DNA of 64,000 nt from assembly GCF_003122365.1 (NCBI RefSeq), contig NZ_CP029254.1, positions 3,110,501-3,174,500 of the forward strand, given 5' to 3'. The position numbers and the translations under genes are program-made. This document shows positions 1 to 64,000 of the stretch, piece after piece (the stretch's first letter is position 1; every line of letters begins with the position of its first letter). Below the pieces are notes generated by a model, which was not told where the DNA came from, made no database searches, and worked only from the letters and a program-made list of their open reading frames with translations. The DNA comes from Streptomyces spongiicola (GTDB lineage: Bacteria > Actinomycetota > Actinomycetes > Streptomycetales > Streptomycetaceae).

Positions 1-240
1 CACCCCGACCCTTGGCGGCATCCCTGGGAACACCTCGGGAACTCCCCGCACCCTCCGTGAGGAGACAGCCCCACCGCCCCTCGGAACACCCCGGGGCACC
101 CGGGAACACCCCGCCCCCCGGGGAACACCCCGGGAACACCCCGGGAACGACCGGGGAACGACTCGGGAACAGCCCAGGAAGATCCGATGACGCCCGGGAA
201 CGCGACCCGCGGGCCCCGGAACACCCCGGGGGGTCTCGGC
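1..240. repeat. Imperfect GGGAACACCCC-type repeats
   Basis: The first 240 bases hold many imperfect copies of a GGGAACACCCC/GGGAACGACC unit and no coding signal I trust. The open frames across it are Pro/Gly/Arg-rich artefacts of GC content. Confidence 0.6.
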
Positions 241-281
241 GGCGCCCCGGGGACGCCGCCGAGACCCCCGGGGGTGCCGCC

Positions 282-287
282 TAGACT
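282..287 (+). promoter_or_regulatory. Probable -10 element of a leaderless transcript
   Basis: TAGACT ends six bases before the ATG at 294 and no ribosome-binding site lies between. This is the usual geometry of leaderless actinomycete genes (TAnnnT about 7 bp before the start). No convincing -35 is seen. Confidence 0.5.
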
Positions 288-293
288 GACCGC

Positions 294-557
294 ATGGCGA
301 AGTGGACCCCCAAGCACGAGGCACCCGAGCCCCTGGAGGGGCCGGTCGTCGCCACGATCACCGGCGGCACGATCCTCTGGTTCGCCCTCTTCGTGGTCCA
401 GGTCCCCTTCTACGGCTGGTTCGCCGATCGCGGGCTGGACTGGTGGGTGTGGACCTGCCTGGCCGGCGGCGGGCTGGGCCTCCTCGGCATCTGGTACGTA
501 CGCAAGCGCGACGCGGCCATCAGACGCGCCGAGGCCGCGTCCCACGGCTCCGGCTGA
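294..557 (+). CDS. DUF2530 small membrane protein
   Basis: This 87-residue protein matches the DUF2530 family as I know it from Streptomyces. After a short Pro/Glu-rich head (about residues 1-18) it has two hydrophobic segments (about 20-40 and 48-66), the first containing TGGTILWFALFVVQVPF, and a basic tail that probably faces the cytoplasm. The function of the family is unknown. The ATG is chosen because it starts the conserved MAKWTPKHEAPEPLEG head and has a -10-like hexamer just upstream. A 185-bp gap separates it from the P-type ATPase on the same strand. Confidence 0.8.
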   Translation: MAKWTPKHEAPEPLEGPVVATITGGTILWFALFVVQVPFYGWFADRGLDWWVWTCLAGGGLGLLGIWYVRKRDAAIRRAEAASHGSG

Positions 558-742
558 CGCGGACCGCGGCTCCCGCGCGGCGACCGGGCCCGCACGGCCG
601 GGCCCGCACGGCCGGGGCCGACGCGGCCGGGGCGGGCGTGGACCGCGGCTCCCGCGCCGGGGCAGGAGCCGGGAGGTACCCGCGCCCTGCGGAACCGGGG
701 GGCCGGGGGGTGGAGCGGCCCGCCTCGCCGTAACGTCGAGGC

Positions 743-3196
743 ATGACTCAGCGGTCGGAGACCAGCAGCGACGGAGCCGAGCCGCGCGGCGGCCCCGTGA
801 TCGACGCGGGGGCGGAGCTCGACCCCGTACACCCCGTACCGCCGCCCGTGCGGCACCGGCCGGGCGGGCTGAGCGCCGACGAGGTCGCCGAACGCATCGC
901 ACGCGGCGAGGTCAACGACGTCCCCGTACGCAGCAGCCGCTCCGCCGTCGACATCGTCCGGGGCAACGTGTTCACCCGCTTCAACGCGATCATCGGCGTG
1001 CTCTGGGTGATCATGTTCCTGGTCGCGCCGTTCCAGGACACCCTGTTCGGCTTCGTCATCCTCGCCAACACCGGCATCGGCATCATCCAGGAGCTGCGCG
1101 CCAAGAAGACCCTCGACGGGCTCGCCGTGATCGGCGAGGCGAAGCCGACCGTGCGCCGCGACGGTGTCGCCGCCGAGGTGTCCACCTCCGAGATCGTGCT
1201 CGGCGACCTCATCGAACTCGGCCCCGGCGACAAGGTCGTGGTCGACGGCGAGGTCGCCGAGGCCGACGGTCTCGAGGTGGACGAGTCCCTGCTGACCGGT
1301 GAGGCCGACCCGGTCCTCAAGAAGCGCGGTGACCGGATGATGTCCGGCAGCTTCGTCGTCGCCGGCGGCGGCGCCTTCACCGCCACCAAGGTCGGCCGGG
1401 AGGCCTACGCCGCCCAGCTCGCCGAGGAGGCCTCCCGCTTCACCCTCGTCCACTCCGAGCTGCGCTCCGGCATCTCCACGATCCTCAAGTACGTCACCTG
1501 GATGATGGTCCCGACCGCCCTCGGGCTCATCGTCAGCCAGCTCGTCACCAAGGGCGACAACGTCAAGGACTCGGTCGCCCGCACGGTCGGCGGCATCGTG
1601 CCGATGATCCCCGAGGGCCTCGTCCTGCTCACCTCCGTCGCCTTCGCGATCGGCGTCATCCGGCTCGGCCGCAAGCAGTGCCTCGTTCAGGAGCTTCCCG
1701 CGATCGAGGGACTCGCCCGGGTCGACGTGGTGTGCCTGGACAAGACCGGCACGCTCACCGAGGGCGGCATGGACGTCGCCGAGCTGCGCATGCTGGACGG
1801 CTGCGACGAGGACCGCGTACGCACCGTCCTCCGTGCGCTCGGCGAGTCCGACCCGCGGCCCAACGCCTCCCTCCAGGCGATCATCGAGGCCTGTCCGGAC
1901 CGGGAGGAGTGGCGCTGCACCGAGTCCCTGCCGTTCTCGTCCGCCAGGAAGTACAGCGGCGCCGCGTTCAGCGAGGGCGACGGGCGGAGTTCGACCTGGC
2001 TGCTCGGGGCCCCCGACGTACTGCTGCCGCCGGGCGCGCCCGTGCTGCGCGAGGTCGACGGCCTCAACGAGCAGGGCCTGCGGGTGCTGCTGCTGGCCCG
2101 AGCCGCGGGCGGACTCGACGCCCCGGACGTCACGGCGGGCGCCCGGCCCACCGCGCTGGTCGTCCTTCAGCAGCGGCTGCGGCCCGACGCGGCCGACACC
2201 CTGCGCTACTTCGAGGAGCAGGACGTCGCGGCGAAGGTCATCTCGGGCGACAACGCCGTCTCGGTCAGCGCCGTCGCCGGCAAGCTCGGCCTGCCGGGGG
2301 CGGCCACCGCCGTGGACGCGCGCAGGCTTCCGGCCGAACGGGAGGCGATGGCAGCCGAGCTGGCCGCCAACGCCGTCTTCGGCCGGGTCACCCCGCAGCA
2401 GAAGCGGGACATGGTCGGCGCGCTCCAGTCACGCGGCCACACGGTCGCGATGACCGGCGACGGCGTCAACGACGTCCTCGCGCTCAAGGACGCCGACATC
2501 GGCGTCTCGATGGGGTCGGGTTCCGAGGCGACGAAGGCCGTCGCGCAGATCGTGCTCCTCAACAACAGCTTCGCCACGCTGCCGTCGGTGGTCGCCGAGG
2601 GCCGCCGTGTCATCGGCAACATCACCCGGGTCGCCACGCTCTTCCTCACCAAGACGGTGTACTCGGTGCTGCTGGCGGTCCTGGTGGTCTGCTCCCAGGT
2701 CGAGTACCCCTTCCTGCCCCGGCACCTGACCCTGCTGTCCACGCTGACGATCGGCGTCCCGGCGTTCTTCCTGGCCCTCGCGCCCAACAAGGAGCGCGCC
2801 AGGCCCCACTTCGTGCGCCGGGTCATGAGGCACGCGATCCCGGCCGGGATCGTCGCGGCGGGCGCGACCTTCACGACGTACCTCCTCGCCCGGCACCACT
2901 ACAGCGGGCCCGGTGCCCTGGCCGCCGAGACCAGCGCGGCGACACTGACCCTGTTCCTGGTCGCCCTGTGGGTCCTGGCGATCGTCGCCCGCCCCTACAC
3001 CTGGTGGCGCGTGTGCCTGGTCGCCGCCATGGGACTGGGCTTCCTGATCGTCCTCGCGGTGCCCTGGCTTCAGGACTTCTTCGCCCTGCGGCTGGTGGGT
3101 ACGACGATGCCCTGGGCGGCGGTCGCCGTCGCCGCGGCGGCCGCGGCGGTGCTGGAGTCCGCCTGGCGTTGGGTGGACCGCCGCTTCCCGGCGTAG
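743..3196 (+). CDS. P-type cation-transporting ATPase (CtpE-like)
   Basis: An 817-residue HAD-type P-ATPase that should couple ATP hydrolysis to cation movement across the cytoplasmic membrane. The phosphorylation loop DKTGTLTEGG has its aspartate near residue 333. A TGEA actuator motif (LLTGEADPVLKK) lies near 184-196, a PEGL membrane-helix motif near 289-292, and the hinge TGDGVNDVLALKDADIG near 571-587. Membrane helices are predicted near 75-120, 245-310 and several after 620. There is no heavy-metal domain and no CPC motif, so it is not a copper pump. Length and the IPEGL motif resemble mycobacterial CtpE, linked to calcium uptake; the substrate here is inference. GAGG lies only one base before the ATG, so the start is uncertain or leaderless. 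Confidence 0.85.
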   Translation: MTQRSETSSDGAEPRGGPVIDAGAELDPVHPVPPPVRHRPGGLSADEVAERIARGEVNDVPVRSSRSAVDIVRGNVFTRFNAIIGVLWVIMFLVAPFQDTLFGFVILANTGIGIIQELRAKKTLDGLAVIGEAKPTVRRDGVAAEVSTSEIVLGDLIELGPGDKVVVDGEVAEADGLEVDESLLTGEADPVLKKRGDRMMSGSFVVAGGGAFTATKVGREAYAAQLAEEASRFTLVHSELRSGISTILKYVTWMMVPTALGLIVSQLVTKGDNVKDSVARTVGGIVPMIPEGLVLLTSVAFAIGVIRLGRKQCLVQELPAIEGLARVDVVCLDKTGTLTEGGMDVAELRMLDGCDEDRVRTVLRALGESDPRPNASLQAIIEACPDREEWRCTESLPFSSARKYSGAAFSEGDGRSSTWLLGAPDVLLPPGAPVLREVDGLNEQGLRVLLLARAAGGLDAPDVTAGARPTALVVLQQRLRPDAADTLRYFEEQDVAAKVISGDNAVSVSAVAGKLGLPGAATAVDARRLPAEREAMAAELAANAVFGRVTPQQKRDMVGALQSRGHTVAMTGDGVNDVLALKDADIGVSMGSGSEATKAVAQIVLLNNSFATLPSVVAEGRRVIGNITRVATLFLTKTVYSVLLAVLVVCSQVEYPFLPRHLTLLSTLTIGVPAFFLALAPNKERARPHFVRRVMRHAIPAGIVAAGATFTTYLLARHHYSGPGALAAETSAATLTLFLVALWVLAIVARPYTWWRVCLVAAMGLGFLIVLAVPWLQDFFALRLVGTTMPWAAVAVAAAAAAVLESAWRWVDRRFPA

Positions 3197-3199
3197 CGC

Positions 3200-3690
3200 C
3201 GCCGCGGGGACTCCCCGGCGCCCGCGCCGGGACAAGCCCGGCGTAGCGGACGGCGGTCCCGGGCGGCAGCGGCCGGCGCTCCCGGGCGGCACCCCCAGCT
3301 GCGCTCCCAGGCGGCAGCGGCCGGCGCCTCCCGGGCGGCACCCCCAGGACGGCGCTCCCCGGCTGCGCTCCCGGGACGGCGCTCCGGGGTTGCGCTCCCG
3401 GGACGGCCCAGATCTCCGGGCCGGGCCCGGGGAAGGCCCGGCCAGGAAGGAGCCGGTCGCGAGAACAGCCCGGATACGGGAGAGCCCGGCCCGGCACAAG
3501 CCCGGCTGCGAGAACAGTCCGGTCCGGAAAGGCCCGGTCCGGAAAGGCCTGGCTCGGAAAGGCCCGGCCCGGAAAGGCTTCCCCAGTCGAACCGGAGGCG
3601 CCCCGTCAGCCGAACCAGCGGGGCTCCACGGCCGAACCAGCCGGGCCCTCAGCCGAACCAGCCGGGCTCCACGGCCGGCCCAGCGGGGCC
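3200..3690. repeat. Intergenic GC-rich direct repeats
   Basis: The gap between two convergent genes holds three repeat families: CTCCCGGGCGGCA-type units (3240-3370), GGAAAGGCCCGGTCC-type units (3525-3580) and GCCGAACCAGC(C/G)GGGC-type units (3610-3700). The last family resembles the final codons of the minus-strand gene ending at 3692 (Trp-Phe-Asp-stop), as if that 3' end had been copied several times. No gene is seen. Confidence 0.55.
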
Positions 3691-3691
3691 C

Positions 3692-6600
3692 TCAGTCGAA
3701 CCAGCGGTCCCGTGCCAGCTCCTCCGTACGCGACGGGTCCTCCAGCAGCGCCGCCACCTCGAAGCGGCGGGGCCACTGGCCCGCCGCCCAGGCGAGACCG
3801 GCGGCGACGCCCTCCAGCGTGGCGGCGTGGACGACCCCGTCGGAACCGCGGCGCCAGTCGAGTTCGGCACCGCCGGCGAGCAGTTCCTCGTGCTCCACGT
3901 AGAACGCGGGCGTCGCCGGCCCCAGCAGCGCATGCACCGACTCCGGTACCGCGTGCTCCTCGCCGTCCGTCGTCACGTCCGCCTCGACCGTCTCGCTGAG
4001 CCGCCCCACCTGGAACAGCTCGGCCAGATCGGCCGCCCGGTCCGGCGACACCGGCAGCAGCGGGCGCCCCGCGCTCAGCGGCAGCAGGTCGGGGGCGTCC
4101 GCGACGAGCGCCTCCGAGGCGTCCACCACCCGCACCTCGCCGTCCACGACAGCGCGCAGCTCGTCCGGGAGGGTCACCTGCTCCGGGTCCAGATCAGCCA
4201 GAGCCGTGTAGAGGCCGTGCAGCTGGGACGCGGTGACCGGGCGGTCCGGGTCGGCGAGCCGCCCCAGCAGCTCGGCCGCGCCGCCCGGCTCGTCCAGCAG
4301 CGCGGCGACCGACGTCCGCACGCCGAGGGCGTGCAGCACCTGCTCGTCCCCAAAACCGGTCGCGTCGGCCGAGTCGTACAGGCCCACCAGCAGCGGATCG
4401 CCGCCCGAGGACCGCAGACCCGCGGGGCGGCGGCCGCCCAGCACCGGATGGCCGCGCAGCCACCAGGCCGTGTACGGCCGTACCGTCTCCGTCGTGCCGT
4501 CCGGCAGCAGCACCCGGACGGGCTGGGTCAGCGCGTCCCGCAGCGGCGGCCTGGCCAGCAGCGCGAGGGCGCGCGGCCACTGGTCGTCGTCCACGAGATC
4601 CAGGTCGCGCACGGCGGCGATCTCCGACGCGACCGGAGGCACGGGGGTGTCGGGCAGCCGGTCCAGCACGTCCTCGCACCACACGTCGACCGCGTCCAGC
4701 AGTCCGGCGTCGTCCGGCTCGGCGAAGTCGCCGTCACGGGGTTCCAGTTCGTCCGGGTCCAGCACCACGCCGGTGGCGCGGACGAGCGCGAAGTCCGCCA
4801 GCACACCGCACGCGGCGAGCGGCTGCTCGCCCCAGCGTGCGGCCAGCTCGGCGTCGACGAGGGCGAGCTCGCCCTCGCGCATCACGGACGCGAAGGGACT
4901 TCCGGGCAGCACCAGCTCACCGGCCGGGGCGAGTTCACCGTCCTCGTCCGGCAGCGCCAGCGCGCCCAGCCACGGCTCGTCGCCCGGCTCCAGCCCCGCG
5001 TCCCGGACGAGAGCGAGGACGATCTCCGCCAGCTCGTCACTGTCCGGGGCGTCCTCGTCCCACAGGCCGTCGCCGTCCTCCAGCGACGCGGCGACGGCCG
5101 CCCGCACCTGCGGTGTGGTGAGCACCGCGCGCGGTGTCGCGGGCAGCGCGCCCAGCTTCTCCAGCAGCGGATGGGCGGCGTCCTGATGGGCCACCTTCAA
5201 CCCGAACCGGGCCAGTCCTTCCGGAGTCTCGGCCGTCGGCAGCAGCACCTGGCGCGGGCCGACGGCGGTGCGTGGCGCACGGCGCGGACGCGGTTCCCCG
5301 GCCCCGTCCCCGGCCCAGCCCCCGTCCCCGGCCCAGCCCCTGTTCCTGTCTCCGGCCCCTGCTCCTGCCCCGTCTCTGTCTCCGGCACCGGCACCGTTTC
5401 CGCCCTCGTCCCTGCCCCCGGCCCCGGCCCCGTACGGACCGCCCGCCTCCGGCGTTTCACCGCCGGCGGCCGCGCCCGTACCGGCCAGCGGCACGGGCAG
5501 ACCCGACAACCGCTCCGGGTCCACACCTGCGAGGCTGTCGTACAGCCGCCACCACCACGACGGGTCCCGCTCGATCCCCGCCAGCCGGTCGACCGCCTCC
5601 GTCAGCGGGACCCGCGCCACCCCCAGGGTCCGCAGCTCCGCCCGGCGCTCCAGACCGGCCGGCAGCAGGGTCGGAAGCACGTCCGCCAGGACCTCCACGG
5701 TCTCGGCACCGGCCCCCTCCACGACCTCCGCCTCCAGCGGCCGCAGCGCCACCAGGTCCTCCGAGGGGACGGCGGGAGCGAGGAACGCGGTGCGCGGCAG
5801 CAGCTCCAGGATCGCCGCGCGCAGCGAACCGTCAAGCTCTCCCTTGCCCAGCGGCCCGGGGACGAGGTCGATCAGCCCGGGGCCGACCGGCTGCCAGTCG
5901 GCGAGCAGTTCGGCGTACGCCTCGGCCGCGCGCCGCACCAGGAAGTCGGTGAGCGGGCCGGGAGCGGGATGGCGGCGAGCGGTGTCCAGCGGCAGTGAGG
6001 CGATCAGCAGCGCGGGTACCCCGAGGGGCTCGTCCGTCGGGGTCGGCGCGTGGACGACCGGCGCAGTCGCCGGGTACACGGGCATACCCGCGGTGTCCAC
6101 CGGAACCGCCCAGGTCACAGCCCAGTGCGGCCGCATCCGCTCCTCGACCGGCCGGTCCGCGAGCAGCGCGGGCTCGATGGCGCCGTGGTGGCTGACGACC
6201 CGCCAGCGGTTCAGCCCGCGGGCGCTGTCCTCGACGTGGACGTGGTCGCCGTGCTGCGAGCGCCGCAGCGTCCGGACGCCCTCCGGGGTCTCCACCACGA
6301 CCTCGTCGAGCCCCGGCAGGGTCAGCAGCAGCGCGTCGTCGATCCCGGCGAGCAGCCGTCCGACCAGGTCCTCGGCGGTCCCGTCGCGCAGCGGCAGGAT
6401 CACGACCGTGTCATACCCGTCGGGCGCGGTGCCCTCGGCGGGCAGCGGCAGCCTCAGCAGCGGGACATGGCCGTCACGGCGGCGCAGCTCGTCCCCGAGC
6501 CCCGGGCTGGCCTGTGCCGCCCGTGCCGCGAGTTCCCGGGCCTCGGCCAGCGACCAGCGGACACCGCCGTGCCGGCCGACGACGGCGGGCTCGTCGCTCA

Positions 6601-6979
6601 CGGCCAGTACGGCGGCGAAGCCGACACCGAAGCGGCCCACCGCGGCCCGGTCGCCCTCGCGCTTGGCCGACGCCCGCAGCGTCGACAGCGACTCCACACC
6701 GGCGGCGTCCAGCGGGGCACCGGTGTTGGCGGCGACGAGCGTCCCGCGGTCGAGGGTGAGCCGGAAGCGCCCGGGTACACCGGCGCGGGCGGCGGCGTCG
6801 GCGGCGTTCTGGGCCAGCTCGACGATCACACGATCGCGGTAGCCGCCGAGCGCGAGGTCCTCCTCGGCGTTGGCGTCCTCGCGGAAGCGCGCGGGGCTCG
6901 CGCCCCAGGCGTCGAGCACCCCGCGCCGCAGCCGCACCGTCCCGAACGGGTCGGCCCCCTCGGTCGTCCTGACGCTCAC
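3692..6979 (-). CDS. Sacsin N-terminal-like GHKL ATPase-domain protein
   Basis: A protein of about 1095 residues beginning with a Bergerat-fold (GHKL) ATP-binding module. Visible motifs are the N-box VELAQNAADAAARAG, the ANTGAPLDAAG G1-like motif and GRFGVGFAAVL as the G2 loop. This resembles the N-terminal domain of sacsin, an HSP90-like ATPase; the rest is a large actinomycete-specific region without a motif I can name. A Gly/Ala/Asp/Arg-rich low-complexity stretch (from 5450 down to 5270) probably forms a flexible linker. The open frame extends upstream to 7693 through repeats. I place the start at the GTG at 6977-6979, where the conserved VSVRTTEGADPFGTVRLRRG begins. The function is unknown and a chaperone-like role is inference. 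Confidence 0.75.
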   Translation of the reverse strand: MSVRTTEGADPFGTVRLRRGVLDAWGASPARFREDANAEEDLALGGYRDRVIVELAQNAADAAARAGVPGRFRLTLDRGTLVAANTGAPLDAAGVESLSTLRASAKREGDRAAVGRFGVGFAAVLAVSDEPAVVGRHGGVRWSLAEARELAARAAQASPGLGDELRRRDGHVPLLRLPLPAEGTAPDGYDTVVILPLRDGTAEDLVGRLLAGIDDALLLTLPGLDEVVVETPEGVRTLRRSQHGDHVHVEDSARGLNRWRVVSHHGAIEPALLADRPVEERMRPHWAVTWAVPVDTAGMPVYPATAPVVHAPTPTDEPLGVPALLIASLPLDTARRHPAPGPLTDFLVRRAAEAYAELLADWQPVGPGLIDLVPGPLGKGELDGSLRAAILELLPRTAFLAPAVPSEDLVALRPLEAEVVEGAGAETVEVLADVLPTLLPAGLERRAELRTLGVARVPLTEAVDRLAGIERDPSWWWRLYDSLAGVDPERLSGLPVPLAGTGAAAGGETPEAGGPYGAGAGGRDEGGNGAGAGDRDGAGAGAGDRNRGWAGDGGWAGDGAGEPRPRRAPRTAVGPRQVLLPTAETPEGLARFGLKVAHQDAAHPLLEKLGALPATPRAVLTTPQVRAAVAASLEDGDGLWDEDAPDSDELAEIVLALVRDAGLEPGDEPWLGALALPDEDGELAPAGELVLPGSPFASVMREGELALVDAELAARWGEQPLAACGVLADFALVRATGVVLDPDELEPRDGDFAEPDDAGLLDAVDVWCEDVLDRLPDTPVPPVASEIAAVRDLDLVDDDQWPRALALLARPPLRDALTQPVRVLLPDGTTETVRPYTAWWLRGHPVLGGRRPAGLRSSGGDPLLVGLYDSADATGFGDEQVLHALGVRTSVAALLDEPGGAAELLGRLADPDRPVTASQLHGLYTALADLDPEQVTLPDELRAVVDGEVRVVDASEALVADAPDLLPLSAGRPLLPVSPDRAADLAELFQVGRLSETVEADVTTDGEEHAVPESVHALLGPATPAFYVEHEELLAGGAELDWRRGSDGVVHAATLEGVAAGLAWAAGQWPRRFEVAALLEDPSRTEELARDRWFD

Positions 6980-7936
6980 GCCTGTCTCCGCTCTCTGACT
7001 GTGCTCTTCGGCCGTCCCGGCATTCCGCCGGTACCGGTGCGGTACGACGGCGGTACCGATGCGGCACCGCACCGGTACCGGTCGTTGTCGCCGTCCCGGC
7101 CACGCGGACGCGGCCCCGCCCCGGAGCCCGAAGGTACCGCGTCGCACACGCCCCCGCGCGACCGCTCCACCGGGCTCGCACCGCACACCCGGGTGGCGTT
7201 GCGGTGCGACGGGGATTCCGGTGCCGAGGTCACTCCCGATGCGGTCGGTCCCGAGAGCGGTCCCCCGGCCCCGGCACGGCGGACCCGCCCCGGAGCCGGG
7301 CAGGGGCCGGGAACGCCCGGGGGAACGGCCGGGCAGGGGCCGGGAACGCCCGGGGGAACGGCCGGACAGGGGCCGGGGACGGCCCGAGGAACGGGCGGAC
7401 AGGGGCCGGGGACGGCCGGACCCTGAGCGAGGCCGGGCCGGGCTCGGCAGGGCCGGTCGGGGCCCGGCGAGCCGGACGTGCATGGCGCCGGCGCCGTGCC
7501 CCGGGGTCTGCTCGCCTCCGCCCTCGGCGTCAGCTCCGCCCTCGGCTGACCATCGCGTAACCGGCGCGCCCGCCTCGTCACCTGCGCGCTCGGCACCACG
7601 GGCACCGGCACCACCGGCACCACCGGCACCACCGGCACCACCGGCACCGAGCGCAACGACCGGCCGGGGCTCACCGCAGAGGTGATCGCGCACGCGCCGT
7701 ACACCCGGGACGCACCGCAGACCGGGGTGCCCTGCCGGCGCCCGCCGTCCCGCGCATCGGCCGCCGGGTCCCTCGGGCTGATCGCGGGGTCCCCACCCGA
7801 CCGCTACCGAGGGCCGGAGCCGAGCGGTGCCGGCTGTAGCGAGCCGGACGGGGACCGCGCGGATGTTCCGGACGGGGGTTCCGGCGCGAGAGTTCCCGAA
7901 CGGGGCTTCCCGCGCGAGAGTTCCCGGACTCGGGCC
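6980..7936. other. Long intergenic region with tandem repeats, no gene seen
   Basis: This 957-bp gap upstream of the sacsin-like gene contains GGTACCGGTGCGGTAC-like inverted and direct units (7030-7080), three to four copies of a GGGGCCGGGAACGCCCGGGGG-like unit of about 38 bp (7307-7420) and a clean 9-bp tandem array at 7607-7648. Frames through it are low-complexity. A promoter for the minus-strand gene must lie near 6980-7060 but I cannot place it. Confidence 0.5.
7601..7648. repeat. 9-bp tandem repeat (GGCACCACC)
   Basis: Four perfect GGCACCACC units at 7607-7642 are flanked on both sides by a partial GGCACC. The period of nine keeps reading frame, but no real gene crosses it. Confidence 0.85.
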
Positions 7937-8848
7937 CTACGAGTGCCCCAGGTCCTCGTCCTGCGCGGTCGTCTCCACATGGTCCGGGACCGAGCCGCTG
8001 TCGGGCGCCGGCCGGAGCGGGAACTCGTCCGCGCGCAGCGAGTCGTGCACCGGCGGCGCCGGCCGCGGCGGCTTCGGCATGACCGCCGCCTCGGAGTGCC
8101 CGCCGCACCCGTACGACAGCGACACGACCCGCCCGTCCGCCGGGGAGAACTCGTTGGCGCACACCCCGAACGCCTGCTTGAGCGATCCCGACAGCGGCAT
8201 CAGGAAGCCGCAGGACTGGCAGGACGCCGGCGCGGCCTGCGCCATCGGCGTCTTCGCCCCGAAGGAGTCCTCCCACCGGTCCGCGGCGACGTGCAGCCCG
8301 TAGCGGGAGAGGACCCGCGCGCGGCGCATGCCCAGTTCCTCCGCCACGGAGGCGATCCCGCCGCGCGACGGGGCGCGGGTCACGATCTCCGCGTCCTCCG
8401 CGTCGACCCGGTCGGCCATCTCCTCGGAGACCGCCGAGTTCGGCGGCGGCGCGTCCTCACCCGAGTAGCCGGGCTCGAGCCGCAGGTCCTCGGCGTCCGT
8501 GGGGAGCAGATCGCCGGGGCCGAGGTCACCCGGTCGCAGCCGGTCGCTCCACGGGACCCACTCGGGCGCGAGCAGCGCGTCCGGGCCGGGCAGGAGCACG
8601 GCCTCGTCGACCGTGACGTTCTTCGCGCGGGAGGCGCGGGCGACGGTGACGGCCCAGCGCCAGCCCCGGTAGCCGGTCTCCCGGCACTCGAAGAAGTGGG
8701 TCACGACCCGGTCGCCCTCGGACACGAGTGAGACGTGCTCACCCACCAGCCCCGGCGCGGCCGCCTCGCTCGCGGCCGCCCTGGCCAGGTCTACCGCCTC
8801 GGCGCACAGGCGGTCGGGGGTACGGCTTCGCGTCGTCGCAGCACTCAC
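7937..8848 (-). CDS. DUF3027 domain-containing protein
   Basis: A 303-residue protein of the DUF3027 family, conserved in actinobacteria and of unknown function. The family core is visible: a helical head (RLCAEAVDLARAAASE), EGDRVVTHFFECRETGYRGWRWAVTVAR, and PLLPG/APEWVPWSDRLRPGDLGPGDLLPT. The C-terminal part contains paired cysteines (ASCQSCGFLMPL, CANEFSPADG) and SLSYGCGGHSE, which could bind a metal. I choose the GTG at 8846-8848 (VSAATTRSRTPDR), preceded by a GAGAAG-like ribosome-binding site, because residues before it in the longer frame look like antisense noise. It is divergent from the MFS gene. Confidence 0.8.
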   Translation of the reverse strand: MSAATTRSRTPDRLCAEAVDLARAAASEAAAPGLVGEHVSLVSEGDRVVTHFFECRETGYRGWRWAVTVARASRAKNVTVDEAVLLPGPDALLAPEWVPWSDRLRPGDLGPGDLLPTDAEDLRLEPGYSGEDAPPPNSAVSEEMADRVDAEDAEIVTRAPSRGGIASVAEELGMRRARVLSRYGLHVAADRWEDSFGAKTPMAQAAPASCQSCGFLMPLSGSLKQAFGVCANEFSPADGRVVSLSYGCGGHSEAAVMPKPPRPAPPVHDSLRADEFPLRPAPDSGSVPDHVETTAQDEDLGHS

Positions 8849-9129
8849 AGGTCTCGCTTCTCTCCTACGCCGTCTCACGGGTGCGCCTGGCCGATTCGCG
8901 ATGTACGAGCGGCGGGCGGAGCGGACCAGGGGGCCGCATCGACGTCCGCGCCCGGGCACACTGTCTCGGGCACACCTACCGTCACCCATTCTGCGGGATG
9001 GCGAAAAGGCGTGCGGCCGGGAACTACCGCCGGTGGCGCGCTACGCACGCTACCCCCTCCGTGGCGCGCCGCCCACCTGCCCGTCCGAATCCCGGTTCGG
9101 GTCGGGGTCCGGTAGGGCACTATGACGAC

Positions 9130-10497
9130 GTGACAGCCGCGAGGTCGTCCGGCGCTCCCGGGCCGCTGAGCAGGGCGTGCCGAGCCGTCGGCCGCGCCCT
9201 GCACCTGCCGTTCACCCGAACGGCGAGGGGCATCCGCCGGGCCACCCACGCGCACGGCGCGGGCGAGTCCGGGCTGGGCAGGCTGATCGAACTGCACGCG
9301 GTCAACGGCGCCGGCGATGTCATGATCACCGTTGCGCTGGCCTCGACGGTCTTCTTCTCCGTGCCCACCGACGAGGCCCGCGGGCGGGTCGCGCTCTACC
9401 TGGCCGTCACCATGGCGCCGTTCACCCTGCTCGCCCCGGTGATCGGCCCGCTGCTGGACCACATCCCGCACGGCCGCCGCGCGGCGATGGCGGGCACGAT
9501 GACGGCCCGTGCGGTGCTGGCGCTGACCATGTCGGGAGCCGTCGCCACCGGCGGCATCGAGCTGTATCCGGCGGCGCTCGGCGTACTGGTGTGCTCGAAG
9601 GCGTACGGGGTGATCCGGAGCGCCGTCGTGCCGCGTCTGCTGCCGCCGGGATTCGCCCTGGTCAAGGCGAACTCACGGGTGACGCTCGCCGGGTTGCTGG
9701 CCACGGGCATCGCGGCGCCGATCGGCGTCGGGCTCCAGCAGATCGGCCCCGCCTGGCCGCTGTACGGCGCGTGCGCGATCTTCGCCCTGGGCACGTTCCT
9801 CTCGCTGGGCATGCCGCACAAGGTCGACTCGGCGAAGGGCGAGCGCAAGGCGCACATGCTGACGTACGGCGAGCGGAAGCCCAGTCTGCGGACGGTCGGC
9901 CCGTCGGTGCTGCACGGACTGCAGGCGAACGTGGCGCACCGGATGCTGTCGGGCTTCCTGATCTTCTTCCTGGCGTTCCTGCTGCGCGTTCATCCGCTGG
10001 CCGGGCAGAGCGCCGCCGCTTCGCTGATCATGGTCGGCGTCGCCGCCGGGATCGGCAACGCCTGCGGCACGGCGATCGGGGCGTGGGTGCGCAACCGCCC
10101 ACCGGAGCTGATCGTCGCCACCGGGCTGATGCTGGTGCTGACCACGGCGTTGCTCACGGCGGTGTTCCTGAGCCCGCTGACGGTGGCGGTGCTGGGCGCG
10201 GTGGCCGGGCTGTCCCAGGCGCTGTCGAAGCTGTCGCTGGACGCGATGATCCAGCGGGACGTACCGGAACCGGTGCGGACATCGGCCTTCGCCCGCTCCG
10301 AGACGCTGCTGCAGATGTCGTGGGTGGTCGGCGGGGCGATCGGGATCTCGCTGCCGCTGAACGGCGTGGTGGGCCTGACCGTGGCGGCCGGCATCCTGGC
10401 CGTGGGCGCCGTGCTGGCGCTGCGGGGGCTGCTGGCGGCGTCCCGGCGCGGCACGGTCGCACCGAAGAAGGTCACGCTGGCCTCCCGGGCGCGGTGA
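9130..10497 (+). CDS. MFS transporter
   Basis: A 455-residue major facilitator superfamily protein with about twelve hydrophobic segments, from residue 60 (VNGAGDVMITVALASTVFF) to near 440. A loop GPLLDHIPHGRRAAMAG between helices 2 and 3 corresponds to the conserved MFS A-motif position. A basic N-terminal extension precedes helix 1. The substrate cannot be inferred. The start is the GTG at 9130 (VTAARSSGAPGPLS), since the frame before it runs antisense into DUF3027. A TATGAC hexamer sits three bases upstream and there is no ribosome-binding site, so the transcript may be leaderless. The gene shares a 281-bp promoter region with DUF3027. Confidence 0.8.
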   Translation: MTAARSSGAPGPLSRACRAVGRALHLPFTRTARGIRRATHAHGAGESGLGRLIELHAVNGAGDVMITVALASTVFFSVPTDEARGRVALYLAVTMAPFTLLAPVIGPLLDHIPHGRRAAMAGTMTARAVLALTMSGAVATGGIELYPAALGVLVCSKAYGVIRSAVVPRLLPPGFALVKANSRVTLAGLLATGIAAPIGVGLQQIGPAWPLYGACAIFALGTFLSLGMPHKVDSAKGERKAHMLTYGERKPSLRTVGPSVLHGLQANVAHRMLSGFLIFFLAFLLRVHPLAGQSAAASLIMVGVAAGIGNACGTAIGAWVRNRPPELIVATGLMLVLTTALLTAVFLSPLTVAVLGAVAGLSQALSKLSLDAMIQRDVPEPVRTSAFARSETLLQMSWVVGGAIGISLPLNGVVGLTVAAGILAVGAVLALRGLLAASRRGTVAPKKVTLASRAR

Positions 10498-10649
10498 GGC
10501 CGGGCCCCTGCCGCGGCGTGTCCGGCCCCGCGCCCACGGCCTGCCGGGGCGGCCCGGACGACCGCGCACGGGCACGACCCGCGCGGCGCCGGCGGGGCCG
10601 TCCAAGGCGCCACGCCGCACCCCCGCGCTGCGGGACACCGGGCGCCCGA

Positions 10650-10655
10650 TAGCCT
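10650..10655 (+). promoter_or_regulatory. Probable -10 element of a leaderless transcript
   Basis: TAGCCT lies seven bases before the ATG at 10663 and no ribosome-binding site is seen, the same arrangement as before the DUF2530 gene. Confidence 0.4.
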
Positions 10656-10662
10656 TCGGACC

Positions 10663-11142
10663 ATGACCGTTGCGTTCCTCTCCGGCAAGCGCCGCCGGGC
10701 CGCCGCCGCCCTCGGTGCCGTGTCCGCCGGCCTCCTCGTACTCTCCGCCTGCGACAAGCCGACGCCGCTTGCGACCGTGACGGTCGGGACGACCTCGGTC
10801 AACACCGAGGCCGCCTGCTACAACGACGGCCAGGCCATCAAGGAGTCGCAGATCCAGGACTGCCTCAACGAGAAGGCCGACAAGTCCATCACGGTCGCGC
10901 CGGACGACAAGATCCGCTTCGGTGTCGACCCCGAGATCGCCGAGAACGGCTGGACGATCTTCATCGGCGGCGAGCGCGCCGAGCAGGAGCCGTACCACAA
11001 GACGTACCGGACCATCCCGGCCAGCGCCTTCTTCACCAGCCCGACGACCGGCGAGCCCTCCCGCTCGGCCCAGGTGTCCATCGTGGAGACGACGGGGAAG
11101 AAGCTGACGGGAATCTGGCATTTCAAGCTGGCCCAGGACTGA
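10663..11142 (+). CDS. DUF2771 lipoprotein
   Basis: A 159-residue secreted lipoprotein. A basic head (SGKRRRAAA) is followed by a hydrophobic segment and the lipobox LLVLSAC, with the lipidated cysteine near residue 30. The mature part (VTVGTTSVNTEAACYND, then a beta-rich region ending GIWHFKLAQD) matches the actinomycete DUF2771 family, which is uncharacterised. Two further cysteines (AACYN and IQDCLNE) could form a disulphide. It follows the MFS gene and precedes the mqnBD pair on the same strand, separated from mqnB by a 336-bp repeat-rich gap, so it is probably its own transcript. Confidence 0.85.
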   Translation: MTVAFLSGKRRRAAAALGAVSAGLLVLSACDKPTPLATVTVGTTSVNTEAACYNDGQAIKESQIQDCLNEKADKSITVAPDDKIRFGVDPEIAENGWTIFIGGERAEQEPYHKTYRTIPASAFFTSPTTGEPSRSAQVSIVETTGKKLTGIWHFKLAQD

Positions 11143-11478
11143 TCCCGGACTGATCCCGGACTGAGCCGGTTCCGGGACGGGTCCCGGGCCTGGGCCGACA
11201 CCGGGACGGGAGGAACCCGGACGAAACCCGACGGGACCGGCCCCAACCCGGACGGTATCGGCCCCAGCCCGGATCGGGCCGGTGCCGGGGCCGAGTCCCG
11301 AAGGAACCCCGCAGCCGAACCCCCGGCGACCGGGAACGCCGGACCCGCCGGACCCGGCGGTCCGGGAACGAACCCCCGGCGGTCCGGGACCGCAGCGACC
11401 TACACCACAGCGACCTACACCGAAGCGACCTACACCGAAGGGACCCGGCCGGACGGGCACCCGCCCGGAGGTCATGCC
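11143..11478. repeat. Intergenic repeats between the DUF2771 gene and mqnB
   Basis: The gap starts with three GACTGATCCCGGA-like units that begin at the stop codon of the lipoprotein gene. It also holds three 15-bp tandem units at 11394-11438 (AGCGACCTACACCAC, then AGCGACCTACACCGA twice). The ribosome-binding site of mqnB (GGAGG, 11467-11471) lies at its right edge. Confidence 0.7.
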
Positions 11479-12246
11479 ATGCGCGTACTCGTCGTCACCG
11501 CGGTGCGGGCGGAGGCCGACTCCGTCATCGCCGGACTCTCTCCCGGCGGCCCCGTGACCACCCACCGCGTTCCGGGCGGTGACACCCTGCTCCGCTGCGC
11601 GGGTGCGGGTGCGGGGACTGGTGCGGGTACGGGGACGGGCCGTAGCGCGGAAACGGGGGCGACGGTGGACGTCCTGGCCGGGGGCGCCGGTCCCGCAGCC
11701 GCGGCAGCCGCGGCGGCCACCGTGCTGACGGCCGCCGCCACCGGCCCCGGCGCTCCCGGTTACGACCTGGTCGTCTCCGCCGGGATCGGCGGTGGTTTCG
11801 CGGGGGCCGCCCCGCTCGGCTCGATCGTCGTCGCCGACGCGATCGTCGCCGCCGACCTGGGGGCACAGACGCCCGACGGCCATCTGACCTTGGAGGAACT
11901 CGGTTTCGGCCGCTCCGCGCACCGGCCCGCCGCGCTGTCGAAGCGGATCGCCGAGTCCCTGGACGCCGTGCACGCGCCCGTCCTCACCGTCTCGACCGTC
12001 ACCGGCACCGCCGGCCGGGCCGCCGAGCTGACCGCACGCCACCCCCGGGCCGCCGCCGAGGCGATGGAGGGCTTCGGGGTCGCCGAGGCCGCCGTGCGGC
12101 ACGGTGTTCCCGTGGCCGAGATCCGCGCCGTGTCCAACGCGGTCGGCCCCCGCGACCGGGCCTCCTGGCGCATCGGGGAGGCCCTGGAGGCACTGCGGGA
12201 AGCGTTCCGGCTGCTGAGTCCCGTCCTTGAGGAGGAGGCCCGATGA
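11479..12246 (+). CDS. mqnB: Futalosine hydrolase MqnB
   Basis: A 255-residue member of the nucleoside phosphorylase/hydrolase fold. MqnB removes the base from futalosine to give dehypoxanthinyl futalosine in the futalosine route to menaquinone. Visible family signatures are the N-terminal MRVLVVTAVRAEADSV, the glycine-rich SAGIGGGFAGAAPLGSIVVA and the C-terminal EAMEGFGVAEAAVRHGVPV with RAVSNAVGPRDRASW, where the ribose-binding Glu-Met-Glu and the catalytic Asp are expected. An Ala/Gly/Thr-rich insertion at about residues 36-60 is variable. A GGAGG lies seven bases before the ATG. The stop overlaps the mqnD start (ATGA at 12243), indicating translational coupling. Confidence 0.93.
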   Translation: MRVLVVTAVRAEADSVIAGLSPGGPVTTHRVPGGDTLLRCAGAGAGTGAGTGTGRSAETGATVDVLAGGAGPAAAAAAAATVLTAAATGPGAPGYDLVVSAGIGGGFAGAAPLGSIVVADAIVAADLGAQTPDGHLTLEELGFGRSAHRPAALSKRIAESLDAVHAPVLTVSTVTGTAGRAAELTARHPRAAAEAMEGFGVAEAAVRHGVPVAEIRAVSNAVGPRDRASWRIGEALEALREAFRLLSPVLEEEAR

Positions 12247-13085
12247 GCAAGATCAAGATCGCCTATTCGCCCTGCCCGAACGACACCTTCGTCTTCGACG
12301 CCTGGGCGCACGGGCGGATCCCGGGCGCCCCGCGCCTCGACGTGACGTTCGCGGACATCGACATCACCAACGGCATGGCGGAGCGGGGCGAGTTCGACGT
12401 ACTGAAGGTCTCGTACGCGGTCCTCCCGTACGTACTCGACGAGTACGCGCTGCTGCCCTGCGGCGGCGCGCTGGGCCGGGGCTGCGGCCCGCTCGTGCTC
12501 ACCCGGGAGCCGGGCACCGACCTGAGCCGCGCGACGGTCGCCGTGCCGGGCGAGAGGTCGACGGCGTATCTGCTGTTCCGGCTGTGGGCGGCGGACGTGC
12601 TGCCGGACGGGGTCGGCAGGGTCGTCGTGCTGCCGTTCCACGAGATCATGCCGGCCGTGCGGGACGGCAGGGTGGACGCCGGACTCGTGATCCACGAGGC
12701 ACGGTTCACCTATCCGGAGTACGGCCTGCACTGCCTCGCCGACATGGGCGAGCACTGGGAGACCACGACCGGGCTGCCGATCCCGCTCGGTGCGATCATC
12801 GCCAGGAGGGCACTGGGCCCGGAGCTGCTGAGTCTGCTGGCCGAGTCCGCCCGCACATCCGTCCGTATGGCCTGGGACGATCCGGAGGCATCACGTCCGT
12901 ATGTGCTGGAGCACGCCCAGGAGATGGACCCGGCGGTCGCCGACCAGCACATCGGGCTCTACGTCAACGAGTTCACGGCCGACCTCGGCGAGGCGGGCTA
13001 CTCGGCCGTCCGCGGCCTGCTCACACGTGCCGCGGCCGAGGGGCTCGTACCTCCCCTCGGCCGCGAGGCGCTGTCCTTCGTCTGA
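12243..13085 (+). CDS. mqnD: 1,4-dihydroxy-6-naphthoate synthase MqnD
   Basis: A 280-residue periplasmic-binding-protein-fold enzyme. MqnD converts cyclic dehypoxanthinyl futalosine to 1,4-dihydroxy-6-naphthoate in menaquinone biosynthesis. The diagnostic head IAYSPCPNDTFVFDAWAHG is present, followed by DVTFADIDITNGMAERGEFD, KVSYAVLPYV and DAGLVIHEARFTYPEYGL. The length is normal. Its start overlaps the mqnB stop by four bases, so the two consecutive pathway enzymes are co-translated. The other mqn genes are not in this window. Confidence 0.95.
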   Translation: MSKIKIAYSPCPNDTFVFDAWAHGRIPGAPRLDVTFADIDITNGMAERGEFDVLKVSYAVLPYVLDEYALLPCGGALGRGCGPLVLTREPGTDLSRATVAVPGERSTAYLLFRLWAADVLPDGVGRVVVLPFHEIMPAVRDGRVDAGLVIHEARFTYPEYGLHCLADMGEHWETTTGLPIPLGAIIARRALGPELLSLLAESARTSVRMAWDDPEASRPYVLEHAQEMDPAVADQHIGLYVNEFTADLGEAGYSAVRGLLTRAAAEGLVPPLGREALSFV

Positions 13086-13340
13086 GAGCCGCGCCCACCG
13101 CTCGCCTCCGCCCGGGGCGCGCCCGGGCCTCGATCAACCGGTGGAGCGGCGCCGCGGGCCGGTGGGACGGTCCTACCCCGCCGACACGGCGGCACCTCCG
13201 GCCGGCGGCACCCCCCACCGACGGCACCTCCCACCGACGGGCACCTCCCGCCGACGGCGCCTCAGGCCGGTGCGGCGGCGACTCGGCCGGGCGTCCGCGC
13301 CGCAGGCCCGCGGGGCGGCGCGGCGCAGACCCCCTGGAGG

Positions 13341-13724
13341 TCAGACGTCGAGCTGGTCGGCGACCGCGCGCAGCAGACCCGCGATCTTCTTGCCGTGGGC
13401 CTTGTCCGGGTACCGGCCGCGCTCCAGCTGCGGGGTGATGTTCTCCAGCAGCGTCGTCAGGTCCTGCACGATCGACGCCAGTTCGTCCGGCTTGCGGCGC
13501 TGCGCCGCAGCCACTGACGGGGTCGGGTCGAGGACCGTGACCGAGAGTGCCTGGTCACCGCGCTGCCCCGCGACGACGCCGAACTCGACCCGCTGACCGG
13601 GCTTCAGGGAGTCGACTCCGTCAGGAAGCACCGACGAGTGGACGAAGACGTCACCGCCGTCGTCGCGGGAGAGAAAGCCGAAGCCCTTCTCGCTGTTGAA
13701 CCACTTGACCTTGCCGGTAGGCAC
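13341..13724 (-). CDS. Cold-shock-domain protein with C-terminal extension
   Basis: A 127-residue protein. Residues 1-66 form a cold-shock domain with both RNA-binding motifs: KGFGFL (RNP1-like) and VFVHSS (RNP2-like). Residues 70-127 are an extension ([31 protein letters not shown]) conserved in Streptomyces homologues but absent from the ~67-residue Csp proteins. It should bind single-stranded nucleic acid in the cytoplasm. I start at the GTG at 13722-13724 ([14 protein letters not shown]); the longer frame reads through what is probably its 5' untranslated region. It faces mqnD convergently. The 254-bp gap between them holds CACCTCCCACCGACGG-like repeats and no gene. Confidence 0.88.
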
Positions 13725-13882
13725 GTCTGTCCTCGTCCTCGTACTCGTCGGGAATTGCGAAAAACCGTCTGGATAGCAGTGCAGCGGGCCGCTCGACCCG
13801 CCACCACACAAGGCTAATGGTCCGGGGGCCGCTGACAAGACGTCCCCGGTGGTTCCCACGCGCTGGGAACTACCCTGGTCGA

Positions 13883-14203
13883 GTGACTCATGAAACCCAA
13901 GCGAATTCGGCCGGTCTCGGCGACGGGCTCGTCCGGGTCGGCGCGATCGTCTTCGTCATCGGCACGGTGGCCACTCTCGTCACCGTGGCCCCGCTGTTCC
14001 TCGGGACCGAACCGTTCCCGACCGCCGCGTACCTGGTGAGCATGCTGATGGGCGTCGGTTTCCTGATCGCCGGTACCGGTGTGCTCCGGTCGATCGCGGC
14101 GCAGCGCCGTCAGGCACGCCCCTCCGCCCTCTCTGCCCCCTCTGCCCCCTCTGCGCCGTCTGCGCCGTCTGCGCCGTCCGCGCCGTCCGCGCCGTCCGCA
14201 TAG
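13883..14203 (+). CDS. Small integral membrane protein with Ser-Ala-Pro tail
   Basis: A 106-residue protein with two hydrophobic helices (about residues 14-36, [21 protein letters not shown], and 46-66, [19 protein letters not shown]). An Arg/Gln-rich stretch follows, then a tail of eight or so Ser-Ala-Pro repeats encoded by a tandem CCGTCTGCG/CCCTCTGCC array (14124-14200). I recognise it as an uncharacterised Streptomyces membrane protein found beside the cold-shock gene. The GTG at 13883 is chosen because the preceding frame overlaps the divergent cold-shock promoter. The repeat tail probably varies in copy number between strains. Confidence 0.7.
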
Positions 14204-14277
14204 GGAACTCCGTCCGGTCCCTTCCGGCTACCGCTCATTCCGGCTACCGCTCATTCCGGCGCCGCGGCCCGTCGCCG

Positions 14278-14925
14278 TCAGCCTGCCGCCTCGGCCGCGT
14301 ACCCGGCGAGCCAGACGGGGAAGGCGTCGAGGTCCGGCAGGACGACGTGTGCACCCGCCGCGCGCAGCTCGTGCTCGTCACACGGCCCGGTCGGCACGGC
14401 GACCGACAGCACCCCGGCGGTGCGCGCCCCGCGGACATCCCCGACGTGGTCGCCGACGTACACCCGGGCGTCGTGCTCGCGCAACGCCTCCGCCTTGGCC
14501 TCGGCCCACAGCCATCCGATGACTTCGTCGGGCTCGATGCCGAGATGGGCGAGGTGCATCACGGCGTTCGGCTCGTGCTTGGCGGTGACGACGATCGCCC
14601 GGCCGCCCAGCGCCTGGACGGCGGCCACGGCCTCCCGGGCACCGGGCATCGCGGGGGTCGGGGATATCGCGTACTCGGGGTAGAGCCGGCGGTAGCGATC
14701 ACCCATCTCCAGGATCCGGTCGTCCGGGAACCAGTACGCGAGTTCCTGCTCCAGCGGCGGCCCCAGCCGGGTCACCGCCAGGTCGGCGTCTATCCACACC
14801 CCGGTCTCCGTGGAGAGCGCCCGGTAGGCGGCCCTGATGCCGGGACGCGAGTCGATCAGGGTCATGTCGAGGTCGAATCCGACCGTGAGCGGTCGCGTCA
14901 GCGGTTCCGAGGCCATGCGTGCCAT
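14278..14925 (-). CDS. HAD-superfamily phosphatase (PGPase-like)
   Basis: A 215-residue haloacid-dehalogenase hydrolase. Motif I is GFDLDMTLIDS with the nucleophile and acid Asp pair, motif II is IVVTAKH, and motifs III/IV appear as the lysine in EAKAEALREH and VYVGDHVGDVRGA. The cap (residues 35-95) is helical, as in subclass I phosphoglycolate-phosphatase-like enzymes. The substrate is unknown. The start is the ATG at 14923-14925; a second in-frame ATG at 14914-14916 is equally possible. The long upstream frame crosses tandem repeats and is not real. Confidence 0.85.
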   Translation of the reverse strand: MARMASEPLTRPLTVGFDLDMTLIDSRPGIRAAYRALSTETGVWIDADLAVTRLGPPLEQELAYWFPDDRILEMGDRYRRLYPEYAISPTPAMPGAREAVAAVQALGGRAIVVTAKHEPNAVMHLAHLGIEPDEVIGWLWAEAKAEALREHDARVYVGDHVGDVRGARTAGVLSVAVPTGPCDEHELRAAGAHVVLPDLDAFPVWLAGYAAEAAG

Positions 14926-15326
14926 TGTGCCCGGGGACGGCCGGGCAGCCGGGCAGCCGGGCAGCCGGGCGGCCGGGCAGCCGGACGACTGAGGCGCTGG
15001 GGCAGTGGCGACGATGCGAGACCCCGCGGCGGCGGCGCGTAGCCAGCGGCGGCCCGGCGCACCGGAGCCGTGGCCCGGGCGCGGAGCCGTGGGCTGGAAC
15101 GGCGCGGGGAGCCGACGGCTGCGAGAGGGCGGAGAACCAGCGACCGTGCGGACGAGCAGCCGACTGGGCCGGGCGAGCGGGGAGCCGGCCGCACCGGGGC
15201 GGGCAGGGGAGTCAGTTACTCCGGCGCGGGCACGAGAGTGAGTGGCGCCGGCGCGGGCAGGGGAGTCAGCGCGGCTCCCGCCCCCGCGCGTCGAGCAGCT
15301 GCGTGGCGCAGGCGCGGGCAGGAGGG
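14926..15326. repeat. Tandem and direct repeats in a gene-free gap
   Basis: About 400 bp without a gene. It starts with a GGGCAGCC(GG) tandem array (14940-14985). It ends with repeats of a GGCGCCGGCGCGGGCAGGGG unit followed by AGTCAG (15240-15275 and 15305-15335) that resemble the last codons of the minus-strand gene ending at 15327. Confidence 0.6.
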
Positions 15327-16427
15327 TCAGTGGCGCCGGGCGCGCCAGAGGAGGAAGAGGGCGGACGCCACCGCCGCGCCGCGTACGACCCATGGCCACG
15401 CACCGGTCAGAGCCTCTCTCATCGCCTCGCCGCCCGGGGCCATCGGATCGCCCCACCGGCCCTCGACGCGGCCCCAGACCCACACCGCCGCGCTCGTGGC
15501 CACGAGGCCCGGGATACCGAGGACCGCCCATTTCGCCTCGGCGCGGGACAGGGTGCGGGTTGCGTACGCGAGGAACCAGCCGCCGGCCAGTGCCACCAGC
15601 GACCCCAGAACCGCGCCCACGGCGAGCAGTGTCGCGGCGAAGAGCAGCATGGGGTTGCCGAGCGCGAAGCGGACGGCCCCTCGCGCCGGTACGGCCGGTG
15701 GCGCGGCAGCGGCTCCGTCCGCCCCTACCGCCCCTACCGCCCCTACCGCCCCTCCCGCGGCACCCGCCCCGCCAGCGGCGCCCGCAGCGTCCGCCGCCCC
15801 TCCACGCCGCACCCACCGGCGCATCCCGCGCCGGGGGCCGCCCTCCTTCCCGGACCCTTCGGCGGCGCTCTCCCGCCCTCGCTCCCCTCGCTCCCCTCGC
15901 TCCTCCGGCCGGGGAAGGCGCAGCAGCTCCGGAATCTCCACCCCGCCGACGAACGCGCCGATGTTCGCGTCCGGCGACCACCCGCGTTCGATCCGCCACC
16001 AGTCGGGTTGCCGGACGCCCGGACCCGCTCCGGGGACCGCCGGGCCGGAGGGCGTTTCCGGGACGCCGGCCTCCGGCACCCCCGACCGCTGCTCCGGCAC
16101 GGACGCGGGAGCCGTCTCGGGGGCGGGGAACGTCTCGGGGGCGGGGGCCGGTGCGTCCGTCCCGGCTTCCGGGAAGCGGCGCCGACTGCGCGGATCCGCT
16201 CCGGAGTCCGCGCCGCCCACCACCTCGTCCGGCGTGCCCAGCCGTCCGAGGATGCGCTGGACGGCCGCCGGGCTGTCGGTGCCGTACTTGGCCCGCTGCC
16301 GGTCGATCTCGTTACGCAGCGACGACACGAGCTGCATCCTGGTGCCGGAGGGCAACTGGCGCTGCTGCGCCAGATCGCCGACCCGGCTCAGGTAGTCGAA
16401 GACAATCTGATCGCTCTCGATCCCCAC
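15327..16427 (-). CDS. Actinomycete membrane protein with N-terminal helical domain
   Basis: A 366-residue protein. The N-terminal domain (residues 1-60, FDYLSRVGDLAQQRQLPSG then TRMQLVSSLRNEIDRQR) looks like the helical DUF1700/permease-associated domain and probably lies in the cytoplasm. A Pro/Glu/Ala-rich linker and a Gly/Ala-rich stretch (about 200-240) follow, then three or four hydrophobic helices (RFALGNPMLLFAATLLAVGA, LVALAGGWFLAYA, WAVLGIPGLVATSAAVW, ALFLLW). The function is unknown. The GTG at 16425-16427 has a strong GGAGG seven bases upstream. It is divergent from the 1041-residue helicase-associated protein and shares an inverted-repeat promoter with it. Confidence 0.75.
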   Translation of the reverse strand: MGIESDQIVFDYLSRVGDLAQQRQLPSGTRMQLVSSLRNEIDRQRAKYGTDSPAAVQRILGRLGTPDEVVGGADSGADPRSRRRFPEAGTDAPAPAPETFPAPETAPASVPEQRSGVPEAGVPETPSGPAVPGAGPGVRQPDWWRIERGWSPDANIGAFVGGVEIPELLRLPRPEERGERGERGRESAAEGSGKEGGPRRGMRRWVRRGGAADAAGAAGGAGAAGGAVGAVGAVGADGAAAAPPAVPARGAVRFALGNPMLLFAATLLAVGAVLGSLVALAGGWFLAYATRTLSRAEAKWAVLGIPGLVATSAAVWVWGRVEGRWGDPMAPGGEAMREALTGAWPWVVRGAAVASALFLLWRARRH

Positions 16428-16466
16428 GGTGCCCCTCCACAGCGCGCCCGTCCCGGCGCCCGATCC

Positions 16467-16496
16467 TGACGTTAGCGCCTGGGCAGGGGCTAACGT
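16467..16496. promoter_or_regulatory. Divergent promoter with perfect inverted repeat
   Basis: ACGTTAGC (16469-16476) and GCTAACGT (16489-16496) form a perfect 8-bp inverted repeat with a 12-bp spacer. Each arm contains TAACGT reading outwards: seven bases before the ATG at 16504 on the plus strand, and about 42 bases before the GTG at 16427 on the minus strand. TGACGT at 16467-16472 lies 18 bp before the plus-strand hexamer as a possible -35. This looks like overlapping divergent promoters within an operator-like palindrome. Confidence 0.55.
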
Positions 16497-16503
16497 GGGG
16501 CGG

Positions 16504-19500
16504 ATGGGGACCGGTGAGTTCGATCGGGAGGCGCACGTGCCCGCAGGAACGTCCGCAGGGACACCGGCAGGACAGCCCGCGCGTGAGGCTGAGGGCGCCG
16601 CGGCCGCTGCGCCCGGGCATCCGCGCGGCGGCACGGCCGCGCACGCGCCGGAGGCCGCCCACGACAGCACGGACGGCACCGACGGCACCGACGACATGGG
16701 CACCCACCCGCCCGCGCGCGGCCGGGACGGCATGGACACCCTCGCCGCCGGCACACACACTCCCGCGGACATGCCTGCGGACCTGCCTGGGGGGACGCCG
16801 GCGGGGATGCCCGGGGGCGAGTCCACCGGCACCCGCACCGCCACGGACGCAGCGCCTCGCACCCCCGGCCATCCCCCCGGCCGCACCTCGGCAGTACCAC
16901 CCCGTACCCTCGCCGAGTCGCTGCGCGGCCGCGGCGACCGGGCTCTGGCCGCGCTGCTCCGCGCCCGCCCGGATCTGCTGAACCCCGTACCGAACGATCT
17001 GACGCAGCTCGCCACCCGCGCCGGCACCAGGGCGTCCGTCGTCAGGGCGCTGGAACGGCTCGACCGGTTCGCCCAGCAGACCGCCCAGGCCCTGGCCGTT
17101 GCCGTGGAGCCCACCTCCTACCGGTCGCTGCTCGCGCTGCTGAGCGGAGACGGACACGGACTCGGAGCCGGGCACGGACACGGACACGGCAGCGGCGAAG
17201 ACGGCAGCGACGGACACGGCGGCGACAGACACGGCAGCGACGGACACGGCGGCGACGGACGCGGCGGCGACGCCCCCGCCGTCGAGGCCGCACTCCCGCG
17301 CGCGCTCGGCCTGCTGCGCGAGCAGGCCCTGGTCTGGGGCGGCGACGAGCGGCTGCGGCTGGTGCGGACCGCGCGCGAACTGCTCGCCCCGTCCCCCCAG
17401 CACCCGTCCCCCACCGGCCTCGGCCCGACGGTCGCGGAAGCCACCTCGGGGATGTCACCGGGCAGACTGCAGGAGATCCTCGCCGCGGCGGGGCTGCCGA
17501 CGACCCATGACCCGGTGTCGGCCGTGGAGTCGCTGACCGCGCTGTTCACGGACCGGAAGCGGATGGCGGCGCTGCTGGACTCGGCTCCGGCGGAGGCCCT
17601 CGCGGTGCTGGACCGGCTGGTGTGGGGGCCGCCGTACGGGACGGTGGCCCCCTCCGGCGGCTCCCCGGGCGCGGCGGACCGGACGCCGGTGCAGTGGCTG
17701 CGGGACCGGGGCCTGCTGCTGCCCTCCTCGCCGCGTACGGTCGTGCTGCCGCGCGAGGTGGCGCTGCATCTGCGCGGTGGGCGGGTGCACCGCGAACCGG
17801 AGCCGGTGGCCCCGGAAATCGGTATCGCGGCCGAACACCGTCCGCAGACGGTGGACAGCACTGCCGCGGGGCAGGCACATACCGCGCTCGCCACCGTCGA
17901 GGAACTGCTGAAGGGCTGGCAGACGGGCGGGCCGGCGGTGCTGAGGGCCGGCGGGCTGAGCGTCCGGGACCTCAGGAGGACCGCCGCCGCGCTCGACGTC
18001 TCCGAGCAGATCGCCGCCTTCTGGCTGGAACTGGCCTACGCGGCCGGGCTGCTGGCCTCCGACGGGGAGGCCGATGAGCGGTTCGCGCCGACGCCCGCGT
18101 ACGACGAGTGGCTTGAGCTGCCCGCCGCCTCACGGTGGACGGCCCTCGCGACCGCCTGGCTCACCGCCACCCGGACGCCGGGACTGGTCGGCGACCAGGA
18201 CGCCAAGGGCCGGACCGTCCCGGTGCTCGGCCCCGACCTGGACCGGGGCGCCACCCCCGAGGTGCGTCATCGAGTGCTGGCCCTGCTGGCGGAGCTGCCC
18301 GGGGGCGCGGCCCCGGACCCCGGCACGGTCCTCGCCCGGCTCCGCTGGGAGCGCCCGGTCCGCACCCCGGCGTCCGCTCCCGGCGCTGCCGAACCCCCCG
18401 ATCTGCGCTCCCGCATCGCCACCTGGACCCTGACCGAGGCGGAGCTGCTGGGACTGACCGGGCGCGGGGCACTCTCCACCGCGGCCCGCACCCTCCTGTC
18501 CGGCCCGCCCCTTCGCGAGACACCCGGGCGGGCCCTTCGCGAGGCACCCGGGCGGGCCCCGCGGGAGACACCCGACCCGGGCCCTCGCGGGGCGGCCCTT
18601 CGCGAGGCGGCCCTTCGCGGGGCGGCCGCCCCCACCGTTCCCCGGACGCCCGGCCCGCCGCCGCGCGAGGCGGCCGCGCTCGCCACCCGGGCCGCGCTCG
18701 CCGCCCGGGTGATCGCGCCGCTGCTGCCCGAACCGCTCGACCACGTCCTCCTCCAGGCCGATCTCACCGCCGTCGCCCCGGGCCCGCTGGAGCGCCCGCT
18801 CGCGGAGGTGCTCGGCGTCCTCGCGGACGTGGAATCGAAGGGTGGCGCGACGGTCTACCGGTTTACCCCGGCGTCCGTACGGCGCGCCCTGGACGCCGGG
18901 CGGACCGCGACGGACCTGCACGCCTTCCTCGCCAAGCACAGCCGCACCCCGGTGCCCCAGCCGCTCAGCTACCTGATCGACGACGTGGCCCGCAAGCACG
19001 GCCGGCTGCGCATCGGCGCCGCCTCCGCCTACGTCCGCTGCGACGACGACGCGCTCCTCGACGAGATCCTGGCCGACCGGCGCTCGCAGGGCCTGAGGAT
19101 GCGCCGGCTCGCCCCCACCGTGCTCGCCGCCCGGGCGGACCCCGCCGCGCTGCTCGAAGGGCTGCGGTCCATGGGGTACGCACCGGCCGCGGAGTCCGCC
19201 GAGGGGGATGTGCTGATCACCCGCGCCGACTCCCACCGCACCCCGCGCCGCACCCCGCCGGCTCCCGTTCCGGACGGGCCGCCGGTACCGGACGACACCC
19301 TGCTCGCCGCAGCGGTGCGGGCGATCCGGGCGGGCGACCAGGCCGCGACGGCCGTACGCAAGCCCGCGGCGCACACCACCGGCACCGGTGAACTGCCGCG
19401 GACCAGCACGGCCGACACCCTCGCGACCGTGCAGGCGGCCGCGCTCACCGGCTCCGCCATCTGGATCGGGTACGTCAACGCCGCGGGGACCGCGAGCCAG

Positions 19501-19629
19501 CGGGTCATCGCACCGGTCCGCGTCGAGGGCGGGTTCGTCACCGCGTACGACCACACCGCCGACGAGGTGCGCACCTACCCCCTGCACCGGATCACCGGCG
19601 CCGCCGAGCTGGCGGACGACCCGGCCTGA
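16504..19629 (+). CDS. Helicase C-terminal-domain (XPB-C-like) DNA-binding protein
   Basis: A 1041-residue protein of the actinomycete helicase-associated family (Helicase_C_3-like), normally found near XPB helicase genes. It has no P-loop of its own that I can see. A winged-helix-like region (RRTAAALDVSEQIAAFWLELAYAAGLL) and an XPB C-terminal-like domain (DHVLLQADLTAVAPGPLE, EVESKGGATVYRFTPASVRRALDAG) are visible, and the end (WIGYVNAAGTASQRVIAPVR) resembles a WYL-like fold. Low-complexity insertions occur at residues 1-130 (Ala/Gly/Thr), 214-257 (Gly-His-Gly-Asp) and 668-712 (Arg-Glu-Thr-Pro). The ATG at 16504 may be leaderless; the frame opens earlier at 16429. The role is unknown, possibly DNA repair with XPB (inference). 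Confidence 0.75.
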   Translation: MGTGEFDREAHVPAGTSAGTPAGQPAREAEGAAAAAPGHPRGGTAAHAPEAAHDSTDGTDGTDDMGTHPPARGRDGMDTLAAGTHTPADMPADLPGGTPAGMPGGESTGTRTATDAAPRTPGHPPGRTSAVPPRTLAESLRGRGDRALAALLRARPDLLNPVPNDLTQLATRAGTRASVVRALERLDRFAQQTAQALAVAVEPTSYRSLLALLSGDGHGLGAGHGHGHGSGEDGSDGHGGDRHGSDGHGGDGRGGDAPAVEAALPRALGLLREQALVWGGDERLRLVRTARELLAPSPQHPSPTGLGPTVAEATSGMSPGRLQEILAAAGLPTTHDPVSAVESLTALFTDRKRMAALLDSAPAEALAVLDRLVWGPPYGTVAPSGGSPGAADRTPVQWLRDRGLLLPSSPRTVVLPREVALHLRGGRVHREPEPVAPEIGIAAEHRPQTVDSTAAGQAHTALATVEELLKGWQTGGPAVLRAGGLSVRDLRRTAAALDVSEQIAAFWLELAYAAGLLASDGEADERFAPTPAYDEWLELPAASRWTALATAWLTATRTPGLVGDQDAKGRTVPVLGPDLDRGATPEVRHRVLALLAELPGGAAPDPGTVLARLRWERPVRTPASAPGAAEPPDLRSRIATWTLTEAELLGLTGRGALSTAARTLLSGPPLRETPGRALREAPGRAPRETPDPGPRGAALREAALRGAAAPTVPRTPGPPPREAAALATRAALAARVIAPLLPEPLDHVLLQADLTAVAPGPLERPLAEVLGVLADVESKGGATVYRFTPASVRRALDAGRTATDLHAFLAKHSRTPVPQPLSYLIDDVARKHGRLRIGAASAYVRCDDDALLDEILADRRSQGLRMRRLAPTVLAARADPAALLEGLRSMGYAPAAESAEGDVLITRADSHRTPRRTPPAPVPDGPPVPDDTLLAAAVRAIRAGDQAATAVRKPAAHTTGTGELPRTSTADTLATVQAAALTGSAIWIGYVNAAGTASQRVIAPVRVEGGFVTAYDHTADEVRTYPLHRITGAAELADDPA

Positions 19630-19816
19630 ACGCCCTTGCCGGGCACGGCTCACGGGGGCGTGTGGCCAGGCCCCGCGGCGACCGCGCGCATCATGCGGGA
19701 AGCCGGCGCGATTCCCGCCCCACGGTCATGCCTGACCCACCGGGGGGGGCGACCTTCGGCGGTCCGGCGCGCGGCCTTCGCAGCGCCCGATCTCGAGGGG
19801 CAGCGGTCCGAGAGGG

Positions 19817-20045
19817 CTACGCGCGTGCCACGTGGTCGGGCGGGACCAGCCACTCGCGTCCATCCCATGCGGGCCACGGGAACGCCGTGGGGCGCTTCCG
19901 GCGATCGCCCGGCGGGTCGGCGGGTCGACGGGTCGGCGGGTCGACGGGTCGACGGGGTCCTCATAGCCCGGACCATGTCACGCAGGATGCCGACCCGTCC
20001 CGCACCGTCCGCCACGCGTCGCCCGATGTCCTCTGCGGTGACCAT
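19817..20045 (-). pseudogene. Frameshifted small gene of an XRE regulator cluster
   Basis: The ATG at 20043-20045 overlaps the stop of the preceding 65-residue gene (TGATG). It opens with MVTAEDIGRRVADGAGR and GILRDMVR, typical of a conserved Streptomyces small protein. Its expected C-terminus, RPTAFPWPAWDGREWLVPPD then HVARA-stop, is present (stop at 19817-19819) but in the +1 frame. A short YEDP stretch expected after DMVR lies in the third frame. The frames diverge over a GTCGACCCGCCGACC repeat tract (19915-19955) where slippage is plausible. It is a pseudogene unless the read is wrong. The region 19630-19816 beyond it holds nothing else. Confidence 0.75.
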
Positions 20046-20242
20046 CAGTGCCCCTCGGGGTGCCGCCGCATGAACACGTTGCAGTCGGACACCGTGGTCA
20101 TGTCGCCCCCGGCACGGGCGCGGGAGCGCACGGCGGCCAACTCGGCGCAACCGGCGCACCCTTCCACGGGGGCGGGGTCCGGCTCCCACTGCCGTAGGGG
20201 GAGTTCGATCGGGGTGGTGTGAAAGTTCGTCGGCTCGCTCAT
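20045..20242 (-). CDS. Small CxxC protein linked to XRE regulator
   Basis: A 65-residue protein with a Cys-x-x-Cys pair (EGCAGCAELAAVRSRAR) and the tail DCNVFMRRHPEGH. I recognise it as a frequent but uncharacterised neighbour of 400-residue XRE regulators in Streptomyces. It lies 62 bp downstream of the regulator on the same strand and overlaps the next start by one base, so the three genes look like an operon. It may be a partner of the regulator; no function is known. Confidence 0.75.
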   Translation of the reverse strand: MSEPTNFHTTPIELPLRQWEPDPAPVEGCAGCAELAAVRSRARAGGDMTTVSDCNVFMRRHPEGH

Positions 20243-20304
20243 ACAGGGATCGTCCTGTTGGCCACGCGAGATCCACAGGGACGGAACGTCCTACTCTCAC
20301 GCCC

Positions 20305-21519
20305 TTAGACGGTGACCCCCAGGAACTCAGCCAGCTTGCGCAGTCCCGGCGGGCGCGACGGCCCGTTCCACAGGTCGGTGACGATCGCCACGGCCAAGGT
20401 GTGATGACGCACCCACCCCGGGGCCACCTGCCGCAGCCTCTCCAAAGCCCGCACAGCCCCGGCAGCATCCCCTACGTCGGTATGAGCACGAGCTACGTCC
20501 AGGAGCAGCCACGTCCGCCACGAGGGCGGGGTGTCCTTGCTCAGCCTTATACCCTTGGCCAGCGTCAACGCTTCCTCGGGCCGCTCATGCTGGACCGCGA
20601 GGCGCACTCGTTCGATACGCACCGACGACCGGCTGAACACCGAAACCAGCTTTCCGTCAGCGGGGGGCGGGAGCGTCGCCAGACGACCGGCTGCCTTTTC
20701 GGCCGTCACCATCATGTCGTTGGCGGTCTCGTAGTCGTCGCTGCGGGCATACGACGTGGCCGCAGACATCAGCAAGCCCCCCCACACGCGTACTCCCTCG
20801 GACGTATCCGCGTGTTCCCGCTCCACCCCGTCCGCAGCGTGCACGGCGAGATTCCGGGCGTCGTCCAGGCGGGCTTGCCTCTGGTAGGCCCAGGCGACGG
20901 AGTTCGAGACCATCGGGGCGAGCAACGGGTCCGAAGAATCTCCGGCGGCGGCGAAAGCACGCTCCAGCGCGGACAGAGCGAGATCGGTCTTGCCGAGCCG
21001 GATCGCAAGGTGCCCGCCGAGTTGCAGCGCCTTGCCGAGCGCCGCTTGACCGGCTGCCCGTTGCTCGGGGCTGCCCACCCCGGCGAGTAGGCGCGCGTCA
21101 GCGACAATGCCCGGCAGTACGTCCATGAGACGGCCGAACTCCGCTGCGTGGTACAGGGTCCATCCTTCGGAGAGTTCGGCCCGGAGAACGGGCAGCGACA
21201 GCCGTTCCACGCCCGCCGGCTCAACGGGCGGAGCGAACAACGGCGGCATGATCGCCCGCCGGACTGCCACGAGTTGCGGCGGATCGGCCTCACCGCTTGA
21301 GGGGACGCCCGGAGGATCGCCCAGAAGGGCCGTCAGCTCCACGCCGAGCCCCTTGGCCAGTGAGTGGAGTGTGGGGAGGCGGGCGCTGTGCTTCCGGTGC
21401 TGTTCCAGCTTCCGGATCACGTCCACGGAGACGCCGGAGCGCTCGGACAGTCCCTCCTGTGTGAGATCCGCCAGCCCGCGCAGTCCGGCCATGCGGTCGC
21501 CCAGGTGCTCGGTAGCCAT
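20305..21519 (-). CDS. XRE-family regulator with TPR-like C-terminal region
   Basis: A 404-residue cytoplasmic regulator. A Cro/CI-type helix-turn-helix occupies about residues 8-70 (DLTQEGLSERSGVSVDVIRK, then LPTLHSLAKGLGVELTALLG). The rest is alpha-helical with TPR-like repeats (ALGKALQLGGHLAIRLGKTD, LALSALERAFAAAGD, RAHTDVGDAAGAVRALERL). Similar proteins in Streptomyces control nearby small genes and developmental or antibiotic functions, but the target here is unknown. The ATG at 21517-21519 begins the domain. It heads the cluster with the CxxC protein and the frameshifted gene, inserted between the two helicase-family genes. Confidence 0.85.
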   Translation of the reverse strand: MATEHLGDRMAGLRGLADLTQEGLSERSGVSVDVIRKLEQHRKHSARLPTLHSLAKGLGVELTALLGDPPGVPSSGEADPPQLVAVRRAIMPPLFAPPVEPAGVERLSLPVLRAELSEGWTLYHAAEFGRLMDVLPGIVADARLLAGVGSPEQRAAGQAALGKALQLGGHLAIRLGKTDLALSALERAFAAAGDSSDPLLAPMVSNSVAWAYQRQARLDDARNLAVHAADGVEREHADTSEGVRVWGGLLMSAATSYARSDDYETANDMMVTAEKAAGRLATLPPPADGKLVSVFSRSSVRIERVRLAVQHERPEEALTLAKGIRLSKDTPPSWRTWLLLDVARAHTDVGDAAGAVRALERLRQVAPGWVRHHTLAVAIVTDLWNGPSRPPGLRKLAEFLGVTV

Positions 21520-21610
21520 GCATCAGAAGCTACGCCGGAGCGGCGGCTTCGTGGGGCCGGCGCCAAGACCCGCACAGGGAGCGGGCCTGCCATGACGTGC
21601 GTGTCTCTGA

Positions 21611-21654
21611 TCAGGCGTTCCAGGGCCCTTCCTCAGGCGTTCCAGGGCCCTTCC
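21611..21654. repeat. 22-bp perfect tandem duplication
   Basis: TCAGGCGTTCCAGGGCCCTT followed by CC occurs twice head to tail (21611-21632, 21633-21654). It lies in the 418-bp gap between the XRE gene and the XPB gene; no other feature was recognised in that gap apart from the XPB ribosome-binding site. Confidence 0.85.
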
Positions 21655-21938
21655 CCACCCCTTCGCCGGGTCGTTCTCCGGTGCCGTCCAGCACGTCCCC
21701 GCTGATCAAGTCGCCCCCGCCACCCGCCGGCCACGGACCGTGTACAGCTCCTCACGGGCCGCACGCAGACGCTCCGGCGAGGTAGAGTTCTCTGTTTGCC
21801 GCGAAAGGCGGACTCGAACGGCCGCGCGCCCTCCCGGCGCGCCCGCCGAGGCGCCCTTCGGGCGACGGACGGGGCAAGGCCCAGAACGTGGCAGCTGTGG
21901 TGCCTGTCACACCGACGATCCCATCCACGGAGGTATGT

Positions 21939-23579
21939 GTGTCCTGCCTGATCGTCCAGAGCGACAAGACCCTCCTGCTCGAGGTCGACCACGAGCAGGC
22001 CGACGCGTGCCGCCGTGCCATCGCCCCCTTCGCCGAGCTGGAGCGCGCCCCCGAGCACATCCACACCTACCGGGTCACCCCGCTCGGCCTGTGGAACGCG
22101 CGGGCGGCCGGACACGACGCCGAGCAGGTCGTGGACGCGCTGGTCGAGTTCTCCCGCTACCCCGTCCCGCACGCGCTGCTCGTCGACGTGGCCGAGACGA
22201 TGGCCCGGTACGGCCGCCTCACGCTCGTGAAGCACCCCACCCACGGCCTGGTGCTGTCCACGACCGACCGCCCCGTGCTGGAGGAGGTTCTGCGCTCCAA
22301 GCGGATCCAGCCGCTGGTCGGCGCCCGGCTCGACCCGGACACGGTCGCCGTGCACCCCTCCGAGCGCGGCCAGATCAAGCAGACGCTGCTGAAGCTCGGC
22401 TGGCCCGCCGAGGACCTCGCCGGCTACGTGGACGGCGAGGCCCACCGCATCGACCTGGACGAGTCCGGCTGGGCCCTGCGCCCGTACCAGAAGCAGGCCG
22501 TCGAGGGCTTCTGGCACGGCGGCTCGGGTGTCGTCGTGCTCCCCTGCGGCGCGGGAAAGACCCTCGTCGGCGCCGGGGCGATGGCCCAGGCGAAGGCGAC
22601 CACACTCATCCTGGTCACCAACACCGTCTCCGCCCGCCAGTGGAAGCACGAGCTGGTCAGGCGCACCTCCCTGACCGAGGAGGAGATCGGCGAGTACAGC
22701 GGTGCGAAGAAGGAGATCCGGCCGGTCACCATCGCCACGTACCAGGTGCTCACGACCAGGCGGAAGGGCGTCTACCCGCACCTGGAGCTGTTCGACTCCC
22801 GCGACTGGGGACTGATCGTCTACGACGAGGTGCACCTGCTGCCCGCACCGGTCTTCAAGTTCACCGCGGACCTTCAGGCCCGCAGGCGGCTCGGCCTGAC
22901 GGCGACGCTGGTGCGCGAGGACGGCCGCGAGTCGGACGTCTTCTCGCTCATCGGCCCGAAGCGGTTCGACGCGCCCTGGAAGGAGATCGAGGCTCAGGGG
23001 TACATCGCGCCCGCCGACTGCGTCGAGGTGCGGGTCAGTCTGACGGACTCCGAGCGGCTCGCGTACGCGACCGCGGAGACCGAGGAGAAGTACCGCTTCT
23101 GCGCCACGACGGACACCAAGCGGAGAGTCGCCGAAGCGCTCGTCCGCAGGCACGCCGGCCAGCAGATCCTGGTCATCGGCCAGTACATCGACCAGCTCGA
23201 CGAACTCGGCGAGCACCTGGACGCGCCCGTCATCAAGGGAGAGACGCCCAACTCCCAGCGGGAGAAGCTCTTCGACGCGTTCCGGAACGGCGAGATCTCC
23301 GTGCTGGTCGTCTCCAAGGTCGCGAACTTCTCGGTCGACCTGCCGGAGGCCACGATCGCCATCCAGGTGTCGGGCACCTTCGGCTCCCGCCAGGAGGAGG
23401 CCCAGCGTCTCGGCCGCGTGCTGCGCCCGAAGGCGGACGGCCACAAGGCGCACTTCTACTCGGTGGTGGCCCGCGACACGATCGACCAGGACTTCGCGGC
23501 GCACCGCCAGCGCTTCCTCGCGGAACAGGGATACGCGTACCGGATCGTGGACGCGGACGACCTGGCGGCCGAGGGCTGA
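21939..23579 (+). CDS. DNA repair helicase XPB
   Basis: A 546-residue superfamily 2 helicase of the bacterial XPB/Rad25 type, expected to translocate on DNA with ATP in excision repair. The N-terminal XPB-specific region (residues 1-175) is followed by the Walker A motif CGAGKT near residue 201, the DEVH box near 296, motif III LTATLVRED, and the C-terminal RecA domain with VIGQYIDQLDELG, VSKVANFSVDLPEA and the QRLGRVLRPK arginine-finger motif. The GTG at 21939 (VSCLIVQSDKTLL) is chosen because GGAGG lies five bases upstream (21929-21933); the frame opens earlier at 21888. Confidence 0.92.
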   Translation: MSCLIVQSDKTLLLEVDHEQADACRRAIAPFAELERAPEHIHTYRVTPLGLWNARAAGHDAEQVVDALVEFSRYPVPHALLVDVAETMARYGRLTLVKHPTHGLVLSTTDRPVLEEVLRSKRIQPLVGARLDPDTVAVHPSERGQIKQTLLKLGWPAEDLAGYVDGEAHRIDLDESGWALRPYQKQAVEGFWHGGSGVVVLPCGAGKTLVGAGAMAQAKATTLILVTNTVSARQWKHELVRRTSLTEEEIGEYSGAKKEIRPVTIATYQVLTTRRKGVYPHLELFDSRDWGLIVYDEVHLLPAPVFKFTADLQARRRLGLTATLVREDGRESDVFSLIGPKRFDAPWKEIEAQGYIAPADCVEVRVSLTDSERLAYATAETEEKYRFCATTDTKRRVAEALVRRHAGQQILVIGQYIDQLDELGEHLDAPVIKGETPNSQREKLFDAFRNGEISVLVVSKVANFSVDLPEATIAIQVSGTFGSRQEEAQRLGRVLRPKADGHKAHFYSVVARDTIDQDFAAHRQRFLAEQGYAYRIVDADDLAAEG

Positions 23580-23747
23580 GACAGGCCCGGCGGCGGGACT
23601 CACGCACGCCCCGGACCGGGCGGGGCGGGGCGGGGCGCGACCTGACGGGACGGGGCGGGACCGGACGGGACCGGCTCGGCGAGGGCGAGTGACGAGGACG
23701 AGAGCGAGGAGCAGGGCAAGAAACAGGGCGTTCCCCGCGGCGAGGGC

Positions 23748-23807
23748 GGTTGTGAGCGCGGTTGTGAGCGCGGTTGTGAGGGTGGTTGTGAGGGTGGTTG
23801 TGAGCGC
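23748..23807. repeat. 12-bp tandem repeat, five units
   Basis: Units 1, 2 and 5 are GGTTGTGAGCGC; units 3 and 4 are GGTTGTGAGGGT. They are contiguous over 60 bp. Confidence 0.9.
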
Positions 23808-23908
23808 GGCGACCGGCAGCCGGGTCGTCACCACGAGCGGGATCGCGGCGAAGGACCGACGGGTTGCGGGCAGCCGCCGGTCGGTGACGGTGAAGCCGTA
23901 GAGGCCGG

Positions 23909-23928
23909 AAGTGATCGGGCGATCACTT
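23909..23928. terminator. 20-bp palindrome between convergent genes
   Basis: AAGTGATCGGGCGATCACTT has 9-bp arms around a GG centre. It sits between the 3' ends of XPB (+) and the small minus-strand gene at 24030, so a bidirectional terminator is the simplest reading. It lacks a T-tract and could instead be an operator. Confidence 0.45.
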
Positions 23929-24029
23929 TCCGGTGAGGGGCGTCAGCACCGCGACCGAGGTGGATCAGCGGGCGTGTGTGCGTGCGGTGGGCGCTCCGCC
24001 CACGGAGCAGAGGCCGCGGCGGGTGGCGC

Positions 24030-24218
24030 TCAGCGGTGCCCGCGGACTCCGGCCTCCTCGCTGTACTCGCCGAGGACCGCGACTTTGAACGCCGTGACGA
24101 CGAAGACCCTGACCGCGCGCAGCGCGTTGCCGAGACGGTGGGGGCGGTGGTCCGGGGCGCCGGTGGCGGTGGCTCCGCGACCGGGCCGAGACGCCGGGGT
24201 GAGGGTGGCTGCACTCAT
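24030..24218 (-). CDS. Small conserved hypothetical protein
   Basis: A 62-residue protein with a Ser/Thr/Pro-rich head and a C-terminal amphipathic or hydrophobic segment, LGNALRAVRVFVVTAFKVAV then LGEYSEEAG. I recognise the LxxAVRAxRVFVxTAFxVAVLGEY core as a recurring Streptomyces small protein of unknown function. The ATG at 24216-24218 (MSAATLTPA) is the start; the upstream ribosome-binding site is weak. It is divergent from the HelD-like gene at 24479. Confidence 0.6.
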   Translation of the reverse strand: MSAATLTPASRPGRGATATGAPDHRPHRLGNALRAVRVFVVTAFKVAVLGEYSEEAGVRGHR

Positions 24219-24478
24219 GTGACCAGGATGGTTTCCGGATGTGCGCACCACATCGGCCTGCGGGCTGAACGCCGGTGGAGAGCGCGTACGACTTCGGGCA
24301 GAGGGCCTCCCCTACGGGGCGGACAGCCCCTGGAAATCCATTCGCCCCGGCACAACGGGCTGAGTAGAATCGCCCGCCTTGCCCGCCTCCCTCACAGGAG
24401 TGCTGCCTCCCGGACGGAAACCGGGTGCGCTGTCATGTCCTACTTCTCCACCACCAACGTACCCTCGGAGGCAGCACC

Positions 24479-26542
24479 GTGCCCGCGCCCGAAGCGCCCC
24501 AGGTGCCCGAAGCACCGGCAGCACCGGCAGCACCGGCGGACGATCCCCTGCGCCGTGAACGAGGCCATCTGGCCGCCTCGCGCGCCGCCCTGCGCGACAT
24601 GCGCGAGGACGTCGAGGCCCTGGACATCCGCGACGTCACGGCGAACTGGGTGAACGCCGCCGTCCTGCAGTCGCAGATCGACGCGCGGATCAAGGCGCTC
24701 GCGGATCTCGCCCACACCCCGCTCTTCTTCGGACGGCTCGACTACCAGCGCACCACCCAGGAGGGGCAGCGCTACTACATCGGCCGGCGCCATGTGCACG
24801 ACGGCGGCGGCGACCCCATGGTGATCGACTGGCGGGCGCCGGTCTCCCAGCCGTTCTACCGGGCCTCCCGCAGGGATCCGATGGACGTACGGCTGCGCCG
24901 CCGCTTCGGCTACACGGGCGGCGAACTGACGGCGTACGAGGACGAGCACCTCAGCGACCCGGCCGAGGCGGATCGGGCCGGCAGGCTGCTCCAGGCCGAG
25001 ATCGAGCGCCCGCGCGTGGGCCCGATGCGGGACATCGTGGCCACGATCCAGCCCGAGCAGGACGAGATCGTACGGTCGGGCATGACGGGCACGGTGTGCG
25101 TGCAGGGCGGTCCCGGCACCGGGAAGACCGCCGTGGGGCTGCACCGGGTGGCCTACCTGCTGTACGCGCACCGGGAGCGGCTGGCCCGTACCGGCACGCT
25201 GGTCATCGGGCCGAACCGGTCCTTCCTCCACTACATCGAACAAGTGCTGCCCGCCCTCGGCGAGTTGGAGGTCAAGCAGGCGACCGTCGCGGATCTCGTC
25301 GCCCATGTCGAGGTGCGCGGCGCGGACGAGCCCCCGGCGGCGCTGGTCAAGGGCGACGCCCGGATGGCGGAGGTGCTGCGGCGCGCGATCCGTTCGCGGG
25401 TGACGACGCCCGCCGAGCCGGTGGTGGTGGTCCGCGGCTCCCGGCGGTGGCGGGTCCCCGAGTACGAACTGCGGGACATCGTGGCGGAGTTGCTGGACCG
25501 CGACATCCGCTACGGCGCGGCCCGCGCCGCGCTGCCACAGCGCATCGCGCACGCGGTGCTCGTCCGCATGGAACAGGCCGGTGAGGCTCCCGACGACCGG
25601 GTGCAGGACGCGGTGGCGCGCAGCGCGGCGGTGAAGGCGGCGGTGAAGGCGATCTGGCCGCAGGTGGACCCGGCGAAGCTGGTGCTGCGCCTGCTGTCGG
25701 AACCGGAGTTCCTGGCGGAGCACGCCGAAGGGGTGCTGAGCGCGGACGAGCAGCGGGCGGTGCTGTGGACCCGCCCGCCGCGCTCGGTCCGCTCGGCTCG
25801 CTGGTCCGCGGCGGACGCGGTGCTGATCGACGAGGCGAACGACCTGGTCGAGCGCACACCGTCGCTCGGCCATGTGGTCCTCGACGAGGCGCAGGACCTG
25901 TCGCCGATGCAGTACCGGGCGGTGGGGCGCAGATGCACGACGGGTTCGGCTACGGTCCTCGGCGACCTGGCTCAGGGCACCACCCCGTGGGCGACGACGA
26001 GTTGGCCCGAGGCGCTGGCCCATCTGGGCAAGCCCGACGCGGTGGTGGAGGAGCTGACGGCGGGCTTCCGGGTGCCCCGCGAGGTGATCGCGTACGCGTC
26101 CCGGCTGCTGCCCCACATGTCCCCCGGGCTGGCGGAGGTCCGCTCCGTCCGCGAGTCCCCCGGCTCGCTGGAGATCCGCCCGTCGCGGGGCGACGCCGAC
26201 GTGGTCGCCGCGTGCCTGTCGGCGCTGCGGCACGAGGGCTCGACCGGCCTGATCGCCGCCGACGACCGGGTGCCGGCCCTGGCCGCCGCGCTGACGGACG
26301 CCGGCGTCCCCTTCCTCGCCCCCGGAGAGGAGACCACCCGGGACGCCCGCCTCACCCTGGTACCGGTCTCCCTCGCCAAGGGCCTCGAATACGACCACGT
26401 GGTCCTCGACGACCCGGCGGCCGTGGTCGCCGCCGAACCGGACGAGCGCACCGGCCTGCGCCGGCTGTACGTGGCCCTGACCCGCGCGGTCTCCGGCCTG
26501 ACGGTGCTGCACTCGTCGCCCCTGCCCTGGCAGCTGGGGTGA
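24479..26542 (+). CDS. HelD/HelR-like RNA polymerase recycling ATPase
   Basis: A 687-residue UvrD/SF1-like helicase-fold protein. Visible are an N-terminal coiled region (RRERGHLAASRAALRDM), the HelD-type sequence FFGRLDY and IGRRHV then MVIDWRAPVSQPFYRAS, Walker A GGPGTGKT near residue 210, Walker B VVLDEAQDLSPMQ near 466 and the C-terminal VSLAKGLEYDHVVLDDPAAV and LYVALTRAV. HelD proteins bind RNA polymerase and release stalled complexes. The actinomycete HelR branch can also displace rifamycins; assignment to that branch is inference. The GTG at 24479 is chosen for GGAGG at 24467-24471. I did not see a rifamycin-associated element upstream. Confidence 0.85.
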   Translation: MPAPEAPQVPEAPAAPAAPADDPLRRERGHLAASRAALRDMREDVEALDIRDVTANWVNAAVLQSQIDARIKALADLAHTPLFFGRLDYQRTTQEGQRYYIGRRHVHDGGGDPMVIDWRAPVSQPFYRASRRDPMDVRLRRRFGYTGGELTAYEDEHLSDPAEADRAGRLLQAEIERPRVGPMRDIVATIQPEQDEIVRSGMTGTVCVQGGPGTGKTAVGLHRVAYLLYAHRERLARTGTLVIGPNRSFLHYIEQVLPALGELEVKQATVADLVAHVEVRGADEPPAALVKGDARMAEVLRRAIRSRVTTPAEPVVVVRGSRRWRVPEYELRDIVAELLDRDIRYGAARAALPQRIAHAVLVRMEQAGEAPDDRVQDAVARSAAVKAAVKAIWPQVDPAKLVLRLLSEPEFLAEHAEGVLSADEQRAVLWTRPPRSVRSARWSAADAVLIDEANDLVERTPSLGHVVLDEAQDLSPMQYRAVGRRCTTGSATVLGDLAQGTTPWATTSWPEALAHLGKPDAVVEELTAGFRVPREVIAYASRLLPHMSPGLAEVRSVRESPGSLEIRPSRGDADVVAACLSALRHEGSTGLIAADDRVPALAAALTDAGVPFLAPGEETTRDARLTLVPVSLAKGLEYDHVVLDDPAAVVAAEPDERTGLRRLYVALTRAVSGLTVLHSSPLPWQLG

Positions 26543-26590
26543 ACCGGGCGGAGCCCCGCGGGAGTCGACGCGCCTTGGACACGCCAAGCC

Positions 26591-26617
26591 CCTCGTCGAA
26601 GGACTCCTTCGACGAGG
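26591..26617. terminator. Perfect hairpin after the HelD-like gene
   Basis: CCTCGTCGAAGGA and TCCTTCGACGAGG form 13-bp arms around a single C. It lies 49 bp after the stop and marks the left edge of the accessory region. There is no T-tract. Confidence 0.65.
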
Positions 26618-26731
26618 ACAGTAGTGTTGATCAGTTCAAGTGAGGACCGGATCCAGGCGACTCAGCGATACTCGCTCACCGTGCCGACCATCGCTTCGGC
26701 GTCACCCGGGCGTCCAGCCAGGCTGCCTGCC

Positions 26732-26870
26732 CTCGCCCGCCAGCACATGGTACGCGCGCTACGCGATACCCCTCTACCTGCTTCTTCGCAGATCAGCACC
26801 TGATTCGCGTTCCGGCGGCGTCCGTTGTTGTACGGGGAAATCCGTGGCTGTTGCCGTCGCTACTGCCGTC
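26732..26870. repeat. Junction repeat R1 (HINT end plus flanking sequence)
   Basis: Bases 26732-26759 match the end of the HINT coding sequence of the large Rhs gene, read on the minus strand as Tyr-His-Val-Leu-Ala-Gly-Glu. They are joined to TACGCGATACCCCTCTACCT and further sequence ending in GTTGCCGTCGCTACTGCCGTC-like motifs (from 26850). Diverged copies lie at 34689 (R2) and 37753 (R3). No toxin tip is left at R1: the frame continues for a few codons and stops. Confidence 0.75.
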
Positions 26871-26913
26871 AGGAGTCGGGCGGCGGTGCTGGTGCCGTTT
26901 CTCGCCCCGCCGG

Positions 26914-27583
26914 TCATCGCCGGATGTACCGCGCCACTGTGTACGCGGTGGGGCCGATAAGCCCTGTCCCTGTGCCGTCGAGCATGTCCAGGACCTCGAA
27001 GCCGGCGCCCTCCGCGTAGCGTTCGAGCTCCCGGGGGAACAGGACACGCCTGCGGATCTCGTCTCGGGCCTCGTCGCCCGAGGGGAGCATCCAGTGCCGG
27101 AGCATGGTGTTGATCTGGGTCCGCAGGTTCCACGTGTGGCGGATGGTGACCGTCGCGGGTCCCGTCGGGGTGTCGACCGTGGCGGTGGTCGGCTCGGTCC
27201 GGGTGATCGGGGTGACGGGGGAACACAGCACGAGCAGCGCTCCCGGCCGGGCGTGGGCGGCGAAGGTGGCGAAGACCTGACTGATCGCCTCGTTGTCGTG
27301 CACGTAGGCGAGGCTGTTGCCCATGCAGGTCACCACGTCCATGCGGCTGCCGAGTCGTGCGGAGCGCATGTCGCCGGTGCGGATGTCCAGCTCGGGCCGG
27401 GCTTGGTGGGCGTAGTCGACCATGCCGGGCTGGAGGTCCACGCCGATGCACTCGAAACGCTTGGCGAGGATCTCCAGGTCGCGGCCGGTACCGCATCCGA
27501 AGTCGACCAGGGTCCGGGAGTCCGGCCTGTGCCAGCCGGTACGCGCCGAAGTCGACGGCACCGGCCATTCCGTCAAACATCAC
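26914..27583 (-). pseudogene. Class I SAM-dependent methyltransferase remnant
   Basis: The main frame (26914-27576) carries TLVDFGCGTGRDLEILAKRF (motif I), CIGVDLQPGMVDYAHQARP, MDVVTCMGNSLAYVHDNEA and ends TAYTVARYIRR, a typical Rossmann methyltransferase. The preceding segment, FDGMAGAVDFGAYRLAQAGL, is in another frame (from 27583), so the gene is frameshifted near 27530. It also lacks the usual N-terminal 15-25 residues. It stands at the left end of the cassette region on the same strand as the toxin genes. The target is unknown and activity is unlikely. Confidence 0.75.
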
Positions 27584-27635
27584 GACCGTGAGACCAGATG
27601 GTATTCAGCAGAGAATTCCCACTGCAACCCTGTGG

Positions 27636-27953
27636 CTAGCCAGCCAAAGAGTTCTGATATCGCATCCACAGCCTCGAAATCCATGTATTCGCATCATCGG
27701 TCGGCCGGGAGGTCACCACTGGCGACGGAGCTGATTCCACATGGTGCAGCAGCGTTCAAGCCAATCCGAAGCAGTCGTCATCCCCGAAGCACGTCACTAG
27801 GAGCAGGGCCTCTTCATCGGTGACGGGCTTCTCGATGGCATGCAGGGCACGCTCCATCTCGTCAAAGGCCTCGTCACCCTCCTCGGAGTTATCTTGCTCC
27901 GAGGGTAGCGGGCAACCCAGCCGAACGAACTCCCGAACCTGATCTCTGATCAC
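27636..27953 (-). pseudogene. Probable immunity gene with internal TGA
   Basis: From a GTG at 27951-27953, preceded by AGGAGG, the frame reads VIRDQVREFVRLGCPLPSEQ and VTDEEALLLVTCFGDDDCFG, then LA, and meets TGA at 27756-27758. The same frame continues TLLHHVESAPSPVVTSRPTD and DANTWISRLWMRYQNSLAG to a TAG at 27636-27638. In related proteins as I recall them a Trp follows GLA, so TGG to TGA is the simplest change. Small size, acidic composition and position just after a toxin fragment suggest immunity. Confidence 0.6.
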
Positions 27954-27964
27954 TGAAATCCTCC

Positions 27965-28186
27965 TCACAAGAGATGCGGATAGTTAGCCCTGTAGTACTG
28001 CATGATCCCCGAGATTGCACCATTGAAATAGCTCGGATCCCCATGGTTCGCCTGGCCGATCATTCGGAGATTCGTGAAATCTGCCGCCAGAACCTGTCGA
28101 AACGTGAGCCCGGCATCAACGCGCGCGGTTCTCCTCCCCCGAGAGGCGTTGCTTACAGGTGCGCCGGCGTTCGGAGAGTCAGGCAT
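27965..28186 (-). pseudogene. C-terminal fragment of an unknown toxin tip
   Basis: The second half of this frame (FRQVLAADFTNLRMIGQANH, GDPSYFNGAISGIMQYY, RANYPHLL) looks like the end of a toxin domain. The first 25 residues are Arg/Ser-rich and probably not original. The end at 27965 lies 12 bases before the immunity start, as in intact toxin/immunity pairs. No HINT anchor remains upstream; a regulator gene abuts it at 28179. I do not recognise the toxin family. Confidence 0.45.
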
Positions 28187-28547
28187 CCTCGGCTGCCTCT
28201 TCCTGATCTGGGATGCGCTGTCCGCGTGACTCTGCGACTCTGAGCGCGTCCGCCAGGGCTTCTGTCAACCGGCGAGCCAGCCAGCGATATTCGGTCGCCG
28301 ACAGGGCTTTCGCGCCGGGTGCCGTGGCGTCGCGGGCGTACTCCAGCAGTTCCTGGCCCATGCTGAGCTGTACCGTCTCGATGCTGTCGGCGAGGGTGGA
28401 GAGGTAGCCCCGGCCGTCGCTGCTCAGGTAGCAGGGCTTCCCCTCCGGGCTGGTCCACGGCAGTAATCGGGGGCCTCCCCGACCCGACGCGGCGTCGTAC
28501 AGCTCTCTTCGACGCATGCGGTCGGCATCGCTCCTGGGCTGGCTCAC
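28179..28547 (-). CDS. Conserved hypothetical protein next to XRE regulator
   Basis: A 122-residue, mostly helical protein (SIETVQLSMGQELLEYARDA, ATEYRWLARRLTEALADALR, then VAESRGQRIPDQEE). An N-terminal part PRLLPWTSPEGKPCYLSSDG begins the fold. I know similar proteins downstream of XRE/TPR regulators in Streptomyces, without a known function. The GTG at 28545-28547 is a tentative start; an ATG at 28515-28517 (MRRRELYDAASG) is the alternative. It lies 127 bp after the XRE gene on the same strand, with an inverted repeat in between. Confidence 0.65.
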   Translation of the reverse strand: MSQPRSDADRMRRRELYDAASGRGGPRLLPWTSPEGKPCYLSSDGRGYLSTLADSIETVQLSMGQELLEYARDATAPGAKALSATEYRWLARRLTEALADALRVAESRGQRIPDQEEAAEDA

Positions 28548-28627
28548 TGGGCACCCCCGGCCTGGGTCACTGACGATGGACACACTGACCGTAGGCACTG
28601 ACTGGCCGTCACCCCACATGGGAGTCA

Positions 28628-28676
28628 TGGCAGTTCGCGACTCTAGGTTCACGAACTGCCACGCTGCGTGGCAGTT
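28628..28676. promoter_or_regulatory. Nested inverted repeats between XRE gene and its neighbour
   Basis: AACTGCCACGC (28654-28664) and GCGTGGCAGTT (28666-28676) form a perfect 11-bp palindrome around one T, overlapping the stop codon of the XRE gene. A third half-site TGGCAGTT lies at 28628-28635, pairing with AACTGCCA at 28654. It could be a terminator, but the repeated half-site also fits an operator for the following gene. Confidence 0.5.
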
Positions 28677-29922
28677 ACCCGACAACGCCCAGGTAGTCGG
28701 CCATTTCGCGCATCTCGGTCGTGAGGGTGCGCTTGCGCTTGCCCAGGATCTCCTGCATGGTCTCGGCGGCCCCGTTCTGGTGCCGCAGCCACTGCGGGGC
28801 GGCTTCCCTGGCGCGGGTCAACTCGTCCATGGCGGCGGACAGGTCGCCGGTCCGGGTGTGGGCGCGTGCCACGTCGAGGGTGAAGCGGTTCCCGTCGTTG
28901 GTGCTGGGCCTGCCCAGGCGCTTCCACGCCTTGGGTGACAACTCCTCCTGCTCGCATGCCTTGCGCACCACCGCACGGGCGTCACCGACGACCATGGAGT
29001 CTTCGAGGGCCTTGACCGCGACGGTGACCGGTCCGAAGACGGACCAGTGCCGGGAGATGTTGCGATGCGCCGCCCCGACAGCCGTTGCCGCGACTCGGGC
29101 GGCCTGACGGTACTCCTTCGCCTCGTCGGGACGGTTATTCCTCGCTGCTGCGGCGGCGGCCTCCATCGCCAGGCCGCCCCACACCGCGTAGTGGTCCGGC
29201 TCAGCCCCGGTGATCTTCGGCTCCACCGCGTCCATGCTCCGGGCGGCGGCCTGTTCCGCCTCGTCCAGCCTTCCCTGCCTCACGAGTAGCCAGCACATGC
29301 CGCCGACACCGGAGCCCGCCGCAAGCATGTCTCCGGCTTGGCGGGCGTCCATGATGGCGTCGCGCAGAGCGGTGTACGCGATGTCGTACTGCCGTACCTG
29401 AGTGAGGTAGGTGCCGGCCAGACGCAGCGCCTCGGCACGGGCCAGCAGGGCCTGCCGGTGCTCGTCCCCGCTGTCGTAATAGGCGACGGCTTGGGCGGCA
29501 TCACGCAGCAGGCCCGGCAGTTGAGCCGCGACGCTCTTGTAGCTGTCGGAGAAGTACAGCACCCGCGCGTCTTGCAACGTCCGCCGGAAGCTGCGCAGGT
29601 TCGGCTCCTCGGTCACGGCTTCGGCGTCCTGGTCCACGAGCCCGACGGCCGGGGTGAGCGCGGCGCGGAGCTGGATCAGGTTGACCCGGTTCGGCTCCTC
29701 GGCCCGCCCCACTGGCTCCGGTGCATCCGAGGCCATCAGCGCGGCCGTGGTCACCCCCAGCGCGCGGGCAAGCGTGTGCAAGGTCTCCATGCGGATCGTG
29801 CCGCCCTGCTCGACCTTGCGCACAGTGCCCGTCGATACGCCTGCGACGTGGGCCAGTTCCTCCTGGCTCATCCCCGCGCGACGCCGGTACCTGCGGACGT
29901 TGTCAGCCAGCTCCGTGGTCAT
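28675..29922 (-). CDS. XRE-family regulator with TPR-like C-terminal region
   Basis: A 415-residue regulator. The helix-turn-helix lies at residues 5-65 (VRRYRRRAGMSQEELAHVAG, VSTGTVRKVEQGG, TLARALGVTTAALM). The remainder is helical with TPR-like repeats (ALRLAGTYLTQVRQYDIAYT, ARQAGDMLAAGSGVGGMC, ARAHTRTGDLSAAMDELTRA). It is a paralogue in layout of the regulator at 20305. The ATG at 29920-29922 (MTTELADNVRRY) follows GGGAGG; an in-frame GTG 18 bases upstream is possible. It sits inside the toxin-cassette region, between a toxin/immunity remnant and an integrase remnant; a role in controlling the array is only a guess. Confidence 0.83.
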   Translation of the reverse strand: MTTELADNVRRYRRRAGMSQEELAHVAGVSTGTVRKVEQGGTIRMETLHTLARALGVTTAALMASDAPEPVGRAEEPNRVNLIQLRAALTPAVGLVDQDAEAVTEEPNLRSFRRTLQDARVLYFSDSYKSVAAQLPGLLRDAAQAVAYYDSGDEHRQALLARAEALRLAGTYLTQVRQYDIAYTALRDAIMDARQAGDMLAAGSGVGGMCWLLVRQGRLDEAEQAAARSMDAVEPKITGAEPDHYAVWGGLAMEAAAAAARNNRPDEAKEYRQAARVAATAVGAAHRNISRHWSVFGPVTVAVKALEDSMVVGDARAVVRKACEQEELSPKAWKRLGRPSTNDGNRFTLDVARAHTRTGDLSAAMDELTRAREAAPQWLRHQNGAAETMQEILGKRKRTLTTEMREMADYLGVVG

Positions 29923-30255
29923 CAACTCACCACCTCCCACTCCACGGTACGCCCGGCCGGCACATCAACCGGGGGCACTCCGGCAGACACCCGCCCACAA
30001 GGGTGCCCCACCGTGCGGCGGGCCGGGCTCCGGCAGAACCGGGGCCCCACCCGCGACCCCGAACCCCAAACCACGACGAAGCCACACACGAGAATCGGCC
30101 CCCTGCCCCTCAGAGGGAGGGCTGGGGTCTGGGGCAGCGCCCCAGGTGACTCGCCGTGCTGGCTGGTGCGCGCCCGGACCGGCGGGGCCGTCGCCAGCGC
30201 GCGCTATCGATGCCCGGCGCGATGAGCCCCGCTGCTGTGCCGCTGGCCGGTGCTG
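29923..30255. other. Gene-free junction upstream of integrase remnant
   Basis: About 330 bp between the XRE start and the first recognisable integrase codons. It presumably holds the XRE promoter. GC-rich, without repeats shared with R1-R3 that I can see. Confidence 0.4.
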
Positions 30256-31078
30256 CCGCAAGGTGCTCTCCCCGCTGACGCTCACCTACATCCACTCCGT
30301 GCTCAAGTCTGCCCTGGAGCACGCCGTCCGCGAGGAGGAGATCCCGCGCAACGTCGCCCGCAACGTCCGCACCGGCACCCCACGCCCCCGACGCTTCGAA
30401 CCCCTCACCGCCGACGAAGCCCGGCAGTTCCTCGCCGCCACCCAGGACCACCGGCTGCACGCGCTGTTCGAACTCGCCCTCCACACCGGACTCCGCAAGG
30501 GCGAACTCCTCGGCCTGCGCTGGGAAGACCTCGACCTCGACGCGGGCACCGCCACCATCCGCCGCACACTCCAGCGCACCGGTACAGGCGGGCTCACCAC
30601 GCTGCCCACCAAGACCCGGGCCTCCGAACGCCGCATCGCCCTCCCCACCCGCTGCCTCCAGTCACTGAAACGCCACCACGAACAGCAGCAGCGCGAGAGC
30701 GAGGCAGCAGGCACCGCGTGGCAGTACAACGGACACGTGTTCACCACTGCGCAGGGAGGAGCGATCGACCCGACCAACCTCACCCGCACTTTCCTCACGT
30801 TCCTCCGCAAGGCCGGCCTCCGCCGCATCCGATTTCACGACCTCCGCAATTCGACCGCCACTCTGCTCCTGGAGCAGGGCGTCGAACTCGTCGTGATCAA
30901 GGAACTCCTCGGCCATGCCCACATCGGCGTCACAGCCACCGTCTATGCCCACGTCCGACTCCGCCTCCAGCGCGACGCCATCGACGCCCTCGGCACCGCG
31001 CTCGTCGGCCGGGAGACCACCAAGACAGTCAGCTCAGACGGCGACGAACCGCCACCCTGCGCCACTCGCGTCCAGTGA
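30256..31078 (+). pseudogene. Tyrosine integrase remnant a (longest copy)
   Basis: The frame reads LSPLTLTYIHSVLKSALEHA, TADEARQFLAATQDHRLHAL, HTGLRKGELLGLRWEDLDLD (first catalytic Arg), RFHDLRNSTATLLLEQGVEL (box II; His to Asn after Leu-Arg), LLGHAHIGVTATVYAHVRLR with the nucleophile Tyr, and stops at 31076-31078. About 270 residues remain; the N-terminal arm-binding domain and part of the core-binding domain are missing and no credible start exists. It is most like actinomycete integrases of pSAM2 type. Its stop is followed directly by C and GTTGCCGTC (31080-31088), as in copies b and e. Confidence 0.8.
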
Positions 31079-31111
31079 CGTTGCCGTCAACTACTGCCGT
31101 CACCCCATGCA

Positions 31112-31142
31112 GAAGCCCGTCAGGACACACCTGACGGGGCTT
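31112..31142. terminator. Bidirectional terminator after integrase remnant a
   Basis: AAGCCCGTCAGG (from 31113) and CCTGACGGGGCTT (to 31142) form a stem around ACACA, followed by an AT-rich stretch. It separates the plus-strand integrase remnant from the minus-strand endonuclease V gene. Confidence 0.75.
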
Positions 31143-31274
31143 CAAATTTGCTACGGCGGTTTACAGGCCCATTGAGATCTGTGGGCGTGCGCTGGCGTCC
31201 GCCTTGTTGCCGCAGGCGTCAGGATGCATTCTCAATCATTTGTTCAGGAATGCCACGATCGGAAATTTCCATCT

Positions 31275-31988
31275 CTATCTTGAATGAGAATCTCCCAACA
31301 TCTCGCTAAGCCCCTTTCGGGCCTCCTGATCCGCCAATCTTACCGGTTCAGGAATTCTGTAGCGACTAGCTTCCAATACCAGCTCAATCGCGGAATTCAA
31401 AGAAATTCCACCACCAGTAGAAACATAGACGGGGCGAACGGCATTCGCGGTCCTCAGCTCGACCCCAACAATACCTGCAGAATCTGAAATTATTTGCACC
31501 GACCCTCGCTCCGTCGAAGTCTGCGACCTCTCTCGGTGAATTGGGTTCTTGGCAACGGCAACCACCGGACGCGCCAGACGTGCGGCCAAATGAACACCGA
31601 GTCCCATCCGCTCAGGGTGCATAAGCCCATGTCCGTCACACATCACGACGTCTCCGTCCCTCACAAGCCCACGCGCCACCCCTGCCGCCATCCCGGCCTC
31701 ACGGGCTCCCAACTGTCCAAACTGATAGGACACTGGGGGCTTCCCATTCAGTCGACTACTCAGCACAGCCCCCCGCTCTTTACGATCCCAAGCAACTCCA
31801 GCGGCGACTGCAATCCCCTGACTATCGCAATAAGCAACATCGACGCCAATCACGCGCAAAACGGACTTCAGGTCAATCTCGGGAATACGCAAGGCGGCGG
31901 CGCGCACCTCCCGATCAGGCCACACAGCCCACCCATCAACCGAGTTTTCGGTCACTGCCGCCTCCAGAGATTCTCCGCCCATTGTCAA
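31275..31988 (-). CDS. Endonuclease V family protein
   Basis: A 237-residue protein with the endonuclease V fold. VIGVDVAYCDS carries the first catalytic Asp, GAREAGMAAGVARGL the Glu, VMCDGHGLMHPERMGLGVHL the second Asp, VAVAKNP the Lys, and PVYVSTGGGISLNSAIELVL with PEPVRLADQEAR completes the family signature. The wedge PYIP of Escherichia coli Nfi is replaced by SYQF. EndoV enzymes cut deaminated DNA or inosine-containing RNA. The reading frame overlaps the upstream YwqK-like gene by about 50 bases, so the two are co-translated. Base composition is clearly AT-richer than the flanks, suggesting transfer. Whether it is a repair enzyme, immunity factor or toxin here is open. Confidence 0.8.
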   Translation of the reverse strand: MTMGGESLEAAVTENSVDGWAVWPDREVRAAALRIPEIDLKSVLRVIGVDVAYCDSQGIAVAAGVAWDRKERGAVLSSRLNGKPPVSYQFGQLGAREAGMAAGVARGLVRDGDVVMCDGHGLMHPERMGLGVHLAARLARPVVAVAKNPIHRERSQTSTERGSVQIISDSAGIVGVELRTANAVRPVYVSTGGGISLNSAIELVLEASRYRIPEPVRLADQEARKGLSEMLGDSHSR

Positions 31989-32277
31989 ACGAGCTCATTT
32001 CGACCATTTCGCCGTTCGGTGAATATCGAATCATGACGCCATGGAGAACGCCACTTCGATAAAACGCTGACACCGAGAGTGCGCCATTAGGATGCCAATC
32101 GCGAGATTCGCCTTCTTGTATCCCGTCCACATAAGACACCTCAGATCGAGGGGCAGGTCCGCCCTCCTCTACCGAAATTCCAGTAAAAGGCTTCCCTCGC
32201 CAGCGCATCACCAGATCATCTCCCAGATCCAGTGCATCATCTGAGACACGCACCGCTGTGACCCACCATTCTTCCAT
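31936..32277 (-). CDS. YwqK-family antitoxin / MORN-like immunity protein
   Basis: A 113-residue protein starting at the ATG at 32275-32277. MRWRGKPFTGISVEE is followed by SEVSYVDGIQEGESRDWHPN and HGVMIRYSPNGEMVEMSSFD, two MORN-like beta hairpins typical of YwqK-family antitoxins, which neutralise secreted toxins of polymorphic systems. The matching toxin tip should lie just upstream (higher coordinates), but only about 160 bp remain before an IS end at 32440, so it has been deleted. The frame extends upstream to 32388 without recognisable sequence; that may be the tail of the lost toxin. Confidence 0.72.
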   Translation of the reverse strand: MEEWWVTAVRVSDDALDLGDDLVMRWRGKPFTGISVEEGGPAPRSEVSYVDGIQEGESRDWHPNGALSVSAFYRSGVLHGVMIRYSPNGEMVEMSSFDNGRRISGGGSDRKLG

Positions 32278-32438
32278 CAATCGCCCAGCGCTCCTCTCGT
32301 GAGTGTCGCGCAACTCGCGCACCTGGGTATCTGGGATCCCTTTGCCGACCCCGAAGGCGAACACTATAGAACTCGAAGGTGTCGTCAATTACGGTACTCA
32401 AGCCCGCCGCATTTCTACGCCACAGCAGGACATTGAAG

Positions 32439-33440
32439 TCTTCTCGGCAACGTGACGGTTGCGGTGTGTGATCAAGCCGGGCGGCGGAATGGTGACTCGG
32501 TGTCAGACATGAGTGAAGCCCCTGGTAGGAACAGGTCTGCGAAGATCACGTTCCGTACAACCAGAGGCTCCACGTGCCCTCCAGTATCACCTACACCGCC
32601 GTGCTCGATGTCCGCAGGGAGACCGTCGAGCACCTCGCCAAGCTGCTGCGTGGACACCGCGAGCGCCTCGGGACCCGCAAGGGCACCCGCGCGCTGGGCG
32701 TCTTCCGGCAGGCAGTGCTCTTGCTGCGCTGGTTCGTCGACGGTGCCCGGCTGGTCCAGCTCGCCCGGGACAACGGCATCTCGGTACCGACCGCCTACCG
32801 CTACCTGCACGAAGGACTGACGGTGCTCGCCGACCACGCGCCCGATCTGTCCACCGCGCTGGAGAGGACGGCGGCGGCCGGGTACACCCACCTCAACCTG
32901 GACGGCACGGTCATCCGCACCGACCGCGTGGCCGCCGCCGGCCCCAACGGCGCGGACCTGTGGTGGTCCGGCAAACACAAGCACCACGGCGGAAACGTAC
33001 AGGTCATCGCCGCCCCGGACGGCTGGCCCCTGTGGGTTTCCCCGGTCCGCCCGGGCCGCGAGCACGACACCACCTGCGCACGGGCCCACGGCCTGGTCGA
33101 TGCCCTGAACCGGCTCGCCGCCACCCTGGGCATCCCCACCCTGACCGACCTCGGCTACGAGAACGCCGGACCCGGCTTCCGTCACCCGGTCAAGAAGCCC
33201 AAGGGCCGTGAACTCCCCGAGCCCGACCAGGCGTTCAACGCCGTGATCCGGGGCGTCCACGCCGTCGCCGAACGCGCCAACGCCCTGCTGAAGGTCACTT
33301 TCAAAGCCCTGCGCAGGGTCAGCCTCGACCCCGCGGCCATCACCCGGATCGCCCGAGCCGCCCTCGTCCTGCTCCAGCTCGAGCGCGGCCGCACAGCCTG
33401 AACGACGATCACAAAACGTCACGAGGCGTTACCGAGAAGA
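32439..33440 (+). mobile_element. IS5-like insertion sequence, apparently complete
   Basis: Terminal inverted repeats TCTTCTCGGCAACG (32439-32452) and CGTTACCGAGAAGA (33427-33440) differ at one position. The element is about 1.0 kb with a single transposase gene. It lies exactly at the left edge of integrase fragment b and has removed or separated the toxin tip of the YwqK unit. No target duplication is obvious. Confidence 0.75.
32574..33401 (+). CDS. IS5-family transposase
   Basis: A 275-residue DDE transposase. The N-terminal helix-turn-helix is LARDNGISVPTAYRYLHEGL. The catalytic residues are in HLNLDGTVIRTDR (first Asp), LTDLGYENAG (second Asp) and a late Glu around AVAERANALLK. The pattern fits the DDE_Tnp_4 branch of the IS5 family. 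The frame is intact and ends LQLERGRTA. A related but broken copy lies at 39686-40373 on the other strand. Confidence 0.85.
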   Translation: MPSSITYTAVLDVRRETVEHLAKLLRGHRERLGTRKGTRALGVFRQAVLLLRWFVDGARLVQLARDNGISVPTAYRYLHEGLTVLADHAPDLSTALERTAAAGYTHLNLDGTVIRTDRVAAAGPNGADLWWSGKHKHHGGNVQVIAAPDGWPLWVSPVRPGREHDTTCARAHGLVDALNRLAATLGIPTLTDLGYENAGPGFRHPVKKPKGRELPEPDQAFNAVIRGVHAVAERANALLKVTFKALRRVSLDPAAITRIARAALVLLQLERGRTA

Positions 33441-33774
33441 GTTCAGTGGACTCGTTTTCACCACGCCGACTGGCCGACCTCTCGACCCTGCCAACCTCAC
33501 CCGCCGCTTCCGCAGCTTCCTCAACCGGGCCGGACTCCGACGCATCCGCTTCCACGACCTACGGCATTCGACCGCGACCCTACTCCTGGAACAGGGCGTC
33601 GACCTCGTCGTCATCAAGGAACTGTTGGGCCACGCCCACATCGGCGTCACCGCCGGCGTCTACGCCCACGTGAGGCTCCGTCTCCAACGCCAAGCCATCG
33701 ACACCCTCGGCAACGCCCTCAGCGGCCAGGACGACGACCCCGGCGACCCACCCGTCGCAGTTGTCGTGCGCTGA
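33441..33774 (+). pseudogene. Tyrosine integrase C-terminal fragment b
   Basis: Starting at the IS end, the frame reads VFTTPTGRPLDPANLTRRFR, RFHDLRHSTATLLLEQGVDL, VVIKELLGHAHIGVTAGVYA and HVRLRLQRQAIDTLGNALSG, stopping at 33772-33774. Box II His-x-x-Arg-His and the Tyr nucleophile are kept, but the first catalytic Arg and all N-terminal domains are missing. The stop is followed by C and two GTTGCCGTC copies (33776-33784, 33788-33796). Confidence 0.85.
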
Positions 33775-33804
33775 CGTTGCCGTCAGCGTTGCCGTCAAAC
33801 CGCT

Positions 33805-33842
33805 GAGGAGCCCCACCGAATCCCGCTTCGGTGGGGCTCCTC
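33805..33842. terminator. Strong bidirectional terminator
   Basis: GAGGAGCCCCACCGAA and TTCGGTGGGGCTCCTC form a perfect 16-bp stem around TCCCGC. It separates integrase fragment b (+) from the DUF4259 gene (-). Confidence 0.85.
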
Positions 33843-33880
33843 GCATGCAGCCGACCCTCAGGTTGATATCGGCCAGCGGA

Positions 33881-34318
33881 CTACGTAGATTCGCCTTCGC
33901 TGACCGGGCGCAGTACAGATCTCAAACTGCCGATTGCAGCCTGAGCCTCTTCCCTCTCGCCAGCGTCAACCCAGCTCCTCCAGAACCAGCCGTCTGCAGG
34001 TAATGTCACTTCCAGCGCCTGAATCGCAGACGAGGCGAGGGCAGGCGTAATCGGCTTCGCCAGCCATTCCGTAATGCTCGGGTATTCCTCGTTCCAGGCC
34101 AATGCGCGCCCGGCCGGAATATTGGCCGCAACCACAGCGGCAGCAGCCATTACTTCCTCAGGCAGCACAGAGGAATTGGACCCACCCCCCGCCCCGATGG
34201 CAGAACGGAAGGTTTTCTCGACGACTGTCAGCCGCTGCGATACAGACTGTTCTTCCAGCTCATCGAGGTAGTCCTCAGCCGTGTCGCTGTCGAGCGGGCC
34301 TGATCCCCAGGTTCCCAT
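33881..34318 (-). CDS. DUF4259 protein, probable immunity
   Basis: A 145-residue acidic protein beginning MGTWGSGPLDSDTAEDYLDE, the hallmark of DUF4259, followed by a helical body (LPEEVMAAAAVVAANIPAGR, SWVDAGEREEAQAAIGSLRS). Proteins of this family often stand next to polymorphic toxin tips, and this one starts 19 bases after the end of the GIY-YIG-like tip, so immunity is the likely role. The ATG at 34316-34318 follows GGGAG at a good distance; a GTG one codon earlier is possible. Base composition is AT-richer than the flanks. Confidence 0.75.
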   Translation of the reverse strand: MGTWGSGPLDSDTAEDYLDELEEQSVSQRLTVVEKTFRSAIGAGGGSNSSVLPEEVMAAAAVVAANIPAGRALAWNEEYPSITEWLAKPITPALASSAIQALEVTLPADGWFWRSWVDAGEREEAQAAIGSLRSVLRPVSEGEST

Positions 34319-34337
34319 CACAAACTCCCGTCGAGAC

Positions 34338-34724
34338 TTACGGCAGGTACCCGCCGAATGGGACTTGAATCTCTGGATCTCTCCGGTTCAAGAGAGTCCA
34401 GCCTCTCTCCTTTACCCCTTCCATCATTGTCTGTTCCATGCGGCGAATCGCTACCCCATCTGTACCGCGCGGCAAAGTGAAGTACGTGACGTTGACCACG
34501 TCGTCTGCTGCATATCCGGCCTTGCGTACCGCATGCTTGGACCGCATCGATTTATTAACGCGCTCCCTGATGCTTGTGGTGGAGCTTCCTACGTACTTCG
34601 TCCCGTCATTCAGGTGAATGGTGTAGATACCCGGCTCGGTCGGCACGTCGAATTTTGTTCCGGGCAGCGTCCCGGGCGCGCAATTCGCATTGTGAACCAG
34701 GACCGGCGTCTCGCCTGCCAGCAC
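34338..34724 (-). CDS. Displaced toxin tip with GIY-YIG-like nuclease domain
   Basis: The frame starts inside the end of a HINT coding sequence (LAGETPVLVHN) with no ribosome-binding site, and continues into a ~116-residue domain: PTEPGIYTIHLNDGTKYVGS, SSTTSIRERVNKSMRSKH, IRRMEQTMMEGVKERGW. GIY at the first strand, YVG in place of YIG, an Arg on the next helix and a Glu later match a GIY-YIG endonuclease. It resembles an old C-terminal tip of the large Rhs protein, stored without its carrier. Expression would need recombination onto a HINT-bearing gene. The DUF4259 gene follows at once. Confidence 0.78.
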   Translation of the reverse strand: MLAGETPVLVHNANCAPGTLPGTKFDVPTEPGIYTIHLNDGTKYVGSSTTSIRERVNKSMRSKHAVRKAGYAADDVVNVTYFTLPRGTDGVAIRRMEQTMMEGVKERGWTLLNRRDPEIQVPFGGYLP

Positions 34725-35179
34725 AAAGTACGTGTGCTACGCGATACCCCTCTACCTGCTTCTTCGCAGGTCAGCACCTGATTTGCGTTCCGCTGGCGTC
34801 CGTGGTTGTGCGGGGAGATCCGTGGCTGTTGCCGTCGCTACTGCCCTCAGCCTCGATTCGTCTGCGGTCTGATCGGTCCCGCCGATCCGGCGCCTTGCCC
34901 TGGTTTGTTCGTCCGGTCGGTTCAGGGGCCTTCGCATGCGCTGCGGGAGCGTCGGGTTCCACGGGCGGACGGCCTCTCGACCCGGCCAACCTCACCCGCC
35001 GATGCCGCAGCTTCCTCAACCGGGCCGGCCTCCGACCCATCCGCTTCCACGACCTCCGCCACTCGACCGCGACTCTGCTCCTGGAACAAGGCGTCGACCT
35101 CGTCATCATCAAGGAACTCCTCAGCCACGCCCACATCGGCGTCACCGCCGGCGTCTATGCCACGTCCGACTCCGCCTCC
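34689..35179. repeat. Junction repeat R2
   Basis: R2 matches R3 (37753-38245) over about 490 bp at a constant offset of 3064 bp, with few differences. It consists of a 49-bp copy of the HINT 3' end (34689-34737), about 220 bp of non-coding sequence that includes TACGCGATACCCCTCTACCT and GTTGCCGTC (34828-34836), and an integrase fragment starting at Gly-Gly-Arg-Pro-Leu-Asp. The HINT copy differs from the live Rhs gene (41401-41449) at only about four positions. Confidence 0.85.
34963..35179 (+). pseudogene. Tyrosine integrase C-terminal fragment c
   Basis: GGRPLDPANLTRRCRSFLNR is followed by RFHDLRHSTATLLLEQGVDL and LLSHAHIGVTAGVYA. A missing C (GCCCAC to GCCAC near 35160) shifts the frame right at the Tyr nucleophile, and the sequence leaves the integrase at 35179 where IS-like DNA begins. 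It lacks its own stop and the downstream GTTGCCGTC motif. Confidence 0.8.
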
Positions 35180-35501
35180 GACGCAGGGCTGTTGCAAGGT
35201 CGGATTTCAGGCGCGAATGTGCAGTTCACAGGGGATACCGAAGAGGTCAAGTGGAGCGGTGTGTGGCGCGAGGGCGAGCTGTCGACGCGCGTCTGCGATC
35301 GAACTGCCCATCCTGCGCAGGAACTTCACTGGTCCGGTCCACCGTCCGCGCGGACACACCGGCCAGTTCGGCGATGTCCCTGCGGCGGCGGCCCTCGCCG
35401 GCCCACAGCACGATGCGGGCCCGCAGAGCCACATCCGCCGTCACGTGACGGTCTGCCGCCAACGTCCGCAATTCCGCAGCCTGTTCCGAAGTGAGGTTCA
35501 C
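35180..35501 (-). pseudogene. IS630-like transposase N-terminal remnant
   Basis: From 35501 the frame reads VTADVALRARIVLWAGEGRR and RRDIAELAGVSARTVDR, the N-terminal helix-turn-helix of IS630-type transposases. After about residue 58 the frame breaks. A second frame (LGxxx to 35207) ends FGIPCELHIRA. The catalytic domain is absent. The block sits between integrase fragment c and the SMI1/KNR4 immunity gene, so an IS insertion followed by deletion is likely. Confidence 0.6.
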
Positions 35502-35545
35502 ACATTACCCAACGAGTCAAAGAGCTTCAGGTGACACGAACCGGA

Positions 35546-36043
35546 TCACGAGACACTAGAGATCAGATTCGTATCGAGTTCTCCATTGACCCATCGGAGC
35601 AAGAACTCAGTGCTCGACAAATCGAAGAATTCCCAGTCTCCGTCATAATCTTGGACCGCAATTCGCCGACCGGCCGGAAAGGAGCCCTCCTTAGGCACCA
35701 CCCAGTAGATGTACTCACCGTCACCGGTGCTTGCCCAGGCAATCAGCCTGTCACTCTCTCGATTAATCTCCGGAGGGACCTCTTCCCCAGCGCCCCAGAG
35801 AAGCTCCAGTGCCGTTTCCCGCTCAACCGCCCAGGACGCAAGATCGTAAGGCTCTCCTTGCTTTCGGGGTGAGTGAATCCAGATATGCCGGTCGAAACTC
35901 CCACCTCCGAACGTATCGATCATTTCTCGATAATCATCCGGAAGGAGAGTCCGAAGCTCTACAGGGACGCCGCTCCAGTCCACCTCACCCGGAGCCTGCG
36001 GGTACGAGACGTTCGCCCATCGCGCCAACTCTGCTACAGACAC
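35546..36043 (-). CDS. SMI1/KNR4 (SUKH) family immunity protein
   Basis: A 165-residue protein with the SUKH-fold signature: VPVELRTLLPDDYREMIDTF then GGGSFDRHIWIHSP, followed by ELLWGAGEEVPPEINRESDR, AWASTGDGEYIYWVV and WEFFDLSSTEFLLRWVNGEL. SUKH proteins are common immunity factors of polymorphic toxins, especially nuclease tips. The GTG at 36041-36043 has AGGTGA upstream; the longer frame to 36199 overlaps the toxin antisense-free region and is unlikely. It lies seven bases after the end of the endonuclease tip at 36051. Confidence 0.85.
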   Translation of the reverse strand: MSVAELARWANVSYPQAPGEVDWSGVPVELRTLLPDDYREMIDTFGGGSFDRHIWIHSPRKQGEPYDLASWAVERETALELLWGAGEEVPPEINRESDRLIAWASTGDGEYIYWVVPKEGSFPAGRRIAVQDYDGDWEFFDLSSTEFLLRWVNGELDTNLISSVS

Positions 36044-36050
36044 TTCGGGG

Positions 36051-36390
36051 TCACCTTTCCCTGTTGACGATCGTGACATCCAGAGAGAATCCTGCGTTTC
36101 CACGCCCAGAAAGCGTAACCCCCAAGGGAAGCGGATTACTTCCAGAGTAGATCGGCGTCGCCCTGTACAAAATATTCTCACCGGCTTTGACGGCATCACG
36201 AACCCGTAGCTCGAACCCTCGCATCACGGGAGAATTCGCATACGCGTGCATCGTGACGAAGTTTCTCTTGTCATTGTTCGCCCCTCCCAGCACTGCCGCC
36301 AACAGGTGCGCGCGATTGTACCCCTGTCCGCTCTGCCAACCGGCCGGGTCAACCGAAGGAGGGTGCGGATCCTTTCCGGGGGCAGCTGAG
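36051..36390 (-). pseudogene. DNA/RNA non-specific endonuclease tip, split by ISKra4
   Basis: The frame reads PPSVDPAGWQSGQGYNRAHL, LAAVLGGANNDKRNFVTMHA, NSPVMRGFELRVRDAVKAGE and ends GNAGFSLDVTIVNRER. The Arg-x-His-Leu and the downstream Asn match the active site of the DNA/RNA non-specific endonuclease family (Endonuclea_NS_2 type). Upstream of about 36390 the sequence changes to an ISKra4 element. The beginning of the tip (LAGETPVLVHNTGG then SGHICDI) reappears at 37735-37790 beyond the element. One tip coding sequence was therefore interrupted by the insertion. Its SUKH immunity gene remains intact. Confidence 0.75.
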
Positions 36391-36463
36391 CTGGTGTTTC
36401 GCTGATTCGGGTGTGGGCGGGAGGATGCCGTCTCTACCGTGCGGGTAGAGGAGGCGGTGCCGG

Positions 36464-36973
36464 ATGGGCTCGTTGATAGGGGAACTCGAGGAACGACGGG
36501 CTGCGGTGCAGGCCCGGGTGGACGAACTCGAAAGACGGATTGTCGTGTTGACAGGCCGTCTGGAGGCTGAGCGGTCCCGGCTGGAGCGGTTGACGGTGAC
36601 ACGCGAGACGCTGGACGAGCTCGCGGCCGAGGGGGTGGACGTCGACTCGGTCGCGGGGGCCCCGGCCGCGCGGGAGCCGGTGAACGTGGGCCAGGTCGTG
36701 GGGGTTCAGACGGTGATGCCCTGGCGGGAGGGCATGACCAGTACCGATCTCCCACCCGTGTGCCGGGACATCGTGGACGTGGTCGACGACGCGCCCGGTC
36801 CGGTGCAGGCCAAGCAGGTCGTACCGAGGATCGGTCTGCCCCCGCGGACCTCGAAGATCGAGACGACGCGGTCGAAGATGAAACGGCTGGTCGAACGGGG
36901 GTGGCTGGACGAGGACGCTCCCGGTCTGTTCGCTCCGTCCGCCCGCGGAGCACCGGCCGGCCCGGCGCGGTGA
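36464..36973 (+). CDS. ISKra4-associated accessory protein
   Basis: A 169-residue protein. Residues 1-50 form a coiled coil (LIGELEERRAAVQARVDELE, RRIVVLTGRLEAERSRLERL). Residues 95-155 look like a winged-helix domain (VCRDIVDVVDDAPGPVQAKQ, SKIETTRSKMKRLVERGWLD). I know this protein as a common partner just upstream of ISKra4-type transposases in Streptomyces. Its function in transposition is not established. Confidence 0.7.
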   Translation: MGSLIGELEERRAAVQARVDELERRIVVLTGRLEAERSRLERLTVTRETLDELAAEGVDVDSVAGAPAAREPVNVGQVVGVQTVMPWREGMTSTDLPPVCRDIVDVVDDAPGPVQAKQVVPRIGLPPRTSKIETTRSKMKRLVERGWLDEDAPGLFAPSARGAPAGPAR

Positions 36974-37054
36974 GTCAACTGCCGGTTTTCAAGGGGTTCT
37001 TCTCCCTACCGTCGTAGGTACCAGCCAGAACGACGCACGAGAAGAAGAGCCCGG

Positions 37055-37720
37055 ATGGAACGCTACGACACTCTCGATGTCCCTGACCCGTTCGCCTGCG
37101 CGATGGAGGCGGCGTTGTCGCTGGCAGTACGGCTGTCGGCGCCCGGAACAGCCGCCATGGACCACGCCGCGGTGGAATCACTGATCGAAACGGACGGGCG
37201 GGAGATCCTGCGCCGCTTCTTCCAGGGCCACCTCGACCTACGGGCCCGCCGTGAGGAGAACAGTACGCCGCCCAGTGAGGTGACCGGCCCGGACGGCCAG
37301 CCGCGCACGCACCGCGAGACCGGCCGCCCGAGGCAGCTGAGATGCGTGTTCGGGACGGTGAGCGTGAGGCGGTGTGCCTGTCGGAGCCGGGGCCGAGCCG
37401 ACGTGCACCCGGCGGACGCGGAGCTGTCACTGCCGCGCTGCCTGCACAGCCAGGGCATCAAGCGCCTGGCGGTCCGCGAGGCGATCCGTTCCTCCTACGA
37501 CCAGGCCGTCGAAGCGATCGGGGACCGCTGCGGGCGGGTGCTGGGCAAACGCCGGGCACAGTCCCTGGTCATCGAGGCCGCCGCCGACATCGACGCCTTC
37601 TACCACGACAAGATCGCCTCTGCGTGCACCAGCGACATGCCGCTGGTCATCCAGGTCGACAGCAAAGGAGTGGTGATGCGACCCGAAGCGCTGCGCGTGC
37701 TCCCGTCAGGAGCTGTCGCG
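37055..37720 (+). pseudogene. ISKra4-family transposase, C-terminal half missing
   Basis: From the ATG at 37055 the frame carries AAVESLIETDGREILRRFFQ, GHLDLRARREE, FGTVSVRRCACRSRGRADVH and KRLAVREAIRSSYDQAVEAI. It reaches the first catalytic Asp in PLVIQVDSKGVVM, then runs at about 37715 into unrelated sequence (the start of the endonuclease tip and the R3 repeat). Full-length relatives have roughly 450 residues; about 220 remain. Confidence 0.8.
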
Positions 37721-37752
37721 GTGATATCGCATATGTGGCCGCTGCCGCCGGT

Positions 37753-38245
37753 GTTATGGACGAGGACCGGCGTCTCGCCTGCCAGCACAAAGTACGTGTG
37801 CTACGCGATACCCCTCTACCTGCTTCTTCGCAGGTCAGCACCTGATTTGCGTTCCGCTGGCGTCCGTGGTTGTGCGGGGAGATCCGTGGCTGTTGCCGTC
37901 GCTACTGCCCTCAGCCTCGATTCGTCTGCGGTCTGATCGGTCCCGCTGATCCGGTATCTTGCCCTGGTTTGTCCGTCCGGTCGGTTCAGGGGCCTTCGCA
38001 TGCGCTGCGGGATCGTCGGGTTGCACGGGCGGACGGCCTCTCGACCCCGCCAACATCACCCGCCGCTTCCGCAGCTTCCTCAACCGGGCCGGACTCTGAC
38101 GCATCCGCTTCCACGACCTCCGCCACTCGACCGCCACCCTGCTCCTGGAACAAGGCGTCGACCTCGTCATCATCAAGGAACTTCTGGGCCACGCACACAT
38201 CGGCGTCACCGCCGGCGTCTACGCCCACGTCCGACTCCGCCTCCA
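37753..38245. repeat. Junction repeat R3
   Basis: The partner of R2, offset by 3064 bp. The HINT-end copy lies at 37753-37801, followed by the same non-coding stretch with GTTGCCGTC at 37892-37900 and an integrase fragment from 38027. On the minus strand the HINT codons run into Thr-Gly-Gly-Ser-Gly-His, the start of the split endonuclease tip. Confidence 0.85.
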
Positions 38246-38333
38246 ACGCCAAGCCATCAACACGTTGGGACACGCCCTCGGCGACCAGGACGACGAGCCC
38301 GACGGCCCGCCCGCCGCTGCCGTCGTCCGCTGA
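38027..38333 (+). pseudogene. Tyrosine integrase C-terminal fragment d
   Basis: GGRPLDPANITRRFRSFLNR is followed by an in-frame TGA at 38097-38099 (CTCTGA where copy b has CTCCGA), then RFHDLRHSTATLLLEQGVDL and LLGHAHIGVTAGVYAHVRLR, ending with a TGA at 38331-38333. The GTTGCCGTC motif after the stop is cut after GTTG by the ISAs1 end at 38339. Confidence 0.85.
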
Positions 38334-38408
38334 CGTTGCAGGGCTTGAGCGAGTTCCGGGGGTGGGCGGTTGGTCGAGCCGTGACCGGTTGGGGTGCATA
38401 GCAGAGCA

Positions 38409-38468
38409 GGCACGGGCTTCGTGATCATTGGGGTGTCGAAGCTCAACGATCACGAGGTGGCCCGTGCC
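38409..38468 (+). promoter_or_regulatory. Inverted repeat over the transposase start
   Basis: GGCACGGGC (38409-38417) pairs with GCCCGTGCC (38460-38468), and CGTGATC pairs with GATCACG inside it. The right arm covers the GTG start at 38464 and abuts its ribosome-binding site GAGGTGG. A transcript entering from outside the element would hide the start in a hairpin, a common way for insertion sequences to limit expression. Confidence 0.55.
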
Positions 38469-39675
38469 TGCCGCTGTATCCTCTCTCATCCCGCCGGTGT
38501 TGGTGAGGCTGGGTCCGCTGGACCTCGGCCAAGTCGCTGACCTGCGGCCTTTCCTGGAGTTGGTGCCCGACCCGCGTGCGAGGCGGGGCCGCTGGTACTC
38601 GCTGACCGCGATCCTCCTCGTCTGTGCCTGCGCGGCCGTGTCGGGAGCGAGGAGCGTCGACGAGATCGCCGAGTGGGCGGCGCGTGCCTCGGACACCGTG
38701 CTGACGGCCGTCGGCGTCCGACGGCATCCGCTGCGGTGGCGCCGTTCTCCCTCGCGGACCACGATCGGCCGTGTGCTGGCGGCCGTCGACGGTGACGCCC
38801 TGGACCGGGCCGTCGGCGCCTACCTCGCCGACCGGAACCCTGCGGGAACGGCTTCCGGGCTACGGCAGGTGATCGCCGTCGACGGCAAGTCGCTGAGAGG
38901 ATCGGCCCGCCCGTCCACCGGCCGCAGGCACCTGCTCTCCGCCGTCACCCACCACCGGGCCCTGACCCTCGCCCAGGCGGAAGTCGGAGCCAAGACGAAC
39001 GAGACCGCGCACTTCCGTCCCCTGCTCGAACCGCTGGGCCTGGACGGAACTCTCGTCACCTTCGACGCCCTGCACTCGGTCCAGGCGAACGCCACCTGGC
39101 TGGTCGAGACCAAGAACGCCCACTACATCGCCGTGATCAAGCGCAACCAGCCGACCGCCTACAGGCAGCTCGCCGCCCTGCCCTGGCCCAACGTCGCCGT
39201 CCAGCACACCGCCTCCTCCACCGGCCACGGCCGCCACGAATCCCGCTCCATCAAGACCTGCGGCATCGCCGACGAACTCGGCGGAATCGCCTTCCCTCAC
39301 GCCCGCCTCGCCCTCCGCGTCCACCGACGCCGCCGGCAAACCGGCCGACGCGAAACCCGCGAGACGGTCTACGCCGTCACCAGCCTCGACGCCCACCAGG
39401 CCACCCCGGCCGAACTCGCCGCCGCCATCCGCGGCCACTGGAGCATCGAAGCCCTGCACCACGTCAGAGACGTGACCTACGCCGAGGACGCCTCCACCCT
39501 CCACACCGGCACCGCACCACGCGCCATGGCCACCTTCCGCAACCTCGCCATCGGCCTGCTCAAAACCCTCGGAGCCACCAACATCGCCAAGACCACCCGC
39601 GCAATCCGCGACCAGCCCGAACGAGCCCTCCCACTCCTGGGCACCACCAACAACCCCGACACTCGCGGAACTTAA
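38464..39675 (+). CDS. ISAs1-family transposase
   Basis: A 403-residue DDE transposase. The N-terminal [20 protein letters not shown] and [20 protein letters not shown] are family-typical. Catalytic regions are [16 protein letters not shown] (Asp), [16 protein letters not shown] (Asp) and [20 protein letters not shown] (Glu). The frame is intact, ending shortly before the right inverted repeat. The GTG at 38464 is preferred for its ribosome-binding site; the frame opens at 38428. Confidence 0.9.
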
Positions 39676-39685
39676 TCAAGCCCTG

Positions 39686-40373
39686 CCCGGGGCCCGCACG
39701 TGCCGCAGCAGGGTGTTGAACATGCGGGTGTCGACGTGAAGTACCCGTTCTGATGTGCCCTTTGGGCGGCGGCCGGGATGAGGGTGCCGATCCCCGCTCC
39801 GTTGTAGCCCTTGTCCGCAAGGGTCGGCAGGCCGTCGGTCGCCGCCTTGTGCAGGGCGGGCAGGGTGTGGATGCGGGCGGCCGTGATGTCGGGCGTGGAG
39901 CCGGGTTCGACGTCGGAGACCCGCAGTGGGGTGCCGTCTGGGGCGGCCAGAAACCGGATGTTGCCGCCGAACGCCTCGTGCTTCTGGCTGAACCACCAGT
40001 CGTTGCCGTTGTCCCGGACGCCGGCGAGGCGGTCCGATTCGATCAGCGTGCCGTCGAGGGTCACGTGCGTCACGCCTTCGCGCTGACAACGGCTCAGGAC
40101 TTCGTGCAGGTCGGGTGCCTTCTCGGCGAGGACGTCGATGCCCTCGTGGAGGTAGGGGTAGCCGGTGGCCTGTGAGGCGCCCGCGTCGCGGGCCGGGCAG
40201 TGCACGCAGCCACGCTCGCGGAACCGGCGCAGCACCAGCACCGCCTGCCGGAACGGGCCCAGCGCGCGCGAGCCCTTCGGGGTACCGATCCGCCTGCGGT
40301 GAGCGGCGAGCAGCCGGGCGAGGAACTCGACGACATGGCGCGGGACGTCGAGCGTGGCAACATAGGTGACCAA
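39686..40373 (-). pseudogene. IS5-like transposase, frameshifted and truncated
   Basis: Related to the transposase at 32574. VTYVATLDVPRHVVEFLARL, LHEGIDVLAEKAPDLHEVLS, VTLDGTLIESDRLAG (first Asp) and LPTLADKGYNGAG (second Asp) are recognisable. Near 39740 the frame shifts, and DTRMFNTLLRHVRAPG continues in another frame until the ISAs1 end at 39685 cuts it off. The Glu-containing C-terminus is missing. Upstream, three GATCGGACCC units (about 40465-40494) and a segment like the leader of the intact IS5-like copy (GTGAAGCCCCTGGTNGGNA) extend to about 40530. Confidence 0.8.
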
Positions 40374-40543
40374 CGTGAAGCCTCTGGTTCCACGGACGTT
40401 CTTGTGAGAGAGACCTGTCCCACCAGGGGCTTCACGCCTGTCCGCCGCCAGGACCCGCATGCCCGATCGGACCCGATCGGACCCGATCGGCACGGTTCAG
40501 CCCTCTTCGCGAAGATCATTTCGCTGAGAAAACCTCACTGGCT

Positions 40544-40594
40544 GCGGGCGACGACTCCGAGGAGCCGCCGCCCGCAGCGGTAGGTATCCGTTGA
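40544..40594 (+). pseudogene. Tyrosine integrase tail e (last 16 codons)
   Basis: The frame reads AGDDSEEPPPAAVGIR-stop (TGA at 40592-40594), matching the tails of copies b (GQDDDPGDPPVAVVVR) and d. It is followed by GTTGCCGTT and GTTGCCGTC (40596-40610), as after copies a and b. The rest of the gene was replaced by the IS block. It shows that the active Rhs tip/immunity pair is also bordered by an integrase end. Confidence 0.7.
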
Positions 40595-40608
40595 CGTTGC
40601 CGTTGCCG

Positions 40609-41028
40609 TCAAGCGCCCCGTGAGGGGCCGTCGGAGCTGGAGGAGTAACGCCTCACATCGATCTCATTGCGAAGCTCCTCCAGCTCCTCTTCGTTTGGCT
40701 CGAACGGCGCAGAGCAGGTCTTCAAGACCTCAATCTTCTGACTGACTCCCCACTCATCCCATACTTCCAACGATGAGGCGTACCGAGCGATCACGCCCCT
40801 CTCGTACTCTCTCGTAGACCACTTTCGCCAGGACTCCCAGCGCGCCACCCGACGCGAATCCCCGATTCGCGCACTTTCCAAGATGATCGAATCGACAATT
40901 CGGCGATGTGTTGCCGCAAGTCTGGGGCTACCGAAATACGGTTCGGGAGGTTCCTCATCTTCGAACTTCAAGCGCACCAACGCTGAAGCCAGCGTCTCCA
41001 GCTCCTCAAGAGCCAGCTCTACCTGCAT
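40609..41028 (-). CDS. Probable immunity protein of the Rhs tip
   Basis: A 139-residue acidic, helical protein (LALEELETLASALVRLKFED, AATHRRIVDSIILESARIGD, PNEEELEELRNEIDVRRYSS). It starts nine bases after the stop of the 3549-residue Rhs gene with a strong ribosome-binding site (AGGAGAGG), so the two are one transcript. Position, size and acidity are those of an immunity factor for the tip. I do not recognise the family. The base composition is AT-rich like the tip itself. The gene's last codons form a small hairpin (GCCCC-GTGA-GGGGC, 40615-40628). Confidence 0.65.
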   Translation of the reverse strand: MQVELALEELETLASALVRLKFEDEEPPEPYFGSPRLAATHRRIVDSIILESARIGDSRRVARWESWRKWSTREYERGVIARYASSLEVWDEWGVSQKIEVLKTCSAPFEPNEEELEELRNEIDVRRYSSSSDGPSRGA

Positions 41029-41037
41029 AAACCTCTC

Positions 41038-44000
41038 CTAGCCAAACGGGTTCGGGCCGGCGTACAACACGTCGGATCGGTCAAACCGCAACGACCCTTG
41101 ATGTATCAGCTCGTTAGGCTGCTCTCCCACTCGGAGAGACACACCCTCCCGCCTTCGAATCGCGATCATGAAGCCACCCTTGCCTGCATAGGCAGGGTTA
41201 CCGGCGAAGAGAACGTTGTGTATATCACTAGGCGACACCATCTCCTGGGTGACGTACGCACGCCCCTTTGAGTCCGCTCGAATCGTCCCAGATCCGAAGA
41301 TCCCCTCGTACCCCTTCTGGTCCGAGTAATGGAAGATCACGTCATCATCGAGATTCTTCATGAGGTTATCGACGGACCCAGCGGTCGGACACCCGCCGGA
41401 ATTGTGAACGAGGACCGGCGTCTCGCCCGCCAGCACATGGTACGTGTGCAGGCCCTCGATGCTCAGGTCGTACGTCACGCGCTGGGCCGTGTACGACTTG
41501 ACCTCGACGATCGCGGTCAGGGCCCCGTCGCCGTTCTGAAGCCGCTGTCCGGGCTTGAGGTCGCCGGCCTGCGTCCAGGAGTTCCGGGTCGCCTCGTAGA
41601 ACTGGTGGTGCTTGGTGGTCTGGATCGTCTTCGGACCGGCCTTCGTGGCGACGACGACGTCGACGTAGTCACGGTCGGTCTTGGTGACGATCACCGCCTT
41701 GACGCGGTGCTTCTCCTTCTTCTTCTTGCCGGGCTCTGCCGTCAGGACGTAATCCCCGACCTTGACCTCGGAGATCGGCTTGGTCATGCCGTTCGCCATC
41801 AGCACACCGGTCAGACCGGTGAAGCTGTGCGGCGTGCACCCCTTGCGGCCGAGCTTGCTCGCCGCCGCGCCGAACACGCCGCCCGCGGCCGCGCCGATGG
41901 CCGTGGCCTTGGCCGCGCCGCTGACGCTGCAGCCCTCCTCGCTGGCCGCGCAGGAGGTGCCGTAGCCGACCGCGCCTTCCGCCGCGCCGCCCGCGGCGCC
42001 CGCGGCCGCGCCCTGCGCGACCTTGCCGCCGACACCGGCCATCAGACGGCCCACCGCGCTCGCGGCCAGGCCACCGGCCGCACCGCCGAGGGCGCCCGTG
42101 GCGCCGCCGATGGCGACCGCGCCGAGGAAGCCGCCGACCGACTTGGAGCCGTCGCTCATCATGTAGCCCACGCCGTTGGCCGCCGCGCCCGCGAGGACCG
42201 CGCAGCCGAGGGCGCCCACACCGGCGGTGATCGCCGTACAGCCGGCGAAGACGGCTATGCCGACCGCGACCGACGCGAGGGTCGAGGCGTGTTGCTTGAC
42301 GAAGTTGGCTGTGGCTTTGGCCGCCTTCTTGACGGCTCTGCCGACCTTCTTGGCTGCCTTGACCACCTTCTTGGCTACGTGTTTGACCGCCTTGGCGACC
42401 TTGCGCACCTGCTTCTTGACGTGCTTGACGACCTTGTGGACGTGGCGCTTGACCCGCTTGTACGTGCGTTTGACGTATCTCTTGGCCTTCTTGACGCTGT
42501 CCTGCACGTACCGCACGGTCTTGCGCACCGTCCGGTAGGCTTTCCGGACCGCCTTCTTGACCGTGCGCTTGATCTTCTTCGCGGCCTTGCGGACGACCTT
42601 GGCGGCCTTCTTCACCACCTTCTTGGTCTTGTGGTAGGCCGACTTGACGGTCTTCTTGACCTTCTTGGTGACCTTCTTGACGGCCTTCTTGACGAAGTCG
42701 AACCAGTGACCGGTCGGGTCCACACCGGTCATCGGGTTCTGGTTGGCGTACGCGTAGCGGTTCGCGTTGACCGACTCCGGCAACGGGCTGTTGGCCACCG
42801 TGTCGCGGCTGTCGAACTGGCCGGTCTGCGGTGAGTACCAACGCGCGGCCATATTGACCTCGGCCGTCTCAGGGTCCGTCCAGCCGGACTGGTAGCCCAG
42901 CTGCCCGATCATCCCCTGCGACGCGGTGACCTTGCCGAACGGCGAGTACGTGGTCGAGCCGGTCAGCGCCTCACCGGAGGCGGTGAACTGCCCGATCACG
43001 TCCGTGTGCAGGTCCGTCAGAGCCAGCACGGCCGAGGTGCCCGTCTTCACCCCCAGCAGCGAGCCGTCGGCGTCCCGGCTGTAGGTGGAGACACCGTCCG
43101 AGGCCACGTCGTTCCCGGCGCCGCTGTACCTGAACGTGAACAGCTCCGCACCGGTCTCGTCCTCGGCGTTCAGCACCCGGTCCAGACCGTCGTACGTGTA
43201 CGTCCGCTCGCCCTCGCCGATCACCCGGTTGAAGGCGTCGGCCTTGACCGCCGTCGAGACACCGCCCTCGTCGGTGATCTGGCTCATCGTGCCGCGAGCC
43301 GTGTACAGGTACGTGTTGTGCCCGTCCGACGTGAGGCGGTTGCGGGCGTCGTAGGTGTACGTGTCGCCGCCCACGCGCGTCCGGTTGCCGGACGCGTCGT
43401 AGCCGTAGACCTCGGTCGCGGTCCCGTTGTCCCACGACGCCAGGCGGTTGGCCCGGTCGTATGTGTACGCGTTCGCCGACGCGCCCGCGACACCGGTCGT
43501 CGTCTTCGACGTCTCGTTGCCGTTGGCGTCCCAGGTGTAGTTGATCCTGGCGAGCACCGCGCCGGACGGCGAGGTGAGCTTGTCCTCGGTCAACTGCTCC
43601 AGGGCGTCGTACTGGAACGTCCGCTTGGACTTGCCGACGCCGCCGTAGTCGATCGACGTGACCTTGCTGTTGACGTCGTAGGCGTAGGTCAGGGTCGACC
43701 CGGTGACCCCGTCGTCGACCGTCTTCAGCCGGCCGGCGGTGTCGTACCCGTAGGCCGTCGTGCCGGAGGCGTCCGTCCGCGACGTCATCGACCCGTCGCC
43801 GTTCCAGGCGAAGGAGGAGGCACCGGACGGGCCCGACGTGGACAGCAGCAGTCCGCGGTCGTCGTAGGCGAAGGTGTTCTTCTCCTCACCCACCCCGGCC
43901 ACGGCCGTGATCCGGTCGTCGGAGTCGTAGTCGTAGGTGTGGTCGGCCGTGGCGACCTCCGCACCCGCGCCCACCTGACGGGTCAGCCGGCCCTTGACGT

Positions 44001-47000
44001 CGTACTCGTTGGTGATGACCGCGCCGCCCGGGGAGCGGGCCTCCTTGGGCCGTCCGCCCGCGTCGTACACCGTGGTGAACGTGCGGTCCGCCGGGTCCGG
44101 GTGGGCCGGCGTGGACGGTTCGACCAGCGATTCCGGAAGACCCCAGCTGTTGTAGGTCGTCACGAAGGGGTTGCCGCGGCCGTCGGTGAAGCGCGTGCGG
44201 TTGCCCGCCGCGTCGTAGCCGAAGGTCGTGGTGATCGACTCGGTCGCCGAGACCGGCTGCACCGCCCTGGTCACCAGGCCCGTCGGGTCCACCTCGAACG
44301 TGGTGGTGTGGCCGCGGAAGTCGGTCACCGACACCGGGTTGCCCGCACGGTCGTACCCGGCGCTCATGGTGCGCACCGTCGTGCCGGTCGCGTCCAGGTC
44401 ACTGGTGGAGACCAGCTGGCCGTAGCCGTCGTAGGTGTTCCTGGTGCCGGTGCCGTTCGGGTCCGTCGCCGTGAGGACCCGGCCGTCCATGTCGTAGGTG
44501 AACGTGGACTTCTGGCCGGCGCCGTCGGTGACCTCGACGGCCTCGCCGATCGCGTTGTACGCGTACGACTCCGTGACGCCGGTCGGGCTCACGGTCCGGG
44601 ACAGCTCGCCGCCCGGCGCGTCGTACTCGTTGATCGCCGTGAACGCCCGCTGCGTCGGCTGACGCACGACGTCCGTGCTGGTGACCGGACGGCCGAGGTA
44701 GTCGTAGGTGCTCTCCTGACGCGCACCGTTCGGCCGGGTCGCCGACAGCTGGTCGCCGTTGGTGTCGTACGTGTACGTCGTCGTGCCGCCGCCCGGCTCC
44801 GTGACCGAGGCCAGATCGCCGAGCTGCGTGTACGTGTACGTGGTGCGGTTGCCCAGCGGGTCGACCTCCGCCGTGACCTGGCCGAGCCTGTTGTACTCGT
44901 TCCAGGCCGTGGCCGTGATCGGCGTCGAGGAGCCGGGCGGTGTGTAGTTCGGCATCCTCGTCGAGGACTCCTGGCCCTCGGCGTCGTACGCCACGACCGT
45001 GACGTTGCCGAGCGGGTCGGAGACCTCCGTCGCCTCGCCGAAGGTGTTGTAGCCGGTCATCGAGACGGGACGGACGGCGACCGGGGTCCCGCCGTTCTGC
45101 TCCGCGTTGACGACGGGCTCGGTGACGGTGGTCTGCTGGGCGGCCTCGTCGTAACCGTAGTCCGTCGTGTTGCCGCCCGCGTCGGTCATCGACACCGGCA
45201 GGCCGCGCTGGTCCAGCTTCCAGGTGGTGGACCGGACCGAGCTGCCCGCGGCCGGCAGCGTGCCGCCGTGGACGGCCGAGACCTGCGAACCGGTGAGCGC
45301 CTCGCCGTAGACCTGGACGTCGTCGATGCCGCCCGGCCAGAACCCGGTGTACGAGCCCTGGTATCTGACGCGGCCGATCTGCAGGTCCCCGTTGGCCGAC
45401 CAGGGCGCCGAGACGTCGTCGGTGCCCTGGAGGGCGCCGTTGACGTACAGCGAGACCTTGGCCGTCGAGGCGTCGTAGACGGACGTCAGGTGGGTCCACT
45501 GGCCCACGACCGGGGCGGAGGTGGAGTACACCAGCTGCGTACCGAGCTGCCCCGAGGCGTCGTCGCTGGTCGGAATCCGGATGGCCCACTTGTTCGCCGA
45601 CTGGACGTAGCCCAGCAGGAATCCGGAGTGGTAGTCGCCGTCCTGTCCGACCGCCGTGTAGTTCGACGCGGTGGAGGTGAGCTTGACCCAGGTGGAGACC
45701 GTGAAGCTGCCGGACGTGTTGACGACCGGGCCGTCGGTGTGCGCCCACGAGTTGGCGTTGCCGTCGAGCCGCGCGCTGCCGCCCCGATCGGTGTCCCAGT
45801 GCATTCCGGTGCCGCGCGTACCGGTGTGGTTGGCGCCGGACGAGTCCGCGACCGAGGAGCCGGTCGTCTCGTCGAGCCTGTAGCGGGCCACCGGTGCCGT
45901 GGTGCCGTCGTGGACGGTGGTGCCCGTGACGTTGCCCAGGTTGTCGTACGTGCTGTCCGACGTGCTGATGTCACCGGTCGCCGGGTCGGTCTCCGTCTCC
46001 GTGACGACGTTGTCGTCCGGGTCGTAGGAGACCCTGGTGGTGCGGTTGGCCCCGGTCGGGTCGAGGACCGACCCGGTGGTGCGGTCGGCGGCGTCCACCT
46101 CGAAGGTGGTCACGGTCCGGCCGTCGTTGGAGACCTGCTTGACCAGGTTGCCGGCCAGGTCGTACTCGTTGGACTGCTCGACGAACTGCTTGCCGTTCGC
46201 CGGGTCCTTGCGGATCACGCTCGCCGACAGGCCGTCGTCGGTGTAGGTGTACTGCGTGACCCAGCCCATCGCGTCGGTGATCGACGCGAGGCGGCCCGCC
46301 GGGTCGTACGCCCGCGACTCCTGGACCAGGGTGGTCGGCGCCGACGGGTTGTTCGGGTCGCCGGTGTAGTCGAGGAGGCTGGTCGTCAGCGGCCGGCCCT
46401 CGGCGTCGAAGGTGTAGGTGTTGACGTTCCCCGCGGGATCGGTCTCCCTCACCTTGTTGCCGTAGACGTCGTACGCGAACGCGGTGGTGTCGCCGCCCGG
46501 GTCCGTCCGCGTCTCGACGCGGTTGTGGGCGTCGTACGTCAGCGTCGTCACCCGCGAGGCGTCGCCGCCGGTGAGGTCGTCGACGGTCTGCGAGGTGACG
46601 TTGCCGTCGGCGTCGAAGACCGTGGTGGTCCTCGCCCGGTGCACCGCTCCCGTGACGCGGTTGGTGACCGGGGGGCTGGTCTCGGTGGTGACCTGGTCGT
46701 TCTTGTCGTAGGCGAAGGAGGTGGACAGCCCGCCCGGGTGGGCGTCGGACGTCTCGGTCTGGCCGGTCTTCCGGCCGAGGTTGTCGTAGGCGAACGCCAC
46801 CGCGGCGCCGTTGGCGTCGATCACCTCGGCGAGATCGCCGTTGGCGAAGTAGACGTTCCTCGTCTTCCTGCCGCCCGGTGTCGTGACCGTGTCCACGAGT
46901 CCGGCCGGCGCCACGGCCGCGCCGCCCTCCGCCGCCGGGGTCGACGCGGTGGTGTACGTGGTGGTGGCCTTGCGGCCGTTGGGGTGGCCGGCCACCGGCG

Positions 47001-50000
47001 GGGTGGTCACCGACAGCAGGTTGCCGCCGGTGTCGTAGCCGTAGCCGGTCAGGTACGTGTTGTCGGTCGGCCCGGAGGAGCGCGCGTCGCGCTCGGTGAG
47101 CAGCAGGTCGTTGCGCGGGTCCATCGGCGGGAACGCCGTGGTCGCGTCCGGGTAGTACGTGTAGTACTCGGTGGCGCACCTGTCGGCCGCGGTGTCCTGG
47201 CAGTCGGTCTGCGAGACCGTGTTGCCGCGCACGTCGTGACCGGTGATGCTGCGGTTGCCGTTGGCGTCCGTCACGGTGTGCAGGAAGCCCGCCGTGTCGT
47301 AGCCGTACGTCGTCCGCTTGCCGTTGGTGTCGGTGGCGGCCAGCAGGCGGTTGCCCATCTCCGCGTCGTACACGTACTTCAGCGTCTTGTCGGTCGGGTC
47401 GGTCAGCGTGACCGTGCGCACGGGAGCCACACCGGAGGACGCCTTGTAGGCCGACCAGTGCTGCTCGACCTGGTCCTCGCTCAGCGGGTGGGCGTACGCC
47501 GCGACCTCGGCGATGGAGCCGTTGAAGAAGCTCACGTCACCGGGGGACTGGTACCAGTACTTGCCGAAGCCGGCGCCGATGAAGGTGCGCTTGTTGGACT
47601 GGTCCTTCGCGGCACCGGCGTAGTCGGCCTGCTTGACACCGTCCAGGTAGAGGGTCTGGGTGGTGCCGGAGGCCGAAAGGACCGCGTGGTGCCACTTGTT
47701 GTCGTTGACCGTGCCCGTGGACCCGAAGGCGGTGCTGCCGGATCCGGAGACGCTCCACCAGTGACCGTGCAGCTTTCCGTCGGCGCCCACGTAGAGCAGC
47801 GGGTTCCACGAGCCGCTCGGGGTCGCGCCGGTCGGCGGCTGCGACTGGTCGGAGAGGATCACCCCCGGGGAGGACGTCTTGAACCACAGCTCGACGGCGC
47901 GCTCTCCCGAGCCGTGCCACGGGTCGAACGGGATCTCCGCGTACGAGGACGTCCCGTTGAACTGGGCCGCCGTGGCGTCACCGGTGCCGAAGGGACCCGC
48001 CACACCCTGCGTGACGGTGTTGTAGGTGCCGAAGCCGGTGTGCAGTTCGTTGGCGGCCTGCGGTGCGCCGAGCGTGTCGTCGAGTCGCCAGTAGCCGGTC
48101 GGGGCGGAGCCCATCACGGCGGAGCGGTAGACCTGCGAGGAGCCGGTGACGACTGGCGGGTTGAGCTTCCAGGTGCCGCCGTCGCCGTCCGTGACCTGCT
48201 GGACGAGGTCGTCGGTGGTGCCGTAGACGACCGACGACCGGGTCTTGCCACCCGGCGTGGTGATCTCGTTCAGCAGGCCCGCGGCCCGCTTGGCGGCCTG
48301 GTACTGCGCGGTGATCACCGACGGGGCGAGCGGCTCGGAGTAGATCGCCACCTCGGCCATCTGGCCCTTGTAGTGCCCGAGTTCGTCGTTCGGGTTCATG
48401 GAGGGCCAGCCGTCGGTGTTCACACCGGCGCCGAGCGAGACGTAGGGCTGCTCCCAGTCGTTGATGGTTCCGCTGAGGGAGCCCTGGGAGACACCGTCGA
48501 GGTACAGGGTCTGGGTGTTGGCCGCACCGGTGAGGACGGCGTTGTGCCACTGGCCGTCGGTGACGGTGGCGGTCGACGTGATCGTGGTCATACAGCCGGG
48601 CGACATCGCGAGGCAGCCGCGCAGCTTGCCGTCCGTGCCGACGTAGACCGCGGGGGTGTTCTTCGTCGTGTTGGCGACCGGGTCGGAGTCGCTCAGCGGC
48701 TTGTCGCCGTAGTAGAAGAGGACACCACCCGCGGTGGTCGTCCTGAACCACAGCGACACCGACATGTACGAGGGCGTGGCACCGGGGGCGCTCGGCATCT
48801 CGACGTAGGAGGTGGTGCCGTTGAAGGTGGCCGTCTTCTGGGTGGAGCCGGCGAGCACGGACGAGCCGCCGAGGGTCACGTTGCGGTAGAGACCGTTGTA
48901 CCGGCCCTGGTTGGTGTCGACCGCGTCCTTGGCGGCCGTGCCGGAGGTCTCACCGAGCCGCCAGTACGCGTACGGGTCGGCGTCCAGCACCGTGGTGCGG
49001 TAGTGGTTGCCGGTGGTGTAGCCGTACGTGGTGCACCTGGTCCAGTCGGCGGGCGGGCAGACCTTGGTGAGCTGGTCGCCCGAGTAGCCGTAGCTCCAGG
49101 TCTGCGCGGTGCCCGCGTCGCCGGCCGTCGACGGGTCGGTGGCGACCGTCGCGACGTGCCAGGCGGTGGCGCCGGCCGGCTGGGACCAGGCGAGGGTCAG
49201 CGAACGCCTGGACGTGTCGTTGGTGATCTTCGTCAGTCGCTTGTTCGCGTCGTAGGCGAACGTCTCGGTGCGGCCGGCGAAGTCCTTGACGGTCGACAGC
49301 GCGTACGTCCCCGCCTTGGCGGTGGCCTGGACGAACCTGTACTCCGTGAAGTCCTTGTCCGTCAGCGCGTAGCCGCCGGTCACGGTCTGGAGGCGGGCGT
49401 AGCGGCCCAGCGGGGGCACGAAGGTGCCGTCGCCGTTGCGGCCGAAGGCGACCTGCTCACCACCCGGATAGGTGATGATCACGCTGGTGACCGTGCCCGC
49501 GGGGTCCTTGACCTCGGTGGCCTTCATGTCGACGACCGTGGACCAGCCGGCGCCGAAGGCTCCGTCGATGCGCGGGTCGAGGCTGTTGTACGAGCGGTCG
49601 ATCTCCAGCGAGGGGCCGACGACCTCCACCTCGGCGTCGGTGTCCTCGGTGGTGTAGTTGCCGTCGGACGGGTCGAACTCGTGGCCGTCGGTGTTCTGGG
49701 CCAGGCCGGAGGTGACCGGCGGCTGCGGCACGGCGGTGGTGAAGCGGCTGGAGTACGTCACTTCCTCGTAGCCGTCGCTCACCCCGACGTACCAGGCGTA
49801 GTTCCTGCTCCACTTCAGCTTGCCCGAGGGGATCTTCCAGCTGCCCTTGGACAGGTTGCCGGAGGTGGCGACGGGAGTGGTGGAGCCGGAGTCGGCGTCG
49901 TAGACCTCGAAGGTGTACGTCAGCGTCGCGTTGGGCCACTTGTCGGCGTCGCTCGCGTAGACGAGCAGCTCCGGCTGGAGGGTGTTGGCCTGGAAGTTCT

Positions 50001-51687
50001 CCGGCGGGTACTGGGCGTTGACCTGCGGCTTGGTGTTGGGCGCGTAGGTCAGCTCCAGGGACGGACGCCAGCCGGCGGTCGCGGAGTTGTCGGAGTGGAA
50101 CTTCTTCCAGTGCAGCCCGTCGCCGGTCGGCGCGGTGAGGGCGAGGCCGTGGTTGGAGCCGCCGGTCGCCACCCAGTCGAACCAGCCCGTGGACAGCGTC
50201 ACCGGCATCTTCACACCGACACCCGTACTGCCACCGGTGTTGGTGCAGGAGGATCCGGGCGCGACCGTCGCGGAGCCGATGGACGTGCTGTAGGCCGGGC
50301 CCGGGTAGCCGGTCACACCGGACGGGGTCCAGGACTGGGTCACCGGGTGGACGGAGAACGGGGTGGCGGTGCAGGTCGAGGACCACAGGGCCCAGACGTT
50401 CAGCTTGGCCGCGGAGACCTTCTGCCCGGCGAGCGTGGTGCTCAGCGAGGAGAACTGGAGGAACGAGTTCGCCTTGTTGGTGCCCGAGTCGTACGAGCCG
50501 ACCTTGATCTGGTTCTCGGTTGAGTGGTCACCGGGGATCGTGCTCTGGGTGTACGTCGAGTTGCTGGCGGTGATGGTGGGGTCGACGATGACCGGGTAGA
50601 CCCGGCTCGGGTCGTCCAGCCACTCCCGGTCGGCGGTCAGCCTCAGCGCGGGCCGACCGTCCACGGTGGTCAGCGCATAGGCGACGGCCCCGGAGCGGGC
50701 CGGGTCGCCGGAGCGCCGGTCGACGTCGGAGTCCTCCATGAACGCGTGCGGGATGGTGGCGGTCACCTCGCCGTCCGCGTCGGTGAACTCGACGTCGCCG
50801 TTGTCCGCGATGCGCGGCGTGAGGCCCGTGACGTCCAGCGGGAAGGTCCAGGAGTCGGCGGCGTCCCGGGAGTGCAGGACGATGTTCTCCTTGAAGCCCT
50901 CGGCGAGCGGCACGAGTTGCACGTCCGTGTCGGGCAGCACCCCGGCGTAGGTCACGGTGCCGTTGTCCGCCACGGAGGGCCGGACCTTCGCGGCGCCGCG
51001 CAGCGCGTACGCGAGGCTGCGGCCCTTGCCGAAGTCGATCGAGGCGAGCTGCTGGTCCGCGGCGTCGGCGGCGAACTCGATGCCGAGCGAGTTGGCGCGC
51101 TCCTGGAGCCTGCCTTCCTCGTTCTCGACCAGATCGGTGTCGATCGGCTCCCAACCGCCGTCAGCGCTGCGGAAGTTGGTGCGTCCGGCGTAGTGGCGGA
51201 CCGTGGTGGAACCGTCCGCGTTGACGTAGTAGTCCGAGGTCGCCGTGGACTTCCCGGCGTCGCGCTCGGAGGTGCCGGCGTCGAAGCTCTCCGCCGTGCC
51301 AGGGACCTTGCCGGTCGTGGCCGGCTCCACCTCGTCGACGGGCCGCTCGTACGGGTCGAGTTGGCCCTCGCCCTTCCCGGGCTCGCGACCGGCGTCGCCC
51401 TCCTCGCTGGTGGCCGCGGACGAGGCCGAGTGGCTCTTGCCCCGTGCGGTGCCGCCCTCCTGGTCGGGCGTGTCCAGCGGGGACCTGTTGGCCCACTCCC
51501 ACAGGCCGGACGTGGAGAACTCGGGCATGCTCAGCGCCGGCAGCGTGGCGCCGGTGGCCGCCGCCGTCTCGGTGGTGAGCATGAAAGAGAAGGAAACAAG
51601 AACGGATATGGCCGTTGCCCTCGTTCTGCGCCGGCCGGCAGGACCCGGCGGGAAGAGACGAGGGCTGCGGACCCAGCGAACGCGCAT
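41038..51687 (-). CDS. Giant secreted YD/Rhs polymorphic toxin with HINT and ART-like tip
   Basis: An intact 3549-residue protein. A signal peptide lies at residues 1-45 (twin Arg, then ISVLVSFSFMLTTETAAATG). A DNRLRE-type region lies near 365-530, and three LamG/concanavalin-like domains near 900-1130, 1185-1415 and 1930-2150. YD repeats fill about 680-900 and 1415-2900. The RHS core (NMAARWYSPQTGQFDSRDTV) lies near 2910-2990. A Lys/Arg-rich tract (2995-3130) and an Ala/Gly hydrophobic stretch (3130-3280) follow. The HINT domain runs 3284-3429, from Cys (CTPHSFTGLTGVLMANG) to VLVHN. The 120-residue tip (VIFHYSDQKGYEGIFGSGTI, HNVLFAGNPAYAGKGGFMIA) resembles HYD1-type ADP-ribosyltransferases. 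HINT self-cleavage would free the tip. The ATG at 51687 follows AAAAGG. Confidence 0.88.
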   Translation of the reverse strand: MRVRWVRSPRLFPPGPAGRRRTRATAISVLVSFSFMLTTETAAATGATLPALSMPEFSTSGLWEWANRSPLDTPDQEGGTARGKSHSASSAATSEEGDAGREPGKGEGQLDPYERPVDEVEPATTGKVPGTAESFDAGTSERDAGKSTATSDYYVNADGSTTVRHYAGRTNFRSADGGWEPIDTDLVENEEGRLQERANSLGIEFAADAADQQLASIDFGKGRSLAYALRGAAKVRPSVADNGTVTYAGVLPDTDVQLVPLAEGFKENIVLHSRDAADSWTFPLDVTGLTPRIADNGDVEFTDADGEVTATIPHAFMEDSDVDRRSGDPARSGAVAYALTTVDGRPALRLTADREWLDDPSRVYPVIVDPTITASNSTYTQSTIPGDHSTENQIKVGSYDSGTNKANSFLQFSSLSTTLAGQKVSAAKLNVWALWSSTCTATPFSVHPVTQSWTPSGVTGYPGPAYSTSIGSATVAPGSSCTNTGGSTGVGVKMPVTLSTGWFDWVATGGSNHGLALTAPTGDGLHWKKFHSDNSATAGWRPSLELTYAPNTKPQVNAQYPPENFQANTLQPELLVYASDADKWPNATLTYTFEVYDADSGSTTPVATSGNLSKGSWKIPSGKLKWSRNYAWYVGVSDGYEEVTYSSRFTTAVPQPPVTSGLAQNTDGHEFDPSDGNYTTEDTDAEVEVVGPSLEIDRSYNSLDPRIDGAFGAGWSTVVDMKATEVKDPAGTVTSVIITYPGGEQVAFGRNGDGTFVPPLGRYARLQTVTGGYALTDKDFTEYRFVQATAKAGTYALSTVKDFAGRTETFAYDANKRLTKITNDTSRRSLTLAWSQPAGATAWHVATVATDPSTAGDAGTAQTWSYGYSGDQLTKVCPPADWTRCTTYGYTTGNHYRTTVLDADPYAYWRLGETSGTAAKDAVDTNQGRYNGLYRNVTLGGSSVLAGSTQKTATFNGTTSYVEMPSAPGATPSYMSVSLWFRTTTAGGVLFYYGDKPLSDSDPVANTTKNTPAVYVGTDGKLRGCLAMSPGCMTTITSTATVTDGQWHNAVLTGAANTQTLYLDGVSQGSLSGTINDWEQPYVSLGAGVNTDGWPSMNPNDELGHYKGQMAEVAIYSEPLAPSVITAQYQAAKRAAGLLNEITTPGGKTRSSVVYGTTDDLVQQVTDGDGGTWKLNPPVVTGSSQVYRSAVMGSAPTGYWRLDDTLGAPQAANELHTGFGTYNTVTQGVAGPFGTGDATAAQFNGTSSYAEIPFDPWHGSGERAVELWFKTSSPGVILSDQSQPPTGATPSGSWNPLLYVGADGKLHGHWWSVSGSGSTAFGSTGTVNDNKWHHAVLSASGTTQTLYLDGVKQADYAGAAKDQSNKRTFIGAGFGKYWYQSPGDVSFFNGSIAEVAAYAHPLSEDQVEQHWSAYKASSGVAPVRTVTLTDPTDKTLKYVYDAEMGNRLLAATDTNGKRTTYGYDTAGFLHTVTDANGNRSITGHDVRGNTVSQTDCQDTAADRCATEYYTYYPDATTAFPPMDPRNDLLLTERDARSSGPTDNTYLTGYGYDTGGNLLSVTTPPVAGHPNGRKATTTYTTASTPAAEGGAAVAPAGLVDTVTTPGGRKTRNVYFANGDLAEVIDANGAAVAFAYDNLGRKTGQTETSDAHPGGLSTSFAYDKNDQVTTETSPPVTNRVTGAVHRARTTTVFDADGNVTSQTVDDLTGGDASRVTTLTYDAHNRVETRTDPGGDTTAFAYDVYGNKVRETDPAGNVNTYTFDAEGRPLTTSLLDYTGDPNNPSAPTTLVQESRAYDPAGRLASITDAMGWVTQYTYTDDGLSASVIRKDPANGKQFVEQSNEYDLAGNLVKQVSNDGRTVTTFEVDAADRTTGSVLDPTGANRTTRVSYDPDDNVVTETETDPATGDISTSDSTYDNLGNVTGTTVHDGTTAPVARYRLDETTGSSVADSSGANHTGTRGTGMHWDTDRGGSARLDGNANSWAHTDGPVVNTSGSFTVSTWVKLTSTASNYTAVGQDGDYHSGFLLGYVQSANKWAIRIPTSDDASGQLGTQLVYSTSAPVVGQWTHLTSVYDASTAKVSLYVNGALQGTDDVSAPWSANGDLQIGRVRYQGSYTGFWPGGIDDVQVYGEALTGSQVSAVHGGTLPAAGSSVRSTTWKLDQRGLPVSMTDAGGNTTDYGYDEAAQQTTVTEPVVNAEQNGGTPVAVRPVSMTGYNTFGEATEVSDPLGNVTVVAYDAEGQESSTRMPNYTPPGSSTPITATAWNEYNRLGQVTAEVDPLGNRTTYTYTQLGDLASVTEPGGGTTTYTYDTNGDQLSATRPNGARQESTYDYLGRPVTSTDVVRQPTQRAFTAINEYDAPGGELSRTVSPTGVTESYAYNAIGEAVEVTDGAGQKSTFTYDMDGRVLTATDPNGTGTRNTYDGYGQLVSTSDLDATGTTVRTMSAGYDRAGNPVSVTDFRGHTTTFEVDPTGLVTRAVQPVSATESITTTFGYDAAGNRTRFTDGRGNPFVTTYNSWGLPESLVEPSTPAHPDPADRTFTTVYDAGGRPKEARSPGGAVITNEYDVKGRLTRQVGAGAEVATADHTYDYDSDDRITAVAGVGEEKNTFAYDDRGLLLSTSGPSGASSFAWNGDGSMTSRTDASGTTAYGYDTAGRLKTVDDGVTGSTLTYAYDVNSKVTSIDYGGVGKSKRTFQYDALEQLTEDKLTSPSGAVLARINYTWDANGNETSKTTTGVAGASANAYTYDRANRLASWDNGTATEVYGYDASGNRTRVGGDTYTYDARNRLTSDGHNTYLYTARGTMSQITDEGGVSTAVKADAFNRVIGEGERTYTYDGLDRVLNAEDETGAELFTFRYSGAGNDVASDGVSTYSRDADGSLLGVKTGTSAVLALTDLHTDVIGQFTASGEALTGSTTYSPFGKVTASQGMIGQLGYQSGWTDPETAEVNMAARWYSPQTGQFDSRDTVANSPLPESVNANRYAYANQNPMTGVDPTGHWFDFVKKAVKKVTKKVKKTVKSAYHKTKKVVKKAAKVVRKAAKKIKRTVKKAVRKAYRTVRKTVRYVQDSVKKAKRYVKRTYKRVKRHVHKVVKHVKKQVRKVAKAVKHVAKKVVKAAKKVGRAVKKAAKATANFVKQHASTLASVAVGIAVFAGCTAITAGVGALGCAVLAGAAANGVGYMMSDGSKSVGGFLGAVAIGGATGALGGAAGGLAASAVGRLMAGVGGKVAQGAAAGAAGGAAEGAVGYGTSCAASEEGCSVSGAAKATAIGAAAGGVFGAAASKLGRKGCTPHSFTGLTGVLMANGMTKPISEVKVGDYVLTAEPGKKKKEKHRVKAVIVTKTDRDYVDVVVATKAGPKTIQTTKHHQFYEATRNSWTQAGDLKPGQRLQNGDGALTAIVEVKSYTAQRVTYDLSIEGLHTYHVLAGETPVLVHNSGGCPTAGSVDNLMKNLDDDVIFHYSDQKGYEGIFGSGTIRADSKGRAYVTQEMVSPSDIHNVLFAGNPAYAGKGGFMIAIRRREGVSLRVGEQPNELIHQGSLRFDRSDVLYAGPNPFG

Positions 51688-51816
51688 GGGCAGCCTTTTC
51701 TTAGACGAAGCCTACAAAAGCTCCGTGAGCCTGCCCCATCAGCGGACACCAGTTCTACTCAGGACCGGTGGCTTTGTTCGATCTTTACCATCCGCGGCGA
51801 ACGCGACGTTCGGCCC
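51688..51816. promoter_or_regulatory. Upstream region of the Rhs gene
   Basis: 129 bp between the Rhs start and the end of the next minus-strand gene. It is relatively AT-rich and must contain the Rhs promoter unless the gene is read through from the upstream pair. I cannot place -35/-10 elements with confidence. Confidence 0.35.
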
Positions 51817-52554
51817 TTATCCCTCAGCCGCCTTGACGGCCCGTCGGATCTCCTCGGCCACCGAATCGGCCACTCCCGTACCGGACTTCACGAGAACGAT
51901 GCCTCCGTCCCCGCCGACGTTCTCCGCGTCCGCGCCGGACGGGCCGGACGGGCCGGACGAACTGGACTGGCTGGACGGGCCGGACGGGCCGGACGGGCCG
52001 GACGGACTGGACTGGCTGGACGGACTGGAATGGTCGGACGGGCCGGACGCGCCGTCGACCGCGACGAACCGGATCCCCGGGTGCTGCGCGGCGCCGGACC
52101 GGACGGCGTCCACCTGCGCCTCGCCGACCGCGAGGACGACATCACACCGGCGCTGGACCAGGCTGTTGAGGAACGGGCGGGCGTTGTCCGCCGACTGCGG
52201 CCCCACGACCGGCACATAGCTCACCCGCACCCGGGTCTCCAGGGATGCCTCCTGCATCCCCTCCCACACCGGCGCGGCCGGGGTGCCCGCCGCTATGCCC
52301 TTCTCGCCCGTCAGCAGACAGGCGTCGAAGTCCTTGTACTGGCGGGCCCGGGGGTCGGGCGGGCCGTCCTGCCCACCGCCGACGAACAGCCAGACGGCCA
52401 CCAGCCCGAACACGATGACCCCGGCGCTCGCCGCGATCCAGCCCGCACGGCCGCGCAGGGCTCCGGCCGCCGCCGAGAGCACCCGGCCCAGGCGCACCCG
52501 GCGCCGCGTGGCGCCCTGGCCTCCCTGGCGGCGCCATGTCCGACGGGTCTTCAC
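51817..52554 (-). CDS. Membrane-anchored BMP/periplasmic-binding-like protein
   Basis: A 245-residue protein with a basic N-terminus, one membrane helix (GWIAASAGVIVFGLVAVWLF, about residues 38-58) and an extracellular part resembling one lobe of a BMP-type substrate-binding protein: DFDACLLTGEKGIAAGTPAA, PVWEGMQEASLETRVRVSYV, RRCDVVLAVGEAQVDAV, HPGIRFVAVDG. A Ser/Gly/Pro-rich repeat (about 170-210, coded by 9-bp GGACGGGCC-like units) interrupts the C-terminal region before GGIVLVKSGTGVADSVAEEI. The family is normally a two-lobed receptor of about 340 residues, so this is a shortened, anchored form. Its start overlaps the preceding gene by four bases. Confidence 0.65.
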   Translation of the reverse strand: MKTRRTWRRQGGQGATRRRVRLGRVLSAAAGALRGRAGWIAASAGVIVFGLVAVWLFVGGGQDGPPDPRARQYKDFDACLLTGEKGIAAGTPAAPVWEGMQEASLETRVRVSYVPVVGPQSADNARPFLNSLVQRRCDVVLAVGEAQVDAVRSGAAQHPGIRFVAVDGASGPSDHSSPSSQSSPSGPSGPSGPSSQSSSSGPSGPSGADAENVGGDGGIVLVKSGTGVADSVAEEIRRAVKAAEG

Positions 52555-53084
52555 GCGCGATCACCCGCCGGAGCCGAGAAGGAACTTGAAGCGGAGGCGG
52601 GACCGGGGCCGGGAGCGGGACCGGGGCCGGGAGCCGAGACGGAACATGAAGCGCAGGCAGAAGCGGAGGCAGAAGAAGAGGCAGAAGAAGAGGTCGGCGC
52701 CGGAGCCCAAGCGGGGGCCGAAGCCTCGGACACGGTGTCGAGCGGCGCCGCGGACGGCCGCCGACGGACCAGGAGGACATGCAGTGCCGCCCCGACCGTG
52801 ACGAGGGTGACCAGTGCGACGTCGAGCCCGAACTGCGCTCCGTGCGTCTCCACCGGAGTGAGCAGCGCCTGGAACCACCAACCGACCGTCGCGGCCGTGA
52901 AGAGCAGCGCGGTCAGCCAGTCGGACCGCGCGCCACGGCGCCAGGCGACCACGAGCGACGGCAGCGCGCCCAGCATGCCGAGGCTCGCCAGCGGCACGGT
53001 CGCCAGCCCCATTCGGGGCAGCAGCCCGGGCGCGGCTCCTCTCTTCGGACGAGCCGCACTCGCGGCGGCGACATCGTGCTTCAC
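52551..53084 (-). CDS. Integral membrane protein with Ser/Ala/Pro tail
   Basis: A 177-residue protein with three or four hydrophobic segments (LATVPLASLGMLGALPSLVV, WLTALLFTAATVGWWFQALL, FGLDVALVTLVTVGAALHVL) and a C-terminal low-complexity tail of Ser, Ala, Pro and Gly (about residues 115-177). It resembles uncharacterised Streptomyces membrane proteins. The GTG at 53082-53084 follows GAGAGG. The stop overlaps the start of the BMP-like gene (ATGA), so the two are coupled and probably act together at the membrane. Confidence 0.65.
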   Translation of the reverse strand: MKHDVAAASAARPKRGAAPGLLPRMGLATVPLASLGMLGALPSLVVAWRRGARSDWLTALLFTAATVGWWFQALLTPVETHGAQFGLDVALVTLVTVGAALHVLLVRRRPSAAPLDTVSEASAPAWAPAPTSSSASSSASASACASCSVSAPGPGPAPGPGPASASSSFSAPAGDRA

Positions 53085-53132
53085 GGTCAGTACCTCTCGG
53101 GGCGTACACACCAGGATCATCTGTGCGGGCAT

Positions 53133-53553
53133 GGGTCAGGCCGCCGTACGGTACCTCCCGGACCGGACGTCGTCAGCGCCGGGGCCCGAGTCGTGATCCG
53201 CCCGAAGCGGGGCCTGCCGCTCCAACGCCCGCCGCGCGGCGGGCCGAAGGGCTTCTCCCGGGGCCGAGGGATCGGCCGGGCGGGCAGCGGTCGTCACACC
53301 GGACTTCGTCGGCGGTGCCGGCCGGGCGTCGGGGCGGAACGGGTGCTCCGGCCCGCCGCGAAGACGAACCGGCGTGGAGACGAACCGGCGTGGAGACGAA
53401 CCGGCGTGGGGACGGAACGGCGTCGGGGCGGAACGGGTGCTCCGGCCCGCCGCGAAGACGAAGGCCGTCGCCACGACGTGGTCGCGGACGTCGCCCCGGA
53501 GCGCGTCCTCGCCCCGTTCACCGTGTCCGGCAGGCGCCGTGCGCGGTCCGGGA
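53133..53553. repeat. Gene-free region with a 43-bp direct repeat
   Basis: A 43-bp sequence beginning GCGTCGGGGCGGAACGGGTG occurs at 53326-53368 and again at 53420-53462. Between them are three GGAGACGAACCGGCGT-like units. Frames through the region are Arg/Pro/Thr-rich and not convincing. Confidence 0.75.
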
Positions 53554-54243
53554 CTATCCATCCACCGCCTCGCGCCACTCGCGCACCGCCGCCGTGTCCA
53601 CCGGCGCCCCCCATCCGCCGGGCCGCGCCGCGCCGCCGATGTGGAACGCGTCCAGACCGGCCGCGCGGAGGGCCGGCAGGTGGCCGAGGCGAAGGCCGCC
53701 GCCGACCATCAGCCGCGGCTCGTATCCGGGTTCGTCACCTCGTGCCGCCTCTGCCAGCAGCACCGCCAGGCCGTCGTCGACGCCCGAGGCGCTGCCCGCG
53801 GTGAGGTAGGCGTCCAGACCGGGCAGGTCGGCGAGCCGCTTGCGCAGGGACTCGCGGTCGGCGGCGCGGTCGATGGCCCGGTGGAACGTCCACCGGCAGC
53901 CCTCGATCTCGGCGACCAGCCGTTCGACCGCCACGAGGTCGGGGTCCCCGTGCGTGTCGAGGAAGCCGAGCACGAACTCGTCCGCGCCCTCCGCCCGCAG
54001 CCCGCCCGCCACCCCGGCGAGCATGTCGACGTCACCCGCCCCGAAACCGTCCGCGAGCCGGAGCATCACCCGCACAGGGATGTCCACCGCCGCGCGGACG
54101 CGGCCGAAGGTCTCCCGGGACGGGCTGAGCCCGTCCCGCGCCATGTCGCTGACCAGCTCCAGTCGGTCCGCTCCCCCGGCCCGTGCGGCGGCCGCGTCCC
54201 GCGCGCCGAGGGCGATCACCTCCAGGAGTGCACGCTTGCTCAC
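53554..54243 (-). CDS. cutC: Copper homeostasis protein CutC
   Basis: A 229-residue TIM-barrel protein of the CutC family, cytoplasmic and named for copper tolerance; its biochemical reaction is not firmly known. Typical segments are LEVIALGARDAAAARAGGAD, RLELVSDMARDGLSPS, VRVMLRLADGFGAGDVDML, FVLGFLDTHGDPD, WTFHRAIDRAADR, YLTAGSASGVDDGL and LMVGGGLRLGHL. The length is slightly short of the usual 240-250. The GTG at 54241-54243 has GGAGG eight bases upstream. The 250-bp gap to the next gene is GC-rich with CGCATCCGCC repeats and no gene. Confidence 0.92.
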   Translation of the reverse strand: MSKRALLEVIALGARDAAAARAGGADRLELVSDMARDGLSPSRETFGRVRAAVDIPVRVMLRLADGFGAGDVDMLAGVAGGLRAEGADEFVLGFLDTHGDPDLVAVERLVAEIEGCRWTFHRAIDRAADRESLRKRLADLPGLDAYLTAGSASGVDDGLAVLLAEAARGDEPGYEPRLMVGGGLRLGHLPALRAAGLDAFHIGGAARPGGWGAPVDTAAVREWREAVDG

Positions 54244-54493
54244 GGCTCATCCTCCGCCAGTAGACGCCACGACAGGTCTAGTCCAATATCGGAGTCAGCC
54301 TAGTCCGCGCCCACCCGCCCCGCACCACCCGGACACCCGTCCCGCCCCACCCGGCACCCGCCCGCATCCGCCCGCATCCGCCCCGGCCGCATACCGGCCC
54401 CTCGCACCCGTAGCGGCTCCCGCGCGCACCGCCGACCGGTGCGCGCCCGCTCGGCGGACGCGCACCGGCGCCGTTCGTACGGCCGCCCGGGGC

Positions 54494-54868
54494 TCAACCA
54501 CCCAGACTGCCGCTCCCGAAGGCCCCTCCGCTGCGGCTGCCGTGCTTCGGCCGGGCCTCGGGCCCCTTGCCGGTGGTGTGCGACGTGTGGGTCTTCAGGT
54601 TGTAGGGCAGCAGCCGGCTGCCGTCGTCGGGGAAGGCGTCGTCGTCCGCCTCCCTGACCTCCTCGATGTGCTCCCGGTGGTCGGCCGGCTTCGGCTGCTC
54701 ATCGGGGCTCGGGACACGCAGCCGGGCCCTCCGCCGCCCGTCCCACCACATCGCGCCGCCCAGCAGGACGATGAGAACGACCCCGAAGGTGAGCGGACCG
54801 ATCGCGGCCAGGATCTGGGCCGCAAGCTCCGTCGTCGGCACGTTCGAGGCTGTGACCGCTGCGTTCAT
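54494..54868 (-). CDS. DUF6479 family membrane protein
   Basis: A 124-residue protein with one hydrophobic helix (LAAIGPLTFGVVLIVLLGGA MWW, about residues 18-41). A basic stretch DGRRRARLRVPSPDEQPKP and a hydrophilic tail follow (HREHIEEVREADDDAFPDDG, SRLLPYNLKTHTSHT). This pattern is the DUF6479 family of Streptomyces as I know it; no function is known. The ATG at 54866-54868 is chosen because GGAGG stands eight bases upstream. It is divergent from the HD-domain gene. Confidence 0.75.
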   Translation of the reverse strand: MNAAVTASNVPTTELAAQILAAIGPLTFGVVLIVLLGGAMWWDGRRRARLRVPSPDEQPKPADHREHIEEVREADDDAFPDDGSRLLPYNLKTHTSHTTGKGPEARPKHGSRSGGAFGSGSLGG

Positions 54869-55176
54869 GGTGTCCGCCTCCGCGCATGAGGGTGAGACGC
54901 AGGCGCTATCCATTATCGCCCCGTACGGCCGTTATGCCAGCACGCCCGGCGACCGCCGTGCCGGCAAGGCCCGGCGACCGTGCCCGACCGGCACGGGACG
55001 ATGCGGAGCGGCCCCGGAGACCAAGGGCGGGGGAAGGCCGACCGTCGGCGGCTCCGCGCGGCCGCGGGAAGGCCGTCGCCGCCGAGACGGTCATCCCCTC
55101 CGATCCGAACGGCTCCCGCCACCGGGACCACCGCCCCGGGAGACGCCCGGTCTCCGACCGGCTGGACAATGTGCCC

Positions 55177-55851
55177 ATGCCCGCGCTTCCGCAGCACCCC
55201 GCCCACGACGACCTCCGCCGGCGCTGGGCCGCCACCGTGACCGCGGCCACCGGCCGCGCTCCGGACGCCCCGACCCCCGGTCCGGACCGGTACGCCGACG
55301 AACTGCTCCGCCGCTGGGCCGAGCCGCGACGGCGCTACCACACCACGGACCACCTGGTCGCGGTCCTGGACCGCGTGGACACGCTCGCCGGGTACGCGGA
55401 CGACGTCCACCTCGTACGCCTGGCGGCCTGGTTCCACGACGCGGTGTACCTGCCCGAGCGCTCCACCAACGAGGAGCGCAGTGCCCGTCTCGCCGAGCGC
55501 GCCCTGACCGAGCTGGGCCTCGACCGGGCGCGCACCGACGAGGTGTCCCGGCTGGTGCTCCTCACCCGGACCCACACGGCCGGGGACGACGACGCCAACG
55601 GCATGGTCCTCTGCGACGCCGACCTGGCGATCCTCGCTTCGCCGCCGGACGCGTACGAGAGCTACGCCGCGGCCGTGCGCGAGGAGTACGGCTTCGTCCC
55701 GGACGACGTCTACCGCACGGGCAGGGCCGAGGTCCTGCGCCGTCTCCTCGCCCAGCCGAGACTGTTCCGCACTCCGTACGGGCAGCGCCGGTGGGAGGAC
55801 GTGGCGCGGCGCAACATGGCGGGGGAACTGGAGCGGCTCCGGGCGTCCTGA
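55177..55851 (+). CDS. HD-domain metal-dependent phosphohydrolase
   Basis: A 224-residue predicted HD hydrolase. RRRYHTTDHLVAVLDRV provides the first His, LAAWFHDAVYLPERSTNEER the His-Asp pair and VLCDADLAILASPPDAYESY the distal Asp, so the metal-binding set is complete. The substrate is unknown; relatives are described only as HD-domain proteins, probably acting on nucleotides. The ATG at 55177 (MPALPQHPAHDDL) is preferred; a GTG two codons earlier is possible. The frame upstream of it crosses low-complexity sequence. Confidence 0.8.
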   Translation: MPALPQHPAHDDLRRRWAATVTAATGRAPDAPTPGPDRYADELLRRWAEPRRRYHTTDHLVAVLDRVDTLAGYADDVHLVRLAAWFHDAVYLPERSTNEERSARLAERALTELGLDRARTDEVSRLVLLTRTHTAGDDDANGMVLCDADLAILASPPDAYESYAAAVREEYGFVPDDVYRTGRAEVLRRLLAQPRLFRTPYGQRRWEDVARRNMAGELERLRAS

Positions 55852-56237
55852 GCCCACCGCACGGCGGGCCGCGAACGACCGCCACGGCGGAGGCGAACCA
55901 CCGGCCCGCTGCGCACCACGCCCGCACCCGCGCCCGCGCCGGATCCGCGGTCTCGCGCGCTCCTCGCGCTCCGGGCTCCGGGCTCCGGGCTCCGGGCTCC
56001 GGTTACCGCGCACCACGGTCCCGCCCGCGAGGTGCCCGCGAGGTGCCCGCGAGGTGCCTGCTACCGCGCACCGTCCCGCCCGCAAGGCGCCGGCAGCCAT
56101 GGGACCCCGGCGGGCAGCGGGCGACGAGCAGCGTGCGATGCACGACGGGCGACGGGACCGGCGTCGCCCGCACCGTGCGCGCCGCCATGCGGGTGATGAC
56201 GGCGCCGGGAATGACAGGCACCGTCCGGTCGTTGGGC
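55852..56237. repeat. Intergenic tandem repeats upstream of the exporter
   Basis: About 385 bp without a gene. It contains a GGGCTCC array (GCTCCGGGCTCCGGGCTCCG, 55971-56002) and three GCGAGGTGCCC units (56028-56057), plus two diverged copies of TACCGCGCACC-containing sequence (56003 and 56061). Confidence 0.65.
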
Positions 56238-56276
56238 ATGGTCATGCCCGCAGTCGGCGCCGCCCCGCGCTCCCGT

Positions 56277-57509
56277 ATGCCATCGGCCGTCTACATCCTC
56301 GGCCTCTCGGTCTTCGCTCTCGGCACCAGCGAGTTCATGCTGTCCGGGCTGCTGCCGCCCATCGCCGGGGACATGGGCGTCTCGATCCCCCGGGCGGGTC
56401 TGCTGATCTCCGCGTTCGCCATCGGGATGGTCGTGGGTGCGCCGCTGCTCGCCGTGGCGACACTGCGGCTGCCGCGCCGCGCCACGCTCGTCACCCTGAT
56501 CACCGTCTTCGGGCTGGGCCAGGTCGCCGGGGCGCTGGCGCCCACGTACCAGGTCCTCTTCGTGTCCCGGGTGGTCAGCGCCCTCGCATGTGCCGGGTTC
56601 TGGGCGGTCGGCGCGGCGGTGGCCATGGCGATGGTGCCCTTCGGCTCGCGCGCCCGCGCGATGGCCGTGATGATCGGCGGGCTGTCGATCGCCAACGTCG
56701 TGGGTGTCCCGGCCGGTGCGTTCCTGGGCGAGCACCTCGGCTGGCGCTCGGCGTTCTGGGCCGTCGGCGCGGCGTCGGCGGTGGCCCTGGTCGGCGTGGT
56801 GACCAGGATCCCGCACCTTCCGATTCCCGAGGTGAAGCCGCGGCTCCGGTGCGAACTCACCATCTACCGCGATCGTCAGGTCTGGCTCGCCGTCGCGGTC
56901 ACCGCGCTGTCGGCGGGCGGTGTCTTCTGCGTGTTCTCCTATCTGGCGCCGCTGCTCACCGATGTCGCCGGGCTCGGCAGCGGCTGGGTGCCCGCCGTCC
57001 TCGGCCTCTTCGGCATCGGCGCACTGCTCGGGACGACGATCGGCGGCCGCATCGCCGACGCGCACCTCTTCGGGGTGATGCTGGGAGGCATCACCGCCTC
57101 CACGGTGCTGCTGGCCGTTCTCGCCCTGACCGCCGAGTCGCCGGTACCGGCGGTGGTGCTGTCGTTCCTCGTCGGGGTGGCGTCGTTCTGCACGGCCCCC
57201 GCCCTGAACGCCCGGATGTTCAACGTCGCGGGAGCGGCCCCCACGCTGGCCGCCGCGACGACCACCGCGGCGTTCAACCTCGGCAACACCAGCGGGCCCT
57301 GGCTCGGCGGCACGGTCATCGACGCGGGCCTCGGCTTCGCCGCCACGGCATGGGCGGGCGCGGCGATGACCGCCGGTGCCCTCGCGCTCGCCGCCCTGGC
57401 TCTGCGGTTCGAGCGCCTCGGGACGGACGCGGCACCCGGAAGCAGCCGCGTGGTCGTCTCGTCCGCGGAGGGCCGCGACGCGGGCGCGACGCGCTGTGGG
57501 ACGGTCTGA
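56277..57509 (+). CDS. MFS exporter, Cmx/CmrA (chloramphenicol) type
   Basis: A 410-residue, 12-helix major facilitator of the DHA1 group. The head MPSAVYILGLSVFALGTSEF MLSGLLPPIAGDMGVS and GAPLLAVATLRLPRRATL (motif A) match the Cmx/CmrA chloramphenicol exporters of actinomycetes; the G-x-x-x-G-P-W-L-G-G antiporter-like motif is at SGPWLGGTVIDAGLG. It should export a hydrophobic drug with proton exchange. Substrate assignment rests on similarity of the first helices. In-frame ATGs at 56238 and 56244 are alternative starts. No regulator gene is adjacent. Confidence 0.82.
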   Translation: MPSAVYILGLSVFALGTSEFMLSGLLPPIAGDMGVSIPRAGLLISAFAIGMVVGAPLLAVATLRLPRRATLVTLITVFGLGQVAGALAPTYQVLFVSRVVSALACAGFWAVGAAVAMAMVPFGSRARAMAVMIGGLSIANVVGVPAGAFLGEHLGWRSAFWAVGAASAVALVGVVTRIPHLPIPEVKPRLRCELTIYRDRQVWLAVAVTALSAGGVFCVFSYLAPLLTDVAGLGSGWVPAVLGLFGIGALLGTTIGGRIADAHLFGVMLGGITASTVLLAVLALTAESPVPAVVLSFLVGVASFCTAPALNARMFNVAGAAPTLAAATTTAAFNLGNTSGPWLGGTVIDAGLGFAATAWAGAAMTAGALALAALALRFERLGTDAAPGSSRVVVSSAEGRDAGATRCGTV

Positions 57510-57553
57510 CGCGAGGGGCACCGGGGCGTCCCGAACCACCCGCACCACCCGCC

Positions 57554-57580
57554 CCGCGCGTACCGCGCGTACCGCGCGTA
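57554..57580. repeat. 9-bp tandem repeat (CCGCGCGTA)x3
   Basis: Three perfect units just downstream of the exporter gene. The surrounding gap (57510-57705) holds nothing else recognised. Confidence 0.85.
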
Positions 57581-57705
57581 CCGACCGCTGGTCAGCCCAC
57601 CCCGGGAACGGCCCAGTTCAGCCGCACGGAGCCGGGCTCCGCGCCGCCGCCGTAGACGCCGCCGCTCCTCACGCGCCACGTCGCCGCCGCCTTCGTCCGG
57701 CGGAA

Positions 57706-58123
57706 CTACCGGTGCGCTTTGTCCCTTTCCTGAACCCCCCTTTCCTCGGCGACGGCCTTCTCCAGCTCGTCCAGCGGTCCGGGGTCGACGGCCATCCCTG
57801 CCGCGCGATGACGAGCGCGCCCGACCGTGGAATCCACGCTGACCAGATCGAGATCGACCTGCCCACGGACCGCCGCCTCGGCGATCATTGCCTCCATCAG
57901 CCCTTGGGAAGGTCCCGGCCACCGCCCACCGCTGGAACACGCCGTAGACGGTCGACCATGAGCCGTACTCTTCAGGAACATCCCGCCAGGGGGCCCCGGT
58001 CCTGAACCGCCACATCACGGCGTTGAACAGCCGCCGCAGGTCAGGGACCGGGCCGCGCCCGCCCACCGGCAGGAACGGCTCGACCAACCCCCACTCGCCA
58101 TCCGAGAGACCACCACGCGCCAC
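57706..58123 (-). pseudogene. IS5-family transposase remnant
   Basis: The first frame (from 58123) reads LSDGEWGLVEPFLPVGGRGP and MWRFRTGAPWRDVPEEYGSW then STVYGVFQRWAVAGTF, the N-terminal DUF4096-like domain of IS5 transposases. A second frame continues LMEAMIAEAAVRGQVDLDLV and SVDSTVGRARHRAAG with the first catalytic Asp, and stops at 57706. The frameshift lies near 57920. The second half of the catalytic domain is absent. Confidence 0.85.
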
Positions 58124-58198
58124 CCTCGACGACTACCGGGCCCGGGCCGCCCGGCACCGGCGAATCCCCAGGCCAACGGTCCGAACCCGGAACAGGCC

Positions 58199-58486
58199 CT
58201 AACCGGCCCGGCGGCCGCCCCGCCCGCCGCCGTGCTTCCGCCGCCGCAGTCCCGCCTCGGTGAGCCGCCGGACCAGTTCCTTCGACCCGATCTCCACCGC
58301 CCCCGAGCGCACGGCGTCCCCGTAGCGGTGCGCGGGCACGTCGTAGTGATCGCGTTCGAAGGCGCGGAGGGGGCAGCCGATCGACCTGGCGAAGGTGTGC
58401 AGCTCCTCGAACGACACGTCGCTGACCAGGTGGGACCAGAGCAGCCCGTGGCCCGGCCAGGTCGGCGGGTCGATGTAGAGGGTCAC
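58199..58486 (-). CDS. DUF4031 domain-containing protein
   Basis: A 95-residue protein: VTLYIDPPTWPGHGLLWSHL, VSDVSFEELHTFARSIGCPL, RAFERDHYDVPAHRYGDAV, then a basic C-terminus. This is the DUF4031 pattern, a small domain of unknown function with conserved Asp, His and Tyr residues that suggest a metal or nucleotide site. The GTG at 58484-58486 overlaps the stop of the preceding gene by four bases, so the two are translationally coupled. Confidence 0.85.
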   Translation of the reverse strand: MTLYIDPPTWPGHGLLWSHLVSDVSFEELHTFARSIGCPLRAFERDHYDVPAHRYGDAVRSGAVEIGSKELVRRLTEAGLRRRKHGGGRGGRRAG

Positions 58487-58836
58487 CGCAGCCTGCCGAC
58501 GGGCGCGACCGCGATCCCCGCCCTGCCGCACACCCAGTGCGGGTCGGGGCCCAACTCGGGTTCCACATCGAGCGCGTGCGGCTCCCCCGAGGTGCAGACC
58601 GGGCACAGCGGCCACCGCCCGTACCGTTCCAGCAGGGCGTCCTGTACGTCCTGGGCGACCAGCCCGGCCACGTACTCCGCACCCGCCGGCCACTGTTCGA
58701 CCCACCAGCGACGTTCCCGGACCGCCTCCTCCACGAGGGAGACGACCTCGGCGTCCGCCACGTCACGGGCGGTGAGGTCCGCGAGGACGAGTGCGCGGGC
58801 GGCGTGCAGCGCCTGCTCGAGTGGTTCGACGTCCAT
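58483..58836 (-). CDS. Conserved hypothetical protein coupled to DUF4031
   Basis: A 117-residue protein. Residues 1-70 are helical (LEQALHAARALVLADLTARD, VVSLVEEAVRERRWWVEQWP, AGLVAQDVQDALLERYGRWP). The C-terminal part holds CPVCTSGEPHALDVEPELGP and HWVCGRAGI, a Cys-x-x-Cys plus later His/Cys that could bind zinc. I do not know its function. The ATG at 58834-58836 is the start; the longer frame upstream is repeat-derived. The interval 58837-59003 to the murR-like gene is a divergent promoter region. Confidence 0.75.
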   Translation of the reverse strand: MDVEPLEQALHAARALVLADLTARDVADAEVVSLVEEAVRERRWWVEQWPAGAEYVAGLVAQDVQDALLERYGRWPLCPVCTSGEPHALDVEPELGPDPHWVCGRAGIAVAPVGRLR

Positions 58837-59003
58837 GCGGTCATTGTCACCCCTCCGGGTGCGGGCCCTCCGCGCGGTCCGGCCGTCCGCGGGGCGACGA
58901 GCCCTTCGGCGTCCACCTCCGCACGGGCCCCTCGGCGCCCCCGCCCGCACGGGCCCCTCGGAGCCCTCGTCCGCGGACGACAGGGGTTGACCGCCCACCC
59001 GAG

Positions 59004-59050
59004 CTGAAAATATCTTTCAGGTGTGACCAGGGATCTGAAGAATTCTTTCA
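59004..59050 (+). promoter_or_regulatory. Two palindromic sites at the MurR/RpiR gene start
   Basis: CTGAAAATATCTTTCAG (59004-59020) ends two bases before the GTG start, and TGAAGAATTCTTTCA (59036-59050) lies inside the first ten codons. Both share TGAA-N6/7-TTCA symmetry and are AT-rich in a GC-rich setting. RpiR-family regulators bind similar sites, so autoregulation is likely. Confidence 0.65.
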
Positions 59051-60159
59051 AGACCGGGGAGGCCGGCGGCCACTCCGGCCCGACCGCTCCGGGCACGACC
59101 GGCGCTTCCCGCGCATCCGGCTCGGGTGCTTCCCGCGCTTCCCGCGCATCCGGCTCGGGTGCCTCCGGTGCTTCCGATGCTTCCGGTACTTCCCGTCTGT
59201 CCGGCGCCGCGGGAGAGGCGGCCGCGCCCGCCGCGGACGGCACCGCCGGCGGAATCCCCCGCCCCGGCGGGGGTGGAGCCTCCCCCGCGCCCGCCGCTCT
59301 CGCCTCGAGGGTCCGCACGCTCGCCCCGTCCATGACCCGCTCCATGCAGCGGGTCGCCGAAGCCGTCGCCGGCGACCCGGCGGGCTGCGCGGCCCTCACC
59401 GTCACCGGTCTCGCCGAGCTGACCGGCACCAGCGAGGCCACGGTCGTACGGACCGCGCGGCTCCTCGGCTACCCCGGCTACCGCGATCTGCGCCTGGCCC
59501 TCGCCGGTCTCGCCGCGCAGCAGCAGTCGGGCCGCGCCCCCGCGGTCACCGCGGACATCACGGTGGACGACCCGATAGCCGACGTCGTGGCGAAGCTCGC
59601 GTACGACGAGCAGCAGACCCTCGCGGACACCGCCGCGGGTCTGGACACCGCCCAGCTCGGCGCCGCCGTCACCGCCCTCGCCGCCGCACGCCGCATCGAC
59701 GTCTACGGCGTGGGGGCGTCCGGCCTGGTAGCCCGGGACCTGGCCCAGAAGCTCCTGCGCATCGGGCTGGTCGCCCACGCGCACAGCGACCCCCATCTGG
59801 CCGTGACCAACGCCGTCCAGCTCCGCTCCGGTGACGCGGCCGTGGCGATCAGCCACTCCGGCTCCACCGGCGACGTCGTCGAACCGCTGCGCGTCGCGTT
59901 CGACCACGGCGCGACGACCGTCGCGATCACCGGCCGGCCGGACGGGCCGGTGTGCCGGTACGCCGACCATGTGCTGACGACCTCGACGGCACGCGAGACC
60001 GACCTGCGCCCGGCCGCCATGTCCTCGCGGACGGGCCAGCTCCTGGTCGTCGACTGCCTGTTCATCGGCGTGATGCAGCGCACGTACGAGACTGCCGCGC
60101 TGGCCCTCGCCGCTTCGTACGAGGCCCTCGCCCACCGCCACAGCCCCCGCACCCGCTGA
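59023..60159 (+). CDS. MurR/RpiR-family transcriptional regulator
   Basis: A 378-residue regulator. A Ser/Gly/Ala-rich N-terminal extension (residues 15-85) precedes the RpiR helix-turn-helix domain (RTLAPSMTRSMQRVAEAVAG, LTGLAELTGTSEATVVR-like core, ARLLGYPGYRDLRLALAG). The C-terminal SIS domain (about 215-350) contains RRIDVYGVGASGLVARDLAQ and AVAISHSGSTGDVVEPLRVA, which binds phosphosugars. It should sense N-acetylmuramate-6-phosphate or a related sugar and control murQ, which starts 21 bp downstream. The GTG at 59023 keeps the conserved head VTRDLKNSFKTG. Confidence 0.88.
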   Translation: MTRDLKNSFKTGEAGGHSGPTAPGTTGASRASGSGASRASRASGSGASGASDASGTSRLSGAAGEAAAPAADGTAGGIPRPGGGGASPAPAALASRVRTLAPSMTRSMQRVAEAVAGDPAGCAALTVTGLAELTGTSEATVVRTARLLGYPGYRDLRLALAGLAAQQQSGRAPAVTADITVDDPIADVVAKLAYDEQQTLADTAAGLDTAQLGAAVTALAAARRIDVYGVGASGLVARDLAQKLLRIGLVAHAHSDPHLAVTNAVQLRSGDAAVAISHSGSTGDVVEPLRVAFDHGATTVAITGRPDGPVCRYADHVLTTSTARETDLRPAAMSSRTGQLLVVDCLFIGVMQRTYETAALALAASYEALAHRHSPRTR

Positions 60160-60180
60160 ACCACCCGGGAGATCCGCCCC

Positions 60181-61107
60181 ATGACCTCCGCCCCTGGACC
60201 GACCGAACTGCGCGCACAGCTGGAGAACCTCACGACCGAGGCGTTCCGCCCCGAGCTGGCCGGCATCGACCTGCTCCCGACCGCCGAGATCGCCCGCATC
60301 ATGAACGGCGAGGACCGAACCGTCCCCGACGCCGTGGCCGCACGGCTCACGGAGATCGCCGCCGCGATCGACGCGATCGCCGAGCGCACGGCCCGCGGGG
60401 GTCGGCTGGTCTACGCGGGCGCGGGTACGGCGGGCCGGCTCGGCGTCCTGGACGCGAGCGAGTGCCCGCCGACGTTCAACACCGGCCCGGACGAGGTCAT
60501 CGGCCTGATCGCGGGCGGTCCGCCGGCGATGGTCGAGGCCGTCGAGGGGGCGGAGGACTCCGGGGAACTGGCCGCCGCCGACCTGGAAGGTCTCGGCCTG
60601 ACCGCGCTCGACAGCGTCGTCGGCGTCTCCGCCTCGGGCCGAACCCCCTATGCGATCGGCGCCGTCGAGCACGCCCGCGCGGCCGGCGCCCTCACCGTCG
60701 GCCTCTCCTGCAACGCGGGCAGCGCACTGGCCGCGGCCGCCGAGCACGGTATCGAGGTGGTCGTCGGCCCCGAACTCCTGACCGGATCGACCCGGTTGAA
60801 GGCGGGCACGGCCCAGAAGCTGGTACTCAACATGATCTCGACCATCACGATGATCCGCCTGGGCAAGACCTACGGGAACCTGATGGTCGACGTACGCGCC
60901 TCGAACGAGAAGCTCCGCGCCCGGTCCCGCCGGATCGTGTCACTGGCGACCGGCGCCCCGGACGCGGCCGTCGACAGTTCCCTGAAGGCGGCGGACGGCG
61001 AGGTGAAGACCGCGATCCTGATGCTCCTCGCCGACGTCGACGCCGCCACGGCCGCGGGCCTCCTCAAGCGCGCCGGCGGTCACCTCCGCGAGGCACTCCG
61101 CCTCTGA
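60181..61107 (+). CDS. murQ: N-acetylmuramic acid 6-phosphate etherase MurQ
   Basis: A 308-residue SIS-domain lyase that splits N-acetylmuramate-6-phosphate into N-acetylglucosamine-6-phosphate and D-lactate during cell-wall recycling in the cytoplasm. The signature regions are RLVYAGAGTAGRLGVLDASE CPPTFNTGPDEVIGLIAGG, with the catalytic Glu, GVSASGRTPYAIGAVEHARA, and GPELLTGSTRLKAGTAQKLV. Length is normal. GGGAG stands about eight bases before the ATG. It forms an operon with the MurR/RpiR gene. Confidence 0.95.
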   Translation: MTSAPGPTELRAQLENLTTEAFRPELAGIDLLPTAEIARIMNGEDRTVPDAVAARLTEIAAAIDAIAERTARGGRLVYAGAGTAGRLGVLDASECPPTFNTGPDEVIGLIAGGPPAMVEAVEGAEDSGELAAADLEGLGLTALDSVVGVSASGRTPYAIGAVEHARAAGALTVGLSCNAGSALAAAAEHGIEVVVGPELLTGSTRLKAGTAQKLVLNMISTITMIRLGKTYGNLMVDVRASNEKLRARSRRIVSLATGAPDAAVDSSLKAADGEVKTAILMLLADVDAATAAGLLKRAGGHLREALRL

Positions 61108-61480
61108 CCCGGCGACAGGCGGCCGCCTGCCCTCCGCCGTGACGGGCGGGTCGGCTCCCTCCGTGACGGGCGGGTCCACTCCCTCCGTCACGGACCGGCC
61201 GGCACCCCGGTCCGTCGACCTGCCCCCGGCCCCGTCGACCTGCCCTCGGCGCGGGGGCTGCGGCACCGGCCGGGGCACGGCCCGTACGCGGGCACGTGCG
61301 TACGCCCGCACGCCCGCACGTACACACTTACGCCCCGCCCGCACCAGGCGGGCCCTACGCACATACACATGTACGGATGTACGCACATATCGACATGCGC
61401 ACGCAACGGGCCCTTCCCACCCCGCCGTACACGCGCCCACCGGGACGGGACTCCCCGGGGCGGGACTCCCCGGGGCGGGA
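61108..61480. repeat. Intergenic repeats between murQ and the ABC genes
   Basis: This gap holds three CTCCGTGACGGGCGGGT-like units (61130-61195), an alternating purine/pyrimidine stretch rich in GTACG/CACATA (61280-61400) and two 15-bp tandem units CGGGACTCCCCGGGG (61446-61475). A third, diverged unit overlaps the stop of the ABC ATPase gene. No gene is seen. Confidence 0.65.
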
Positions 61481-62170
61481 CTACCCCGCGTCGGCCACCT
61501 GCTCCCGGATCGTCACCCGCCCCTTGCTGATCGTCGCCACCCTCGGGGCCCGCCGCGCCAGCACCGAGTCATGAGTGACCATCACGAACGTCAGCCCGTT
61601 CTCCGCCCACAACCCCTCCAGCAGCTCCATGATCTCGTCGCGCATGGACTCGTCCAGATTGCCGGTCGGCTCGTCCGCCAGCAGCACCGCGGGCCGCTTC
61701 ACCAGCGCCCGCGCGATGGCGACGCGCTGCTGCTGACCGCCCGACAGCTCGCCCGGCAGATGGCCCCGCCGCTCGCCCAGCCCGACGGCCACCAGCGCCT
61801 CCCCCGCCCGCTCGCGGCGTTCGGCCGCCTTCAGGCCGAGGGGTACGAGCGCGGTCTCCACGTTCTCCTGCGCCGTGAGCGTCGGCACCAGGTTGAAGCC
61901 CTGGAAGACGAAGCCGATCTTCTCGGCCCGCACCCGGGTGAGCCTCGCCTCGGGCAGCGTCGCGAGATCGACCCCGTCCAGTACCACCGCTCCCTCGCTC
62001 GGCCGGTCCAGCCCGCCGAGCATCTGGAGCAGCGTCGACTTCCCGCCGCCCGTGGGGCCCTGGATGACCAGCCGCCCGCCGTCGGGAATGGCCAGATCGA
62101 CCCCGTCGAGGGCCCGGACGGTGTCCTTGCCGCGCCGATAGCGCTTGATGACGCCTGTGAGCTCGTACAT
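61481..62170 (-). CDS. ABC transporter ATP-binding protein (MacB/LolD type)
   Basis: A 229-residue ABC ATPase. Walker A is QGPTGGGKSTLL, the Q-loop is FVFQGFNLVPTL, the signature is LSGGQQQRVAIARAL, Walker B with the catalytic Glu is AVLLADEPTGNLD and the switch His is in MVTHD. The short length and the FNLVPTLTAQENV sequence place it in the MacB/LolD group that drives FtsX-like permeases rather than substrate import. It follows its permease by 53 bp on the same strand. Confidence 0.93.
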   Translation of the reverse strand: MYELTGVIKRYRRGKDTVRALDGVDLAIPDGGRLVIQGPTGGGKSTLLQMLGGLDRPSEGAVVLDGVDLATLPEARLTRVRAEKIGFVFQGFNLVPTLTAQENVETALVPLGLKAAERRERAGEALVAVGLGERRGHLPGELSGGQQQRVAIARALVKRPAVLLADEPTGNLDESMRDEIMELLEGLWAENGLTFVMVTHDSVLARRAPRVATISKGRVTIREQVADAG

Positions 62171-62223
62171 CGTGTTCAACTCCTGCTGTGCGTCGTTACG
62201 TTCACCGGTGGTTCCGAGGGCCG

Positions 62224-63666
62224 CTACTCGACGCGCCGCAGCGCGTCCGCGGGCCGCAGCCGCGAGGCCCGCCAGCCGCCGAACCCGCCGGCGATCAGGC
62301 CGCCCGCGACCGCCAGTGCGACCGCGAGAGCGATCGTGGTGAGGGACACCGGCGCGGTGAGCGCGATGTCGAGGGTCCTGGACGCCCCGCCCCTCCCGGG
62401 ACCACCCGCACCGCCGGGGCCCGCACCGGGCATCCGGCCGCCGCCGCCTCCACCACCCAGCTGGGCGGTGAGCGTGGGGCTGAAGGCGGTGATCGCCCAT
62501 GCGCCCGCGAGCCCGATCCCGATGCCCAGCGCGCCGCCGATCAGGCCGTTGACGAGTGCCTCGCCCGCCACCTGCCCGGTGACCCGGCGGCTCTTCCAGC
62601 CCAGCGCCTTCAGGGTGCCGAACTCGCGCACCCGCCGGCTCACCGCGGACGACGTCAGCAGCCCCGCGACCAGGAACGCCGCCACCAGCACGACGACCGA
62701 CAGCCACCTGCCGACGCCCGCGGCCAGGTCGGCGGCCGTGGACAGCGAGCCGGAGACCGTCTGGGCGAGATCGGCGGACGTGGTCACCGTCGTCCCGGAG
62801 ATGTTCTTCTGGATCGTCTCCTTGACGCTCGCGATCCGCTGCGAGTCGGCCGCCTTCACATAGACGGTTGTGATCTTGTCCTTGGCGTCGGCCAGGGTCT
62901 GCGCCCGGGCGAGCGGCAGATAGACGTCGGCCGCCGCGTCCCCGCTGTCGGCCGTGGCGATGCCGATGACGGTGAACTCCGTACCGGATACGGTCAGCGT
63001 CCCGCCGGCCTTCAGCTCCTTCTCCTGGGCGTACGCGCTGTCGACGACGGCGACGTCCGCGGCGGTCTCGTCCGCCGTGAACGTACGCCCCGACGTGATC
63101 TTCGAGGAGGTCAGCGGTCCGAGCTCCTGACGGGCCACGTCGGTGCCGTAGACGGAGTACGAGTCGACGTTGAAGTCCGCCCCGCCGCCGCGGACCGCGC
63201 CGGCGGCCGGACCGCCGCGCCTGGTGCCGCCCGGCTCCTGCTCGAACTCGCCCCGCTTGAACTGGCCGTCGACCTTCATCACCCGTACGTTCAGGCCGCC
63301 GACCGCGTCGGCCACCCCGTCCTGCTCGCCGACCCGCGCGGCCGTCGTCGCGGCCAGCGTCTCGAAGCCCTGGACCATGACGATGTCCTGGCTCTGCTCG
63401 GCGTCGTCATCGTCCCCGGCATCGAACCGGAACCGTGGCCGCTGCGCGGTGCCGCCCTCCTCCGGCGGCACGGCGGCCTTGGTGACGGTCATGTCGGTAC
63501 CGAGCCCGTACAGCGACTCAAGCACCCGGCCCTGGGCTTGGTTCATGCCCGCGGAGACCGCGTTCACGACGATGACCAGGGCTATTCCGAGGGCGAGCCC
63601 CGATGCGACGACGAGCGCCGCCTTCCTGCGGCGGCGCAACTCGCGCCTGAGGTAGGTGAGGAACAT
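62224..63666 (-). CDS. FtsX-like ABC permease (MacB type)
   Basis: A 480-residue permease. One N-terminal membrane helix (AALVVASGLALGIALVIVVN) is followed by a large extracytoplasmic MacB-like domain (about 40-325, including VAVVDSAYAQEKELKAGGTL and TVIGIATADSGDAAADVYLP). The C-terminal FtsX domain has three helices and the coupling sequence SRRVREFGTLKALGWKSRRV. A Gly-rich insertion (about 412-436) lies between the second and third of them. It probably exports a peptide, lipid or drug, or acts as a mechanotransducer. The ATG at 63664-63666 starts the conserved MFLTYLRRELRRRR. Confidence 0.9.
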   Translation of the reverse strand: MFLTYLRRELRRRRKAALVVASGLALGIALVIVVNAVSAGMNQAQGRVLESLYGLGTDMTVTKAAVPPEEGGTAQRPRFRFDAGDDDDAEQSQDIVMVQGFETLAATTAARVGEQDGVADAVGGLNVRVMKVDGQFKRGEFEQEPGGTRRGGPAAGAVRGGGADFNVDSYSVYGTDVARQELGPLTSSKITSGRTFTADETAADVAVVDSAYAQEKELKAGGTLTVSGTEFTVIGIATADSGDAAADVYLPLARAQTLADAKDKITTVYVKAADSQRIASVKETIQKNISGTTVTTSADLAQTVSGSLSTAADLAAGVGRWLSVVVLVAAFLVAGLLTSSAVSRRVREFGTLKALGWKSRRVTGQVAGEALVNGLIGGALGIGIGLAGAWAITAFSPTLTAQLGGGGGGGRMPGAGPGGAGGPGRGGASRTLDIALTAPVSLTTIALAVALAVAGGLIAGGFGGWRASRLRPADALRRVE

Positions 63667-64000
63667 GGCGCGAAAGCTATGGAGGCGGTGTGAGGGCGGG
63701 TTAAGGCCCGGATGAGACGGACATGAGAAGCGGACCGCCGTCGCCGTCCGGGCACTTCGGGCGTGGCGAAGGAGCCGGCCGCACCGCCGGCGGGCCCCTA
63801 CCCCGGCCGCGGGCACGGCGGCCCGTCGATCGCGGCACCCGCCGGATCGCGGCCCCCGCCCGCCGGCGCGGGCTGCCCCGTACTCCGCTGATCGCGGCGC
63901 GGGCCCACCGACACGGGCCCACCGACACGGGCCGACCCGATAGCAGCGCAGGGTCACCCGATCGAGGCCCGCCTCAGCAGGCCGTCTTCGTCCCCACGAC
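63667..64000. other. Upstream region of the ABC operon, no gene recognised
   Basis: The last 334 bp are very GC-rich and contain short repeats (GGGCCCACCGACACG twice near 63903-63935). The promoter of the ABC pair should lie here; I cannot place it. Confidence 0.4.

What the first reader, a model, noticed from the sequence alone, without database searches (positions are those of the whole stretch)
41038..41400. HYD1-like ADP-ribosyltransferase tip with an unrecognised immunity gene
The last 120 residues follow VLVHN and contain FHYSDQKGYEGIFGSGTI and LFAGNPAYAGKGGF, consistent with the Tox-ART-HYD1 group. The 139-residue acidic protein nine bases downstream matches no immunity family I know. 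It could define a new one.
Basis: partly seen in the sequence, partly recalled or inferred. Interest (0 to 1): 0.62.

Follow-up and report, generated by a model that had tools for sequence, protein, structure and literature searches.

The report
Tre23-type toxin tip with new immunity
A giant soil-bacterium surface toxin ends in a small enzyme related to one known to disable ribosomes, followed by a likely protective gene of an unnamed family, and sister copies carry an extra repair-type enzyme that hints at which chemical mark the toxin makes.

Summary
A 3549-aa Rhs/YD protein (41038-51687, minus) ends, after a pretoxin HINT domain and VLVHN, in a 120-residue tip; nine bases after its stop an acidic 139-aa gene begins. 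The tip's only significant solved relative is Tre23, the Photorhabdus Rhs toxin that ADP-ribosylates 23S rRNA (E 3.4e-10; profile 7.9e-16). It has no Pfam Tox-ART-HYD1 hit, while two canonical HYD1 tips from the same genus score 102-112 bits and carry a different neighbour (DUF6881). The 139-aa gene is under purifying selection (dN/dS 0.10), belongs to a family absent from Pfam, NCBIfam, PADLOC, PHROGs and the PDB, is predicted all-helical, and follows the tip in 8 of 8 tip-bearing genomes found. The tip is a swapped cassette: a relative's Rhs gene is 78-79% identical up to the HINT end, then has another tip. Unexpectedly, the window's three closest sister cassettes add a NADAR ADP-ribosylhydrolase gene. 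NADARs remove ADP-ribose from guanosine in RNA, and Tre23's linkage is reported as unidentified, so these cassettes predict guanine modification of rRNA, blocked by one protein and repaired by another. The window itself lacks the NADAR gene. Nothing was tested biochemically.

The parts
41038..51687 (-). 3549-aa Rhs/YD-repeat polymorphic toxin (DUF6531, RHS repeats, three Laminin_G_3 stretches, Rhs core, Lys-rich region, PT-HINT, tip)
   Evidence: N-terminal signal-like stretch and Lys-rich region by eye only
41398..41796 (-). pretoxin HINT domain, residues 3298-3430 of the protein, ending at VLVHN
   Evidence: PF07591 45.6 bits; TIGR01443 intein C-terminal motif, residues 3405-3430; coordinates computed by hand from the residue range
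41038..41400 (-). C-terminal toxin tip, Tre23-type ADP-ribosyltransferase relative (120 aa plus stop); H25, R48 and E98 in P0001 numbering
   Evidence: Tre23 chain 7pq5_L E 3.4e-10, profile 7.9e-16; H25 and E98 invariant in 8 of 8 tips; GC 0.58 / GC3 0.70 against 0.69 / 0.96 for the gene body
40609..41028 (-). 139-aa acidic gene of an unnamed, predicted all-helical family; proposed immunity gene
   Evidence: family member next to 8 of 8 tips; dN/dS 0.10; model pLDDT 87.7, seven helices; no family hit
40541..40578 (-). 17-bp stem-loop just after the immunity gene, a possible end of the two-gene unit
   Evidence: fold of 40500-40608: -56.4 kcal/mol, z -5.9, 0 of 200 shuffles as stable; stem coordinates; the consensus terminator scan found none here

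Best explanation
The Rhs protein is exported to the cell surface (inferred), its HINT domain releases the C-terminal tip (inferred from the domain), and the tip enters a competing bacterium and transfers ADP-ribose from NAD+ onto RNA, most likely ribosomal RNA as Tre23 does, stopping translation (inferred from homology). The 139-aa neighbour protects the producer, most likely by binding the tip and covering its active site (inferred). Tip and immunity gene travel as one cassette that is exchanged at the HINT/tip junction (shown by comparison with one relative). In the closest sister cassettes a third gene, a NADAR hydrolase, most likely removes the mark from already damaged ribosomes. This predicts that the acceptor is a guanine base (inferred).
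For: Homology to Tre23 over 101 residues with the His and Glu positions kept. Tre23 ADP-ribosylates helix 44 of 23S rRNA and is countered by Tri23 (PMC8636562, passages). HINT domain directly before the tip. G358 has the same Rhs gene at 78-79% DNA identity over 41423-51755, then a tip and neighbour that match none of the tip, immunity or NADAR profiles. Immunity family directly downstream in 8 of 8 tip loci, with purifying selection. Orphan immunity copies in two genomes without a tip hit, G247 and G065. NADAR directly downstream in G140, G332 and G820, and the only intact NADAR found in those three genomes. NADARs reverse guanosine ADP-ribosylation in RNA (PMC11833690, abstract and section 17). 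YarT, a Tre23-like HYD1 ART, is neutralised by its NADAR partner (PMC11125620, section 6).
Against: The tip model has mean pLDDT 57.8; Foldseek gives no PDB match at E<=0.001 (best 0.59), and the best structural Z, 4.8, is to an uncharacterised protein. The middle aromatic of the H-Y-E motif is not conserved (Y, H or F among the tips; A in Tre23). No NADAR lies in the window; the window's genome has one elsewhere; G832 and G041 have none. The three NADAR-bearing cassettes are close relatives and may be one event. NADARs also have a reported non-ADP-ribose role in riboflavin metabolism (PMC11543638, passages). Delivery and target cell are inferred.
Confidence: 0.7

Rival explanations
1. The tip is an ADP-ribosyltransferase-fold toxin with another target or chemistry, such as a protein or plain NAD+ consumption, and the NADAR in sister cassettes is there for another reason.
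For: Weak fold matches include TreTu/TreX Rhs toxins, Tpt1/KptA, PARPs, DarT1 and a guanine-specific ART at similar low scores. An ART-fold Rhs toxin with NAD(P) glycohydrolase activity is reported (PMC13285283, title and abstract start in search listings only).
Against: The only significant solved relative by sequence is Tre23. A NADAR directly follows the immunity gene in 3 of 8 tip loci.
Confidence: 0.22
2. The 139-aa gene is a cassette passenger that does not protect against the tip, and protection comes from the host's own NADAR or elsewhere.
For: No binding or rescue data. A NADAR exists elsewhere in the same genome.
Against: Present next to 8 of 8 tips, kept under purifying selection, and kept as orphan copies in two genomes, as immunity genes often are (general knowledge). 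E. coli YbiA and C7 NADAR did not rescue YarT (PMC11125620), so an unlinked NADAR need not protect.
Confidence: 0.08
3. A canonical Tox-ART-HYD1 toxin with its usual immunity partner, nothing new.
For: Shared FHYS...G motif; 4 of 8 tips hit PF15633 weakly. A review files Tre23 itself under PF15633 (PMC9990079, passages), and YarT, which resembles Tre23, clusters in the HYD1 subclade (PMC11125620).
Against: The hits with scores shown are below the cut-off and the window tip has none, while two canonical tips score 111.5 and 101.6 bits and carry DUF6881. The neighbour is modelled all-helical, unlike the alpha+beta Imm-My6CBD listed for HYD1 (PMC3482391, passages).
Confidence: 0.1

Closest known systems
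Tre23/Tri23 of Photorhabdus laumondii (Rhs1 C-terminal tip, PDB 7pq5)
   Same: Homologous tip over 101 residues, His and Glu positions kept, C-terminal end of an Rhs shell, immunity gene next door
   Different: Tre23 is T6SS-delivered with aspartyl autocleavage; this one sits behind a HINT domain in a Streptomyces-type bacterium. Whether Tri23 resembles the 139-aa protein was not tested (sequence not reached)
Tox-ART-HYD1 (PF15633) with DUF6881 or Imm-My6CBD neighbours
   Same: H-centred N-terminal motif and cassette layout
   Different: Window tip has no Pfam hit; best family score 18.9 bits against a cut-off of 25; neighbour matches neither by profile
YarT-YbiA toxin-antitoxin pair of myxobacteria (PMC11125620, section 6)
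   Same: A Tre23-like ART paired with a NADAR, as in the sister cassettes G140, G332, G820
   Different: YarT is a stand-alone toxin with NADAR as its antitoxin; here the toxin is the tip of an Rhs protein and the NADAR comes in addition to the immunity gene; the window has no NADAR gene beside it

Membership tests
Polymorphic toxin (Rhs/YD with C-terminal tip) | Rhs repeats and core plus pretoxin processing domain before a variable tip | tested here: met
   PF05593, TIGR03696, PF07591
Polymorphic toxin (Rhs/YD with C-terminal tip) | Tip and neighbour exchanged while the body stays | tested here: met
   G358 body 78-79% identical to window 41423-51755; its end and neighbour match no tip, immunity or NADAR profile
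Tre23-type ART | Sequence homology to the Tre23 catalytic domain | tested here: met
   E 3.4e-10 and 7.9e-16
Tre23-type ART | Catalytic-type His and Glu kept | tested here: met
   H25 and E98 invariant in 8 of 8 tips and aligned with H and E of Tre23; the role of that Glu in Tre23 is itself uncharacterised (PMC11125620)
Tre23-type ART | ADP-ribosylation of 23S rRNA | not testable with these tools
   needs biochemistry
Tre23-type ART | Immunity protein homologous to Tri23 | not tested
   Tri23 sequence was not reached; the primary paper is not held
Tox-ART-HYD1 (PF15633) | Score above Pfam gathering cut-off (25 bits) | tested here: not met
   No hit for the window tip at E<=1; positive controls 111.5 and 101.6 bits
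Tox-ART-HYD1 (PF15633) | H, [RK], [FY], [DE] signature (as tabulated in PMC3482391) | tested here: inconclusive
   H25, R48, E98 present; which aromatic is meant is unclear to me
ADP-ribosyltransferase fold | ART fold in a structure model | tested here: inconclusive
   pLDDT 57.8; no Foldseek match at E<=0.001; 43 of the 50 rows shown are ART-fold enzymes by title, but Z is 4.8 or less and the top two rows are an uncharacterised protein
Known immunity families (Pfam, NCBIfam, PADLOC, PHROGs) | Profile match | tested here: not met
   No hit for the 139-aa protein; the 10 family members give only three single-member Pfam hits, best 0.017, to unrelated families
Imm-My6CBD | alpha+beta fold | tested here: not met
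   Predicted model is all-helical, pLDDT 87.7, a prediction only; family description from a PMC3482391 passage
ART-NADAR module (YarT-YbiA, DarT1-NADAR) | NADAR gene beside the ART | tested here: not met
   Not in the window; present in 3 sister cassettes

The most novel reading that the evidence does not exclude
Tre23-type toxins mark a guanine base of 23S rRNA, and the cassette family to which the window belongs carries two layers of self-protection: a helical protein that blocks the toxin, and, in the sister cassettes, a NADAR hydrolase that repairs ribosomes already hit. This would be a reversible rRNA modification used as a weapon, with its own eraser encoded beside it.
Probability: 0.4. 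Interest if true: 0.75.

Novelty: new variant of a known kind. Interest (0 to 1): 0.52.

Why it matters
The chemical linkage that Tre23 makes on rRNA is stated to be unidentified in a 2025 paper (PMC11833690, passages). A hydrolase family with shown guanosine specificity on RNA, encoded beside Tre23-type tips, gives a direct prediction (guanine) and a ready tool to test it. It also places Tre23-type tips on HINT-bearing Rhs proteins of Streptomyces-type bacteria and adds an immunity family that the searched libraries lack.

Tried and rejected
Tip and immunity gene in mobile collections: no match for the tip in plasmids or phages, none for the immunity gene in plasmids, and none for either family in viral contigs. 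A phylum draw of 396 genomes with the 5-row tip profile found only the window genome, so spread outside the genus is unsupported here. A genome-contig scan with the immunity protein alone gave one relative.

Immunity fold: no Foldseek match at E<=0.001; best Z 5.5, to designed helical proteins, within the range the tool calls common for helical bundles. This does not show a new fold.

NADAR remnant in the window: none found by profile in stop-to-stop stretches of 25 aa or more. The window's genome holds one NADAR about 2.3 Mb away; I looked at its neighbouring frames only by eye and did not count it as part of the cassette. NADAR absence is not proven for G314 (only about 220 bases of contig follow the immunity gene), and G314 and G1016 were not searched genome-wide for NADAR.

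Three weak tip hits (G100, G179, G209, E 3e-4 to 9e-4) were dropped from the tip count because they cover only 25-48 of 122 positions. G179 and G209 are canonical HYD1 tips; G100 was read but not classified.

Two papers were opened without use for the argument's core: PMC13018210 (passages) and, beyond one caveat, PMC11543638 (passages).

My own notebook entry said that all fold matches were ART folds; that was too strong and is corrected here (43 of the 50 rows shown, by title).

Full report
What is there. The window lies in a 7.18-Mb, one-contig genome. A same-genus genome, G247, has a contig of the same length (7,861,428 bases) as the named record Streptomyces sp. MP131-18, so the window is of Streptomyces type. 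On the minus strand a 3549-aa frame runs from 51687 to 41038. Pfam and NCBIfam find DUF6531, RHS/YD repeats, three Laminin_G_3 stretches, the Rhs-associated core, and a pretoxin HINT domain at residues 3298-3430 that ends at VLVHN. The remaining 120 residues are the tip. Its stop codon is followed by nine bases and then by a 139-aa acidic gene with a GGAGAGG sequence before its ATG. A 17-bp stem-loop (40578-40541) follows that gene (z -5.9), so the unit may end there; a simple terminator scan did not call it.

What the tip is. Pfam, NCBIfam, PADLOC and PHROGs have no match for the window tip. Against solved structures its only significant match is the Tre23 chain 7pq5_L, E 3.4e-10 over 101 residues. 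A profile of eight tips gives 7.9e-16. H25 and E98 are invariant in 8 of 8 tips and align with H and E of Tre23. An aromatic at position 50 varies (Y, H or F; A in Tre23). Tre23 ADP-ribosylates helix 44 of 23S rRNA and blocks the GTPase-associated centre (PMC8636562, passages). The AlphaFold model of the tip is poor (pLDDT 57.8). Foldseek finds no PDB match at E<=0.001; its first two rows, E 0.59 and 1.3, are TreTu Rhs toxins. In the second look, 43 of the 50 rows shown are ADP-ribosyltransferase-fold enzymes by title (Tpt1, TreTu/TreX, PARPs, diphtheria and cholera toxins, DarT), but the top two rows are an uncharacterised protein and no Z exceeds 4.8. The fold is therefore supported by sequence more than by the model.

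Is it HYD1? Only 4 of 8 tips touch PF15633 at E<=1; the two whose scores I saw have 18.9 and 14.4 bits against a cut-off of 25, and the window tip has no hit. Two other tips from the same genus (G179, G209) act as positive controls: 111.5 and 101.6 bits, each followed by a DUF6881 gene. Profile comparison between the two groups aligns 21 columns around FHYS/LYHYT (probability 95.5). A review files Tre23 under PF15633 (PMC9990079, passages). I therefore call the tip a Tre23-type relative of the HYD1 group, outside the Pfam family as its cut-off defines it.

The neighbour. It has no match in Pfam, NCBIfam, PADLOC or PHROGs, and no significant one in the PDB. Ten intact members, the window's included, were aligned: eight beside a tip and two orphan (G247, G065). 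One further broken copy exists in G854. Among 391 genomes of the order, 5 carry a tip; among 392 of the genus, 9 have a hit and 6 of these are full-length. The two draws overlap; together they give 8 distinct genomes with a full tip, and 8 of 8 have the immunity gene directly downstream. Three of the eight (G820, G832, G1016) were first reached through the immunity gene and confirmed by the tip search. Against its 84%-identical relative the window gene shows dN/dS 0.10. The immunity protein diverges faster than the tip (window against its three sisters: 46-54% versus 70-73% identity; nonsynonymous differences also higher among G314, G1016 and G832). The model is confident (pLDDT 87.7), with seven helices and no strands. 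Structure searches gave no clear relative.

How the cassette moves. Tip and immunity gene have GC 0.58 and third-position GC 0.70 and 0.68, against 0.69 and 0.96 in the Rhs body; one Lys-rich stretch of the body also falls to GC 0.59, but its third-position GC stays at 0.94. In G358 the same Rhs gene aligns at 78-79% DNA identity over window 41423-51755, stopping 20 bases before the HINT/tip junction. Its end and neighbour match none of my tip, immunity or NADAR profiles. In Streptomyces sp. MP131-18 the alignment is limited to window 40595-41038, that is the immunity gene, the gap, the toxin's stop codon and 14 bases beyond the gene; this copy lies downstream of an Rhs gene with a different tip. 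Downstream of the window's cassette are two transposase genes, then a displaced nuclease tip with a SUKH-type gene.

The unexpected third gene. In G140, G332 and G820, whose tips are the three closest to the window's (72, 73 and 70% identity), the immunity gene is directly followed by a NADAR gene (PF08719, E 2e-50, 5.6e-52 and 2.7e-52): an 8-base gap in G140, touching or overlapping frames in G332 and G820. In these three genomes no other intact NADAR was found, only a broken second copy near the G140 cassette. G832 and G041 have none in the genome. The window has none beside it; its genome has one far away. G1016 shows none in the 1.2 kb available, and G314 is not informative because the contig ends. 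So 3 of 8 tip loci, or 3 of 7 informative ones, carry it. These three are related and may be one gain.

Why that matters. NADARs are the hydrolases shown to reverse guanosine ADP-ribosylation in RNA (PMC11833690, abstract and section 17), and bacterial NADARs showed no or negligible activity on uracil-linked ADP-ribose (PMC13036486, passages). The 2025 paper also states that the linkage made by Tre23 is not identified. A Tre23-like stand-alone toxin, YarT, is rescued by its own NADAR partner but not by two E. coli NADARs (PMC11125620, section 6). The sister cassettes therefore suggest that Tre23-type tips modify guanine, and that these producers both block the toxin and repair its damage. This is inference; nothing was measured. 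My searches of the held papers (Tre23/Tri23, 20 of 26 listed; NADAR with Rhs, 15 of 53; 23S rRNA/helix 44 combinations, 15 of 15; YarT/YbiA/NADAR, 15 of 23) listed no title or abstract start reporting this three-gene arrangement. Most subscription papers are not held, and I read only the parts named.

Verdict. The pair is a Tre23-type toxin cassette with an unnamed immunity family, a new variant of a known kind, and its sister loci raise a testable question about Tre23 chemistry.

Noticed in passing
window 35546-36953 (-): Displaced toxin cassette: a DNA/RNA non-specific endonuclease tip (PF13930, E 1.5e-13) followed by a SUKH-type gene (PF14568, 27.1 bits, cut-off 27) of GC 0.56; perhaps an older tip of the same Rhs gene.
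   Followed up: partly
window 38428-39675 (+) and 39672-40493 (-): Two transposase genes (PF13808 and PF01609; PF13359) lie between the immunity gene and the displaced cassette.
   Followed up: partly
L002 2498-6420: In Streptomyces sp. MP131-18 the orphan immunity homologue lies downstream of an Rhs gene with a different tip and other small frames; by eye, possibly an array of immunity genes.
   Followed up: partly
L031 6306-6713 (G065): An orphan homologue of the immunity gene with no tip found in the 13-kb region or in the genome.
   Followed up: no
L025 5099-5773 (G041): A second, displaced Rhs end downstream of a Tre23-type cassette, whose tip looks by eye like an R-S-E type ADP-ribosyltransferase.
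   Followed up: no
L039 and L040 1510-2134: Canonical Tox-ART-HYD1 tips each followed by a DUF6881 gene (PF21812), suggesting that DUF6881 is their immunity family.
   Followed up: partly
L023 3821-8347, L024 about 2252-7615, window 41038-51687: The same tip type sits on different Rhs chassis: a HINT-bearing 3.5-kaa protein in the window and roughly 1.5-1.8-kaa frames with a DPLGL-type junction (by eye) in G140 and G332.
   Followed up: no
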